From assembly GCA_037783545.1 (NCBI GenBank), contig JBBELK010000517.1, positions 1,240,001-1,304,000 of the forward strand: a stretch of DNA of 64,000 bases. The letters run 5' to 3'. Positions 1 through 64,000 of this stretch are shown piece by piece (position 1 is the first letter of the stretch; every line of letters begins with the position of its first letter). A model generated the notes under the pieces. It worked only from the letters and a program-made list of their open reading frames with translations, was not told where the DNA came from and did not search any database. Source of the DNA: Henricia sp. BOLD:AAB3569. Taxonomy: Eukaryota > Echinodermata > Asteroidea > Spinulosida > Echinasteridae. Position numbers and translations under genes: made by a program.

Positions 1-2999
1 TAAGCTTACTTGTTATCAAGATGGTAATGGTAGTAATCATCTTGTGAAATTATTTTGTCTGAATTGCCCCCATTCATGAGAAAAATGACAAAATTATTTG
101 AATGTAGGCCTTTGGAGCCATTCATTACTACATCTATGTGGCTGAAATTTCTACAGGGTAATTCTCTCGACCTATGCTTTTAATTACCAGAGGAAATCAT
201 GCCGTTTGTAACAGTTTACCAAACAAGTATACTACCTTTTAAGCACGTCGCTACCGTGAAATAATAGCGGTAAAGTTAGCACAACTTATCTGCTGCAGCG
301 CCCCTAAACTAAATCGGTGTTCACATTATTGCGGAAAAACCACGCTTGTTCTCATCAGTAGCATAAATGCCAATAAACTCCTGCATTTCCGCACTGAACT
401 AAAAACAACATTGTTCAGGTCAAGCTTCATGGAGTAACTTTCTTCACACGCATCTGAACAGTATTTCACTGGAAATTGCGCTTTACAAATGACAATTTCA
501 TTCATTCATAGCAGAACACGTTAGTGGAATTTTCCATTTGGGGAAGACCTGCGACTCACTTGGAGCTTCTCTGATTTCTCATTAGCTACGCATTGGAAAG
601 GTCGGCAAGGCACACGCAAAGCCTCCTTTCAGCGTTTGCCCTTAACTTTTTTTCCAACTGGCCACCAGGACCAGTTGGCTTAAGTTTTGACTGGCCCGTT
701 GACGTTTCAAGTGGCCCGATTCAAATTTCAATTCTGGTTGTTCATTTTACACACAGTCGATCTTTCAATGTTCGCAATAAACACATTTAAGTGAATAAAC
801 TAGAAAAATTTAATAGTCATATGGTTCTCCCCAGTACAAGTTTGAAAATGTGTGGTGAATGTTTGAGCTATTCTTGAGTCTTAAAAAAGGCTCTTTTGTT
901 ACAAACTCTCACAGATGCATGTTTTTGTGCACATTTAAATATTTTTACTAACAAAATAAAAAAGAATTGGGCAGGAAGCATTTATAAATTTGAAAGCCTA
1001 TTGCAAAAAGTTTGTGGAGGCCGACTAAAAAAAAATCCTATGAATATTTGTCCAATATGAATGGATTTATCCACAGATTGTATTTTCACCTTCTGGGAGT
1101 CAATAAGCTGCAATCTTACAAATTTCACATGTACGGCATGTGTCTGTTTTAATTCAACTGGACAGCCGGACCATTTGGGGAGGCTTTCTAGCTGGCCCAA
1201 GACGATTTCAACTGTCATTTGGCCAACGGACCAGTGCTAATTCGAACGCTGCCTTTCCGCGAAATGTGAACACCGCTTTCAAAGACTGGCACGCATGAAC
1301 CACTGGTGCCACGCCGGTGGTCCATGCGTCAACCCTCGCCCATTCAAGGGTCTACACATTCAGTGTTTATTAAAACGTTTAAGTTAGTACTGATACATGA
1401 CTGTTCAAAACACGTTATCCGATGACACCTGCCACATGACATTTGGGATCTGCTGAGTCGACCAGCCTTACCGCCTGTTGGCCACACCTATCCAGTAAAA
1501 TTGCGTTTACCCACCACTCAACCCCCATGGTGACAGTGGTCAATTTCATCACTGACTGTATCACACACGTTTTGTACTGACTGCATTTTGGGTCATTGCA
1601 AATATTGTTTTTAATCATTTCCCAGAATGGCTTATGCACATAAAGAGGAATATCCGTTAACTATAAAAAATAAAAAATTAATTTTTGTTTTTGTTAAATA
1701 TTTAAAAATATATATATAGATGCAGTTGGCTGTTAAAAATCCATATATTTATGATGTACTGTCAAAGTACACAAACATATTACAAACAAATTGTGCACAC
1801 TCATCATTTTAAATCTCCAGATGCCATATTTTTTTTAAAGTTTACCTCATATCAAATAACTTCATAGGGCATTGGTACTGTACCATTGCTCTGATCACTT
1901 TGAGTAAAGGCCTGTCCGCATTGGACTTCTTGGGGGAAAACTTAGCGAGACGATGGGTGCTTTTCCAATTTTAAGTCAAATGCGGACAGCCTGCAAACTT
2001 CTGCCCAGGAAAAGTGACCAGGGAACTTTTCCTGAGACGAAAAGTCCAACGCGGACACGGCAAGTCGGTAAAAGCGCTCTGAAAGCATTACGTCCAGGCC
2101 GTGAAAGTCCAATGCGGACACGGCTTCAGATTTTCTGTAACAACTCATCCAAATTTTGGGTTGGTGTAAATGATACACTGGGCTTTGAAAATGTCTTGAA
2201 GGCCCTGTAGATGATCTGTATTTGAGCGATTCTGCAAATAAAACCATTATAAATCAAAAGAAAGATATCAACAAACTCATCCGAAGAAATTTCAGCTTTG
2301 TCAAATGTACCACGTTTAAAAAAACCATGAAAATCCATATGCGTTTTCCTGGTCTTGGCGGGGTGTTTCAAATATTCGTTCTCAGTTGATCGGGTACTAT
2401 GTGGCTTGCGTCATGCACTCTGTGGCGCACATCATATACTGCGTGTGTGCGCGATCCATAAAAATGCATAGCGTTGGAGCACGCACACGCAGTACACAGC
2501 GCCCATGCATTTTGGACCGCGTAGATGCGAACCAAAAATAAGTAAATCGTTTGCAAACGATCTAAATAATTTTATCTTTACGGATTATTTTCTGGTAAAA
2601 TTATATCATTTTGAGCGGAAACCTTTCATTGGGTAGTTGCTATTAATTCAATCTTTACTTTCAGAACTTTTCCCCTGTAAACTCGTAGATAACTTTTTGG
2701 GTTCATTGCAAATGATCCACTGGGCCTTTAACTCTTAGATTATATTATCTTGCAGAACAAATTTGTGTCGCAACCTGTGTCCTAAGACACCTAATGTGTG
2801 TCATAACTAATACATTTTATCTTTCAAAATTTCACTGTTAAAAAAAATTACCTCTCAAAAGAGCTTGTTAAGAAACTGGAAATTTGTGCACTTCTTTTGC
2901 TTGTGGAAATGATGAAAAAGCAGATAAATCTTAATCCACTTTTCAAGTTTATTTGCATATACTATATGTTGCATTCATTGTGAAGTGTTGTTTGTTTTG
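1..2999. other. Non-coding stretch upstream of first visible Piezo exon
   Basis: No exon could be recognised here. It is presumably intron of the Piezo gene, because the exon at 3,003 begins in mid-protein. It carries one inverted-repeat element (630-1,251), a GTGTGCGCGC-rich imperfect palindrome near 2,390-2,520, and a short motif near 2,700-2,725 (ATTGCAAATGATCCACTGGG) that recurs near 28,506. Short open frames here have no family resemblance. Confidence 0.6.
630..1251. mobile_element. TIR element, CAGCGTT family, copy 1
   Basis: The element begins CAGCGTTTGCCC and ends in CGAACGCTG, so its ends are inverted repeats of CAGCGTT. The same 622-bp sequence recurs at 40,863-42,129, with an extra block of about 630 bp in that copy. 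No transposase-like frame is visible, so it is a non-autonomous DNA transposon. The flanks (TCCTTT and CCTTTC) give no clean target duplication. Confidence 0.7.
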
Positions 3000-3002
3000 T
3001 AG

Positions 3003-3095
3003 TCATTGTTTCAGTCTTCGGCTCGCGATATCAATCTTAATGCTTTGACGGAAAAGGAGTATGACAAGTTGATCAAGGATTACGGCAGCGATCTG
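3003..3095 (+). CDS. Piezo: Piezo exon a (start of cap domain)
   Basis: Encodes 31 residues including ALTEKEYDKLIKDYGSDL, in phase 0 at both ends, with donor CTG|GTGAGT. Two in-frame acceptors lie 12 bp apart: TTTTGTAG before 3003 and GTTTCAG before 3015. The first is preferred because it keeps the SLFQ residues that align with the vertebrate protein. Confidence 0.88.
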
Positions 3096-6000
3096 GTGAG
3101 TATATGCCTATCAACAGTGAATTCACATTGCACAAACAGTTAAAACAAATCTGTACCCAAGACATCGTGTTGAACAAGTGCAACCTGTAAATATATGTCG
3201 TACAAAGAACAAGAGATATAACCCACTGAAAAGCAGATAAAAGCTCTGCAAAGAATTGCTGACATTTTGTCGGAAAACTGGGCAAAGAATGATGTTTTTG
3301 CGTACAATTTATTTTTCAAGATGGAACTGGTCCTATTATAATTAATTTTACTGTTTTATGTACAATTTTGTTACTGTATTAACATTTCTACTAGGGTATA
3401 GGCTAATTTAAAATTTAAATTTAATAAATCATGACTAAATCACTATCAGTCAATTAATATTCGATATTCGATCGAAAATTTGGTTGGAATATTTGAATAG
3501 TATTAAAATTAATCAAATTGACCCAGCATTATACACCCCTTGCACCGGCGGCCATGACGGGGGGCAGATTTTCATATTTAAATGATGTGACAATAGATCC
3601 ACAAAGTGCCTACTCGTGTAGGACGCACGGTGACAATGGCCGCCCGCCTATTGCTGAGCAGCCTGTTTATACAGGGCATGATTTTGAATTTGTTATTTTG
3701 AAACTCCCCTAATAATAATAATATTTTAGTGTTCACTGTCATTGTTTGTGTTAATCTAACCAGTCTGCAGTGACGTTCCTGAAGGGTTTTAAACCTGAGG
3801 ACATTGTGGTAGCGACAGTCAGTGGCAGTTCTCTCTTAGCCTGGGACGTCAGTCCACCTGGCAGGGACAGTTTAGAGAAGGCGCTGGAAAGCAACACCAG
3901 ACTGGATTTCCGCTTCTCCTATACAGTCAGAAGGTTGGTCAAAGCTTGGTGTTTGAAATTAATCTAGGTGTGGAGGACTTTGTGTTAAAAAGTCCCGTTA
4001 CATTATTTGCAGTGACCTGAACTTTACTTGGAGTTTACAAGAAAAACAATGGTAAAAAACAACACATGATTTTTGTTTTACTGCGTAATATGATACCTTT
4101 GTGAGAGAAATTGCCAACTGAAAATGCTTTTTTAAATAATTGTCTGCAGTCAATTTTTTACCATTCATTCTACACATTCTAAAGTATTACTGATATTTTG
4201 CCAAAAGTGAAAGACGGAAAAACAGTCAGTGAGTCACTGACGTCAATATGCATGTCGGAATACAAAAATTGCATGTATGGTGGGAGTCTCTAGTGTGACT
4301 GCGTTAATTTGCATATTTACATTAATTTGCATATTTACAATAATTTACAAAAACTTGCATTAAGTTAAGCTCATGTAAAGATTGACGTCTGAAACCAATT
4401 TGCTTATCAGTTATTCTGACCAACTGCAACAGTTGATTCCAATAAACCGATCCTGTAAGCTCCGGCCATTTTGGAATTGACCAATCACAGCCTCAGGTTG
4501 AGGTAACCAAAAAGTGGATCTGCACAGAGCTACGGCGAAATGCAGCACAAGTGACGCATAATCACCATAAACATCATTTTTATCAGCGCAGACGACCCTA
4601 GCCGGTTTAAAACGGATTGTATAAGACTATCCTAATCTACTTTTAATCCCTTCATAAATGTGTTTTTGTGTAAATGGGAAAAACTCGCCAAAATTAGCTT
4701 GTCGTTTTGCTATGTTGTGCATTCACTGCGTTCTAGATGTGTCGATGTTTTTGTTCGATCGCTCGCGTTTCGCGTAATGCAGGCATGTTGTACGTGCACG
4801 CACACGACCGGATTGCTTTCGAGCGTGCAGTTTCTGTGAACGTGTGCGTGTTTCAATACGCGCTGACCAGGATGCTGACGCACGGCGCGGCCACGCTACT
4901 GCTACTGCCCAACATGTGTGGCATGTTGCTAGGCAATTTCTAAATGGGCGGAGCTTACTGGATCGGTCTGTTGTGGCAACCCAAGTCGCTCAATTGTTTC
5001 ATGCGCTAATTGGCTTCATAGCTCAAATTGGTAGGGCATCCGCACGTTAAGCAGATGTTTCGCGGTTTGAATCCCGGTGGAACTATACTTCACTGCATCC
5101 AGATTTCCCAAACTCATGGAGATTTGTCCACATTTCTATCAATTTATATAACCTCGGTGGCCCCTAATTCATAATACGTGAAAAAATATATATATATACA
5201 TTTTGTTTTCCTCTCTCTCTCTCTTTCAGAGAAACCGACAGCACCTTAGTAACTCCTGTCGTGGATGGCTACCGTCAGTTTCCGCTGAAGACGGACACTG
5301 ACCGTGGCCGTGCTATGAGAAAAGGCCTCGCTGAACAACTAGCCTCAGATGGTTCGCTTCCAGTGTATGTAGTCATTAGGCTTGCTCACAGTCGGTTTTA
5401 GCATGGTCCCTCCTCGAATTTTTAGCCACCCTGCTATAAACATTTTCTTACTTAATCACAATTTTATGAAGTAATTTTACAAAAGAAATGGCATTTATAA
5501 TCACTTATTTATAATCACTCTTTTGATTGTGCAGTGGCCTGCGCGATGATCTGTATATATGGGTAATTCCCAAAATTAGGGGTCCAAAATGTTTGGTGTC
5601 CCAGTTAGTACGACACTCTCTGCTTCAAAAATCACCACTTATGACCACAAATTCTCATTAATGGACTGTGGCCTGTGATTATAGGGGGCAGCATAATTTT
5701 CTTCTATATTTTGTTTTCTGATTCCTGAAAAATATTCAAAACAAAAGACCACAAAGGCTTATAATTTGTTCAATGGTATTGAATAGGAGTTTGGTGTCTC
5801 GGGTTACCTACATGTACGCCAATGAAAATTAGCTGTAGAATGAGTTTGCATTAACCTTCTACACACACACACATTAAATTGAAGTGGCATTTGTTAAAAT
5901 AAAAATAATTATTTTCTACTGGGAAATCACTTTCAATCATTAAAAACACTTGGAAATCTTAAAAAGCATGTCACACTTTTGGAACCCTAATTTTGGGAAT

Positions 6001-9000
6001 TACCCATATACACAAGTTATTTCCTTCCTTTCTGTATTCGCCATAACCGTGTATAGATTTCACACTGTTCTTCCCACCAAATTCCACCAACGAACTTCCT
6101 GTGTAGTGTGTATTAGATATGCAGATGTTTTCAAGAAAACTACTACCTACGTGAGTCTTTCCACGGTAAAGTGGGCATTTTGGCAACACAGACCATATTT
6201 CTCAAAATAAAAGAAATAAGTTTGTTGTTCTGAAGAGATAACCGGGACAGCCTAAAATGTAACACAAGTGTCTGTCCTGGTTACGATCGTATATTTGAAA
6301 TTTATACACATGGTTTTTAGAAAAGCATGTTGTCACACTACAGTATGACCGGCCAAGTCCGACATTGTACAAGTCGGCAAATCGCCTAAGTCGGCCGTCT
6401 ACTATGCATTTCCATTTAAATGTTTGTTTCTAAGTAGGCATTTGTAAGTCGTCATTTCGCCCAGGTCGGAATGTTATTCTCGGTCCATTTCAACAAAATG
6501 CAATACAAAATCCTTTGTGTAAGTCTGCACATTAAACAAACCACACAATGGCATCGATTTCCTTCCCTGCGGTTTTCAAGAAGTGTTGAGTGAAAAGACA
6601 AACACTGCTTAAATGACATCTGTTTATTGGCACACGGGGACCTTGTGGTCGCCAGTGTATCGGTTTCATGTTACAGCCAGGCCATGTGTGAGATTGCGTG
6701 CACTCAAAAAGGGGTTTCCCCACTTCGCATCGTGCGCACCTCAATACCAGTACGCCCTCTAGGCCTGCGCACTTTCCATTTTGGGGGTCGCCATAATGAA
6801 TGATGCATGTACATGTAGAACTTCACACGTGCTCGCTCACGCGCGTATTTAGCGTGTCCATAAAAACACGATCCAGTGTTAAAAATCAGTGCTACGATGT
6901 TGACATAAATCAAGGATTTCGTTGCTGGAATCGACCCCAGAAACAAGGAGATTAAACTAAGGTAAATCGAAGCCTCCTTGCTGCAATATGCATAGGCCAT
7001 TCATGTAACATTGTGTAAGTCGGCAAAATTACAACCTACGGCAGATGTCGGCTTTCGCGTAAGTCGGCACAAATTTTTGGGTCCCAAGAGTGCCAACTTA
7101 ACCGGAGTTTACTGTATTTGTAACCCTTTTTGGGCCTAAGTTATCTCTTTAGAACAACTTAAACTTATTTCTTTTATTTTGAGACCAGACAAAGGTATTT
7201 CCTTGAAAATATGGTCTGTGTTGCCAGAATGCCCCCTTTACTGTGGAAAGACCCACATGTATGTTCATGGTTAGATATGACGGTGGCTTTTCTTAATATC
7301 TTTGATGAAACCCTATGAAGATTTTTAGCATTTTTTTAATTTGTTGGTATAAATTGTACTTTTTTCTAATCTACAGAACGATTTTCGAAGCCTATCCTGG
7401 TTTTATGAGAGTTCCAGCCAAGGGCAACGTAATACCAGCCAACAAACTTCTTAAATGTAAGTGACTGTAAACGCTCTCGGAACCAAAATAGGCCCCCGGA
7501 TCAGACCCCGAGGATTTGGTCTCGAAACCCGAGCTCGGGATCAGTTTGGGGTTGATAAGCAGTTAATCTTTACTGCAGCTGCTCCACAGCCGCTGCGGGA
7601 GAAAAGCCCGCGAAATTCAAGCGGCCTTGCACATGGTTCTGTACATGCACACATTTGACTGCAACTTCTGGCACCGCGCTCGAGATCAACTACAGAATGT
7701 AAATGCGGCACGCCAAATAATTGCAGTTAACACTGACGCATTATTATCAGGGGATTGATCTTGATCCCGAGGACGGGACCAGTGTAAACACGGAATATAA
7801 GTATTGGCAAAGTGACCATTGCCAATACATTTAAACATTGATAATAAGAGCACTGTTTAATACAACATTCTGCTTATAACAATGAACATTTTAGCTCCCA
7901 ACTTGTTTTTCTTCATCATTTTCATTCCTGATAATACAAGATTCCTGTTATAACAAGATAATTGCTAAGAGGTTTGATTGTATTTGCAAAAGCTGCATAC
8001 ACAAAGTTAAAAGGCACAGGCTCGTCGGCAATGTGCGTGTGCGTGCGCGCGCGCCACGAAATATGCAGCTCCATAACAAAGGCATGGAGCTGCGTATTTC
8101 GTGGCACGAATTTGGCGCGTGTGCATTGCTGAAGTGCCTTTAAGGGCCCATGATTAGAGATTTTTTGGGATTTTTATCAATGAAATCTATGCTATAAAAC
8201 TACTTTAATCAGTTAGTCATAAACGTCCTATTTGGAGCTTGTTTTGGAGGTTTAAACAAAGGATTTTAGCTTTTATGCTAATGTGAATATACAGTAAACC
8301 TTGCATTAGTCGGATACGTGTATGTCGGATTTTCACTTATTCCGGACAAAATCGCTTGGAACATTTGATTTCGTATGTTAATCCTAATAAAAATCATCAC
8401 TTAAAGATAGTATACATGATTGGTAAACTGTTACAAATAGTTTTATCCCCCTGCGTGATTGAAGATATGCATGATTAGCAAAAACCACCTCCGTACTTCG
8501 TCTAACTTTTGAGAAAACAGTAAAAAAAGGGTTTGCAGTCATTTCGTTCCAAAACCACTTCGCCCTGAACCATGGCCTGTGCACGAAGTGTTTTGGGGGT
8601 GAAGTAGCATTTGGGCGATGTAGTGTTTGGACAAAGTGATTTGGGGGCGAAATGCAATTGGGACGAATTGAATTTTCGTCTCATGAGACAAAAACTAATT
8701 GTTTTACTCGTTTCTCAAAGACTATATCACTTTAGACCAAACCATTTCAGGGGAAGTTTTCTACAGTCATCATGTTTATATTGTGTAAGTTAGGTGTAAA
8801 TCTGTGAACATTTTTGATTTTCGAGATACCAATCATGTATACTGCCTTTAAGTCGGATCGCGTAAGTCAGATAGATTTGTGCTTATCTCGGACTCATCAA
8901 TCTAGAACGTTTGTTCAATTCCTTTGTGTTTTACCTCTTTTAAGTCAGATTGACGAAAGTTGACATGTTCATAATCCATCCTATGCAGCAAAGACTAGGC

Positions 9001-11291
9001 ATAAAGTTGTTTAGCAAGTCATCATGGGCCCTTTAACACTTTAAACCAATTTGTTTCCCAACAATATAAACTTGCTTTTCAATATGCCAAGCACCAATTT
9101 CATAAAACCTGTAAGCATGAGTTTTCTGCCTTATCAGTGCACTAATAAAGAGGAATTAAATGTTTAGTAAAATGAAAATGATCAACCAGCTGGTGTTTTA
9201 CACAAATCAAAGAATCAAACTTCTGCAGACAAAGAGGCAAACTCAAATTTGTTTTTATTTCAGAGAGAAGCGACCTTTTTTCTACTTAAAAACATTCTTG
9301 ACAGGCTTGCTGTTCAAAAGGTTTAGTTTCCTAACTAGTTGTGACGTGTTTGTTTAACAGCTCCAAAGGATTTCTCAAACATCACCTTGAGGCTCGAGTC
9401 TGGCCTTATCGCCAATACCACAGGGGAACGTGAATGGTGGGTGGTCGACGAAGGCGAGGACATGGTGATCTATACCTTCAATGATCGCGTTGCGTCCGAT
9501 CTGTTTGCACCGCTCGCTGGCTACGGGTATGTATTACAGGAATTAGCGTATAACATTTGCATATTGGCTAGTGTCCTAAATTCCTCACTTTCAAATGGCA
9601 GTGCAGTTTATAAAGACACATACCAAGGTTGTGATGACTCGGACTCGAGACTCGAACCTCAAATGACTTGACTTGACCGGAGACTCGAACCTCAAATGAC
9701 TTGACTTGACTTTCGACTCGAACCTAACCTAACCTGACCTGACTTGACTTGACTTGACTTGAGACTCGAACCTCAAATGACTTGACTTGACTTGACTTGA
9801 GACTCGAACCTCAAATGACTTGACTTGACCTGAGACTCGAACCTCAAATGACATGACTTGACTCAGAATTTTTGACTTGCGTCTGCCAAAAAAAAAATAG
9901 ACCTTCATGCATTTTGTCATTTTTGGGACCAAGTTGTATTCCAGCACTAAAGAAACCTTGGCCAGAGCAACTTGAATGTGAGTTTCTGCATTTAGACTCA
10001 TTTTCAAATTAGCTTGAACAAAATAACTTGACTTGACCCAACTTGACCAATATGCCCGACTTAAATTGACTTGGGACTCGAAGGCAGTTTGATTTGACTT
10101 GACCTGGGACTCGAGCAGAGGGAGACTCGTTACAACCCTGTCGCATACTATGTTATTGTTGCTATGTTGTGCACGCCATTGCTAAGCAACAAACAGTCTG
10201 GTTGCTTTATGCTATTCTCTCCTACGGTGAACACGGTATTGATTCTGTACTTCACACCTGCCACAAGCACCACATAGCAATAAAATATTAGTCTGGTCAA
10301 GTGGATGTAAAAGAAAGAAAGTCAGTACATCAAAGACTAATCGTGTGGTTCTGTCTTCCTAGTTTGCATTTGGCACTCATCGACCTATCACTTTGGAATC
10401 GCTTTTAAGACAGTTCTGCTTGAGTGATTCCCTACGGGTCCAAAAGGACCTTTGATTCCCACAGTAATGAAATGTGACATTTCCTGTTTCTGTGAGAATC
10501 CTGTAGTCAAGGGCTCCAATTAAACCAATTTTGTTTTGTTTTCAACACGATTGAACCTGTGTGGGATGAGCTGACCTCTGGAGGTACACGTCTTAAAAAC
10601 ATCCCTAGAAGTGCAGGAGCTCCGGGAGACACCTCGGGCAGAGTGGCACACCCTGCCTCAGTGGCTCTCACAGGAGCTGGTGCATTCAGCCTTGCCACAA
10701 GATGTGTTCACACATTACCGACTGAGTTGAATTAGTAACATCTATCCTATATGTAACATCTGCCTCCTTGATTTTTCGGTCGGAGTATAATTTGTGTTAA
10801 GGTGCTGTCCAAAGTTGTCAATATTTTCACGGTTCTACAAAAGAGTAGGAAGGCGGAGGGGGAGTTGAGGGACACACAGGGCCCTACATGCACTGTAAAA
10901 TGTTGACATTTCGTGGTATGGTAACGACAAAAAATGTTGATAAGCGGTATATTTCAGGGGAGAGAGGTGGAAATTGACAACTTTGGATGCTCCCTAAACA
11001 AAATGTCTATTTCCCCTACCATTTTGTCTTCTACACAGTATCGTTGGCCTTTACGTCTCCCTGGTGTTGGTCGTGGGTAAGTTTGTGCGCATGATGTTCA
11101 GCGGCGTATCCACCAAGATCATGTTCAATGAGTTTCCCAACGTGGATCGTATTGTCAAGCTGTGCCTGGACATCTTCTTGGTGCGTGAATGCGGAGAGAT
11201 GAAACTGGAGGAAGACTTAACGGCCAAACTCATATTCCTGTATCGGTCGCCGGCAACGCTTATCGAGTTCACGCGCTACAAACGAGACTAA
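3003..11291 (+). CDS. Piezo: Piezo mechanosensitive channel, C-terminal six exons (partial gene)
   Basis: Piezo is the trimeric plasma-membrane cation channel opened by membrane tension. Six exons are seen: 3003-3095, 3764-3933, 5230-5364, 7377-7456, 9361-9526 and 11039-11291. All are bounded by AG/GT, with phases 0, 2, 2, 1 and 2 matching at each junction, and they give about 298 residues. The order follows vertebrate Piezo: extracellular cap (PEDIVVATVSGSS, DVSPPGRD, FEAYPGFMRVP, EWWVVDEGED), LFAPLAGYG, then the last (inner pore) helix (IVGLYVSLVLVVGKFVR) and the C-terminal domain (VDRIVKLCLDIFLVRE, AKLIFLYRSP) ending in TAA. The first roughly 2,000 residues must lie to the left of the window. 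Invertebrates commonly have one Piezo gene, so no number is assigned. Identification is from recalled family sequence, not a search. Confidence 0.95.
3527..3693. repeat. Short palindromic repeat, GCGGCCATGACAGGGGGCAG family
   Basis: Contains CACCGGCGGCCATGACGGGG, a central block with ATGATGTGACAATAGATCC, and a decayed inverted right arm. Related copies are at 17,285-17,428 (full palindrome) and 47,938-48,060. It is a MITE-like element with no coding content. Confidence 0.6.
3764..3933 (+). CDS. Piezo: Piezo exon b (cap domain core)
   Basis: Starts after AACCAG in phase 0 and ends AGAAG|GTTGGT in phase 2. It encodes FKPEDIVVATVSGSS and AWDVSPPGRD, then RLDFRFSYTVRR, which correspond position by position to the conserved cap segment of vertebrate Piezo1. 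Confidence 0.95.
4440..4973. mobile_element. TIR element, CAATAGACCG family, copy 1
   Basis: The left end CAATAAACCGATCCTGTAAG and the reverse complement of the right end, CAACAGACCGATCCAGTAAG, are near identical. Copies are at 56,468-57,067 and about 57,330-58,467. The interior is CpG-rich toward the right and carries no recognisable protein. It lies in the Piezo intron between exons b and c. Confidence 0.8.
5012..5084 (+). pseudogene. Degenerate tRNA-like sequence
   Basis: TAGCTCAAATTGGTAGGGC resembles a D-arm (A box) and GGTTTGAATCCC a T-arm (B box), at tRNA spacing. The acceptor stem does not pair and the T-stem has a mismatch, so this is a relic, probably the head of a SINE. Confidence 0.5.
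5230..5364 (+). CDS. Piezo: Piezo exon c (cap domain)
   Basis: The acceptor follows a long CT tract (CTCTCTCTTTCAG). The exon takes one base to complete Arg and ends CCAGT|GTATGT in phase 2. It encodes ETDSTLVTPVVDGYR and a basic stretch RGRAMRKGLAEQLA. It is the least conserved of the six exons; its place rests on phase and order. Confidence 0.88.
5561..6005. mobile_element. TIR element, GGGTAATTCCCAAAATTAGG family, copy 1
   Basis: Begins GGGTAATTCCCAAAATTAGG and ends with the inverted form CCTAATTTTGGGAATTACCC, between AT-rich TATAT/ATATA flanks. The second copy, 55,324-55,943, is the same except that it carries an inserted tRNA-like unit. Confidence 0.85.
6151..7256. mobile_element. Outer TIR element interrupted by a pogo-like element
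   Basis: The left arm (about 6,151-6,260) and right arm (about 7,130-7,256) are inverted copies sharing GTCTTTCCAC, GGCAACACAGACCATATTT, AAAATAAAAGAAATAAGTTT and AGAGATAAC. The interior is occupied by the element at 6,341-7,114. A related short palindrome with GGTCTTTCCACGCTAAT lies at 32,598-32,880. Confidence 0.75.
6341..7114. mobile_element. pogo/Tigger-like TIR element nested in the element at 6,151-7,256
   Basis: Ends CAGTATGACCGGCCAAGTCC and (inverted) CAGTAAACTCCGGTTAAGTT, flanked on both sides by TA, as expected of Tc1/mariner-superfamily insertions. Interior subterminal repeats of GTAAGTCGGCA occur near both ends. No transposase frame is visible. Confidence 0.75.
7377..7456 (+). CDS. 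Piezo: Piezo exon d (cap domain)
   Basis: Begins after AATCTACAG and ends AAAT|GTAAGT in phase 1. Encodes TIFEAYPGFMRVPAKGNVIP, matching the vertebrate segment with FPKYIRAP. A transposon-like repeat begins about 10 bp after the donor. Confidence 0.94.
7466..7793. mobile_element. TIR element, GTGTTTACACTGGTCCCGAG family, short copy
   Basis: Runs from GTAAACGCTCTCGGAACC to GGGACCAGTGTAAACACGG and is studded with the palindrome CCCGAGCTCGGG or variants. A longer copy in inverted order is at 31,037-32,024. No coding content. Confidence 0.7.
8007..8143. mobile_element. Hairpin MITE, AAGGCACAGGCTCGTC family, copy 1
   Basis: A near-perfect foldback: CACGAAATATGCAGCTCC on the left faces GGAGCTGCGTATTTCGTG on the right across a loop of about 15 bp, ending in GTGCCTTTAA. 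A cleaner copy is at 46,525-46,665. Confidence 0.85.
8401..8851. mobile_element. TIR element, TTAAAGGCAGTATACATGAT family, copy 1
   Basis: Left end TTAAAGATAGTATACATGAT and inverted right end TTAAAGGCAGTATACATGAT. The interior has runs of the type TTCGCCC/GGGGCGAA and TTTTGGGG. An inverted left-truncated copy is at 30,490-30,901, and a right half is at 58,468-58,619, directly before the LINE. A CAGTAAACCTTGCATTAGTC pogo-like fragment lies just to the left, near 8,292. Confidence 0.8.
9361..9526 (+). CDS. Piezo: Piezo exon e (end of cap, entry to last helix)
   Basis: Follows TGTTTAACAG and ends TACGG|GTATGT in phase 2. It encodes FSNITLRLESGL, EREWWVVDEGEDMVIYTF and LFAPLAGYG, matching the vertebrate EWWVIEL and FLAGYG landmarks before the last transmembrane helix. 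Confidence 0.96.
9624..10140. mobile_element. TIR element carrying a CTTGA-type minisatellite
   Basis: Ends CAAGGTTGTGATGACTC and (inverted) CAGGGTTGTAACGAGTC. Most of the interior is an irregular tandem array built from TTGACTTGAC and GAGACTCGAACCTCAAATGA. A shorter relative with the same end type lies at 18,462-18,672. It lies in the last Piezo intron. Confidence 0.7.
10143..10312. repeat. Dispersed repeat, paired with 32,930-33,107
   Basis: Shares GTGCACGCCA, GGTTGCTTTATG, ACGGTGAACACGGTATTG, CACACCTGCCAC and TTAGTCTGGTCAAGTGGA with the copy just upstream of the TRIM gene. Not coding. Confidence 0.75.
11039..11291 (+). CDS. Piezo: Piezo terminal exon (last transmembrane helix and C-terminal domain)
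   Basis: Begins after TTCTACACAG, completing the Gly codon of the previous exon, and runs 83 codons to TAA. IVGLYVSLVLVVGKFVR is the pore-lining last helix. The cytosolic domain carries FNEFPNVDRIVKLC, DIFLVRECGEM and AKLIFLYRSPATLIEFTR, almost invariant in Piezo proteins. The reading frame ends within a few residues of the vertebrate C-terminus. Confidence 0.97.
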
Positions 11292-14200
11292 AGCCGATTC
11301 ACACAAGTTGAAAAATAATTCAACTCTTTGCAAAATTATGTCTACTTTTGTGTGAAGTAAAAACTTGCCTTTTGTATGGGTGTTGCTAAGTTCCCCGTGT
11401 ACGAGCCGTGAATTTAATCATGATTTTTTAATGGTATGTGTGACTGAGTTATCATTCACACTGCCGAGTGAAGATATTTGTTGTTCCTTAAAATGTAGTA
11501 AATGTATTTGTCTATTTCCGGTTTTTCGTGAATAAGATGTTCTGAAGTTTTAAAACGAATCTGGATGATTATGGTGGCAATTCATATTAAGAGGCTGATC
11601 CAGTCAAGAGTTTGATGTAATCATTTTGTAAGTTTTGTGTTAAAAAAAAAAAAAAAATGAGTATCGACTGAATGAAATGCATTGAGAATGTTTTTCTGAA
11701 TTATAGACGAATCCCAAATTCATTCTGCGCACTTCCGGCTGTTGCTTAACACGAACTAATGTACGCACATGGATGCTCAATCAGTCCTACATGCACTCGG
11801 TCACTGTACAATACTGTACTTATACTACCGACTTGACACAAAGAGCCTAGGTTTTAATGCGGACGTGCACAGAATGGGCTAATTTGGGATTCGTCTACTG
11901 CATAGTATCTTAAATGCAAGAAGACCCCATTTACATTTAGGATTGTCAGTTAATGAAGCTTGTGTTCATATCTCTGAGTGAATATCGAACAAAAAGTGAA
12001 ACTGTTTACATTAAACAACCACTTACACAATATCGAATGAACATGTTACATGTCAAATCAGTTCTGCAAACAAAGGGTTAACATATTACACATTGGCTTT
12101 GTTGCATTATTAAACAATTTCTTCCTTGAATGAAGCTTATTTGGCTTCATCGAACACAAAGATTCTAGTCTTTAAATGAAAAGGCATGAATTCACATCAG
12201 AAGATATTTGTCAAACGAACTCATTTCCCTGATGTGAACAGATTGTCATCTAGGATATTTTACTGGTATAAAACTGATTTCATAATAAACTTAATTAAGC
12301 TGCAGGGTCGATTCACTAAACTTAATATTACGTAAACTAACAGATATTTTACAAATCATACAGCAGTATTCTGTACCATTGAAATTACTAACGGAGTTTA
12401 AAGTTGACTAGTGCTGTGCCACGTATCACTCCCATAGACTGTGTGGACATTCGGCTTCACGCATCGTGGGGGAGTCGCTACCTAATGAGGGTGCATACCA
12501 ACGCGAAATTTGCGGTGTAAACAACCGCCTTTAATATTTTATAAACCCGCACCGTTTACTTGTGAGTAAACTACAAATCGACTATAGATAGTATCTAATA
12601 GCTGCCATCTTGTAGGGCAACTTTTATTTAAATTTGTCAGCTATGTAAGCACATAATGTTCAACCTTGCATGTCCTCACGGAACAAAGATGTGGACGTTT
12701 CTGGGATGTATGCCATGTATAAACGGAAAATACTGTTTTCATTGTAGCGAAGAAAATAGATAGCTGTGATTGGAATGTTTGTAGATTGGAGCTTAAAGTT
12801 AGTGTAATTTGTGCAGTGATGCTACATTATGGCCTTTAAAAGTCGGGTTTTCTCAGGTCTTTGTAATAAGCTGGACTTTCACTTTATTTTTGTGGATGGG
12901 ACGATGGAATGCAACGATACCTTAGCAGTGCGGTGACCTTTGACACTGCCTTCAGTTATTACGCACTGCACATTGGGCCTTCATTTTTTTTTTGGCTTAG
13001 ATTTTATACATGATGCAGTTTAAGTGAGTTTCGGGTGAATTTGTTTAGAATGTGATTCAGCCACTTGTATTTAGAGTATGTATAGAGTACAGTCTGCTAA
13101 ATAACAAATTAGAAAAAAGTGTTTGTTAGTGGCCTGCAGCCGATATCACGAATCCTTGCGCATGCAGGCTTATGCCATTTTCAAAAGTTGGCCAAGCTAC
13201 GCAATTTTTCGTGAAATCGGCTGCCGATAGTTTAGCGTCATATAAATTTGTAGCTTGTCATTCATGTTTGTCGAGTAATGCTTATAATATAGTGTTGTAC
13301 TGTATGTTATTGTTACCAATGTTGAAAGGCACTTTATAAAATTGTTGCATTTGTGCAGTGTTTGGTTTAGGAAAAATTTCAATTTTAAAGTCCATCTTGA
13401 AATTTAGGAATCAAAAATAAACCGAGCGCATTGTAAGTTCTTGATAAACACATACAGGAGGGTTATGGCATGTACTGTGCACAGGTTTAACCTAGACAAA
13501 ATGCATGCATCTGTATATGTGTATCAAGCTCTTGCAGACCACGCACACATGCGTTTTCGGTGTTGTTTTGGGAGTCCAATGAAAGCATGTGTTGCCCTTT
13601 TCAAACACGGATGCCCAGCGAAACACCAATGAGATGTCTTAATTTTGACTCCCAAAATGACTGTCTGCTTACATGTACATGAGCAGCGCAAGGCCAACTA
13701 AATGCACTTAAATTTGTGAAATGAACCTACTTTTGTTTGTACGATACTGTAATTGCATTTTTTTTCTCCACAATTTTTAAGCAACGACTACAAACATCTG
13801 ACAATATTGTCTACTAATTCAAATGAGACAATTTTTAGCCAGAATTGTTAAATATAAGGACTGCTGAATGTATATGAGAAGCAAGTCTTGCAAAGTTGCC
13901 TTCAAAGTTGTTCGTGGAATAGTTTTGCGACGGAAGAAAATACTGATGATAGTTTATTGCCTTTTTGTATTCGCTTATGTATTAAATTGCAGTGGAATAT
14001 CCACGCAAATGCAATATAAATGGGTACCATAACCCACTGTTCCATTGTATTAATGTACGGTATTTCTTTTACATAACTGGAAATGCCACAGATTTGTAGT
14101 TGTACGCCCGTGAACATCAGTGTATCTTTGAATTAGTGTGTGGTATTATAGAAATGACTAGTTCAAGTGGTAGTACTGTGTGCAGTGCAATTTGTCATGA

Positions 14201-16002
14201 ATGATCGCATGTCCTTTCAAATCACTGAATGAATTACTAATTACCCCAATTAAACTATTTTTGCCTTACTAATGTACAATGGTACAGCCATTTTGCCCGA
14301 GTTATTTTCTAAGTTCATTTTGAGCATTATTACATTAATTAGATTATGTGCTTTATTTTCAACAGCAATAAGGTTTTTCTTATAATATTCAAGTTTAATA
14401 TAATAAACGTTGCTTTCATGTGATAGGCTAAATGAATAAATTTGTAAGGATTCCAATTTTGATAATTGTTATTCCAAAGAATTACGTACGTATAAAAACC
14501 AACAAATGACTTTTTTGGCTTCATCACATGAATGATGAACATAATAAATTCAGCCCCATTTTCTTGAGTCTGCATAATTTAAAAACTCAATTTGATAATC
14601 ATTAGTACTAAGGGGCAGCGTGAAGGACGGTATTTCAATTTTAGCATTACTTTGGGAAAAACATCACTGGAAAAATTTGATGTGAAATTAAAATTTGCTT
14701 GTATATTGCTAAATAATTTATGTTTTGTGATCGTCTTATTGCAAGATTGTTCCCGACTGCAAGATACAGCAGTGCTTTCATGCTATGCACTCTTGCTTAT
14801 TCACTTTCATATTATAGCACAAGTGCAGTGCCGACATGCATGGTCCTCAAAGGTATTTTGCTGTGTAAAACTAAAAGATGGCATTTTCCCGTGGCTTGGA
14901 CTGGCAAAACAAGTCAGATGTCGCAGTCTCAGCCTGGTTTTCCCAAACCATAACCAGAAATCAGCAGTGGAGCCAGGGCCATTAAAATGCGAAAATATAA
15001 TGGAAATTCTAGGCACTACCCCAAAACTTCATGGAATTTGTGGGTTCCGCCTAGACTTAGTTTGCAATGTAATTTCATATTTTAAAGTAAGGGACAACAC
15101 TCGTTTGAAGTTAGACAAATTTAACCAAACATTTTACCGGTGCATAAACCTTCATGAGAATCAAAGAATCTTGTTTCAACGTCGGCAACCCAATTAATTT
15201 CGATAATAAACTATGTGCTGTGCCATATTTGAAATTTTGAAAGGGATGATGACGTCAACCATGCAACGATTGCATCATGACGTCAAGATTGATGCCTTGT
15301 TTCCCCGACTCCCATACGCCGTGAAGTATGTAAAAATCTGTTGTGTCCCGACTCCCGCCCTCCCAAGTCCGAGCACCCAACTGCAAAACATGGCGACTCA
15401 CATGAAGCTACAGAGTTAGGCAACCCTTTGCAAGTGTTGTTCCTTCCTTTAAAGATCATGGATCAGCCTTCGATTTCTAGAACTGGTCTCAAAACTCTGC
15501 CCAGACTGCCAGACATCCAAATTACATTGCCAGAATAGGTCGTAAATAAAAGCAAGTTTGATTGAGCGACCGGAGGTAACTATAGTTTCTGCTCGAACGA
15601 CAGAAATTACCCGTTGTTCGAGAGATTTTAGTTGACTATTCACCACTTGCAGTCGCGTTCAAAACGAGCTTTCCTGGCATACGTCATATTTTACAATGAA
15701 CAAAACAAAACGTCACAGCAACCTACCTGGTAACGACGCGAGGGACTCATTGTTCATGTCTCGCTGTTTTGCATCCCATACAGTACTCACCACTTGCACG
15801 GTCGTGTTCAAAACGAGGCTTTCCAGGCATACATAACATTTTACAACGGACAAAAGTCAACGTCACAGCAACCGACATGGTAACGACGCGAGGGACTCAT
15901 TGTTCATATGCATGGAAAGCCTCGCTGTTTTGCCAATGTGGGGGTTCCGTGCAAGTGGTGAATAGTTTAACTACAGCTGCTCAATCGAACTTGCTGATTG
16001 TT
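11292..16002. other. Piezo 3' UTR and intergenic sequence
   Basis: No gene is recognised. The stretch is AT-rich; AATAAA sites occur near 12,284 and 13,417 and could end the Piezo transcript, but none is clearly the used one. A foldback of about 90 bp (GCAGCCGATATCACGAA facing TTCGTGAAATCGGCTGC) lies at 13,136-13,227. An open stretch at 14,592-15,197 has no ATG start and no family resemblance. Confidence 0.6.
15640..15945. repeat. Diverged tandem duplication of about 140 bp
   Basis: Two adjacent copies share CACCACTTGCA, TTCAAAACGAG, GTCACAGCAACC, TGGTAACGACGCGAGGGACT and CATTGTTCAT. The second copy is closed by the inverted phrase GTGCAAGTGGTGAATAG, so the whole may be a foldback element with ends ACTATTCACCACTTGCA. 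Confidence 0.7.
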
Positions 16003-16312
16003 TATGCAGTACCATATGGCCGAACGGTTTGGTGTATTGAATTCAAGACCGTACTTAAAATCTGCGGTTGTGGGTTCGAATCCCGGCCCCGACCAACGTG
16101 CACTTTTCCATACGTTGCCTCTCTTCACCCAGGAGTAAATGGGTACCTGCAAGGGTCGCTGCCATTGAGCGCTTGTGTGGCAGGCTGCCAGGGCTGCGTA
16201 CTACACAGGGAGTTGTGCCCAATGACCAGGGTGATAATGTGTAAAGCGCCACGAGTATCCTGCAGGATAGATATGTGCGCTATATAAGATGCCATTATCA
16301 TTATCATTGTTG
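16003..16312 (+). mobile_element. tRNA-derived SINE with (ATT/ATC)n tail
   Basis: The head has ATGGCCGAACGGTTTGG (A-box-like) and GTGGGTTCGAATCCC (B box), spaced as in a long-variable-arm tRNA. The body ends GCGCTATATAAGATGCCATT followed by ATCATTATCATT. Related tails in reverse orientation lie at 44,782-44,885 and 50,032-50,105. The family is of the SINE type with a simple-repeat tail found in marine invertebrates; the exact family name is not assigned. Confidence 0.85.
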
Positions 16313-16923
16313 ACATGAATTACAGAGCTGAACGTCAATTTAAACAGAAGATAGATTACATACTACATGTATAGTGATTCCATCAGCCCAGTTTCTTTTC
16401 TTGACACCATGAGTTCCATATCAGCTAACTCATCTGAAACAAAACGAAAAAGTTTTGTTTTGTTTATACTGAACACAGGTATTAACACGTTGACTGCCGA
16501 CAACGAGTATACTCGTAGTAACAGTCGTACCGAATTCTGCCACTACGAGTATACTCGTGGGAATGCCCTGTGAAACCATGCTTGGCAGTCAACGTGGTAA
16601 AGCCCATTACATTATATGCAGTGTCCAAAATGTTACCTTATGAGTTGACAATCAAACCTACTAAAAGTGTTCATAGCAATGGTAACACACACACACACGA
16701 CAATTTTCTTTTGTATAAAATTGTACCTTTGTGGGAGAAATTACCAACAGACGGTGGTTCTTAAAAAAATTGTGTGCGCACACATTTTTTTCACCATTCA
16801 TTCAACACAAAAACGATGCATAATTTCTGAAGTATCAATGCATCTATGTAGCTTAAATTTCTACAGTGTAGTTGATTTACATTCTTAAGATATAACCAAA
16901 CTTGGGATAAGAGAAATTGTAAT

Positions 16924-16995
16924 GGCCTTATCGGGATTCGAACCCGAGACCTCTGACTCACTAGGCAGAAGCTCTACCAGCTGAGCTATAAGGCA
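16924..16995 (-). pseudogene. tRNA-like core of a dispersed unit, copy 1
   Basis: 72 bases with acceptor arm GCCTTA/TAAGGC, D-arm GCTCAGCTGGTAGAGC and a perfect T-arm TCGGGTTCGAATCCCGA. The anticodon arm does not pair at normal spacing (TCTGC against GTCAG), and base pair 1-72 is missing. The same core with the same flanks is at 46,134-46,205 and 55,484-55,557, so this is a mobile tRNA-derived unit rather than a working tRNA gene. Confidence 0.7.
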
Positions 16996-17284
16996 CAGTT
17001 AGTATACTCCCTCAGGTTTTCCCTATGGACCAAATTTTTCTCTCCGAGTTACATGGTAGCGCAACTGGGCAAAGTAATGAACGCAACATCTGGTATGGTG
17101 CCTGGTCACCATTGAAATGAAACAAACTAACTTGGGATGAGAGAAAAATCGTAAGGGCCTATTCTTTAGATATATAATGCTGTTCAAGGAATTTGTAAAA
17201 GATTCATTAGCAAATGATATAATGGCCCTTTAAACCGTTTCCTCAGTTATTGTTAGTGAGACAGTATGTTTAATTTATTGGTAT

Positions 17285-17428
17285 AGAGCCTTTGCACGGC
17301 GGCCATGACAGGGGGCAGTCACATTGTTGCTGTGTGTCATGCATGAGTAGGCGCTTTGTGGTTCTATTGTTGCATCATTTAAATAAGAAAACCTGCCCCC
17401 TGTCATGGCCGCCGGTGCAGAAGCTCTA
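17285..17428. mobile_element. Palindromic MITE, GCGGCCATGACAGGGGGCAG family, full copy
   Basis: AGAGCCTTTGCACGGCGGCC on the left faces GGCCGCCGGTGCAGAAGCTCT on the right, with GCCATGACAGGGGGCAG and CTGCCCCCTGTCATGGC inside. About 144 bp, no coding content. Confidence 0.85.
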
Positions 17429-18461
17429 TTAGCTCCCAATCATTTTAAAAACATACAATATTGTGTAAAAAAAAATGCACTTTAGTTCCATCAACTGAAA
17501 GGTTTCAGACTTAGGCAATGTAATCATTTCCTCTGCCATTCCAAAGTTTCCAATCAGGCCATCCACCCTGTTCCAACCCCCTCCCCAGCCCCTTCCCCTT
17601 GTAGTGCTAAATCCCAAGAGCACCGTTCATGTCTCTCAAACGGCACATCCACGCTTTGCACTCATTAATATCTGCTCTGGGAAAAACACCACGACGCAAT
17701 GAGACGACTCTCCCCATTGGTGCATGATACAGAGCATGCTGGGACAACGATGGCGGCCATCTTGGTTGCTAAGAAAGAGGGCAGAGGTCAAACCTTTTAC
17801 TTTGTCATCATTAACCTTTCAGATATTTTATTAACCCCAACACTCCTCAATCCTCAAATAATTACAGTTTTACATACACCCTAGGGAGTTAGGGTTAAGG
17901 AATGTGCTTTGGCTTTCCCAACCTGACGTAACTTGGTTAGTACTGTATATACTTGGTGCTTCCCCGAGACACTAAGAGAAACTTCATAGCGTACTGGGGT
18001 TTGTTTTGCTCTAATAATTTTGAAATGTTGTAAATTTAACATTCAGTATTAAACAGATTTGCAATTCTTTCAAGTGTTGGTTAACTGTTGGCCAAAGCTT
18101 TAATAGTTGTCGTCAGTGTTTAGAAATGCATGTGTAAAAGACACAACCCTGGGCTCCTGAAGTAATCTTTAAACCCATATTTTGCAATACAATTATTTGA
18201 ATAACCTTCCAAACAATTTCTATCATGAAAAATTTTTAGCACATTGAATGATGTTCTCATTCCGTCGCTAATCAATTAGAATGAACGTTTTGATTCTTTA
18301 CAAAAGAGTTTTTCAATTTTCAGCAAAATCTGTAAACGAAAGATTACATGATTGCAAAACTTTTTAAAAACAGGAACAGCATATATAACTGAAGAATAAT
18401 GCAGTAATACATCAGAAAAACCATGCATCGTTTTTGTGTTGAATGAATGGTAAAAAAAAGT
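17429..18461. other. Intergenic sequence downstream of nibrin
   Basis: Contains no recognised gene. On the minus strand it would include the nibrin 3' UTR or its downstream flank; no single poly(A) signal stands out. Confidence 0.5.
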
Positions 18462-18672
18462 CAGGCTTGTAGTTGAGTCTATTACAAATCCTCACAAGCG
18501 TTCACAAGTCCGCCACAAGTCCCTGGGTCTTATTTCAAGTCACAAGCTATTCAAATGAACTCAAACAAAGGCATTCTTTTGTGCGTGTTCATCCTTTGCT
18601 TCTTGTTACTGGACTTGACAGGCTTGTGATTTTATCGGCTCTGGAGTTGTGATAGACTCGACTACAACCCTG
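18462..18672. mobile_element. Short TIR element with CAGGGTTGTAGT ends
   Basis: Left end CAGGCTTGTAGTTGAGTC and inverted right end CAGGGTTGTAGTCGAGTC. The interior repeats CACAAGTCC and CACAAGC. Related to the element at 9,624-10,140. It lies 140 bp beyond the nibrin stop codon. Confidence 0.7.
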
Positions 18673-18813
18673 CCTTCAGTTTGCAATTTCCCCCACAAAG
18701 GTATCATTTTACTGGGGCTTTGACTTAAACATCTTAACTTTGTAATCTGATTTATAAAAACCACAAGGAAACTGTTGAGGGTATTATTTACCTTATAGTG
18801 CAGCAAGCTTTGA

Positions 18814-18897
18814 CTAGCGGCGGCGTTTGGCAGTCCTCGGTTCCCAGTCAAATAGCTTATCAGCTAAATCGTTTTCCTTGTGGCGTCTGCGATGTGT
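18814..18897 (-). CDS. NBN: Nibrin last exon (ATM-interaction tail)
   Basis: Starts after TTCAACTTCACAG in phase 0 and encodes THRRRHKENDLADKLFDWEP then RTAKRRR and TAG. Human nibrin ends SLADDLFRYNPYLKRRR. The aromatic pair reads F-D-W here rather than the F-x-F/Y form usually given for the ATM-binding motif. Confidence 0.95.
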   Translation of the reverse strand, partial: THRRRHKENDLADKLFDWEPRTAKRRR

Positions 18898-21800
18898 CTG
18901 TGAAGTTGAAATTAAGACAAATTGAAAGCAATTTTGGTCATGTATACATGCGTCTATGACCGTGTTCAGACATACTCTTTTTACAGCTAACTTAAGCATT
19001 CAGAAATAGTCTATGAAAAATGATAAATCCATCTACCAAGTGTCTACCATAGACTCACACATTACCAGTTTTACTCTTGGTGGCACTACGATTAGACTAC
19101 GTAATCAATCTTAGTTAGACCATACTCAAACCTAGTGCCCCGTAGTCAATCATTACCAACCGTTTTCAATCGGCAATGTTTCACCAGTAGGGTTTTGCGT
19201 GCAATACTCTGCCGGGATCAACTGGGAAGAAATTAAAATCGTAGCAAAACCTAGCAGGACCCTACTAGAGCCCTAGTGAACCCCAAGGGCTGCCGGCATA
19301 GCAGTAGTGCCCCTAGTGCCACCTTGGACAATCCTATTAAAGCTAGGACACTGCTGTTGCTTCTTAGAGAAACTGGACTTGTCCTTAAACTTTCCAGCTC
19401 CCTTCCCGGTATTCCTTGGTAAGATCGTGAGATCAGGAATTCATCCCAGTTTGGAGCCAAAACCGTAGCAGAGGGACACCAGGATGCAAAACTTAGAATG
19501 TGTGGCAGGGATCTTATCATTCACTGTGGTGAGATTTGTCCAGATTGTTCTCGAATTCCAGGAATTTTACTGATACGTCCGTATTTGAGAGTTTTCTGTT
19601 TTTCATTGTGAAATCTTCAATTCTTAGCGGATTTCCGCTTTTTTTGTTGTGTTCCACGATCCACATTTTATTTTCTGATTTTTTGCCCTTCCAGCAGGCC
19701 ATATTTTTTTAACGAGCGCCCTCAATTGATTCAGTAATTTTGCGAAGCAAACTTGTGCAAGTCTAGTCACCACGCAAGTGCCAAGACAGAGGCTTCCGCC
19801 TCGGGGCATAGTCATGGCTTCGAGATCACCTTGGGCCTATAATCTTAACCATGCCCCTCATTGCAGTCAATATTTGTATACTATGTCAGCTTTGCGACGA
19901 TTTGTACAAGGTAAATATTTAAAACAAAACTGGTTCTTGTGATACCTGGTTAAAATGTTTTTGACATTGCAATTTGCACGATAGTGGTGTTTAAAACGAT
20001 CCCAAAAGTTGAAGTCTTTGTAGTCGCTACATCTCTCCCCCGCCCCCTCCACCAAGGAAGCCACGCCCCTTCCAATTTTTGTCCCCTCCAATCTCACCCC
20101 TGAAATCAGACATGACTTTATTCATCTTTGTCTCACCTCTCGTTCTTCCTCCATCATATCCTCAGCTTCTTTGATGTGTCCAATGTCACGATGTTGAAGA
20201 TCCGAGCCCCCGATGATATGAGGCATACTAAACTGACCAGCATAGCTTGCCTGAATGGGGACAAGTCCAACAAGGCCAACATTTGTTCAGACAAAGCTGT
20301 AATTAAGATAATTAATGAGACAAACCCAAGACAAAAACCTAATTCTACCCACTGGACCATGAGCAAAAAACTTTAACCAAAAACTTCAACAAAAGTGTGT
20401 CTAGATGGACAGACGGACGAATGGACAAACGGAAACCACATAGGCTCACATTTGCTTGCCAAAATCAGATCACAACATCTTGCATAATTTCCAACATTCA
20501 ACAATGAAATCAAAAATATTGTACATGTAGGTGATTTCAAATAAGTATGAGTAACGAAGGGCTTGTTTTGCGACTTGTTTTATTTACCTTTTTAAACTTT
20601 TTGAAGTTAACCAGTGCCTTGTTGCTGCCTGCTGTGTGTGTTCCATTTATCGTTGGTCTCCTGCATACCAGAGCTACTTGCTCTACAGTGGCAAGGTTAC
20701 TGGGCAAGGAGGGGTCCTGGGGACTTGCTGGCTCCGACTAAAAATTTGAGAAATTTATTAAGTTTATCTTGATGTCAATTTTTTTGTGCAATCAAAAATG
20801 CATTGATATTTAGCTGGCGACAGCAAATCTATTGTGCTTATAAGTACTATTCAGCCGGGCTCGGGTTGGTATGTTTTACTTTAGTTCTCGCCTTCCTCTG
20901 TGGCCATAGTTCGAATCCTGTCCTGGTCAGTATGTGGATTTGGTTCTCAGTCCATGTTTGATTACGTGGGTTTCCCCTACTTCTAGATCTATAGCTGAAA
21001 GTAACCTTTGCTTTAAACTTGGTGGACTTTTTTTAGATCACTTTTGGTAAAATAAGATTTTCTCCCATTCCATTCCATTCGCGGCTCCAAATGGAAACAA
21101 ATTCATTCGTTGTATGTGGAATATGTGGAGCAGGAACCAGTCTAACTTGCTCTACCACGGACAAAGGGGGCACTGTCCATCCACAGTCAATGGTCGAGTT
21201 CGGGCAGTCTGTTTTTGACACCTCCCGTGCCGTTTGGCCGCGAGAACATTGTTTGGGTCCTATTGTTCGCACGAATGTTTTTCGGAAGCAATAACCGATA
21301 GGATCGGGAACCAGTCTACTTGGCGGCCATTTTACCGAGAAAAGTCGCCAAACTTTACACGTGCTACACGGAGCGAGGTGAATTCGTCGTTTTAAGAACA
21401 AAGAAATGTACGCAAATTTTGAGAGGACTACGAAAACTACAGTATGTTTTTAACCTGAAATTACAGAGTCACGTAATAGAATTTGGTTAAAGATTCCGTT
21501 TGGAGCCGCGAACGGGATGGGAGAACAATCTTATTTTACTAAAGTGAAATAAAAAAAAGTGCACCAAATTTGAAGCAAAGGTCACTTTCAGCTATCTGGA
21601 AGTAGGTTTCCTCAAATTAGTGTGGCTTTTCTTGCACCTCTAAAACTGAGCATTTCTTTATCCTTATGAGCTACAGTGTCATGGGCACTTTTAAGGAATC
21701 CTTTTCCAGTACCAGAAAGAATTATCTGATTGATCAGTATAGATCTTTATCACGGTGCGTCCATCTTTGTCTTGTTCCCCATAGTATAGCCATGTAATGT

Positions 21801-24800
21801 CCACGCTGCACACTGTCTTAACTGCGCGCGCAACGCCCGTGCCATTGTGATGCACACAATGAAACATTTCAAAACGGGACCAAACTATTTTTTCTGCAAG
21901 CCTCGCTTTGGTTACGTTCACTTTAATAGGAGAAAAGGGAAGATGGCCGCACCGTGATAAAGGTCTATAAGAGAGAACACATGTCACCGACTATCTAATT
22001 CTATCAGTAAAATTGTACTTATTCCTACCGACTTCAGTAGCACTTCACGTTGCTGGTCTTTAATGGACGCTAAAATCTGGCTGGCCTGTTTTAAAACACT
22101 TTCCTTTCTGGCTCTAGTCAGTTTGTGTGTGCACGGTAAACTTGAATACGATACAAATGTGGGCAAATGTCCACATTTATGCACTCAATATGCAGCACTT
22201 TGAATGAATGTGACATGCAACACGACCTGTAGGAAATATGACGAAGTTTACTTTTCAAAGAAGAGGCCTCGGAGTAGAGGCGAAAATTTTGGACATATAA
22301 TATCCACAAAGGTCTGTGGCTACCATGAGCAATTTCATAAAGTTACTTTTAAATAATTTTGGATCTTTTCACTGTACAGAAAGCATATTCATGAATGAGA
22401 ATTCAGAGAGTTTGTTACTAACCTTGAATGGCCTGTTGGCTGTGATGTAACCTGAAGGAACCTCCTGGAAGGGGTGTCGACTGGTTGCTCCAATTGGCTT
22501 GGCAGGGAATTCATCTTGAGCTTCATCAGTCTGTAGCAAAAACAAATGTACAACCATGTATAAGCACAGAGAAAGGAAACTATTCGGTATCAGATGCAAA
22601 TGAATTATTGCCAATAAACGTTTTGTCATTCATGGCTTAATATCAACTGCCAAATCCACAAACTTATTTACTTACCAAGCAAAACCTCCAGTAGCCAATG
22701 CAAAATTGTTTCCCTTACAAAATTGTAGACCGAATGTAGTGACAAAAGATGAAACTGCTGTACATGTACATCCCAACTTTGGAACCAACGATACGTAGAA
22801 GCTTGCAATGAATATGAAACAAGTACTGCACATGTATATTGTAATAAGCATTTACACTTGGTGATCATGTTTACTAGAGTGTAAGGGAGAAGACAGACTG
22901 ACCACATGATTAGGGAATGAGTTTATAATATAAACTCTGCAAGTAAACTACATATGTACCCGTACATGTACAACATGACTGTTCCCTTGTCAATCTCCTT
23001 TTGACTGGCATCAATGCACAAGCTGGCAGACATATGTGGATGGCGAGTTCTTTCACTACAGAACAAATACTAATCACTCAGCTGGATCCAAAGAAAACCA
23101 GTAAAGCAGGAAGGCCTGGGATAGAATGCTGGGTTATGGAGGGATAAATGCCCTGTCCAGGTGCTGGACAAAGAAAAAGATGCCCTCTGTAGCCACTAAT
23201 TTAAATATGACTGCATAGTTCTCTTGTGCAGCACGATATGTGGCAAATGGACTCCCCTACCATTGTTCCCCTATTGTGTCTCAAACATCCAAGAAATTTC
23301 CAAGGAATTCCTTTTAGTTTTTAGGGGGGGATTGCAGGGCTGCCAACATTGAGTAAAAGTTCAGAGTGAGATTTTGTGAGTGAGTGCGCGGGGCTGAGGG
23401 ACAATCGCGACCGAGGGGAAGGATGGAGTGTGTGGGAGGGGGGTTTCGACGATACGGAGCTTTTGCACTTTTTAGGTAGAAATGGTCCAATCTGGCGCAT
23501 AAAAGTGCCTCTGGCATAGATATTTTTATCCCTCCAGTTCCATTAGTTAATTCAGTCTCAATCCCAAAGGTTTTCATTCACCATTAGCTTTTCTCACCTA
23601 AAATGTCTTTCACTTTTATCAGTGCACTGAGTGCAGATTTGATAGGAAACACCAAATTTACGTGAACTTTCTTTTTTTTAGACTTAAAAAAATACTTATT
23701 TTCAGCAGGGATATATCGTCAAAATATACACCAAAACTTTTCTCAACTCTTTTTGTTTGCCCACTACTTTTCCGACGTTGTCCACTTACACCTCAAATGT
23801 TTCCTTTGCAATTAATCCCTGCCGCGATCATTGCAATGCACAACTGCATATTTTTTGCGATGAAAAAAAATGACAACTCCATAGATCGAGCGCGCGATGC
23901 ATGAACGATGGCATTCACCTTTCTTCCTTTCGGATTGATGACTAAAATGAGTTGGGTACCCATACTCCCTTCCAGAGAAGCCATACTGATTGCGCGAAAA
24001 GAAAAGCACCCGACCAGATGATCAGCTGGAGCTGTCAACAGAGGGCGCCCTTACTTGCATCAATACTAGCGGATGCTATTGGTAGGTACCAAAAAAGATC
24101 GATCGCCGTTACTTTTTTTTTGAGAGGATAATTTTTTTAAGCGTGAGAAAATGTCATGCGTGCGTGAGAGCGTGAGGATGAAGTCAAATGCGTGAGTCTC
24201 ACGCTCAATGCTTGAGTGTTGGCAGCCCTGGGATTGGTGGTTAACAAAAGGGAAGAGTGTGATGAGGTATAGGGGCGTTAGGGGGCGGGGGAGTCCCTCT
24301 GCCACATATCTTGCTGGGTATACAGAATTTAGCTGAAACAAAACAAGCAAAGCAAAAATTGTTTTTAGAACTAGAAATCTGAGCATTCAACAAAGAAAGC
24401 AGACTGGGTACAGAACTCAACAGGGGCTCAACAGGGCCAAAGAAAAGCAGGAAGCAGAAAAAGTGTAGAAAAAAGCAGGAGGAGCTACCAGTAATTTACC
24501 ATTTGTGACGGGCTCTAGGAAAATGAGTCACAAGTCGCGCTGGCTAGTATTCTTTTTGCGACCATAAAAAGAAATCCGCAGCAAATCCACGCTCAATAAA
24601 ATACCAAAACACAATGGAAATTCCTGGCCATGCCCAGATACCGCCTGGAATGTCTGTGTTCCGCCTGGAATGTCGGTGTTCCGCCTGGAATGTCGGTGTT
24701 CCGCCTGGAATGTCGGTGTTCCGCCTGGAATGTCGGTGTTCCGCCTGGAATGTCGGTGTTCCGCCTGGAATGTCGGTGTTCCGCCTGGAATGTCGGTGTT

Positions 24801-27800
24801 CCGCCTGGAATGTCGGAGTTCCCCCTGGAATGTCGGAGTTCCCCCTGGAATGTCGGAGTTCCCCCTGGAATGTCTGCGTTCCGCCTGGAATGTCTGCGTT
24901 CCGCCTGGAATGTCTGCGTTCCGCCTGGAATGTCTGCGTTCCGCCTGGAATGTCTGCGTTCCGCCTGGAATGTCTGCGTTCCGCCTGGAATGTCTGCGTT
25001 CCGCCTGGAATGTCCGCGTTCCGCCTGGAATGTCCGCGTTCCGCCTGGAATGGCCGCGTTCCCCCTGGAATGTCCGCGTTCCCCCTGGAATGGCCGCGTT
25101 CCCCCTGGAATGTCCGCGTTCCCCCTGGAATGTCCGCGTTCCCCCTGGAATGTCCGCGTTCCCCCTGGAATGTCCGCGTTCCCCCTGGAATGTCTGCGTT
25201 CCCCCTGGAATGTCTGCGTTCCCCCTGGAATGTCTGCGTTCCCCCTGGAATGTCGGTGTTCCCCCTGGAATGTCGGTGTTCCCCCTGGAATGTCGGTGTT
25301 CCGCCTGGAATGTCGGTGTTCCGCCTGGAATGTCGGTGTTCCGCCTGGAATGTCGGTGTTCCCCCTGGAATGTCGGTGTTCCCCCTGGAATGTCGGTGTT
25401 CCGCCTGGAATGTCGGTGTTCCCCCTGGAATGTCGGTGTTCCGCCTGGAATGTCGGTGTTCCGCCTGGAATGTCGGTGTTCCGCCTGGAATGTCGGTGTT
25501 CCGCCTGGAATGTCGGTGTTCCGCCTGGAATGTCGGTGTTCCGCCTGGAATGTCGGTGTTCCCCCTGGAATGTCGGAGTTCCCCCTGGAATGTCGGTGTT
25601 CCCCCTGGAATGTCCGTGTTCCCCCTGGAATGTCCGCGTTCCCCCTGGAATGTCCGCGTTCCCCCTGGAATGTCCGCGTTCCCCCTGGAATGTCCGCGTT
25701 CCCCCTGGAATGTCTGCGTTCCCCCTGGAATGTCCGCGTTCCCCCTGGAATGTCCGCGTTCCCCCTGGAATGTCCGCGTTCCCCCTGGAATGTCCGCGTT
25801 CCCCCTGGAATGTCCGCGTTCCCCCTGGAATGTCCGCGTTCCCCCTGGAATGTCCGTGTTCCCCCTGGAATGTCTGTGTTCCCCCTGGAATGTCTGTGTT
25901 CCCCCTGGAATGTCTGTGTTCCCCCTGGAATGTCTGTGTTCCCCCTGGAATGTCTGTGTTCCCCCTGGAATGTCTGTGTTCCCCCTGGAATGTCTGTGTT
26001 CCCCCTGGAATGTCTGTGTTCCCCCTGGAATGTCTGTGTTCCCCCTGGAATGTCTGCGTTCCCCCTGGAATGTCTGCGTTCCGCCTGGAATGTCTGCGTT
26101 CCGCCTGGAATGTCTGCGTTCCGCCTGGAATGTCTGCGTTCCACCTGGAATTTCTTTTGTGTTTAGGTATTTTAATGAGCGTAGAAATGCCACAGATTTA
26201 TTTTTATGGTCGCAAAAAGAATACTAGCCAGCGCGACTTAAGACCCTTTTTTGCAGATCGAGCGGGTCACATTTGACATTTGGTGCAAGATATGAGACCA
26301 AGTGACTCTCATTCCATTGTTCCCCTATTGTGTGTAAACCATCCAAGGAATTTCCTTTCAGGTTTTAGGGGGAATAATTAATATATTTCGTTCTAACCTA
26401 ACAGTCATATATAAAATACATCCCCAAAAATATTATAAATGGGAAGAAATCAGTTAATTTGCAATCTTCAATTTGGATGTGGAAGCAGAAAGGTTGGTGT
26501 AATTATACTGCACTGCTGTATGGAACCGGATAAATTAGATTACAGAACATCGGTGTTTTTAAAAAATGATATTCTTGAAAATATGCCGATTGAGAACGCT
26601 ATAAATTCATATGACAAATGATATGGTACACAAATCACAACACCAATGGGGAAAATGGGGAGTTCAAAATTGTGATCTGGACAGCTCCTTTAACAAAAGG
26701 GGGAGGGGGAGGAGAGTCTCATATCTGGCAGTCTGGCAGCATAAAATGTATATCATTTGCAATGACCCAAAATATTACATGTACTTGACAAAAAAGTGTT
26801 GATAGCAATAGTAAAAAAACATTGTTGCAATTTTAATTGAACTCATGTGTTATTTACATACAATACTTGCAAATTGTGTTTGTTACAAGTGGATTATTTT
26901 ATGTAATGACTAGCTGTATGTATGTGATGATTAATTCATCCGTTCAGGTTGCATAATAAACTCCTCAAAAAAAGTTCGGTAAGTGAAGTTTGACTGACGA
27001 TTTCTCTCTTGTTGCAGAATAATTTTTCTTGAATTTTAAATCATTGAAAAGCCCTGTTATTCCTCTTTACGATGATGTGTCATTTGTTATGATTAAATAA
27101 TTGGGGGATGTGCAGCGCAGCTGAATATGGGGGCGGGTGTAAAGTGAAATGTTACAAAATGCAATGCTATTGTAAAAAAGTGTATTGACACATTCCCATC
27201 CTCCAAGCAAAAGGGGAATGCACTGCATGACAATAGACTACTAAAGTGAAAACGTCACCCTTTGTGTGTTGCCATGGTTTTTGGGTCTACACTAAAACCA
27301 GTGAACTGTTTCCCTGCGCTATACCAATGGAGGTTTCAGATTACCAGCAAATGTTTAGACGCAAAAACCATGGCAACCGACGTCACACTTTAGTAGTCTT
27401 TTGCAGTGAATTGTGTGACATTTCACTTTTTACCCACCCATGTATTCCGCTATACTGCACATCCCCCAATTGATTAATCATAACAAATAACACATCACTG
27501 TAAAGAGGAATAACAGAGATTTCCAATGATACCAAATTTAAAGGAAATGATTTAGTAACAAGAGAGAAATCGTCAGTCAAACTTGACTTTCCAAACTTTT
27601 TTTTGAGGAGTTTATATAAACTGACTTGAAGATGTATGAAAAATAAACCAAACCAAACACCACATGAATTTACTTCTGTCTTACTACTCCCAATTAGGGC
27701 CTTTTTCCAAATCTCGACTTAGAGACGGAGACGAAGCCGAGATTTAGAAAAGCCCCAAGTTAGGGATATTGGTATGTTGTCAATTTTGGAATTGTTTTTT

Positions 27801-30800
27801 TTAATGACCGTTTTGTCTGTCATGCAATACATGTACAATTGTCTAATCATATACAAAATCATTTAAGCGGAATGCATACCCTCAATAAAATATCTGCGTA
27901 CACCCCACAATATCCCTAACTTATTTTTTAAATAAGTTAGAAAATCATTTAAAACTACATGTAGTTGTTAAAGATTAACAACTGAAGGAGGTTTTTAAAA
28001 TGTGTGCGCACACACTTTTGTTTTTTCTTCGATATTTACTTTTTTGTCCAGATCACTTTTTGGACACCCCGTATACATTTGTAATTTTTCTTAAGACATT
28101 ACCATTCTGAAATTTGGTGCTCCTAATCCACATATTTCCAAGGATATTGTTAAAAATAAAAGGCCCTATAATACCATTTGCAAGATAAAACTATTTACAT
28201 ACCCGTATTCGTTGAAAAAGTGTGTAACATATATAACTGGAAAAATGTTGGTAAACTAGCCTGAAGAAATGTTAACTACCAGTACTTAGATACATCAATG
28301 CTTCAGAAAACCTTTAAAATCTATATATGGATTTTGTGTACAAGTGAATGGTAAAAAATCCTGTGCACGGGACTTTTATTTAGAAAACCACCTTCGGTTG
28401 TCAATTTCCAGCATGTACCATTTTTTTACGGAAATAAATTCATGTGGTGTTTGTTACCATTGCTATCAACACTTTGAGTCAGGTTTTTCTTGTCAACTCA
28501 TGAAAAACAAAATTGGGTCATTGCAAATGATACAATGGGCCTTTAAACACATTGCCTATATGACACACTGAAAAGCACAATACACACTTCACAGATAAAT
28601 AAAGAACGGCAATTCATTGCAGCGATGCCTTGCACTACATCTACGAGCACCGTCAAACGAGGACTGGACAAAGAATGATGTTTCTGCATACAATTTCTTC
28701 GTGCATTACTTTGGCATTACATAAAAATGTTGAACAAAAAAAAAAACCTGGGTTTTTTTCTAACAAAATGGCGGTGCTCATAAGCTAGTCTTTTTGAAGT
28801 TTATATCCACTTTTCAGTGGGTCATATTTTTCTTTTCCTTTTTATCACACTAATGTTGGCCTACGTGTTGCACTTGTTCAGCACAATGTCTTTTGCTTTC
28901 TCTTCTAACCTACTTTACTTGATTAATTCCTGTATTTTATGAAGTATTTTACACAAACACACACAAAGAGTTACATGTACAAAAGTACAGACAATAAAAG
29001 ACTACATGTATAATAACTAACACCATGCATAAATGCAGCATCAGGATCTCAACAAGTTGGATGGCACTTCCAGGGGCCCATACATATATGTATGTAACAA
29101 AGGTCATGGCTTACTATGAGCATGGAGCTAGCTCCATGCTATGAGTGTACATTGGGCGTTGCCATGTAGTGTACGTAATACCAAAAGGACTGAAGTTCAA
29201 CCACATTGTAGAAATCTTTGACTTTTCATATTTTATGGCATAAATGCTGACCTACATGTACGTAGAACAGTCAGGGCTTCCACGGTGATTTGTGTCATCT
29301 CTTGAAGGTATTTTTCAAGTAAAACTTTGACTTGCTATTACTTTCACAAATAGGTAGGTTTGGGGTTTACAGATACATTGTACATGTAGGCCTAGAGCAG
29401 CTAGAGTGTGGTACACTCAGAACACTGAAAAAATATGTTTATATGTTTAGGAATAGGAAGGCCTTGTATACAATGTACATACGTACCACGTACATGTTTA
29501 GCAGACTGCCTTGCTTATTTTCCTAAATTTATCACAGCAATTTTGTCAAAACTGTAAATTAAAAAAGGGCACTATGGAAAACTTTTTCTATGCATTCCAT
29601 ATCCGGCCTCGATCATAATAGCCCTATAGGCCCAATCACATACAAAACAAACTTTGCGTTTGGATTTTTCGGCTGCGTTTGAGATATGCCAAAATCCTAA
29701 AACAATTCATTATTTTGTATTTTCCCCAAAAATATCAAGTTTTTAATTTTTTTCTCCTGCCATTTTTGTTGGATTTTTAAAAGCAGCGCTCGAATTTTAC
29801 ATTTTGGGCGAGGTGCTTATTCTCGTCCTCCCGCCTAAAAAATGTTAACATAATTTTCTTCCTCCATAACAAAAAATACCCCAGAAGCGGGTAGCGGCTA
29901 GCTTTTTAGGTACCATCGACGCGTAGAATCACATCGTTTTCTGTCGTGTTTTGGAGAAGGTTGTATGATTTAACCACAACAACTTGTGTATTAGTGCATA
30001 AAACCATACCTCCTGTTGATGAGAATGTAAGTTTTGATAATACAGGTAGAAAAGCATGGGTGCAATTCCCATTTGAAATGTGTGGACTGATATAAATGTC
30101 TTATGTTATTTAAATATATCTTGATCCTTAAATAAATTTGTCATAAATACCTGGGAAATGGTGAAAGATATTTTAATAAATACAAATTTGTGTATAAATT
30201 AATCAGGGTTGTGTTTTAACACACTATCAGAGGGTATAGAGCGCGCTAAGTTTTGATCAAATAGCCGTTATTTTGCAAATAATGAAATGCTACAAAATAA
30301 TGAATAATGAAATAGTTGCATAACATCGAGTTTCATTAGCCTAATGTACAGCCAGCATAATTAATACACAACCACATAGAGGCACTAAAATACTGGCCAC
30401 CCACAACATGTGACGATCATGCTTGGTGCATGTACATGTATGTACTTGGTAAATGTACTCCTGGATCTTCCACAAGGAAACTTAGCAACTAAAGTGCTAT
30501 ATTTTTTGAGAAATGAGTAAAACAATTATTTTTTGTCTTATAAGACAAAAAATTCGCCCCAAAACCATTTCGCCCTGCACCACTTCGGCCTGAACCACTT
30601 TGCCCCAAGAGCCACCTTTCCCCCAAACCAATTCGTCCTTGCACCACTTCGTCCAAATGCCACTTCGCCCAAAATACTTCGTGCACAGGCTGTGGTTCAG
30701 GGCAAAGTGGTTCGGGGCGAAATGGTTTTGGGGCGAAGTGACCGTAAAGCCTTTTTTTATTGTTTTCTTTTTTGACTTTTTTGACTGTTTGACGAAGTAC

Positions 30801-33800
30801 GGAGCTGGTTTTTGCTCAGGTTGGTTTTAATCATGCATATCTTCAATCACAACGGGGAGATAAAACTGTTTGCAACGGTTTACCAATCGTTCTGCCTTTA
30901 ATGATACAATACATGCACAAATTAGTATGTCTCGAACAGATAGGCTGACTGCCCAATTTTGTTTCTAAACATGGCCAGTGAGGTTGAACCTATAACTGTG
31001 GAAGGTTTATTCCATACTTTGGTTAAACTGGATTGGACCGTGTTTACACTGGTCCCGAGCTCGGGATCAAGATTGACCCCCTGATAAGAATGTGTTGAGG
31101 TTAACCGCAATGGTCTCGAGTGCCGCGTTTATATATGTTGTTGATCCCGAGCGCGGAGCCAGAAGTTGCAGTCAAAGGTCAAGCTAACGCAGCAGAATTT
31201 CGAGATGTTCCGTCCAGTTTAGCCATTATTTCTGCACTGGCCCAAATGTCCAAAAACCTCGCCAGTTTGTCGTTGCTCCACGAGCGCCCGCGAACTTCGT
31301 TTGCCATCTTTTCACACGAAGACAACTCGACTCGGCTACTTCGTCTTCGTCAACTTCTCTTCACGACGAAATAATGTCAACTTATGCTATGTCGGAAATC
31401 GTTGAATGACACTCCGAAATCCTTGATATAACAACTAAAAACTAAGCTGTATGATAATGACAAAGTGTCGCTAGATAGTTGCAGAAAGTAGAGAAGTTGC
31501 AGAAAGTAGAGGAAATACAGAAACACTTTTTCTCAACGTGTGAAGTTTGTATCGGACAGCAAAAGAGATTGCTGAATGTAGGATACCAATTACGTTTGTA
31601 GTACGTTGTGTTTTCGTAACGGACACCAGCGATCGAGATTCTCAGCTTTGCATCACATGAGTCGCGTCGGGGTATCATGCATTTTGTCCAGGCATATATG
31701 CCTGCACACAATGCATGGAACCAGTGGTACCCAGCTGTGTGCGTGTATACAGTCGTGTACACGTGTACATAATACGAGCGCGGGCTCCCCTGGAATTTTC
31801 GCGCGCTTTAGCCCGCAACAGGATGTGGGGAAGATTTATTGCCCAGCTAACCGCAAACTGATCCCGAGCTCGGGATCGAACCCTCCGCCATCGCGAGACC
31901 AAAATCTCGGGGTCTGATCCGGGGCCAGTTTGGTTCCGAGAGCGTTTACACCTATTTGTGATCTGGGGCTGATCCCGAGCTCGGTGTTCGATCCCGAGCT
32001 CGGGATCAAGTGTAAACACGGTCTAAGAAATCAAACGGAAGAGGCCCTGAAATTGTATCTTTATCAATGAAATATTTTGTATGCAACTACTAGCTGACTC
32101 CAATCAGTTTCAGTCATAAAACCCTATTTGAAAGTTGTTTTGGTGTTAAAATCAAAGTTTGGGGTTTTATGCTAATATGAATTTGCACGTTATATTTCTT
32201 TGGACGGCATAAATGGCCAACAGTCTTTATTCAAAAAGTGTCCTCATACTGGATATTATATGAAACAAGTTTTATATGATAAGTGTAGTTGTGGTAAACA
32301 AATGTAAAGTGCAAATTGTTTCATTGGTTGGAGGTTGTACGCAAAACTAGGCAAAATTATCGTTACTCACGTTACCGTTACGTTACACTAAGCTGACTAT
32401 CAGAGCCACAAAAACATAATTCAACTTCATGCCGTCATTTCTAACACATGCTAAAAAAAAAAAAAGTTTGTCCTACATGCCTAGGAGTATTTTGAACAGA
32501 ATAAGATAGACAGGCTTTAAAATGATAATTCATTTTTTCATCTTATGGAATTGCCCTATAAGGCAAACACAGGAAAATTACACTCATCAATTAGCTTTTT
32601 TGCATTTGGGTCTTTCCACGCTAATAGGCCTATTTGAAGATGTCTTCAGTTTATCTCAAACTTAAAGAAATTCCCCAGGAGATAACTTTTGCCCAAAAAG
32701 TTAAGAAAATGCTGCCACAACATACATTTCTGAAAAGGTTGTGTACAAATTTTCCCTTATACGTATGTAACTGGACAGACAAGGGAATTTTTTTTAAGTT
32801 TGAGATAAACTAAAGACATCTGAATGGAATTATTGATTTATTTTTCAAATGGCCCATTAGCGTGGAAAGACCCATTTGCATAATGGCTGGTGCGCTGAAT
32901 TCTTCACTTTATGCAGTTTAGAAAGTCACATACTACGCTGTTACGTGGTGCACGCCACTGCCAAGCAACCAACAGTCCGGTTGCTTTATGTCATTCCTTG
33001 CTACCGTACGGTGAACACGGTATTGGTTTTGTACTTTACACCTGCCACGTGCACCACATAAATGTAGCAACAAAAATTTAGTCTGGTCAAGTGGACACTA
33101 GAGGACCAGTACTGGTAGACTGTGTGAAAGGCTTCATAAACATACTGTACATGTACTTTGGACTTTGTGACACTGGGTCTTGAGAGGGAGTAAGCAAAAC
33201 TTTGAAACATGCATGAGAAATAATTTGAACTTACATGTACCTTAAATTTCCAGATAAAATGGCATCTAATGTAACGGCTGAATCCTTGCTGGAAACAATA
33301 AGCACAGGCCACCTGGAATGTTCCATCTGCTCCTGCCGATTCAAGCAGCCCAAACTCTTGGACTGCTTGCATAGTTTTTGTCTGCAGTGTCTTCAAGGAC
33401 TCATACAACACCAAACTCCATCAAACCGTACATGTACCAAGCTGACTTGTCCTCTTTGCAGATGTAAAACAACACTAAGCAGATCCGGGGTTAATGACTT
33501 ATCTAATGACTTTCGGCTGAGTGCACTTATTCAAGAAATTACTTTACAAGAGAAGATACTAAAGGGGCAAGAGACGGTCATCAAATGTCAAGGCTGTGAT
33601 GAACATAATCAGGCCATCTCAAGATGCATGGACTGTGAACATTTCCTCTGTCGGGAATGCCACAAGGCACATGAACGCATGACTGTCATGAAATCTCACA
33701 AGATCTACACCATGGCTCAGTTTCAATCTGGAGAGATTAAATATAGAAGTGAACTCAGAAGTGAAATACCAAAATGTAACAAGCATCCAAACGAGAGCCT

Positions 33801-36800
33801 TAAGATCTATTGTGAAACATGCAGGCAATTAGTATGTACGGATTGCTTAGTCCTTCAACATGGGAAGCACTCCATTGTGGATCTGCCAGAAGCTGTCAAG
33901 CAAAGCAAAAAAAGAATAGAGGGTGCACTTGCTAAAGCTGAGAACATAAAGGCACAGTTTAACACTACGATCCAAGAAACAGACACAATGCGTACAAAAA
34001 TGGATGCTGCCTTCACCGACACAAGGGAGAAAATCTCCAAACGGGCTGAGAAGCAGGTTGCCAAGATCAGAGCAGAAGAAGAGCAACTTATGGGGGTAAC
34101 TGAAAAGATTTACAAAGAGAAAGCCAGCAAATTTGAAGCTGCCCAAGCTTCAAACAGCCATGACATGATAAAGTCTCAACAGAAGCTTGTGGAGGTGAAA
34201 CAACTTGTGACAGAAGCAACTTCATACGAGATTCTGGAACTCGAAAACAAAATCCTACACAATCTCACTGAACTGGCAAAGCCACAAAAAGTTCCTGTGG
34301 GATTATTCTTCATGGATTTGAGAGCAACTGACAATAATGTACTGATTGGCAAAATATTCACGTAATACCCAAACATCTACGGCTACCCTTTTTTTCCATG
34401 ATCAGGTGTACTACATTGATTTAGCAGCCAACATTGGTGAAAAATGAATTGCTTAAATCGGGTTATCAAACATTTCAGCTGATTGGTACATATGTCTTGA
34501 AGTATATTCAGCTGAAATGTTTTCGTACAAACTGCATTCCTTCCAAAATAAATGTCAGTTTTGTATTTCATGCTGTAGATTGGGGGTACGGACACTACAG
34601 TTTTTGCCTGTAGGTGTGGAGGAGAGAAAATAATATTACTTGTAATCATTTATTATGTATAAATTATCCTGTTTCTAATGTAACAGTCATAGATTATACA
34701 CTATTCTTGCACAGCGCCCTCACTTGACCCCCAAGGTAAACCACAGGTACATGTATAGTACACTCATTTTTTTTCTGAAGTCACTTTTACCCCTGTTAGG
34801 CGCAATTTTCATGCACACGCAATTTATAAAATTGCGCAAGCAGATTTAAAACCTGCGCGCGCAAATTTTAAAGCATTTGTGAAGTGAACATTAACAACAA
34901 GCTGGTTTTATACACAAAGGGGCAAACTCAAATTTGTTTTTATTTCAGAAAGAAGTGACCTTTTCTTTACTTAAAAATTTTCATGACAGATAAGGGCGCT
35001 GTAGGGAACCCACAGTTGAAAAACAAAGAAAAAACATTACATTTCAAACAGTAACAGTACCCCACTGATCCATTTTGGGCTCAAACAAACTTGTCAGGAT
35101 TGTTGCAAATGACATACTAAACAAACTGATACAGTTCATGATATTAAGAAGCCACTGAAAATGACACCAACTTTTGTACACAAGTCTATAGAGAATATGG
35201 AAATTTGCTCATGAATATGGAAATTCTCATTAGCATAAAAATAGAAAACTTGCAACTATCAAATTCTCTGAAATTGATTGAAATGTGTAAAACACATACT
35301 GTACTGTACTTTTATGTAATACAAAATCCTATTTCATACATGTACGTCCTTTAAAGGACGTGTGAAATAGGGTTTTTATTACATAAAATAATAGTAGATG
35401 TGTTTTACACATTTCGGTCAATTTCAGAAAATTTGATAGTTGCGTTTTGGTGTAATTGCACATTTTCTATTTTTATGTTAATGAGAATTTCCATATTCAT
35501 GAGCAAAGCCGTGATGTCATCTCAGGAAAAACAGAGGAATTCTCCATAGACTTGTGTACAAAAGTTAATGTCATTTTCAGTGGCTTCTTGATATCATAAA
35601 CTATATAAGTTTGCTGAGTTTGTTTAGTATGTCATTTGCAACAACCCTAACAAGTTTGTTTGGGTCAAAAATGGATCAATGGGCTACTGCTACTGTTTGA
35701 AATGTAATGTTCTTTCTTTGTTTTTCCAATGTGGGTTCCCTCCATGACCAGCAACAAACAGCGCCCTCGCCTGACAAGACATTTTGAAGTAGAGAAAATG
35801 TCACTTCTTTCTGAAATGAAAACAAATTTGAGTTTGCCCCTTTGTCTGCAACACTTTGATCTTTTGATTTCTGTATAAAAACAGCTGGGTGATAATTTTC
35901 ACCTCACAAAACCTTTAAGCAGGAGGTACTGAATAAAATCGGGCATTCGCTCATGTCACGTGCTGACTGCGACTTGATAGCGCGTGCGCGTGGAGACGCG
36001 ACTTTAAAAAAATAATTCCAGGTGGAAAAAAATAATGTTTAAGACCCGAACTTTCGTTTTCTTGTTTATTTTTTTTCAAAAAAAGCTCTAAAGACCACCC
36101 TTAAAATTTAGCATATTCCATAATTCCAAAGGCAGCCATGTCTGGAAATTATCCCTCCACTATAGGGAAAATTAGAGCACTTCCAGCCTTCATTTTCATT
36201 TACAATTCTCAGATCTGAGTTGCAAGACCCCGAACCAGGCTTAAAACATTACATTTGGGGCCCCCCAAGATGCTTTACGAGGTGTGCAATTATTAATGAG
36301 CTTGGCGCATGGATCTGACCCATGCCGCATAATGCGTAGGGGAGCGTGGGGTTATTTGGAACAATTTTTACAAAATTGTTTACAAAACATTAAAGAGGAT
36401 GAATCCCCTTGACGAAAATCCAGCATTTAGGCTTTTTTCGATAGTCCAAACATCCCTCTTGCATCCCTCTTTATTTTTTTTTAATTGTCGGTTTTAAGTG
36501 GATAAATTGCAAGCAAAGGGCACTTTTCGAAAATGTTTTTTTTCGCGATTTCTGAAACGCTCATTAGGTATTCATGATATGCGCGTGACCCCGTGACGCA
36601 ATCCTGAGAAAGAGAAGTCAACACGATTGTTAGCTCCATATGTTTACACGCAAAAAACTGGGAAAACTGTCTCTGTTAGATGGTATTTTTTGAAGAATTT
36701 TGTTGGTCCAAAAAGCCAGAGATATGCCCAGTAGCTGCGTGGTTGTATGTTTTACCAGACACTATGAAAAAAAAAGAGCAGAAAGATTTTCTTTTCTATT

Positions 36801-39800
36801 ACCAAGAAAGAAAAAAATGAGTCGCCCATTCTATAACTTGTACGGCCAATGTTCATACACGTGGGAATTACGCCCGCAGGGGACCGTATCATGCTGTATA
36901 CAGACCGCTGTGAATGCCGTTCGTTCCGTGACAAAACCACCTGTCGCAATGCACCAGTATTTACTTCAAAAGAGCTTCTTTGTGAGCCACAATTCCATCG
37001 TTTTTTCACAAAACAGGTAATAGTAGATTGTTGTCATATTACAATGTACATGAAGTGTTTTTCACGTTTGTATTTTGAATTACAAGGACAAAACAGGCAT
37101 GATAAACATTCACTTCGTGTATTTTCCATTCAATACTGCACAGACCGTTTTGTATGTTTCTCAGGATGACGTCAAAACCCTGTTGATAAACAAGCCAAGT
37201 GACCTTGAGCGTTTTATAATTTTGGGTGAAGAGGGTCGGAACTGCTTTACGTTTTAAGCAAAAACCTGTCGATTTTTTTACGAAAAACAAGTTGTGATGG
37301 TGTTGTAGACACATACACCTCCATGATAAACAGAAAAACTAAAAAAATGTGGAAGGGGGGATTCTAGCTGTTTAACATAATTTTTAAAAGAAAAAACAAT
37401 TATACCACTTTAAAGGGCCCTGAAATGGTGTTTTTATCAATGAAATCTGTGCTATGGAACTAGTCCATTAATTTACAATCATAAAAACCCTACTTGTACA
37501 TGTACATGTAATTTGTTTGGGGTTAAAATCAAGGTTTTTTATTTTTATGCTAATGAAAATTTAAATATGCATGAGCAAAATCTCATTCAACTGTGCACAA
37601 AAGTTTCCACAACTTGCTGAAACTTTTGTAACCCATGACAGTTTAGGTTTGTTTTACATAGTTGCAAACCATGAAAAAACTAAGGCTGGAAACTGCAGCA
37701 TTTTTCCACCGTCCAGTTTGAAGTCTTATGTTTTTTCTTTGCATTTCTGCGGTGTGTTCCTAAAGTAACATGCCCCAAACAGCGCCCTCTTTCTGTGAGT
37801 TTATATGAAGAAATTTTCAAAGTTGAAAATGCCACTTTTTATTCATGGGGCATCAAAATTAACAGTAGTACCGGTATTGTCTTTTTACACAAGTAATCTT
37901 TCATATGCAGCAAAAACTGTGTATAAAGTTTTTGAGCATTTCTGGCCCTTTAAGCATACATGTAGATATTTGGGCTACAAATGGAGGCTACAAATGGACA
38001 TGATGGAACCTATAAAATGTTGGGACTCGTTGATGGTTTCTCGTATAATCCACATTGAACATGACCATGTCAGCTGTTCCGACTTACCCCACCTACGGGG
38101 TAAGTTGAAACACGGTATGCGGTCATTTAAAAACTGTACTATTACAGTAATTAACCTGATTAGCAGTCAGACACTTAGGCTATAAATTGGGGCGCTAATT
38201 AACGCTTTGGGGTGCACGGGGGTCATTAGCAACTGCACAAAACAAGAGCACCAAAACAATTTATGCATCAAAATGTTAAAAGTTTAGATTCTAAACTTTA
38301 CAATTTGAACTTTCGATCTCCTTGAACTTTATCTTTTAAACATTAACAATAAAACATTCTCAGCCATACACTTGACATGTACAACAGATGGAAAATATGC
38401 AGGGCATACCGGTATATACATTTAAACATAAGCCAAATGAATGTGTAATTTGTATGGTTAGGATAAGAAGTAAAATATCTAACAATTTCCCGCCTTTAAA
38501 TTGTCCCATTTTGGGGAACCAAAAAGTACTATAGGCCGAGCTGTACAAGTTCATAGATTACTATAAAACAGCTGAACATCAAAATGTTATCCCCCTTGCA
38601 CAAAATGTTAGAAAATAAAGTAAAGAATTCTATCCAAAACGCACTACCTTCACCTATAAAATGTCAGGGTTATAGTTGAAACATGTTCCAACTAACCCCC
38701 TTATTTTGTTCCAACTAAACCCGCTGGCCCATTTGACATTTGCAAGCTTACCACACAAAACAGGGACTGCAATTTGACATTTCTTTAACCTTGTTTCGTA
38801 CCTTTGTACTATATCTTAAAATACTCAAAAAGTACTTGAGTGAATCTATGAACATTAGCATAATACGTTTCTGAATGGTAAAAAAATTACTCGGAAGGTC
38901 AAAAAACGAACATTCCTTTCTCATTTCAATAGGGTTGTAGCACATGTATGTGCTGTGGAAAATATGGTGGATATCTGTTGCTAATAGCAACATATGAGTG
39001 GCAGAATTTCATAAAAAAAACCACAGCCGGGAAAGAAAATATCAATGTTTCAACATACCCCATTTGCGCATGGTTCAAAATTTGCGCCGAACCTACCTTG
39101 CGCAGATTCTAAAATTGCGCCCGCAATCTAAATTTGCACTGCGCAATCTTTGAACTGGGGAAATGTTTTAATCTGCGCGTTGCGCCAAGCATAAAGATTG
39201 CGCCCAACACCCACAACTACCAAACAGTCAACACGTTCTTGTGTATAATTAATCATCTATGAAAACCAGAAGTTCCCTCTAAAGGCAACTCCCTGTTCAG
39301 GCTGGGGTTAAGTATTTGTTTTGTTTTCATCTAAAGGTTGTGCACTCTGTATTGACATTTGTTCAATTATTTTATTTGTTGCAAAACTTTGAATGAGTTT
39401 TGGAGTTAGCATGAGCACTTTCAGTTGATTGAATCATACATGTATATACCATTTTTATTTGATTAATCCAACTTGTAGGGTTAGTGATAAAGTGATATAA
39501 AACGTTTTTATTAATTAATGTTAAGGAATTTCCCATACTTCCATGGAATTATCGAAATTATAACTTCGATCTAATCATATTTCCACTTTTGTCCTCAAGC
39601 TACAGTAGTTAACTTTAATTAGTTTGCCAGAAGTCTATATTTTTGTGCACATTTATGCCTCATTTAGTAATTTAGCTGATATGGAGTTGTTAATGTTCAG
39701 TTTGTCTTCTGGGTAATTGGCAGTATTAATTATGAAAGTCTTGAATATTTTCCAAGTTTATAAAGTTATGTCGGTGTCATTTTAGTTTTCTTTATAATTT

Positions 39801-42800
39801 TTAGTTCTATTGCAAAATTAGTTTTTTTTTTTATTAGTCCTACATTAGTTTACATTTAATGCATGTTTATACCTTCCTAATTAATTTAACGATATTGACA
39901 TTTTCGGGTTACAACTCGATGTTGACATTTTTTTGAGTTAGATCTCGATGGTCACATTTTCGAGTACAGATTTTCCTAGGCATCGATACTTTTATCAGAC
40001 TTCATACACAATGCCTATAAACATGACCTTAAAACACGAAACTCCAGAAAAAGTAACACTCACATAGTACAAGTAATATTTAGCTACAAGCACATATATT
40101 CCTTTAGTTTGCCTTGAATGTAGTATAACCATGTTTTCCTTCCTCTATGGTATAACCATTTAATAATTCTTTGATGTTGTAAATGCCTATTTTATGACCT
40201 TTAACTGAAGTTGTGTTTGTCTACATTTAAAAGTTCCAAGTTTAAAGCAACCTCTTGCCTTGCGAATTATTTGAGTCAATGTACAGGAACATTGAACGAA
40301 CATTTTCAATTGAACACAAAGTATTTTTAAGCAAGTTCAGTTTTACATAAGTTTTAAAGCAATTTCTTTGAAGTTCACTTAATTTAGGCTTTGGTTTTGA
40401 TTCGACTTTTACAAGTAATTTTCTTAGTTACGTAAATCGCCTTTTTTAACTTTCAGTTTTAACTTGGGAAAACTACATGTATGTTCTGTCCAGTAGTTTA
40501 TTGCCCTATGAATATTCATTAGCTGCATGCCCTTGATACATGTGTATATAGCCCCGAGATCATTGCTCACTTTGCTTGTTGTGTATTTTATTCCATTTCG
40601 TTTTGTATACAGGTTTCCTGATAGATCCTCCAGTACTTTTTACTTTACACTGTGTTGGTTTCTAGCAGGCTTCTTTAAGTTGGTTTTAGTTTAGTTATTA
40701 ATTTTAGTTGATTAGGCCAAACAAAATAAATGGTGTGTTAACGGTAACCCGACCTACCTGGAATTTTTGAGGCCAAATTGCCGACCTCAAACTTTTTATT
40801 GCCAATTTTCAAGTTGATAATTTTCAACGAACATAACATTTTCTACACTTGTACATGAACATCAGCGTTCGCCCTTAACTTTTTTCCCAACTGGCCACCA
40901 GGACCAGTTGGCTTAAGTTTTGACTGGCCCGTTGACGTTTCAAGTGGCCCGGTTCAAATTTTAATTCTGGTTGTTCATTTTACACATAGTCGACCTTTAG
41001 TGTTTGCAATAAACACATTTGAGTGAATATAAAACTAGGAAATTTAGTTTGATAGTCAAGGTTCTCCCCAGTACAAGTTTGAAAATGTGGGTGAATTTTT
41101 TTAGCTATTCTTGGGTCTTAAAAAAGGCTCTTTTGTTTAATACAAACTCACATGGATGCATGTTTTTGTGGACATTTAAATATTTTTGCTAACAAAATTT
41201 TTAAAAATGGGAAGTGAAGCATTTATAAATTTAATGCAAACACTTTATAGAGGCCAACAGAATTTTTTTAAAAATATTTGTCAACATTTATCCACAGTTA
41301 GTACATTTTTGTATGATGACTTTTCATTACATTTTCACCTTCTGGAAGTCAATAAGCTGCAATATTACAACCCAAATCCACTGTGACAGTCTGGTCGTCT
41401 GGTAAAACTGTTTTCATAGCCATGATAGCAGGCCGCTTCCCGGCCCGGGAACTGCACGATCTGCAGGATCGACATCGCTAACGGACACGGCCAGTATCCG
41501 TTCAGCTTTAAAAATTATCACTGCACGGCACGGCCTTCCCTACCTCCATGCTTGGATGGACGGGGCAAGGACTGCAGGCCAGGCGAGCCGTGCCAGCAAA
41601 CCTGCCAGCGAGAGCGGCCGGTCAACTCTAGCTAGGCGCAGCGGGCGGCAAAAACACGCGCGCACACGACACACTACACGGACGTTTCATGGCGCCATCT
41701 TGGTAACTAGACTTGCACAAGTCTGAATCGCGACTCATTGCAGTCGCGGTCTGCACCCACGCCCAGTTTACATACAATCACGCACGCACATAAGTGTCTT
41801 GGTGCGGACGGAAGTGTCATAGACTTGGACAAGTCTACATGTATTTACTGTCAACGGAGGGCGCTGTTTTCTTGCTTGGTAAAAACAAGATGGACGACGA
41901 CCATGCGTGCGTAGAAAAAATGGAAAATAAAATTTGCCACGCTCAACAAAAATGCGGAAACATGAAGAAAAAAAGCGCATTAAGGAAATTAACGCGGAAA
42001 TTTCACATACATGGCATGGGTCTATTTGAATTCAACTGGACAACCGGACCATTCGGGGAGGCTTTCTAGCTGGCCCGAGACGATTTCAACTGTCATTTGG
42101 CCAACGGACCAGTGCTATTTCGAACGCTGAACATGGTTAATAGTGTTAATAGTGAGTTTCAAACATTGCAAAACAACACGCAAATGCATAAACTGAAATG
42201 TAAAACAAAAAGGGACAAAATAAAATTATTTTTCTACCTACCTACCTGGATTTTTTTTAGGCCGTTACCGTACACGCACCATTTATTTTGTTTGGCCTTA
42301 TTTGGTCTGCTTCATTTTGATGTTCTTATTCTTCAAACCTTTCTTTAAAAACAGTTCGCGACTGGTCCTTGGGTCCCCGGTGTCGTTTTTATTGAGTAAT
42401 TCCCATAAGGCCTTTTCGCACAACACTTTAACCCGAGATAACCCAGGTAACAGAAAACTTTAACCCCGAGATTACCCGGGTTAAGGGCTCGTTTCCCACG
42501 GCAAATCTCGGGGTTACGGGTTATCTAGCCAAAAATGCCACTTATCCCGGGTAATTTCTAGCCCTGGTCAGGAGGTGGGTTAACCCACCAATCTCGGGGT
42601 TAACGGCGGCCTTGAGACGATTCTCCAAGTTAGTGTTTTCCGTGGGAAATGGGCCAGCATGTCCTTGGAGAAAGCGGGCAAGCGGTAAATTAATAAAGCT
42701 TCTGTGTGTGATTGGCATGCAGTTGGAAAATGTTACAAGTTGTTTCAACACGAACACCACAGGAAAAATCAGGAAGCAAGAAAAATCAGGAAGCATTATC

Positions 42801-44775
42801 GCCAGCATTGTTTTCATGTCGATCGACATCGCCATGTTGTTTATGCTGCGTTCCAAATATGCGAACATTGCAAACGTTTGGAAGGTTCGCCAACAAACTG
42901 GTACCCTGATTTAGACGAGTGCACAAAAGCACTTTAACCAGTAGCGAACGTTGGCAACATTTGCGTAAGTGGAACGCAGCCCCGATCACGGGTTCAACCA
43001 ATAATCACTCTTCATGATTCATCAGCTTTTATTGCTGACGTCTGAAGCTGACCGTTGCTGAATAATGTCAGAAATATGTTTCTTTTTATTAAAAGTAAAC
43101 CAAGCCTCTGGTTAGTGTACCAGGGTAGGTGTGCGTGCAGAACTGCAGTGGGAAAAGGGTCGCTAATGACCCGACCGTGTAAGAGACGACCCGGGTATTT
43201 CTCCTGGTTAAAATTTGTAGTTTGAAACGAAAATCCAGGTTAAATTAATTCCGGGTTATTTGCAGCTACCTGGGTCGAAAGTTACCCGGGACGGAAATGG
43301 GTAGTGTGAAAAGGCCTATAGTGTTCAATTTTTCCATGTTACATGTAGGCCTATTAACCCCTTTCGAACATGTGCGGTAACGCCATTTTGGGAGTCAAAT
43401 AATGCCAAGTCATTGTGGAAGCGATGTGCGTGCGCGTCATGTGCGTCTTTGGTGGGCATAACACGTTTTAATTCACCAATGGGAGCCTTAGTATAGCGCG
43501 TTACGCATGCTATGGATACAGAACGCACACGCACATTGCTTCCACAATGACGCGCCATTATTTGACTCCCAAAATGACGTCATTGGAAAGGGGTCAATAC
43601 ATGTATCCACTGTGAGACACTCTGTTGGAGGTATTTTATATGGTTGTCAGGTTAAAACCAAATCCATTTTCTGGAGAAATCTGAACAAACTCCATTAATT
43701 TTGTAGTTTATTATCCTTATACATAAATGCCTGGAATATGAGTTAATAAAGCACTGTAAAGAATGGTACTCTCACCTCTTCAATCAGCTGTTTTCTCTTA
43801 TGCCTCCTCCCCTGCACGTCCAGCTCCGGCCAAGAACCAATGTCTTCCTTAGTTTCCATGGCAACCAGGTCCTCCACATTCCTCCTCCCCATCCCCCTTC
43901 TCGCCTCTCTCCCAGATGGTGGTATGACACCTTCTGTAAATTCCGTATCCCCCTTTTCTAGATTCACTTCATCTGTCGCCGACATTTGCTTTGAAGAAAT
44001 ATCATGTTTAGATTTCTGACCGTCACTGCCTTTTTTGTTCTTCGAGTGGTTTTTGTCTATCCTCTCCGAGGGTGAAATAACGTCTTCTAGAGGTGAATCA
44101 TCTCGGCTATTATCTATCATCACACCGGTTCTTTCCTCGTGAATTTTGCTGGAAATTCCCTTCAAGGCTCTCTCGCTTCCTTCCCGAACATTGTCCAATT
44201 TCGCCTTGGAACCAGACTCCCGTTTTTCAGACCCATTCGCTTTCTCACCTCCCAATCTTTTGTCCGAACTCCCGACATGTTCTTTGTCGTGAGGCCTTAA
44301 ACCTTGCTTGCCGACGTAAGGCAACTGCGGCGATGCTCCTGAGTCGGACTGGTGGCTGGTTGTGGCTGGGCCTGGTGAAGTTTCTTGAGCTGCTAGTATA
44401 GGTAGTTTCGGTGGCGGCATGCCACTTTCCCGCCTCTGGACTTTAGATGGGGACCCAACCTTGGAAGTATCCTCATCCCGCACTCTGTTGAGTAACAAAT
44501 TGTTGTACTCAAGCACTTTTTAAGTATAATAGACATCACAATGACAAACATTCTGCTAATTGACCACTCTCATAAACACCATCTTTGTAGGGAAAATACA
44601 ACTGCGTATTAAACGCTATCAAGTACGCATACGCACATCATGGAAAATGTTCCAAACACTCGCACGTGTTGTTCAAAATTTGTTTGAAATACGCCACAGC
44701 CGATGCGCGTCACAAAAAATTACGCTTAAGATCCTGATGCACGCGGCAATCTGTAAGTGACGTCATTTGAGAGAG

Positions 44776-44813
<38 letters not shown>

Positions 44814-47800
44814 GCAATCTTATATAGCGCCAAATGCCAGGGCCTCTAAGCACTTTACAGTATAAAAACAAAAACCAAAGCGATAACATACATATACATG
44901 TACATGGATAAAAAAGATTAAACGTTAAAACCAAAGAGCATCATCAAGAGCATCAAGTCTGGTAATACTGAACAATAGACGAATCCAGAAATTAGGGATT
45001 TCTTCCCTGTACATCCGCCATAGCTGGGGGCCATCCAGTGCCATGAACTGAGCATTTTGTGATGCTGAACTGATACATTATGTTGTCACTTCGAACAATT
45101 TGTGCGATTATTGTAAGCTTGTGTACGCAAGGGGGTGCATTGCATGCATCATGGATGCACGCTGTTCATGCACTGGATAGCCCCACAGTTCACGCACTAG
45201 ATGGCCCCCAACTATGGCGGATGTACAGGGAAGAAGTCTTTAGTTTATTCATCTATACAATTATCCAAGAGAAGGACTCATCCATATATCTGCCATTAGA
45301 TAGGGGGGCTTCCAGTGAATGAACCATACGTTTAGTGTTGGTGCTAAGCTGTTACATTTTGTCGATACTTTGAACAAGTTGTAGTACATTTTCCACAATA
45401 ATTCAACACCAAACATGTTTTTGAAGAATCCTTTTTCATATGCTATCATTTAAAGTCAGTTTATACGCAAATATATAATTCCAAATTTTGTAAAAATGTG
45501 CACCTCTTTTTTTGGAAGAGTACATTAAAACAGAAGTTTGGCTGAGTTTCCCACCTTTTTTTGGACGACGCTTGTTGCGCTGCCCTTGGCGAGCTGTCTG
45601 CTTTTCCCTTGGACTCTTGTGGGTTTCTCTCTCCATCAGTCTTGTGTCTCGTCGTTGAGTGTGATCGAGTGAGCTCTGTGTGCTGGGTCTCAGAGGCTAA
45701 GACGTCTTGGGTAGGGAGTGAGGGAGCGGCTACAGGATGCAGGAGATTCAACCCAGCTGCCAAGTAAAAAGATGTTCGGTATTAATGGGCAATTCTAAAA
45801 ATTTGAAAGTGGGGTGTTTCAAAATAACATGAATTATTTGTCAACCATAAAACCAAAAATCTAAATTTCAAGTGACTGAAATAACCACATCTCTACATAT
45901 TTTGAACCAGTGTGCACCACACCTTTTAAAAAGTGACAATGTTATTTAGTACTTTTCAGCAGGGTCACTGTTTTAGTTAATACTAAACAACAAAAGAAAC
46001 AATTTCTTTACTTTTAGATTTAAAAACATCATGCCAGATTTTGCATTTGTTACTTTGCCCAGTTGCGCTACCATGCAACACCGAGAGAAGAATTGGGTCC
46101 ATAGGAAAAACCTGAGGGAGTATATACCAACTGTGCCTTATAGCTCAGCTGGTAGAGCGTCTGCCCTGCGAGTCAGAGGTCTCGGGTTCGAATCCCGATA
46201 AGGCCCTTTTTTCTCTCATCCCAAGTTTGGTTGTTTCATTTCAATGACGATTAGGCACCATGCCAGATGTTGCATTTAAAAAAGCAGTCAATCTGAGAGT
46301 GGGGATTTTCAGCACACAGAAGCTTTATGCAGTCATGCATAAAGCTTGTGTGTCCTGAAAATCCCCTCACATGCATAATGAAGCTGTTATTTGTGAATAT
46401 TTCGATGTCAACTTTACACAAGGTTTCAAATTTTGATTAAACTGAATTTTTTGTTCACCCTCGGTATACACTTCAAATTCCTTGAGGGCTTGCAACGCTT
46501 CACATATATTCAATGTTTTTTATTTTAAAGGTACAGGCTCGTCAGCAATGCGCGCGCGCCAATTTCATGCCACGAAATACGCAGCTCCATAGCAAAGGCA
46601 TGGAGCTGCGTATTTCGTGGCACGAATTTGGCGCGCGCGCAATGCTGATGAGCCTGTGCCTTTAAGCAAATGTTTAAATATCTCTGGTAGGAGTGTATAA
46701 CTCCCTAAAAATTGATTGTAATGTGATTTTCAAGTGTGACCATACAAAAAAATAATAAGTGCATTTATAAGTGCTTCCAAAACTGAGGTTTTTTTTACAT
46801 ACCATGCTTATTTAGAATGGCATAATCAATTAATTGTTCAGAAATTACACTTCCATCAAGGATGCCTGGAGAACACATTTAAAATCAATAAACTTGAACA
46901 TGTGAAGCACTACAGGCCCTCACAGTCTCTGAAATGTATCTGAATTTCTAGAATTCCCCTAATATAAGGCTATTTTGATGATTGGGCTCTTGGCCGATTA
47001 CCTCGTTATAATAGGAACCTTGTATTAACAGGAATGAAAACGATAAAGTACAAGAAATTGGGACCTAAAATGTTCCTTGTTCTAAGTAAAATGTTGCGTT
47101 AAAGGTGCTCTTATTATTTTGTTCTTCGGTTCGACTGTAATTTTTTAAAGAAAAATCCAAAAATTAAGAATGCAAAATATACATTCTATATATTGTGGTC
47201 CAATTATATTTTTGTGAGAGTTTACAATTTTACTTTTATTTTAGATTCACATGCGCTGTACATTATTATGAGTTTACAGAAGCTTACAAGTATCTTCCAC
47301 CTAAACATCGAGATACATAGGTGGTTGGCGCCATTGGCAGCCGACAGCCAGAGACACCGGGGAATCCCCTTTTACTCTTCACGAAAGAGTGCCTCTGGGA
47401 TCTTTTAAGTGCGTTACTCAACACACTTGACCAACAGCTTTACATCCCTTCCGAAGGATGGAGCAATTGTAGCTAGATGCCTTGGTCAAGGGCACAGGTA
47501 CCTTGGTCGGGTATCAAACCCGCAACCCCAAGTTTTCACCCAAGTATTGCGAGTCAACGACCTAAACCACTCGGCCACGGTACCCCACACATCGAGATAC
47601 AGGTGGGTGGCCCCCTTGGAGAAAATTTCCAAATTTGTAACAATGTACCATACTTTAGCAGCAGTACTTTGGATAATTATGGAAGGTCTGCAGAAAACCC
47701 ACAACAGTTTGCCGGCATTTGAATTTCTTGTAGTACCAGCCAAGAATTTGATGGAAAAACACACAAGGTTGAAACCTACCTTGTGCAACCTTGGGATTGC

Positions 47801-48822
47801 AGTGTATATCGGTTGATGCATAGAGCACGGCGAGGCCAAACTCAGACTGGGGAATGGGACGTAGACCGTTCCTTCAAAGTAACAAACAGGAGGGACGTTA
47901 TCTCACGAAAACAGCATGGATTCTGGATGTTTCAAGTATAGACCCTTTGCACTGGCGGCCATGACAGGGGGCAGTCACATTGTCACCGTGTGTCATTAAC
48001 GAGTAGGGACTTTGTGGATCTATTGTCACATCATTTAAATATGAAAACCTGGCATTTGTTGGGGAAAAGAATATCACATCCAAAGGTGTCATGAGGTAGG
48101 GATGTTACATGTACTGTGTCTTGTTTTCAAGGAATGACCCTATTCTTGGGTTTCACTTTCTTGACAACCGGTTGCTATCTGCCATTACTGTGTCCATACT
48201 ATGGCACGCCAAAGCGAAAATAATTAAACACTGATAATTTAATGTCGACGCATATTTTCGCAAATGTTGCGCAAGAAAACAAAAGTTGGCATGACTTTTA
48301 AATGTTAATAGACTGTTTAAAACTGGCATACCGTGCTTTTGTTGGCAAATTTTTAAAAATGTTGAGACTTTTTTTTTTTAGGGTTGATGGCAAAATATCA
48401 GTGTTGAATTATTTCTGCTTTGGCGTGCCATAGTATGGACACAGTAATGACGAATAGCAACCGGTTGTCAAGAAAGTGAAACCGAAGAATACGATGCAAC
48501 CTAAATGGCAACCATGACATCATGATATAGACTCTATTCACGTATTGCGCAATCACGGCCAAAACGAGACACGAAACGCAAACAAAACATTTCCCACGGT
48601 TCATCATCACTGTTGTGTATTTTTTGCACGAATGATTTGCGCTGTGAACCAGACAAATTACTGTCTTTCTACAGGTTGCTCAAGGCAATGGTACAGCATA
48701 AGTCCTGGACAGTACAAAATAGGTGAGATGTTGGATGTAACTTTTCTGGTAATTGAAAATTTAGGTGTTTAATTCTGATTGTCGCGTCGCTTAGCTCACC
48801 GTGCATGTGAGCCGCTGTGAGT

Positions 48823-48858
<36 letters not shown>

Positions 48859-51800
48859 CCTGGTCTCATATCTTGCACCAAATGCTTTGGCTGGTTCAGT
48901 ATTTGTATGACTCATGCAGTATATTATCATATCACCCTCAAATCCAAACAATATTATACAAGTATCACGAATATTATTTTTCAAAACCACGACAGCTATT
49001 TACCACCAACCTTTTCAGGGTATGCATGACGTCTGTGACCCATTCCTGACCACACTGCGTCATAACCTGACTCTGATCCCCAGGGTCAGCATACATGACC
49101 AATGTGTTTGGGTCCACTAGGAGTTTATTATGTTGGGACGTGGTGGCTTCCTCTATGAGCAAGGATTTGCCTCCAGCTAACTCCACAGTGTGGCCAAGGT
49201 GCTTGAACTACAAAGAATAATATCGATCAAAGGGGTCAGTCTGACAAATTGGGGCACAAAATACAAGTGTCTCAGGGAGGCACTTCAGGCAGCAGGGGTG
49301 TGAGTGGAGAACCCAAAGAAAATCTGAAAAAAATCTGAAACTCCAATCGTGAAGCTGAAATTACGAAGCCCGAAACCTTAACAGTGTGGGGTTCGGGGCC
49401 CACTTAAGTTGCACTTAGTGAATTAATGTCCCCAGTTGGCGCATTTTATGGCTTCCAGAATGAAATTTTGTGCTGAATGCTGGCTTGCACATGGTGTGCG
49501 CTAGCAAGTGGCAAGTACCGTACTATAGAAGGAAAAAAAGCGGAAAATAAAATCAACGCTTACGCATGGGAGGAAAAAGCAGAAATATGTCGGGAGAAAA
49601 AAACGGCTGAAATTAAATTTTGGTACATTAAAATAAAATCCGAAATCCGATAAAAATCTGAAATTTCACACCCCTGAGGCAGAGTGGTGCACCCTGCCTC
49701 AGCGGCTCTTATGGAGGCTAGTGAAGTCAGCCTTGCCACAAGCGCTGGTAATACATGTTACTGACTGATAAAATGTTAAATCTCTCAGTGTCTTTTGATC
49801 AGAGTATAATTTCCGTTTCTTATTTTGAATTGCATACAGTCAAACTTGTATAGTGGCAACCCAATGGACCGTGTATCAAAGGATTCCTCATTAATAAAAT
49901 AGTTAAAATTTGTTTAGTTTCTTAATAATATTTTTGAATTCCTTATTATATTTCCCAAAGAAGCTTGGTTAATTGAGGCAATGGACCTGAAACCTAATGT
50001 CACGGTTTGTTTACATGCTTTCTTTTTAATAATAATAATAATAATAGCAAGTTCTTATGTAGCGCATTTCAGATCCAGTGGATCTCTTAATGCGCTTAAC
50101 AGTCAAAATAATGCAAAAGAAAATATAATGGTAATAAATAAATAAATAAATATAAAAATAAAAATAAAAATAACAAAATAAACAAAAATATGTCATTATG
50201 CTTCAGGTCCATTTACTGTATGTGGCAAGATTATCCAGGTTCAACTGCAATAGGATTGTACACACAAAGATAGATGGGGCCACAATATCAAGGTTCTACC
50301 TCCATATCTTTGTGTACAAACTTATTGAGGCCACTTCAGGCAGGTGGCCTTCTTATAAAAGTGGCCTCAATTAATAGCAGGTTTGATTGAAGTCACAGTA
50401 AAAAAAAAAAGGTCAAAATCGACCTATATCGTGTAAAAATAGGAAAATGTTGAGCGACAAAATGGTTACTTCCACTGTGGCCTTTTACCCAAATTGACTG
50501 CAGTGTACATTTGTGGTCAAAAAATGAAATTTCTCATACCTGTTTCTGACCAAGAAATATGACTGTCTTGTCCTTGAAGAGCGTCTTGCGATCAAGGTTA
50601 GCATGGAAGGACACATCATCTTCGCTAATAGCAGCCTCTGCTATAGCTGGCTGGTAACTGTAGTAATAACCGGTAGTGGGTACGTAAGGAGACATTTCCA
50701 TAGAAACGTGCACAAAACATTAATGTCGCATTAAAGTCAGGTTTGCGCCCTAACTTTTTTAATGAATTTTTGAAAATTAGGGAGACACCAAAAATGTCTC
50801 CCTAATACCCCATTTTTACTCCTAAGGTGTCTCCCTAATAACCTATTTGTAAAGACGTACAAGATTATGATTATCCAGTATTAAACCAGTATGTCCCATG
50901 GATGTTTTCGCAAAGGGGGACATGCTTCGTTCTGCAAAATCAAAATGAAAGGGACAAAAATGACAGAAGCAAAAACGGAAAAAGGGACGAAAAAGAAAGA
51001 AAACTGCATTTACTGCTACATTTTACATGTATGTACATCTCTATCACATTTTTGTTTTTCCATTTGTTAAAAAAATTAATAAATGAAAATAAATCCAATT
51101 TGCGCAACAAAACAAATTAGGGGCTTTTACATGTACCCTTTATAAGGATCCTCAAACATATTGCTAATTTGACATTAGGCTATTAAAAAATTATGTTAGG
51201 GTAATGCACCTATCAAATGCACTATGATCAAGGCAGTATGTGGAAGACGAGACATTGTATATTTTTAATGGTACAGTACTATTCTTGTTTACGTACTCAA
51301 CTGGATCAGGCATCTGTGTGTTGCTGACGGCTGCTTCTTCCAACCGCTTCAAGAAGGCTGGTGTAACAATGGGTCGACACGTCACCAATGCACCAATAAC
51401 CTGAACACAGAAAGATATGACACAAAACACAGATGTCAGATATAACCAGGGGCCAATTTCATAAAGATGTTTAGCAGAAAAATTTGATTAATCCAAAATT
51501 TGTCTGCTTTATAAAAATGGGTTAATAGTCAAAATTGTGTTTTTAGCAAGAATAGCAGAGCACCAGTCAATGCATAGTTCCGACCTGTCAATCAACCGAA
51601 CCCGCCGACCAATCACAACAGAGCTAGCAGATATCACCGACATAGGTCAAAGTGCACTGTCAAACAACATGATCACGCGATATGTTCTGCCGGCCCCATA
51701 CAATTTGTACAGTGTTGTATGCGATGATTCGGGTGAATTTTTGGTTTCAAGGCCGGTCGTTTCGTTGTTCAAAGGTACGAAACCACATATGTCATGATAT

Positions 51801-53193
51801 GACATCCCTGTATTACTGGCCCTTTACTCTGTGTTCTAAGATAACTGCCGACCCTGAAACATGAATACCTTTGAGTTTTCTCCAATGAATCTGTGCTTTC
51901 CGTTGAAAGTCCCATTGCTTTGTGCGTTGTGTGTCGCCATTTTTGACGATAGCGTGTGAACCATAGCAACAATATCCATGGGGGCGGGGCTTACTACCGG
52001 TAGGCAAACTCGGAACTATGCATTGTAATGCACATCATATAAGATTTTGACTGAAAACACATTTTATAACAAATTTTAGATTAAGCAAATTTTTCTGCTA
52101 AACAGCTTTTATGAAATTGGCCCCAGGACACATGTAAATAATTACATGTAGGATTCCCAATTTCAGGAATTATTGGGTTTCACTTTTTTAACAACCGGTT
52201 GTTATCGCCATTACTGTGTCCATACTATAGCATGCCAAAGCGAAAATAATTCAACACTGATAATTCTGCCATCAACCCTGAAAAACAAGTCTCAAATTTT
52301 TTTTAAAACTTGCCAACAAAAGAACAGTATGCCAGTTTCAAACAGTCTATCAACTTTTAAAAGTCATGCCAACCTTTTTTCTTGCGCAACATTTGTGAAA
52401 ATCTGCGTTAACATTAAATTATCAGTGTTGAATTATTTTTGCTTTGGCGTGCCATAGTATGGACACAGTATTGGCTGATAGCAACCAATTGTCAAGAAAG
52501 TGAGACCCAAGAATAGCCTACTAGTAATTTCAAGATTAATTAAAGGAGTGTGCTCAGATTGTTCTGGAAAATGGATTTCGACTTACATGTAACTTACAAA
52601 GTAACCCCCCCCCCCCAACCCCCACCCAAAAAAAAGCCTATCTATGGGCAAGGGAGAAGGAAATTTTCATGTGTTAAAGGGCCAATGGTTTATTTGTTTC
52701 ATTTCAAACTTTTCACGGATTCCTAAAATATTTTAAAGGCATCACATATCAGAAGGAGAATTTTGGCAACCTACCCTGCAGAAATTTCAACTGCACAGAT
52801 GCATCATTGCTTCAGAAGCCCTTTAAAATCCATAAATAGTTTTTGTGTTGAATGAATGGTAAAAAAAAAGAGTTTGGAAACAATTTGGCAATTTCTCCCA
52901 CAAAGGTACCATTTTACACGAGAAAAACAAAGCATTGCTATATTTTTGGGTCACAGCAAATGTGCATCAGTTGGGGCTTTAAATGTGCATCATATTTTCA
53001 ATTGATTTTTCTGACTTGGAATGATGTGAATACCTTTATTGTCACCGTCAGTTGTGTCATAATAAGGTGCGTGCATTCTTTACTCCACTCGGGAACCATG
53101 TGACCTCCCAGTCTACGAATCAGCTGCTTGAGGGATTTCTTCTCGGCAGATTGCAGGGATGAGACGGCCACAACCAGTGGTTTGTACACCACC
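18814..53193 (-). CDS. NBN: Nibrin (NBS1 subunit of the MRN complex), BRCT domains to C-terminus, partial
   Basis: Nibrin recruits MRE11-RAD50 to DNA breaks and activates ATM in the nucleus. Ten exons read on the minus strand: 53193-53034, 51400-51297, 50657-50540, 49207-49011, 47871-47780, 45756-45555, 44484-43776, 22530-22423, 20250-20137 and 18897-18814. Every junction has AG/GT borders and agreeing phase, giving about 628 residues. Landmarks in order are BRCT1 (VVYKPLVVAVSSLQ, LGGHMVPEWSKECTHL, VTCRPIVTPAF), BRCT2 (GLRPIPQSEFGLAVLY), a charged low-complexity linker, MPHIIGGSDL, and the C-terminal LADKLF...KRRR. All match vertebrate nibrin in order. The FHA domain is missing from the window, so the gene continues to the right. 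The human-type MRE11-binding phrase (LLLTEFRSLV-like) was not found; an exon may be hidden in the 21.2-kb intron. Confidence 0.95.
20137..20250 (-). CDS. NBN: Nibrin exon with MPHIIGGSDL
   Basis: The acceptor CTTGTCCCCATTCAG and donor GAGAG|GTGAGA bound 38 codons in phase 0. MPHIIGGSDL is nearly identical to the human LPHIIGGSDL next to the MRE11-binding region, and is followed by an acidic helix (HIKEAEDMMEEERE). Confidence 0.96.
20966..21615. mobile_element. Long-armed TIR element
   Basis: Arms of about 130 bp face each other: TCGCGGCTCCAAATGG, GGTAAAATAAGATTTTCTCC and GCTGAAAGTAACCTTTGCTT on the left recur inverted on the right (GTTTGGAGCCGCGAAC, CTTATTTTAC, AAGCAAAGGTCACTTTCAGC). It lies in a nibrin intron. 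No transposase is visible. Confidence 0.82.
21742..21973. mobile_element. MITE with ends TATAGATCTTTATCACGGTG
   Basis: Left TATAGATCTTTATCACGGTG and inverted right TATAGACCTTTATCACGGTG, followed by GCGGCCATCTT in both arms. 232 bp, non-coding, in a nibrin intron. Confidence 0.8.
22423..22530 (-). CDS. NBN: Nibrin exon preceding the MPHIIGGSDL exon
   Basis: 36 codons between acceptor TTTTTGCTACAG and donor TTCAAG|GTTAGT, phase 0 at both ends. It begins TDEAQDEFPAKP and ends ITANRPFK, which joins to ASYAGQFSMPHIIGG. It sits where human nibrin has NFKKFKK. Only part of that basic-aromatic motif is kept (N-R-P-F-K). Confidence 0.88.
23335..24230. mobile_element. hAT-like TIR element with CAGGGCTGCCAACA ends
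   Basis: Both ends read CAGGGCTGCCAACA inward, and GGATTG flanks the element on both sides (6-7 bp target duplication). Subterminal GTGAGTG and CGTGAGAC repeats are seen. The 896-bp interior shows no transposase. Outside it, GGGGAGTCC and GCCACATATC also recur in inverted order, suggesting it landed in an older foldback. Confidence 0.8.
24506..26269. mobile_element. TIR element whose interior is a 20-bp minisatellite
   Basis: Left end TGACGGGCTC and inverted right end TGACCCGCTC. The arms then share AAGTCGCGCTGGCTAGTATT and CTTTTTGCGACCATAAAAA over roughly 130 bp. CATTTG flanks both sides as a 6-bp target duplication. Everything between the arms is the tandem array at 24,641-26,140. It lies in the largest nibrin intron. 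No transposase is present, so any movement would need proteins supplied from elsewhere. Confidence 0.88.
24641..26140. repeat. Minisatellite of 75 units of exactly 20 bp
   Basis: The unit is CCGCCTGGAATGTCGGTGTT. All 75 units keep length 20 with no insertion or deletion. Variation is confined almost wholly to position 3 (G or C) and positions 15 and 17 (C/T/G and T/C/A); two units have TGG for TGT. Variants run in blocks rather than at random. Because the unit has no stop triplet in any phase of either strand, all six frames are open, which produces apparent proteins of about 500 residues with a 20-residue period. These are taken as non-coding. Confidence 0.97.
26285..26380 (+). repeat. Dispersed repeat paired with 23,228-23,330
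   Basis: CCATTGTTCCCCTATTGTGT, AACATCC/AACCATCC and GGAATTTCCTTT occur in the same order in both places. The start, CATTTGGTGCAAGATATGAG, recurs inverted at about 48,865-48,890. Non-coding. Confidence 0.7.
26957..27614. mobile_element. Palindromic MITE with ends TAAACTCCTCAAAAAAAGTT
   Basis: Two arms of about 300 bp face each other almost in full. The left TAAACTCCTCAAAAAAAG, CAATTGGGGGATGTGCAG-like and GTGACG motifs all recur inverted on the right. The AT-rich flank and end form suggest a mariner-type element. The loop holds CCATGGTTTTTGGGTC facing GCAAAAACCATGG. Confidence 0.82.
27615..30489. other. Nibrin intron, no gene recognised
   Basis: AT-rich non-coding sequence. A repeat near 28,010-28,560 (ATGGTAAAAAA, CCATTTTTTTAC, TCATTGCAAATGATACAATG) is shared with 4,090-4,210, 16,700-16,820, 18,400-18,720 and 52,790-52,930. 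GTTGCACTTGTTCAGCACAA near 28,870 is an inverted copy of sequence near 3,160-3,180. Confidence 0.55.
30490..30901. mobile_element. TIR element, TTAAAGGCAGTATACATGAT family, inverted copy
   Basis: Reads as the reverse of 8,401-8,851: CGAAGTACGGAG, AATCATGCATATCTTCAATC and GTTTACCAATCGTTCTGCCT on its right are the complement of the left arm there. The interior is rich in TTCGCCC and GGGGCGAA. The left end is truncated. Confidence 0.75.
31037..32024. mobile_element. TIR element, GTGTTTACACTGGTCCCGAG family, long copy
   Basis: Begins ACCGTGTTTACACTGGTC and ends in GTGTAAACACGGT, with at least five CCGAGCTCGG-type palindromes near the ends. About 1 kb. The middle (31,150-31,850) shows short open frames without family resemblance. 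Confidence 0.75.
32598..32880. mobile_element. MITE with ends ATTTGGGTCTTTCCACGCTA
   Basis: ATTTGGGTCTTTCCACGCTA on the left faces TAGCGTGGAAAGACCCATTT on the right. AGTTTATCTCAAACTTAA faces TTAAGTTTGAGATAAACT. Its terminal motif resembles that of the element at 6,151-7,256. Confidence 0.85.
32930..33107. repeat. Dispersed repeat upstream of the TRIM gene
   Basis: Second copy of the sequence at 10,143-10,312, with 85 percent or so apparent identity by eye over the shared phrases. It ends about 150 bp before the TRIM start codon, so it may lie in that gene's promoter or 5' leader. Confidence 0.72.
33259..34365 (+). CDS. TRIM-type RING/B-box/coiled-coil protein, single exon
   Basis: 368 residues, probably a cytosolic E3 ubiquitin ligase. 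A C3HC4 RING is at residues 21-67 (C21, C24, C36, H38, C41, C44, C64, C67). A first B-box runs from C110 to about residue 148, and a second from C173 to H204 (CNKHPNESLKIYC, CTDC, QHGKH). A coiled coil of Lys/Glu/Ala heptads covers about 212-330. The tail ends in KIFT and TAA with no NHL, filamin or SPRY domain, so it is shorter than TRIM2/3/56-type relatives. The ATG at 33,259 (AAAATGG context) is chosen over the one at 33,235 because TTTCCAG just before it could be a splice acceptor. It lies inside a nibrin intron on the opposite strand. The number of the human relative cannot be assigned. Confidence 0.92.
   Translation: MASNVTAESLLETISTGHLECSICSCRFKQPKLLDCLHSFCLQCLQGLIQHQTPSNRTCTKLTCPLCRCKTTLSRSGVNDLSNDFRLSALIQEITLQEKILKGQETVIKCQGCDEHNQAISRCMDCEHFLCRECHKAHERMTVMKSHKIYTMAQFQSGEIKYRSELRSEIPKCNKHPNESLKIYCETCRQLVCTDCLVLQHGKHSIVDLPEAVKQSKKRIEGALAKAENIKAQFNTTIQETDTMRTKMDAAFTDTREKISKRAEKQVAKIRAEEEQLMGVTEKIYKEKASKFEAAQASNSHDMIKSQQKLVEVKQLVTEATSYEILELENKILHNLTELAKPQKVPVGLFFMDLRATDNNVLIGKIFT
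34868..35919. mobile_element. Large palindrome of about 1.05 kb
   Basis: Arms of about 500 bp meet near 35,350 (CGTCCTTTAAAGGACG). Matching pairs include CTTTTGTACACAAGTCTATAG / CTATGGAGAA...GACTTGTGTACAAAAG, GAATTTCCATATTCATGAGC on both sides, and GGGGCAAACTCAAATTTG / CAAATTTGAGTTTGCCCC. A half copy lies at about 9,150-9,310, and related fragments near 37,400-37,960. Confidence 0.85.
35920..40713. other. Nibrin intron, no gene recognised
   Basis: Mostly AT-rich unique-looking sequence. At 37,410-37,960 there is a repeat (GGGCCCTGAAAT, TTTATCAATGAAATCT, CATAAAAACCCTA, TTTATGCTAATG) shared with 8,150-8,290 and 32,045-32,180. From 39,200 to 40,700 the sequence is low in CG and shows no repeat or frame of note. 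Confidence 0.55.
40714..42298. mobile_element. Outer TIR element with ends AGGCCAAACAAAATAAATGG
   Basis: Left AGGCCAAACAAAATAAATGG and inverted right AGGCCAAACAAAATAAATGG are identical over 20 bases, and GGTAACG and CCTACCTGGA also face each other. It encloses the element at 40,863-42,129. End sequence and the CCTACCTACC motif resemble the element at 57,529-58,422. Confidence 0.82.
40863..42129. mobile_element. TIR element, CAGCGTT family, copy 2, with internal insertion
   Basis: Matches copy 1 (630-1,251) at both ends and through most of its length, but holds an extra CpG-rich block of about 630 bp at 41,371-41,997. AACAT occurs immediately outside both ends, a likely short target duplication. 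The inner block has palindromes AGACTTGCACAAGTCT and AGACTTGGACAAGTCT. Confidence 0.8.
42406..43319. mobile_element. TIR element with ends GGCCTTTTCGCACAACAC
   Basis: GGCCTTTTCGCACAACAC on the left faces GTAGTGTGAAAAGGCC on the right, with many CCCGGGTTA/TAACCCGGG-type phrases inside. A smaller foldback (GCTGCGTTCCAAATATGC facing GTAAGTGGAACGCAGC) sits inside at about 42,846-42,981. Overlapping open frames at 42,612-42,937 have no recognised family. Confidence 0.72.
43352..43599. mobile_element. Palindromic MITE with GCCATTTTGGGAGTCAAATA
   Basis: Left TTAACCCCTTTCGAAC...GCCATTTTGGGAGTCAAATA faces right TATTTGACTCCCAAAATGAC...GAAAGGGGTCAAT. Related phrases (TTTTGGGAGTC, GACTCCCAAAATGA) are at 13,565-13,660. 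It lies 177 bp from a nibrin exon. Confidence 0.82.
43776..44484 (-). CDS. NBN: Nibrin large linker exon
   Basis: 709 bp from acceptor ACTCAACAG to donor GAAGAG|GTGAGA. It completes an Arg codon and begins VRDEDTSKVGSPSKVQRRE, where human nibrin has KKRERDEENQEM. The rest is charged and Ser/Lys-rich with little conservation, as in the disordered linker of nibrin, and ends with a basic cluster GRRHKRKQLIEE that could serve nuclear import. Confidence 0.92.
44782..44885 (-). repeat. SINE tail fragment with (AAT)n
   Basis: (AATAAT)n followed by AGCAATCTTATATAGCGCCA is the reverse complement of the SINE tail seen at 16,260-16,310 (GCGCTATATAAGATGCCATT). A sister fragment is at 50,032-50,105. Confidence 0.72.
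44993..45241. mobile_element. Palindromic MITE with CTTCCCTGTACATCCGCCAT ends
   Basis: CTTCCCTGTACATCCGCCAT AGC...GGGGGCCATC on the left faces GATGGCCCCCAACTATGGCG...ACAGGGAAG on the right. About 250 bp, in a nibrin intron. Confidence 0.83.
45555..45756 (-). CDS. NBN: Nibrin exon (linker, after BRCT2)
   Basis: 202 bp between acceptor TTTTTACTTGGCAG and donor AAAAAAAG|GTGGGA. Encodes GLNLLHPVAAPSLPTQDVLA and a Ser/Gln-rich stretch ending QQASSKKR, parallel to human QQQQTNS...STKKR. Phase 1 in and phase 2 out agree with both neighbours. Confidence 0.9.
46134..46205 (+). pseudogene. tRNA-like core of a dispersed unit, copy 2
   Basis: Same 72-base tRNA-like fold as at 16,924-16,995 with a different anticodon loop (CCTGCGA instead of CTAGTGA). 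T-arm and D-arm are perfect and the anticodon stem is mispaired. Flanks GAGAAGAATTGGGTCCATAG upstream and CTCATCCCAAGTTTGG downstream are shared with the other copies. GCCAGATTTTGCATT and GCCAGATGTTGCATT lie on the two outer sides, as if cut from a tandem array. Confidence 0.65.
46525..46665. mobile_element. Hairpin MITE, AAGGCACAGGCTCGTC family, copy 2
   Basis: A 141-bp near-perfect hairpin: TGCCACGAAATACGCAGCTC faces GAGCTGCGTATTTCGTGGCA with a loop of about 14 bases. The stem continues through GCGCGCGC to GTGCCTTTAA at the end. Confidence 0.9.
47335..47595 (-). mobile_element. SINE with class II (Ser/Leu-like) tRNA head
   Basis: Read on the minus strand, the head begins GGTACCGTGGCCGAGTGGTT (A-box-like) and has GGGTTGCGGGTTTGATACCC (B-box-like) about 60 bases later, ending GGTACC so that the ends pair. 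The body follows with TGCCCTTGACCAAGGCA and GAGTAACGCACTTAAAAGAT. A fragment of the same head is at 63,677-63,765. Confidence 0.75.
47780..47871 (-). CDS. NBN: Nibrin exon (end of BRCT2)
   Basis: Acceptor GTTACTTTGAAG, donor CACAAG|GTAGGT. Encodes NGLRPIPQSEFGLAVLYAST, almost identical to the human [20 protein letters not shown]. The Arg codon before it is split across the intron exactly as required. Confidence 0.97.
47938..48060. repeat. Partial copy, GCGGCCATGACAGGGGGCAG family
   Basis: TATAGACCCTTTGCACTGGC then GGCCATGACAGGGGGCAGTC, CATTGTCACCGTGTGTCATT and GATCTATTGTCACATCATTT as in 17,285-17,428; the right arm is missing. Confidence 0.7.
48141..48496. mobile_element. Palindromic MITE with TTTCACTTTCTTGACAACCG ends, copy 1
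   Basis: GGGTTTCACTTTCTTGACAA on the left faces TTGTCAAGAAAGTGAAACCG on the right, and CCATACTATGGCACGCCAAA faces TTTGGCGTGCCATAGTATGG. About 355 bp. Copy 2 is at 52,164-52,512. Confidence 0.87.
48823..48853 (+). repeat. Homopolymer of 31 G
   Basis: An uninterrupted run of 31 G on the plus strand, in a nibrin intron about 160 bp from the exon at 49,011. On the transcribed nibrin pre-mRNA it is a C run; the plus strand could form a quadruplex. Confidence 0.95.
49011..49207 (-). CDS. NBN: Nibrin exon (BRCT2)
   Basis: Acceptor ATTCTTTGTAG, donor AAAAG|GTTGGT. Encodes FKHLGHTVELAGGKSLLIEE through QEWVTDVMHTLKR, parallel to human [20 protein letters not shown]...KKWIQSIMDMLQR. The weaker donor GTTGGT is chosen over GTAAAT 6 bp further on because only it keeps the frame into the next exon. 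Confidence 0.95.
50540..50657 (-). CDS. NBN: Nibrin exon between the BRCT domains
   Basis: Acceptor CCGGTTATTACTACAG, donor AAACAG|GTATGA. Encodes YQPAIAEAAISEDD then RKTLFKDKTVIFLGQKQ, parallel to human RKQIFKGKTFIFLNAKQ at the start of BRCT2. Confidence 0.95.
51297..51400 (-). CDS. NBN: Nibrin exon (end of BRCT1)
   Basis: Acceptor TCTTTCTGTGTTCAG, donor GTTGA|GTACGT in phase 2. Encodes VIGALVTCRPIVTPAFLKRL, matching human [20 protein letters not shown]. Confidence 0.96.
51449..52126. mobile_element. TIR element with ends GGGGCCAATTTCATAAAG
   Basis: CAGGGGCCAATTTCATAAAG on the left faces CTTTTATGAAATTGGCCCCA on the right, then TGTTTAGCAGAAAAATTTG and its inverse. Near the centre TGCATAGTTCCGA faces TCGGAACTATGCATTG. 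A related fragment is near 9,092-9,120. It begins 49 bp from a nibrin exon. Confidence 0.82.
52164..52512. mobile_element. Palindromic MITE with TTTCACTTTCTTGACAACCG ends, copy 2
   Basis: Same ends and interior order as 48,141-48,496 (ACCGGTTGTTATCGCCATTA, CTGTGTCCATACTATAGCA, and inverses), with scattered differences. Confidence 0.85.
53034..53193 (-). CDS. NBN: Nibrin exon (start of BRCT1), first exon visible
   Basis: Acceptor CCTCTAATTTGCAG, donor ATAAAG|GTATTC. It takes one base to complete a codon, so a phase-2 exon must precede it. Encodes VVYKPLVVAVSSLQ, QLIRRLGGHMVPEWSKECTH and TQLTVTIK, parallel to the human segment YEPLVACSSCL...EECTHLVMVSVKVTIK. No FHA-encoding exon was found between here and the window end. 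Confidence 0.95.
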
Positions 53194-53878
53194 CTGCAAA
53201 TTAGAGGAAAATAGCTCTGGATAAGGCCCAAATAAAATTCTGGTTACACAACTCGGCTTCGCCTTGTCAATGTATTGACACTCATAAACATTCATTATTT
53301 GTATACTGAAGAACCTAAAAATAACTAGCGGACAAACGGACACAAAATCAGTATTACATGTATGTCATTTCATCCCATCACCATACATTCGTAACCGAAA
53401 CAAAACCCATCAGTCTACAGTAGTTAATTTTACCTTTGCTTGGCAAGCAATCATAATTTCTTAGAGTAATTTTCAAGTCTTATGCACCTGCGCTTGACCA
53501 CAAACAAACATTTAATCTGTCCACACATTAGTTACGAAGTACTTCTACTAATCAGAGGAACTCTCTTAAGTATCGGGATGATGCGAGCACTCCTTAGCAA
53601 TGGAAGCAGCCGAGACAGCTTGCCGATTACTTAGCTAAAAAAAATTACTTTCTTGTTGAAATGAAACCTCATGCATATTGGTGCTTTTGAAGTTTGAGCG
53701 AAGGTACACTTTTGATTACTCATCGGTAAAGTTCTTTTAAATTAACGGAGCAAGCAGCAAATCACGCATTCCCACTGCAAACTACTGATTTTGCGTGCAA
53801 TGTTGCGAGACTCTATGCCATATTTCTTGGCTTTTGTCAGCATTTACTGGTCAGAATTTCACTAACTGCTTGACAGTT

Positions 53879-55090
53879 ATGGAAAGAGTCGCAAGTAAAC
53901 CAACGGAGATGGACAACTCAACCGCTTTTAATTACTGGTTGTCAAGTGATGAAGATGGCAAGGACTGGCATCTAATACGCGTGGCTTCTATTGTGAAGAT
54001 CATCCTGCTTACAATAATAGTCGGCTTTGGAACGCTTGGTAATTCTCTCATCATTCGTGTGTACTGGAAAAAGAAATGCAAGTCGAGCACGCAAATCTTC
54101 ATCTTGGGCTTAGCTTCTACAGATCTAATTATCTGCTTATTGCTCATCTGCCAAATTGCGGATGCTGGCATCATCCTTTCTCAAAAACAGCTTCCGAAAC
54201 TCTGGTATGTCTGTGACATCCTGACCAATATTTGCAACGGCATGGCTGTGGGAATCACGGCATTTATTGCTGCTGACCGCTATGACTGCGTGTGTCGTCC
54301 GCGGAAGCGATGGTTCACCAATTTCCGGGCCAAGATAGCCATTCTAGGAGTTGCTCTCATCTCTGCGGCAACCGGGTTATCCGACAGATTTTGCATCGGG
54401 TCTTGTGAGACATTTCGTTTCCCCCTTTGGGTAATTCAGGATATTACGCTCTGGTTGGCAGTCCTGGTCATCGGTTTCTGCTACAGCAAGGTTTACTTGA
54501 CCATTCAACGGCACGTTAAAATCAACAGCGCATGTGCTATGCGTACGTCACGGCACGCCCAGAAGAATTGCTTTCCCGGAGCTGGCAACAAAACATACTT
54601 ACAAAAGCGACAATCTGGCGGCAAGATTCATGATCTAACTCATGCACATACTAAAACTTCTTTGGGTGCAGAGGCACCCAAATTTAACTCACAGACCGTA
54701 AAAACCATTTCCACGAAGGCTCTATCTGTAGGATCTAAACCAGCAAACATTGCGGCAACTAACTTCGGTGCTGCGCTAAAACCACAGAACAATGCTACTC
54801 GTGTACTGGTACCACCCGGCTGCTCAACATTACAGCAAAAGACGACGCGAATGTTGTTTGTGACCAGTGTGGTCTTTATTCTGACATGGCTCCCATCCAC
54901 CGTCTGTACAATTCTAGCTGTAGTTGGAAGTATCGAGGAAGGAACTGGTGTGTATTACATTGTAAACAATTTTGTGTGGAAAATGTACTTCGTGAACAGT
55001 GCAATCAATCCTCTCATTTATGGTCTGGCAAACGGACGTTTCAGAGATGATTGCAGGAAAGAACTGCAGAAGATGCGATTTCCTTTTTGA
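53879..55090 (+). CDS. Rhodopsin-like (class A) G-protein-coupled receptor, intronless, orphan
   Basis: 403 residues from the ATG at 53,879; an N-glycosylation site N-S-T follows at residue 13. Seven membrane spans are visible. TM1 has G-N (N55), TM2 LASTD (D82), TM3 Cys112 and DRY 133-135 followed by DCVCRP, TM6 FILTWLP and TM7 NSAINPLIY (NPxxY at 377-381). Two family anchors are lost: the TM4 tryptophan and the TM5 proline (Ala at the 5.50 position). The third cytoplasmic loop is long (about 120 residues), basic and Ser/Thr-rich. The tail after TM7 is short, ending RKELQKMRFPF. The ligand is unknown; peptide or amine cannot be decided. An open extension upstream to 53,795 starts at GTG and is not used. 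Confidence 0.93.
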   Translation: MERVASKPTEMDNSTAFNYWLSSDEDGKDWHLIRVASIVKIILLTIIVGFGTLGNSLIIRVYWKKKCKSSTQIFILGLASTDLIICLLLICQIADAGIILSQKQLPKLWYVCDILTNICNGMAVGITAFIAADRYDCVCRPRKRWFTNFRAKIAILGVALISAATGLSDRFCIGSCETFRFPLWVIQDITLWLAVLVIGFCYSKVYLTIQRHVKINSACAMRTSRHAQKNCFPGAGNKTYLQKRQSGGKIHDLTHAHTKTSLGAEAPKFNSQTVKTISTKALSVGSKPANIAATNFGAALKPQNNATRVLVPPGCSTLQQKTTRMLFVTSVVFILTWLPSTVCTILAVVGSIEEGTGVYYIVNNFVWKMYFVNSAINPLIYGLANGRFRDDCRKELQKMRFPF

Positions 55091-55323
55091 AAGTGCATTA
55101 TTACATGTACCGGTATATAAAATGAAGCTTTTGTGGATACCGTGCATTTGTGATACTGTGTAGTAGAAAGAGCACCAATCATATGTGCGTCCAAACCAGG
55201 TGCACCAACACACACATGCCTACCCCTACATGTACGTGTAAACACCGGCAATCGTGGACGTCCCATTAATCTTTTGAAAACCTTTCTGTAGGGAATAATT
55301 TCTTTAATGACACCTAACTTAAT

Positions 55324-55943
55324 GGGTAATTCCCAAAATTAAGGGTCCAAAATTGTTGGTGTCCCAGTTACGTACGACACTCTATGCTTAAAAAATTACC
55401 ACCCATGATCACAACATATGGTATGGTGCCTAATCACCATTGAAACGAAACAAACAAATTGAGGATGAGAGAAAAATCGTAAGGGCCTTATCAGGATTCG
55501 AACCCGAGACCTCTGACTCACTAGGCAGACCTGCTCTACCAGCTGAGCTATAAGGCACAGTTGGTATTACTCCCTCAGGCTTCCCACAAATTCTCAGTAA
55601 TGGACTGTGGCCTGTGATTATAGGGGGCAGCATCTGTTTCTTTAATATTTTGTTCTCCGATTCCTAAAAAAAACAAAAACAAAGGACCATAAAAGCTTAT
55701 AATTTGTTCCATGGTATTAAATAGGAGTTTGGCGTCCCGGGTTACGTACGCCAATGAAAATTGGCTGTAGAATGAGTTTGCATTAACCTTGGTGCCATAT
55801 CTACACACAAATATTAAATTTGAGTGGCATTTGTTGAAATAAAAATATTAATTTTCTACTGGGAAATCACTTTCAATCGCTAAAAACACTTGGAAATCTT
55901 AAAAAGCATGTCACACTTTTGGAATCCTAATTTTGGGAATTAC
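55324..55943. mobile_element. TIR element, GGGTAATTCCCAAAATTAGG family, copy 2
   Basis: Same ends and order as 5,561-6,005, but split at CACAA by a 171-bp tRNA-like unit. Apart from that insert the two copies align over nearly their whole length. Confidence 0.85.
55415..55585 (-). mobile_element. tRNA-like mobile unit inserted in a MITE
   Basis: 171 bp flanked by ACAA on both sides. The undisturbed site is visible in the sister element at 5,561-6,005 (GACCACAAATTCTC), which proves insertion. The unit contains the tRNA-like core at 55,484-55,557, with AAATCGTAAGG on one side and CACAGTTGGTATTACTCCCT on the other, as in the units near 16,924 and 46,134. The core has two extra bases here. Confidence 0.85.
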
Positions 55944-56467
55944 TCTAATGCCTTTTTTGGTGAAACCTATACCGATTCATAAAACCTATAATGTTAACCA
56001 TTATAGGTTAGGACACAAACCAGTTAAGTTTTAAATTTCAGCTCTGTTGAGTTTAAGGTGTCATTAAAGAAATTCTTCCCAACAGGTTTCACAAACCATT
56101 TTAGGTTTTACATTGGTAAATAGGGAAGAATTCTTTAATGACACCTAACCTAAAGGGACACACCAGCTTACTGTTTACATAATGTAGCCATCTAGCGTCC
56201 TTGACAATAATTTTTCGATGGTACTTGTGAAAAAAAAAATTATCAAAATGTCACGTAATTAACTAGAAATGTAAAAAATTAACAAAAGAGACAAATGTTG
56301 GGCTATACGCTTTACCAGCCGTCGCGGTGTATTATGTATCATTTGTTTGTAAATAAAGGTGGCGTTCAATGTGGTTTAGTAATATTAATTTATTCAATAT
56401 TTAAATTTAATATTCATAAAGCTAAACAGCTTTGCATTAAGTACATCTGAAAAACTGAAGTTGGCAA

Positions 56468-57067
56468 CAATAGACCATTCCAGTAAGATCCACCCATTTT
56501 GGAATTGACCAATCACAGCCTCAGGTTGAGGTAACCAAAAAAATGGATCTCCATTTTGGTTACCCGAGTCCTCAAAATTTTGTGCACAGAGCTACGGCGA
56601 AATGCAGCACGAGTGACGCAAAAACACAATAAACATCATTTTTATCAGCGCATAGGACCCTAGCCGGTTTAAAACGGATTGTATAAGACTATCCTAACCT
56701 ACTTTTAATCCCTTCATAAATGTGTTTTTGTGTAAACGGAACAAAACTCACCAGAATTAGCTTGCCATTTTGCTATGTTGTGCATTCACTGCGTTCTAGA
56801 TGTGTGTCGATATGTTTTTGTTCGCTCGCTCGCGTTACGCGTAATGCAGGCGTGTTGTACGTGCACGCACACGACCGGATACTTAAGTGCACATTTTGCT
56901 TTCGAGCGTGCAGTTTCTGTGTGCGTGTGCGTGCTTCAATACGCGTTGACCAGGGCGGGGACGCTGACGCACGGTGCGGCCACGCGACTCTACTGCACGT
57001 GCCTAACATGTGTGGCATGTTGCTAGGCAATTTCTAAATGGGCGGAGCTTACTGGATCGGTCTATTG
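56468..57067. mobile_element. TIR element, CAATAGACCG family, copy 2
   Basis: Left CAATAGACCATTCCAGTAAG and inverted right CAATAGACCGATCCAGTAAG. Interior phrases GGAATTGACCAATCACAGCC, AGCCGGTTTAAAACGG and CAACATGTGTGGCATGTTGC-type match copy 1 at 4,440-4,973. Confidence 0.85.
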
Positions 57068-57329
57068 ATCTCGTGTCCGAACGGTCAAGGATGTACTGTA
57101 CTAACAAAACTCTTCTCCACAGCTCTAACCAGACTACGAGGGTTTTAAGGGTTCGGGGATATCACAGATTGGAGGGAAGAAAAAAGACGAATAACTGGTA
57201 GAAACGAAAATAAGAGATCGGAGAGGAGTGATAGAAGAACCCCCAAAAATAAAAGAAGCCCCTTTTTAAAGCTTGTTGATGTTTATCATTCTCGGAAAAT
57301 TGGGTATCCGTCCATGGTATCTTTTCCCT

Positions 57330-58467
57330 ACCGTAGCGTATTGTACGCGCACGCACATGACCGGATACTTGTCACAGTGCACATTTTGCTTTCCAGCGTG
57401 TAGTTTTTGTGTGCGTGTTTCATACATGCTGACCAGGGCGCGGGCGCGGCCGGAAATCAATAAACAAAATGTTATGTTGCACGCGACTCCACTGCACACA
57501 TGTCTCGCACGTGTGTCATGTTGCTAAGGCCACAAAAAAAAATAGTTCTGCTTCCGATTACATGGCATTTCAAAATAGGGTAGGTAGGTAGGGAATTTTT
57601 TTTTTTTTGCCAATTTTTTTTGTGCACAATCATATGGAGGCATCTGCGTGTAGTCAAGGCTTAAGGGTAACAAGAGTTTAAAGAAAAAAATTGAGTTTAA
57701 GAAAAAGTACAAGTCAATCCCTGCCCTCCAGTCCAAAACAAACTTTTAATCAATTTATTTGGTCCCTGAAAAGCAGTCGCGCCACCGCTAGGCAGTGCGT
57801 GATCGAAATCGATCCGAATAAATGTAGAATCCATACACTGGAAGGATTATAGACACTTGTACATGTACTCCAATGCAGTACTTTTAGTTGATGGATTCTA
57901 CGCGCCGTACATAGTACGGCGAAATTTCGCGGGAATAGTACGGCGAAATTTTGCAATAGTGCGGCGAAAATACGCAATAGTGCGGCGAAAATACGCTATA
58001 GTCATGATAGTACAGCGAAGTTTTACTGTAAAAAAAAAACCAAGGTGCGCGCTAAAAAAATGGCGAGAATCAGCCACCGTACTCACCAGTGCAGGGCACT
58101 ACATTCAGCTCTAGCTCTGCATGCACAGTTTCTGTATTCAGGCGCGCGTATGTACTTCGTTGGCTGGTGCGCTGACATGACGTACGATGTACATGATACG
58201 ATGACCGCCGTATGTGGCGAAAAGATCGTCCAGGCGCGGCGCGCAGCTTACATAACCCTTGATGAGACAGGGAACTACCCGGGGATCGTCGCGGTTTTTT
58301 TTTTTTTTTTTTTCATTTTTTTTTTTTCATGTTTTTTTTTTTCCTCGATAAAATTTTTAGGGTCGCAGCCTAAAAATAGGGTCGGTCGGGAAACCGGAAG
58401 CAGAACTATTATTTTTTTTGGCCTAAGCAATTGCTAAATGGGCGCAGCTTACTGGATCGGTCTATTG
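57330..58467. mobile_element. TIR element, CAATAGACCG family, copy 3, left-truncated and interrupted
   Basis: Resembles the right half of copy 2 (GCACGCACATGACCGGATAC, TGTCATGTTGCTAAG) and ends AGCTTACTGGATCGGTCTATTG at 58,467, but is split at CTAAG by the element at 57,529-58,422. Confidence 0.75.
57529..58422. mobile_element. TIR element with ends GCCACAAAAAAAAATAGTTC, nested
   Basis: Left GCCACAAAAAAAAATAGTTC and inverted right GCCAAAAAAAATAATAGTTC, then TGCTTCCG in both; CTAAG flanks it on both sides (5-bp duplication). Subterminal GGTAGGTAGGTAGGG and CCGACCGACCC resemble the element at 40,714-42,298. The interior has tandem ATAGTGCGGCGAAAATACGC phrases near 57,910-57,990 and long T runs near 58,300. 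Confidence 0.82.
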
Positions 58468-58619
58468 TGGTTTTACTCATTTCTCAAAGACTATAGCACT
58501 TTAGACGAAACCATTTCAGGGGAAGTTTTCTATGGTCATCATGTTTATATTGTGCAAGTAAGGCGTAAATCTGTGAACATTTCTGATTTTCGAGATACCA
58601 ATCATGTATACTGCCTTTA
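58468..58619. repeat. Right half of a TTAAAGGCAGTATACATGAT element abutting the LINE
   Basis: Matches 8,696-8,850 closely (TTCTCAAAGACTATA, AACCATTTCAGGGGAAGTTT, GATTTTCGAGATACCAATCA) and stops at CTGCCTTTA, the element's natural end, exactly where the LINE open frame begins. Confidence 0.8.
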
Positions 58620-60446
58620 ATGGCACAGTTACAATTCAAAATGGCTTCGAACATGACGGACGTGTGTGACACTGGCTCTCCAATTGTTTTGCGAAAAGTC
58701 GACCCTAGACTGAAGAAAATCATTCTAAAACTAAAGGATCGTCCATCCGTTCCTATCAAGACAATTCTGACCAGTGAATTTGCCCTGGACGAACTTTTAC
58801 AAGCCAGGAAATTGATTTTTGAGTGTGCTATGGAGAAGCTACTGAAGGTTCAAGATGGCGGCGAAACACCAACGGAGTCATCAAATGAAAAGATAAGTAC
58901 CCTTTCATCTTGTAACCTTAAAGCTCGCAGATCTATGGATACTGCAGCTGATGATATTAGGGAACTATGCCTTTATGTGTTTGGTCATAGGAAACATTTT
59001 CCTAGGTGCTGCCTTAGTTCGACCAGCGCACCCAAGGCCAAACAATCTCTCCCCCAGCCCGATCGCGTGGACGCCATGACGGCCCAGCCGTCACAGCCGG
59101 CTACCCTAGATGCCGTTTTGGAGGCTGTAAATAGGCTACACAACGACCTCGACGCGCTCGATGGTAAATTTTCTGATCAATTTTTAGCAATGTCTAATCA
59201 TATTTCTAATTCTTTTTCGTTTGTGAAGGAGAAGATCGACATGTTGGAGAAGGAACGCGAGGACCTCCATTGCACTATTGATATGCTAATGAGCCATTCT
59301 ACCGGAGACGATGCCCGGAGTGAGGTGTATTCGTGCCCACCGAGCCGGAACCTTGCTAAGCCCTGCGCGCACAAAGGCCCGAATTCTTCACCAGTGGCCA
59401 CAAGCAACCGCTTTTCGGCACTGGATACGCAGGACGTGGTTAAGGACAATAAAAACGCAAGTGATTCGATTGTTGAAGCAGAGGAATTGATCGACACGTA
59501 TTTCGACATCCTGAACGCTAAAAGTCCCGGAAAATACTCGAGTCCGAAACAAACAACGAACACATCGGCATCTAAGGAGAAATCGGGCGCAGCAAAAAGT
59601 AAGGTGTCCCATGAAGAACAGCTGAAGAAGTACCGCGAGAGACACAAAGAACAGCATCGCAAAAAGACAGAGCCACCGACCCCTACTGCGTCTGCGGACA
59701 TTCTTATCATCGGTGACTCCATGATCAAACACCTGCAACCTAGGAAACTAAGCAAGAAATCTAAGGTAGTTTGCCAAACAATGCGAGGTGCAAAGATTGA
59801 AACAGTTACTTATGAGGCTCAGCAGTTATCGTCTAAATACGGCGTATCGGAGGTAATACTCCACGTCGGTTCCAACAACACAACGGACGACGCCAACACC
59901 ATGACTGCCAAAATTACGTCTCTCGGGGAAGCGCTTCAGCCAAAGAAAGTGACGATTTCATCAATTATCCACCGTGGAGTCGCGTCAGAATCTAGGCGTA
60001 AGGCCGTCGACGATGCGAATAACATGCTAAAACGCATCGCGGAGTGTAACAAATGGGGGTTCATCGACAATGGGGGGATAACGCCGAACCATCTTGTGAC
60101 AGACGGCGTACATCTGAATTCCCAGGGTGTGTGTATTCTCGCCAAAAACATTATTCGGCACATCTACGGACCACCGAAACGGCCACATGCTGTCGACGGG
60201 GGGTTGTATTCCGACGCCCTCAAGAAACCGGCTACGGAAAATACACAAATGGATTTTCGGAAGGCAAACCAGTACCGTCCGCAGACACAACGTCAACCCA
60301 CCCGGAACCACCCATACATCCCACACCACCCATACATCCCACATCACGGGATGAGAGTCCCTCACCCCCGCACTCCGAACCAGGAATGGATACAGTATCT
60401 CCAGGTCAGACAACTTCTGAATCCACAAAGCAGGGGTCAAATGTAA
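58620..60446 (+). CDS. LINE ORF1 protein with SGNH esterase domain
   Basis: 608 residues, uninterrupted. Residues 165-220 form a coiled coil, presumably for self-assembly. Residues 330-350 are highly basic (KKYRERHKEQHRKK), a likely nucleic-acid contact. Residues 359-515 are an SGNH/GDSL hydrolase fold with IIGDSM (Ser367), VGSNN (417-420) and DGVHLN (Asp495, His498). This domain is known in ORF1 of CR1-type elements; its role in retrotransposition is unsettled. No zinc-knuckle or PHD finger is clear. The first ATG abuts the upstream repeat; a second in-frame ATG at 58,641 (AAAATGG) is a better start by context. Confidence 0.93.
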   Translation: MAQLQFKMASNMTDVCDTGSPIVLRKVDPRLKKIILKLKDRPSVPIKTILTSEFALDELLQARKLIFECAMEKLLKVQDGGETPTESSNEKISTLSSCNLKARRSMDTAADDIRELCLYVFGHRKHFPRCCLSSTSAPKAKQSLPQPDRVDAMTAQPSQPATLDAVLEAVNRLHNDLDALDGKFSDQFLAMSNHISNSFSFVKEKIDMLEKEREDLHCTIDMLMSHSTGDDARSEVYSCPPSRNLAKPCAHKGPNSSPVATSNRFSALDTQDVVKDNKNASDSIVEAEELIDTYFDILNAKSPGKYSSPKQTTNTSASKEKSGAAKSKVSHEEQLKKYRERHKEQHRKKTEPPTPTASADILIIGDSMIKHLQPRKLSKKSKVVCQTMRGAKIETVTYEAQQLSSKYGVSEVILHVGSNNTTDDANTMTAKITSLGEALQPKKVTISSIIHRGVASESRRKAVDDANNMLKRIAECNKWGFIDNGGITPNHLVTDGVHLNSQGVCILAKNIIRHIYGPPKRPHAVDGGLYSDALKKPATENTQMDFRKANQYRPQTQRQPTRNHPYIPHHPYIPHHGMRVPHPRTPNQEWIQYLQVRQLLNPQSRGQM

Positions 60447-61225
60447 GCCTAAAAGATGGTATCATACATAGTCATAGCGACGGGGACTTTTCTTATGCTC
60501 ACCTTAACGTAAGAAGTATCATCAACAAATTTGACCAATTTAAGATACTGTTCTCAAGAAAACCATTTGATGTTATGTGTCTGAATGAACCTTTCTGTGA
60601 CGGCACGATTTCTGACGGCGAGATCGCACTGCCTGGGTATTCTATTGTTAGAAAAGACAGAAATCGCCACGGTGGCGGGGTAGCCATGTATATTAGAGAC
60701 ACGCTAAATTTTACTCGCCGATGTGATCTTGAACATGATGATGTCGAATGTATTTGGGTCGAAATTAGGTGTAAGCAAAGACAGCCAGTACTTATGAGTT
60801 CTGTTTATAGACCACCATCGAGTACTGTCGAGTTTTTAGATAACCTAACCGATATTAATGAAAAGGCGTCCTGTGAATTTAAAGAAATGATTGTACTCGG
60901 TGACTTTAACAGTGATGCAGCGGATGTTAATGCACCCAATCCTATACTCTCTTGCATGAATCTCTTCCAAATGGAGCAGTTAATACAAGAACCAACTCGA
61001 GTCACGCAGTTCACCCAAACAACTATTGATCTGATTTTTAGTACGCATCCCGATCTTGTTAGTGCATGCGGAGTGTTGCAAACCCTCATAAGTGATCATT
61101 TTCTTATTTACGGCATACATAATTGGAAAACGCCTCGCAAAGGGTGTCGTTTAATTAATTTTCGACGCCTGAAGGATATTGATACCGAAACGTTTCACAA
61201 TGACCTCCATGGGAGTATGTTATAA
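60386..61225 (+). pseudogene. LINE ORF2, endonuclease part, ended by a frameshift
   Basis: Apurinic endonuclease-like domain that would nick the genomic target: HLNVRSIINKFDQ, LNEPF (the catalytic Glu position), GGGVAMYI, SVYRPPS, VLGDFNSD, and SDH near the end. The frame is open upstream to 60,053, overlapping ORF1 by 394 bp, but the ATG at 60,386 leaves a 61-bp overlap and is the likelier start. The frame stops at 61,223 because of a one-base change of phase at about 61,195-61,215. Confidence 0.9.
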
Positions 61226-63288
61226 ACTGTCAACATGTTGACGAAGCGTGGTTTATCTGGCACTCGGTTTTTATGGCCGTTATTAACCACCATGCTCCAA
61301 TCAAGTCCAAGCGTGCTCGAAGCGGCACCATACCATGGCTTGATGGAGAATTGCTCCAACTAATGCGCCAACGAGATCGTGCACATAGTGTAGCTAAAAA
61401 GTCGCGCTCATCGAAAAATTGGGATATGTACAAAAAGTTAAGAAATTATGTTACAAACAAAGTTAGACAAAAGAAAAGCGAATATTTTACTTCGGCAATT
61501 GAGGAAAATAAGGATAAATCATCACTCTTGTGGAAGAAACTTAAAGAAGTCCTTCCCAATAAACAAAAATGTGTCCCGAGTTCAATCATCTCCTCAAACG
61601 GAGAATATGTTGATGACCCTACCGACATCGCAAATAATTTTAATGAATACTTTTCAACAATTGGTGTACGTATGGCCGCTGAGAATCACACAAGTTCAAA
61701 TGAGGCCGATGATTCTCACGACCATTCTCTTGTTTCTTCACCAGATTACGAACATTGTTCTCTCCCTGGTATCCCAGAGGAGTTTGTCAAAAAGCAAATT
61801 GCATCTTTGTCGGTTGGGAAAGCAACAGGCCCAGATGGTATTAGCGTTAATATGATTAAAATGGCTGCACCTTTTATTACTAAGTCTTTAACGCATATAT
61901 TTAACCTCTCCATAATAAATGAACAGTATCCCAAGGCATGGAAACATGCTTCAGTTACACCTATTCATAAAGGAGGCGATAAGTGCAACGCATGTAATTA
62001 CCGACCTATATCAATCTTGCCGATTATCTCTAAAATCCTAGAAAGATGGATACACTCGAACATGTACTCGTACCTTGATGAACATCATTTCATTCCTGTT
62101 TGTCAATCTGGATTTCGGCCTTTGCACTCAACAGAAAGTACACTAAACGATTTAACAAACGAGTGTCTTCAAGCTATGGATCACGGGAGAATGACCGGAA
62201 CAGTTTTCCTAGATTTCAGTAAGGCATTTGACTGCGTTGACCATAAAATTCTTTTAGAAAAATTAGAAAAGCTGAACATGTCGATTTCGGTAATAAACTG
62301 GTTTAAGTCCTATCTCAGTGATCGCAGTCAAACCGTTAATATTAGTAAACATATATCAAAATCCTTGCCTATAAATGTCGGTGTACCACAAGGATCAATT
62401 CTGGGCCCATTATTGTTTCTTGTATATACATATGACCTGCCTCTTTATGTATCCGATAAGCTATATATGTATGCCGATGACTCTACACTAACTTGCAGTT
62501 CCGAAAGCATTGTCGAAATTGAAACTAGCCTTAACAAGTCATTAGACATGATTTATCTATGGTCCGTTAAAAATAAAATCAAAATTAATGCCAGTAAAAC
62601 TAAATGTATGCTAATTGGCTCAAAGAAAAAGGTAAGCGCGCATGAGCTCAGAGTACACATTAATAATGATCAAGTGCATAACGTTAAATCGTTTAAATGC
62701 TTGGGTGTTATTATTGACGAAACCTTAAGTTGGAACCAACATGTCGAATATGTAAAGAAGACAGTTTTCTCGAAATTAGCTATGTTAAAAAGAATTCGCG
62801 ACTGTGTAACTCAACAGCACATGAACACCCTTATGTTAAGCTTAGTCATGCCTAGTCTAGATTATTGTTGCACAGTATGGGGTGACCGTTACGCATCTCA
62901 TAACAATGTCTTAAACAAATGCCTCAAACGTGCAGCCAGAATAATACTGAAATGCGATTTCCTAACGCCATCAGCCGACATGTTTAAAAAGCTCGACTGG
63001 CTTGCCTATCCAGAGAGAGTTAAATACAAGAAAGCTATATTTGTCTTTAAAAGCATCAATTCCTTGGCCCCGCAGTATATGGCAAGTCTATTTACACCTT
63101 ACGTACAAACTCGAGAAACTCGTCAATCTGCCGAAAAGACACTGAAAAATCCCTTTGCACGAAAGGGGTCTTACGCCTCGAGTTTTGCTGTAACTGGCGC
63201 CGCAATTTGGAACAGCCTTAGTGCACACCTTAGAACTATGTCTTCTTTGAGCTCATTCAAATCGGCACTTCGCCAAACATACACATAA
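61204..63288 (+). pseudogene. LINE ORF2, reverse transcriptase part, in a shifted frame
   Basis: Continues ORF2 in another frame, recognisable from about 61,204 (HVDEAWFIW, NHHAPIKSKR). Reverse transcriptase motifs follow in order: GKATGPDGIS, YRPISILPIISKILE, SGFRPLHSTE, FLDFSKAFDCVDH, GVPQGSILGPLLFLVY, YADDSTL (YADD at 62,470) and FKCLGVIID. The C-terminal region has LDYCCTVWGD and CLKRAARIIL, typical of CR1/L2 elements. No further stop until TAA at 63,286. The phrase after LLFLVY reads TYDLP where NDLP is usual. Confidence 0.93.
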
Positions 63289-63676
63289 TATTCACATGAT
63301 CAACTTCAAGTGAGAAATGCTAATTTACGGAGTCGTATGACTTGGTTGCCATAAAATCAAACTAATTTTGGAGCAGGAGGGGAATTTTCCCATTTAAAAT
63401 GTTTTTCGCCCTTCCCGTAATTAGTGTAAATTTTAGTGTCACATGCATGTATAATAATTACTTGTGATGTTGTTCTTCTGTAACCATTAGTTTTTTGATG
63501 TTGTAGTTGTTGTACAAATGTATCTTATTCCAGTTTGTTAGTAATTATGAAGTTGTTCAATTTAGTATATTTGTTCTATGTGTGTTTGCAGGGCCCCAAT
63601 GGAAACCAGTTTTTGTAAACTGTTTGGGTACACCCTGGGTAAATAAATGGAATAAATAAATAAATAAATAAATAAA
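63289..63676 (+). other. LINE 3' UTR and (AATA)n tail
   Basis: Non-coding 3' region ending GGGTAAATAAATGGAATAAA and then repeated AATA. The short simple repeat at the end is how CR1-type elements finish, in place of poly(A). Confidence 0.85.
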
Positions 63677-63765
63677 GTTACCACAATCGGATATTAAACC
63701 AACAACACCAAGTTTTCATCCTACTGTTGCAAGTTAACGACCCAAACAACTCAGCCATGGTACCC
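63677..63765 (-). repeat. Head fragment of the class II tRNA-like SINE
   Basis: On the minus strand reads GGTACCATGGCTGAGTTGTT, then AACTTGGTGTTGTTGGTTTA, matching the head of 47,335-47,595 in order. It directly follows the LINE tail; the SINE body is missing. Confidence 0.7.
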
Positions 63766-64000
63766 CACAATGTAAATAAATGGTGCTAAAACTATGCTAA
63801 TAAGAAGATGTGGTTATGCACCTCCTGGATAGTGTTTAGTTTAATGCTGCGACCGTGTAAACATTTAAACGACCGAAATGTAACTATCAGTTTAGAAAAA
63901 TGCTAAACGGATATCCGAAAACAACTTGTGAAAAAACGATCCCTCCTTTTTCACAAACTAATGGCCGTTTTGCGCCGCCAGAAATTTCAAAAGTGTCAGT

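Follow-up and report, generated by a model that had tools for sequence, protein, structure and literature searches.

MITEs that carry tandem repeats are already described, namely Xstir, miDNA4, the Donax MITEs and BrickBuilt, and Tetris is a further system for comparison. MITEs typically occur as many homogeneous copies, usually shorter than 500 bp. The closest model for the element discussed here is the MITE miDNA4 of Xenopus tropicalis (Scalvenzi and Pollet 2014, as summarized in PMC12628747 and PMC9659126), the repeat of which likewise occurs either singly or in arrays that vary in length and, in the same summaries, is also bounded by short direct repeats. These accounts assign miDNA4 to Tc1/mariner, from which the 6-bp target-site duplication (TSD) of the present element sets it apart, a distinction between descriptions rather than between aligned sequences.

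The other systems share fewer properties with the element. In the Xstir or Xmix MITE of Xenopus (Hikosaka and Kawahara 2004, as cited in reviews), MITE-derived tandem repeats ride on a transposon; they are traced to an internal sequence in PMC12628747 and to the TIR in a table of PMC9659126, and they are reported to exist also as free arrays. Tandem repeat-containing MITEs of an invertebrate, the clam Donax trunculus, appear similar from the title of the report (Satovic and Plohl 2013). BrickBuilt of Porphyromonas gingivalis, a 23-nt minisatellite without spacers, is described as a MITE in the account of PMC4596501, but it is bacterial whereas the present element is from an animal, and its leader and tail contain small inverted ends instead of arms of 122–126 bp. 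Tetris of Drosophila virilis, according to the description in PMC4079207, is, like the present element, non-autonomous with inverted repeats; it is a foldback element that feeds tandem arrays, and its repeats of about 220 bp lie within the TIRs, whereas those of the present element lie between the arms.

The element found in the window, by which we mean the whole 64-kb stretch of DNA that was analysed, is a clear new example of this already described kind of tandem-repeat-bearing MITE, and it leaves the accepted picture of array origin unchanged. Its value lies in the pairing, within a single window, of an earlier and a later state: a relative that has one unit and a copy that has 75. The origin of a minisatellite within a transposon can thereby be followed at the level of single bases.

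Structure and content of the element

The first-pass annotation had placed a transposon-like element with a 75-unit array at 24506–26269, and its coordinates, arms, CATTTG flanks and unit number were all confirmed. With exact first and last bases, the element measures 1,764 bp with the array and 284 bp if one unit is retained; terminal inverted repeats and a target-site duplication, both properties of the MITE class, are present. Its parts are as follows.

24500–24505, no strand: left target-site duplication CATTTG, an exact 6-bp copy at both borders
24506–24627, plus strand: left inverted arm, from TGACGGGCTC... to ...GGAAATTCCTGG, aligned with the reverse-complemented right arm
24628–24643, plus strand: unique spacer of 16 bp from left arm to first unit, the last three bases (CCG) matching the end of a unit
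24644–26143, plus strand: array of 75 head-to-tail 20-bp units, CCTGGAATGTCNGNGTTCCS, without indels
26144–26269, minus strand: right inverted arm, the inner end of which (CCTGGAAT) doubles as the last, partial array unit
26270–26275, no strand: right target-site duplication CATTTG, an exact 6-bp copy at both borders

The element starts and ends with TGAC..GTCA, the right arm terminating in ...GGGTCA. The CATTTG direct repeat is maximal, as the adjoining bases differ, and its boundaries are exactly the ends of the arms; identical 6-mers at the same distance are found at 45 of 62,224 position pairs in the window (about 7e-4). The arms are inverted, as was originally noted, but at 122 bp (left) and 126 bp (right) they are shorter than the approximately 130 bp given at that time. 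They are identical in 101 of 126 aligned columns, with one 4-base gap, and their local score of 152 compares with a maximum of 89 among 4,629 control pairs of the same geometry in the window. Identity is unevenly distributed, with 82 of 94 columns in the inner part and 19 of 32 in the outer part, so that the tips (the outermost 30 bp or so) are the least similar part of the arms.

Regarding the transposon group, the TSD length and the TG..CA ends would be allowed for GingerRoot and not for IS3EU proper. GingerRoot, as characterized in PMC10045372, shares the 6-bp TSD and has mostly TA..TA and occasionally TG..CA ends, the element being of the rarer type, whereas IS3EU proper is stated there always to have TA..TA ends and was rejected. 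Dada was also set aside, since the account in PMC3706591 describes it as lacking TIRs and inserting in small RNA genes, while the element has long TIRs and no Rfam match above gathering score. The 'mirage' minisatellites of amphioxus are presented in PMC3087553 as tandem duplications spanning exon-intron borders, in passages that mention no transposon arms, and were likewise not adopted as a model.

The original statement that nothing but the array lies between the arms holds for the 75 units, but not for the 16 bp of unique sequence at 24628–24643. By TRF the array has a period of 20, 75.4 copies, 97% matches and 0% indels; the spacing is exactly 20 throughout the 75 full units, which lie in a single orientation in one central block. 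Sixteen of the 20 unit positions are invariant, three units depart from CCTGGAATGTCNGNGTTCCS at position 10 or 20, and the 12 variants among full units are arranged in ordered runs. Adjacent units are identical in 47 of 74 pairs (mean 9.7 and maximum 19 in 5,000 shuffles) and at most one site apart in 70. Full units that occur just once are confined to the two ends of the array, the first unit and the last, a pattern that would be expected from homogenisation that leaves array edges untouched.

The element codes for nothing, a further property of the MITE class. Open frames of 532–559 aa span the array and all six frames are open, because the 20-bp unit is free of stops (0 in six frames); the long frames are this unit read repeatedly. 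A Pfam scan, covering a single one of these six open frames, matched one family, Peptidase_C33, with a whole-protein E of 2.3e-12 but zero stretches passing alone, and this was rejected as a repeat artefact. None of the four Rfam matches above gathering score in the window lies at the element, and ARAGORN gave no match on it. A scan for bacterial signals found 0 promoter-like and 2 terminator-like sites, the shuffle mean for terminators being 2.4.

A decayed relative in the same window

About 9.5 kb from the element lies the only clear relative found in the window.

14892–15013, plus strand: decayed sequence related to the left arm over nearly its full length (nhmmer E 3.3e-10, model positions 5–126 of 126)
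15030–15055, plus strand: single unamplified 20-bp unit in the relative, 20 of 24 identical and collinear with the array start of the main element
15448–15533, minus strand: stretch that may be the right arm belonging to the relative, in decayed form; uncertain (score 44 when compared with the left arm of the relative itself)

The nhmmer profile behind the E value of 3.3e-10 was built solely from the two arms of the element. The relative is also detected by blastn (14947–15055, E 4e-12), and its alignment to the element scores 110, whereas none of 279 control windows scores above 30. The next best match to the unit outside the element has 16 of 24 identical positions, and no further units at a threshold of at least 14/20 were found near the relative (starts 14891–15540, both strands). 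The repeat is thus present both as a monomer, in the relative, and as an array of 75, in the element. The proposal that this is a mobile element without a transposase is supported by the arms, the ends, the exact 6-bp TSD and this diverged arm relative, with the counterweight that there is one TSD and one clear relative.

For the possible right arm, none of 1,838 controls equals the score of 44 against the relative's left arm (best 41), whereas 35 and 210 of them score equally well when the left and right arms of the element are used; in nhmmer, E falls from 0.12 to 2.4e-4 when the relative is included in the profile. The right half of the relative shows no significant similarity to the right arm of the element, a score that 934 of 1,861 controls equal or exceed, and a competing weak inverted match surrounds the unit (14982–15085, E 0.007, 2 of 1,000 shuffles as good). 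Since the right half does not align significantly and this other inverted match competes, the relative may be a fragment.

Within the 64 kb, one clear and two weak arm relatives were seen. A weak arm-like stretch lies at 14040–14103, minus strand (nhmmer E 0.049, or 0.036 once the relative is added to the profile). A separate similarity at 32601, with a weak score of 44, is gappy and not picked up by the arm profile, and it is not claimed. Among 12 tandem-array regions chosen from 27 partly overlapping TRF rows and surveyed with 250-bp flanks, the element included, the flanks of the element's array reach an inverted score of 146 against a shuffle maximum of 34, region 60307–60347 is marginally above its shuffles (31 vs 29), and the remaining 10 are not above theirs. 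The other arrays were consequently dropped as sister elements, as only that of the element is clearly above its shuffles. Searches for exact patterns from the arms or the unit had 0 matches in viral and genome contig collections, which are viral and prokaryotic and thus little informative, and blastn of the left arm gave 0 matches in a plasmid collection, which says little.

Origin of the array and alternative explanations

We consider it likely that the element is a non-autonomous, MITE-like DNA transposon in which a single internal unit was amplified locally into the array. The ancestral element would have had one 20-bp unit at its middle, which in the precursor copy would have been bounded by two words of 11 bp that are nearly identical, CCGCCTGGAAT and CCACCTGGAAT; of these, CCACCTGGAAT includes the inner end of the right arm. 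If the array in the sequence is reduced to one unit, these words form a direct repeat with one mismatch and copies 20 bp apart. A first duplication may have arisen by replication slippage or unequal exchange between such short direct repeats, and repeated local slippage or conversion would have produced the 75 units, as suggested by neighbours in identical runs and changes of one step. The words flanking the unit in the relative resemble each other only weakly, and the 11-bp repeat may therefore be a result of amplification. The element would have moved in the past by means of a transposase made elsewhere and presumably supplied in trans, leaving the 6-bp target duplication, and the array would be a passenger, without coding or demonstrated function, that is copied along if the element moved again. 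The relative has a single unit where the element has its array; the array is therefore probably secondary, and expansion in this copy or its lineage is indicated. Reviews describe both the birth of minisatellites from short direct repeats and arrays growing within MITEs (PMC6947457, PMC12628747), although the authors of miDNA4 reportedly favour a different order, capture of a pre-existing tandem repeat (as related in PMC12628747).

That an array-bearing master copy, its array grown or captured, has spread, with the array already there at insertion, is unlikely. The array lies entirely within the borders set by the TSD, and reviews accept that MITEs and Helitrons disperse tandem repeats (PMC6947457, PMC12628747), citing by title rice minisatellites as a case. 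On the other hand, the units are far more homogeneous than the arms, which are less alike than the units are to one another, so that a large part of the array appears to postdate the divergence between the arms. The arms were not necessarily identical at insertion, which weakens this comparison of ages. The first-pass annotation had proposed that such a unit could spread ready-made arrays, but the sole clear relative in the window carries no array. As counter-evidence it had named other copies without an array together with missing target duplications in a related species; one copy of the former sort is now at hand, which covers half of that clause. It is unlikely that the arms act as a GingerRoot-like vehicle with a 6-bp TSD, seeding at many loci ready-made 20-bp arrays that then vary in length, and that many minisatellites of the species come from one transposon family.

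An origin without transposition, in which an inverted duplication or palindrome has a minisatellite in its loop and the 6-bp flank repeat is due to chance, is improbable. The window abounds in inverted pairs (50 of at least 26 nt within 6 kb), and the ends of a transposon are usually its best-conserved part, whereas the arms of the element differ most at their tips. Against this origin stand the 6-bp repeat precisely at both borders (about 7e-4) and the nearly full-length arm relative, which has the same 20-bp unit beside it.

Long arms combined with tandem repeats would also fit a foldback-type element in which the repeats belong to the arms, as described for Tetris (PMC4079207) and Galileo. 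This is very improbable, since the repeats form one central array in a single orientation between the arms and TRF found none within them.

We attach equally little probability to a selected array, compatible with the transposon readings, in which the unit would serve as a putative enhancer or TEAD decoy through ACATTCCA, which we take to be the TEAD/M-CAT core. This motif occurs exactly 73 times in the 1.5-kb array, versus 2 times in the window outside 24401–26400, but it was picked after the unit was seen, and any 20-bp unit would contain some motif about 75 times.

TG..CA ends are the signature of LTRs, and inverted arms exceeding 120 bp are not known as an LTR feature. The reading as a solo retrotransposon LTR, within which a minisatellite would have grown, can practically be dismissed, as such arms are at odds with LTR structure even though the ends and the 6-bp TSD fit LTR elements, for which PMC10045372 gives TSDs of 3–6 bp.

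For the preferred reading, a MITE-like transposon with a locally amplified unit, the strong instability expected in the first-pass annotation is plausible, and the runs of identical units show past turnover. When folded as single-stranded DNA, the arms taken singly are not better than shuffles (z 0.2 and 0.3), and 60-base samples of the array (n = 3) fold better than shuffles, with z from -2.5 to -2.7.

Anatomy of the element and order of its units

The MITE-like element covers 1,764 bp (24506–26269), starts with TGACGGGCTC and ends with GAGCGGGTCA, with TGAC read inward from both ends. It is immediately flanked by CATTTG (24500–24505 on the left, 26270–26275 on the right), and this target-site duplication (TSD), already claimed in the first-pass annotation, is an exact direct repeat that cannot be extended in either direction and coincides with the arm ends; at this distance, 6-mers match at 45 of 62,224 position pairs in the window. 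The inverted arms, described earlier as about 130 bp long, are present at lengths of 122 and 126 bp, with 101 of 126 columns identical (inner part 82/94 versus outer part 19/32), and their pair score is 152, compared to at most 89 among 4,629 geometry-matched control pairs. The interior, said to consist of the array alone, does hold 75 full 20-bp units, and in addition 16 bp separate the left arm from the array.

All units are spaced at exactly 20 bp, and a partial unit after the full ones also forms the right arm's inner end. Sixteen of the 20 unit positions are without any variation over the 75 units, the variable ones being 10, 12, 14 and 20. The units are ordered in runs: neighbours are identical in 47 of 74 cases, compared to a mean of 9.7 and a maximum of 19 in 5,000 shuffles, and show a single difference or none in 70 of 74, and no full unit other than the first and last one is unique. 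Such a pattern would be expected if the array grew through slippage or unequal exchange among adjacent units and its edges were spared. The longest recurring mixed block of units comprises five units; thus, long segmental duplications are not required.

The G+C content of the array is 0.61, and that of 2-kb slices of the window 0.35–0.46, apart from slice 24001–26000 (0.56), which contains most of the element. Outside the element, CpG is slightly depleted (observed/expected 0.77), which, together with the protein-coding content of the window (RING/B-box protein, rhodopsin-type receptor, LINE), suggests an invertebrate animal as host. Since the unit is free of stops in all six frames, the array contains reading frames of 532–559 aa, for which no coding evidence was found. 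The word ACATTCCA, which we take to be the TEAD/M-CAT core, occurs 73 times in the array (24644–26143) and twice in the window outside 24401–26400.

A one-unit relative and a proposed origin of the array

A profile made solely from the two arms of the element gave one clear match in the window beyond the element itself:

14892–15013, decayed relative of the arm (profile model positions 5–126 of 126, E 3.3e-10)

An E of 1e-30 was obtained with a profile including the relative itself and is therefore not independent. Aligned to this region, the left arm with its first unit scored 110, compared to at most 30 in 279 control windows, and the alignment extends into one unit (20/24 identical; runner-up unit match outside the element, 16/24). 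A second unit was not found at starts 14891–15540 with a threshold of at least 14/20. To the right of its unit, the relative shows no significant match to the right arm of the element (934 of 1,861 controls were as good). An inverted arm at 15448–15533 matches the relative's own left arm with a score of 44, reached by none of 1,838 controls (best 41); its matches to the left and right arms of the element are equalled by 35 and 210 of 1,838 controls, respectively. A weak rival inverted match closely surrounds the unit (14982–15085, E 0.007; 2 of 1,000 shuffles as good), and no TSD was seen by eye. On these grounds, the relative may be a fragment. Conclusions on family size and spread are based on 64 kb. 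Some 800 bp to the left of the relative, the two-arm profile also gave a weak arm-like stretch on the minus strand (14040–14103; nhmmer E 0.049).

With the array collapsed to one unit, the element reads ...CCGCCTGGAATGTCTGTGTTCCACCTGGAATTTC..., in which CCGCCTGGAAT and CCACCTGGAAT, 20 bp apart, bound the single unit; the right arm's inner end lies within the second word. It has been proposed that minisatellites can begin from short direct repeats around a motif (Haber and Louis, as summarized in passages of PMC6947457). We therefore think that an ordinary MITE with one central unit acquired the array in the present copy or its near lineage. The anatomy, the relative with one unit and the ordered runs are observed directly; past transposition by a transposase acting in trans, slippage and its timing are inferred.

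Classification

According to the relevant parts of PMC10045372, GingerRoot permits a 6-bp TSD and TG..CA ends, as found here, its ends being mostly TA..TA and occasionally TG..CA, whereas IS3EU proper has TA..TA. The TG..CA ends and the TSD length would also suit a solo LTR, but the long inverted arms would not. Dada, as characterized in sections of PMC3706591, lacks TIRs, which the element has, and targets RNA genes. The superfamily can therefore be put forward only as a suggestion, GingerRoot being compatible by TSD and ends. MITEs with tandem repeats are already in print for a bacterium (PMC4596501) and, as described or cited in reviews, for frogs, bivalves and Lepidoptera; the element is thus a further case of a described kind.

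Other features of the window

33229–34365, RING/B-box (TRIM-like) reading frame (Pfam)
53789–55090, rhodopsin-type receptor reading frame (Pfam)
58587–63288, LINE-like element with three reading frames, all in different frames
58587–60446, its frame without Pfam match
60050–61225, its endonuclease frame
61204–63288, its reverse transcriptase frame
5012–5085, Rfam tRNA hit
16923–16995, Rfam tRNA hit
46134–46206, Rfam tRNA hit
55483–55557, Rfam tRNA hit

ARAGORN (bacterial code) called three of the four tRNA hits, two without a resolved anticodon and one as Pyl, and they are therefore likely tRNA-derived SINEs. Downstream of the element, at a distance of about 700 bp, there is an inverted pair (26967–27603) with 201-nt arms, 82% complementary and 235 nt apart. 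A nested long palindrome at 34905–35854, with successive inverted pairs (34905/35854, 35000/35744, 35112/35623, 35204/35507, 35252/35443) that are 88–93% complementary, appears to be an inverted-repeat element in its own right. Regions 48140–48491 and 52205–52516, some 4 kb apart, each carry inverted arms and match each other, and are probably both copies of a single palindromic element.
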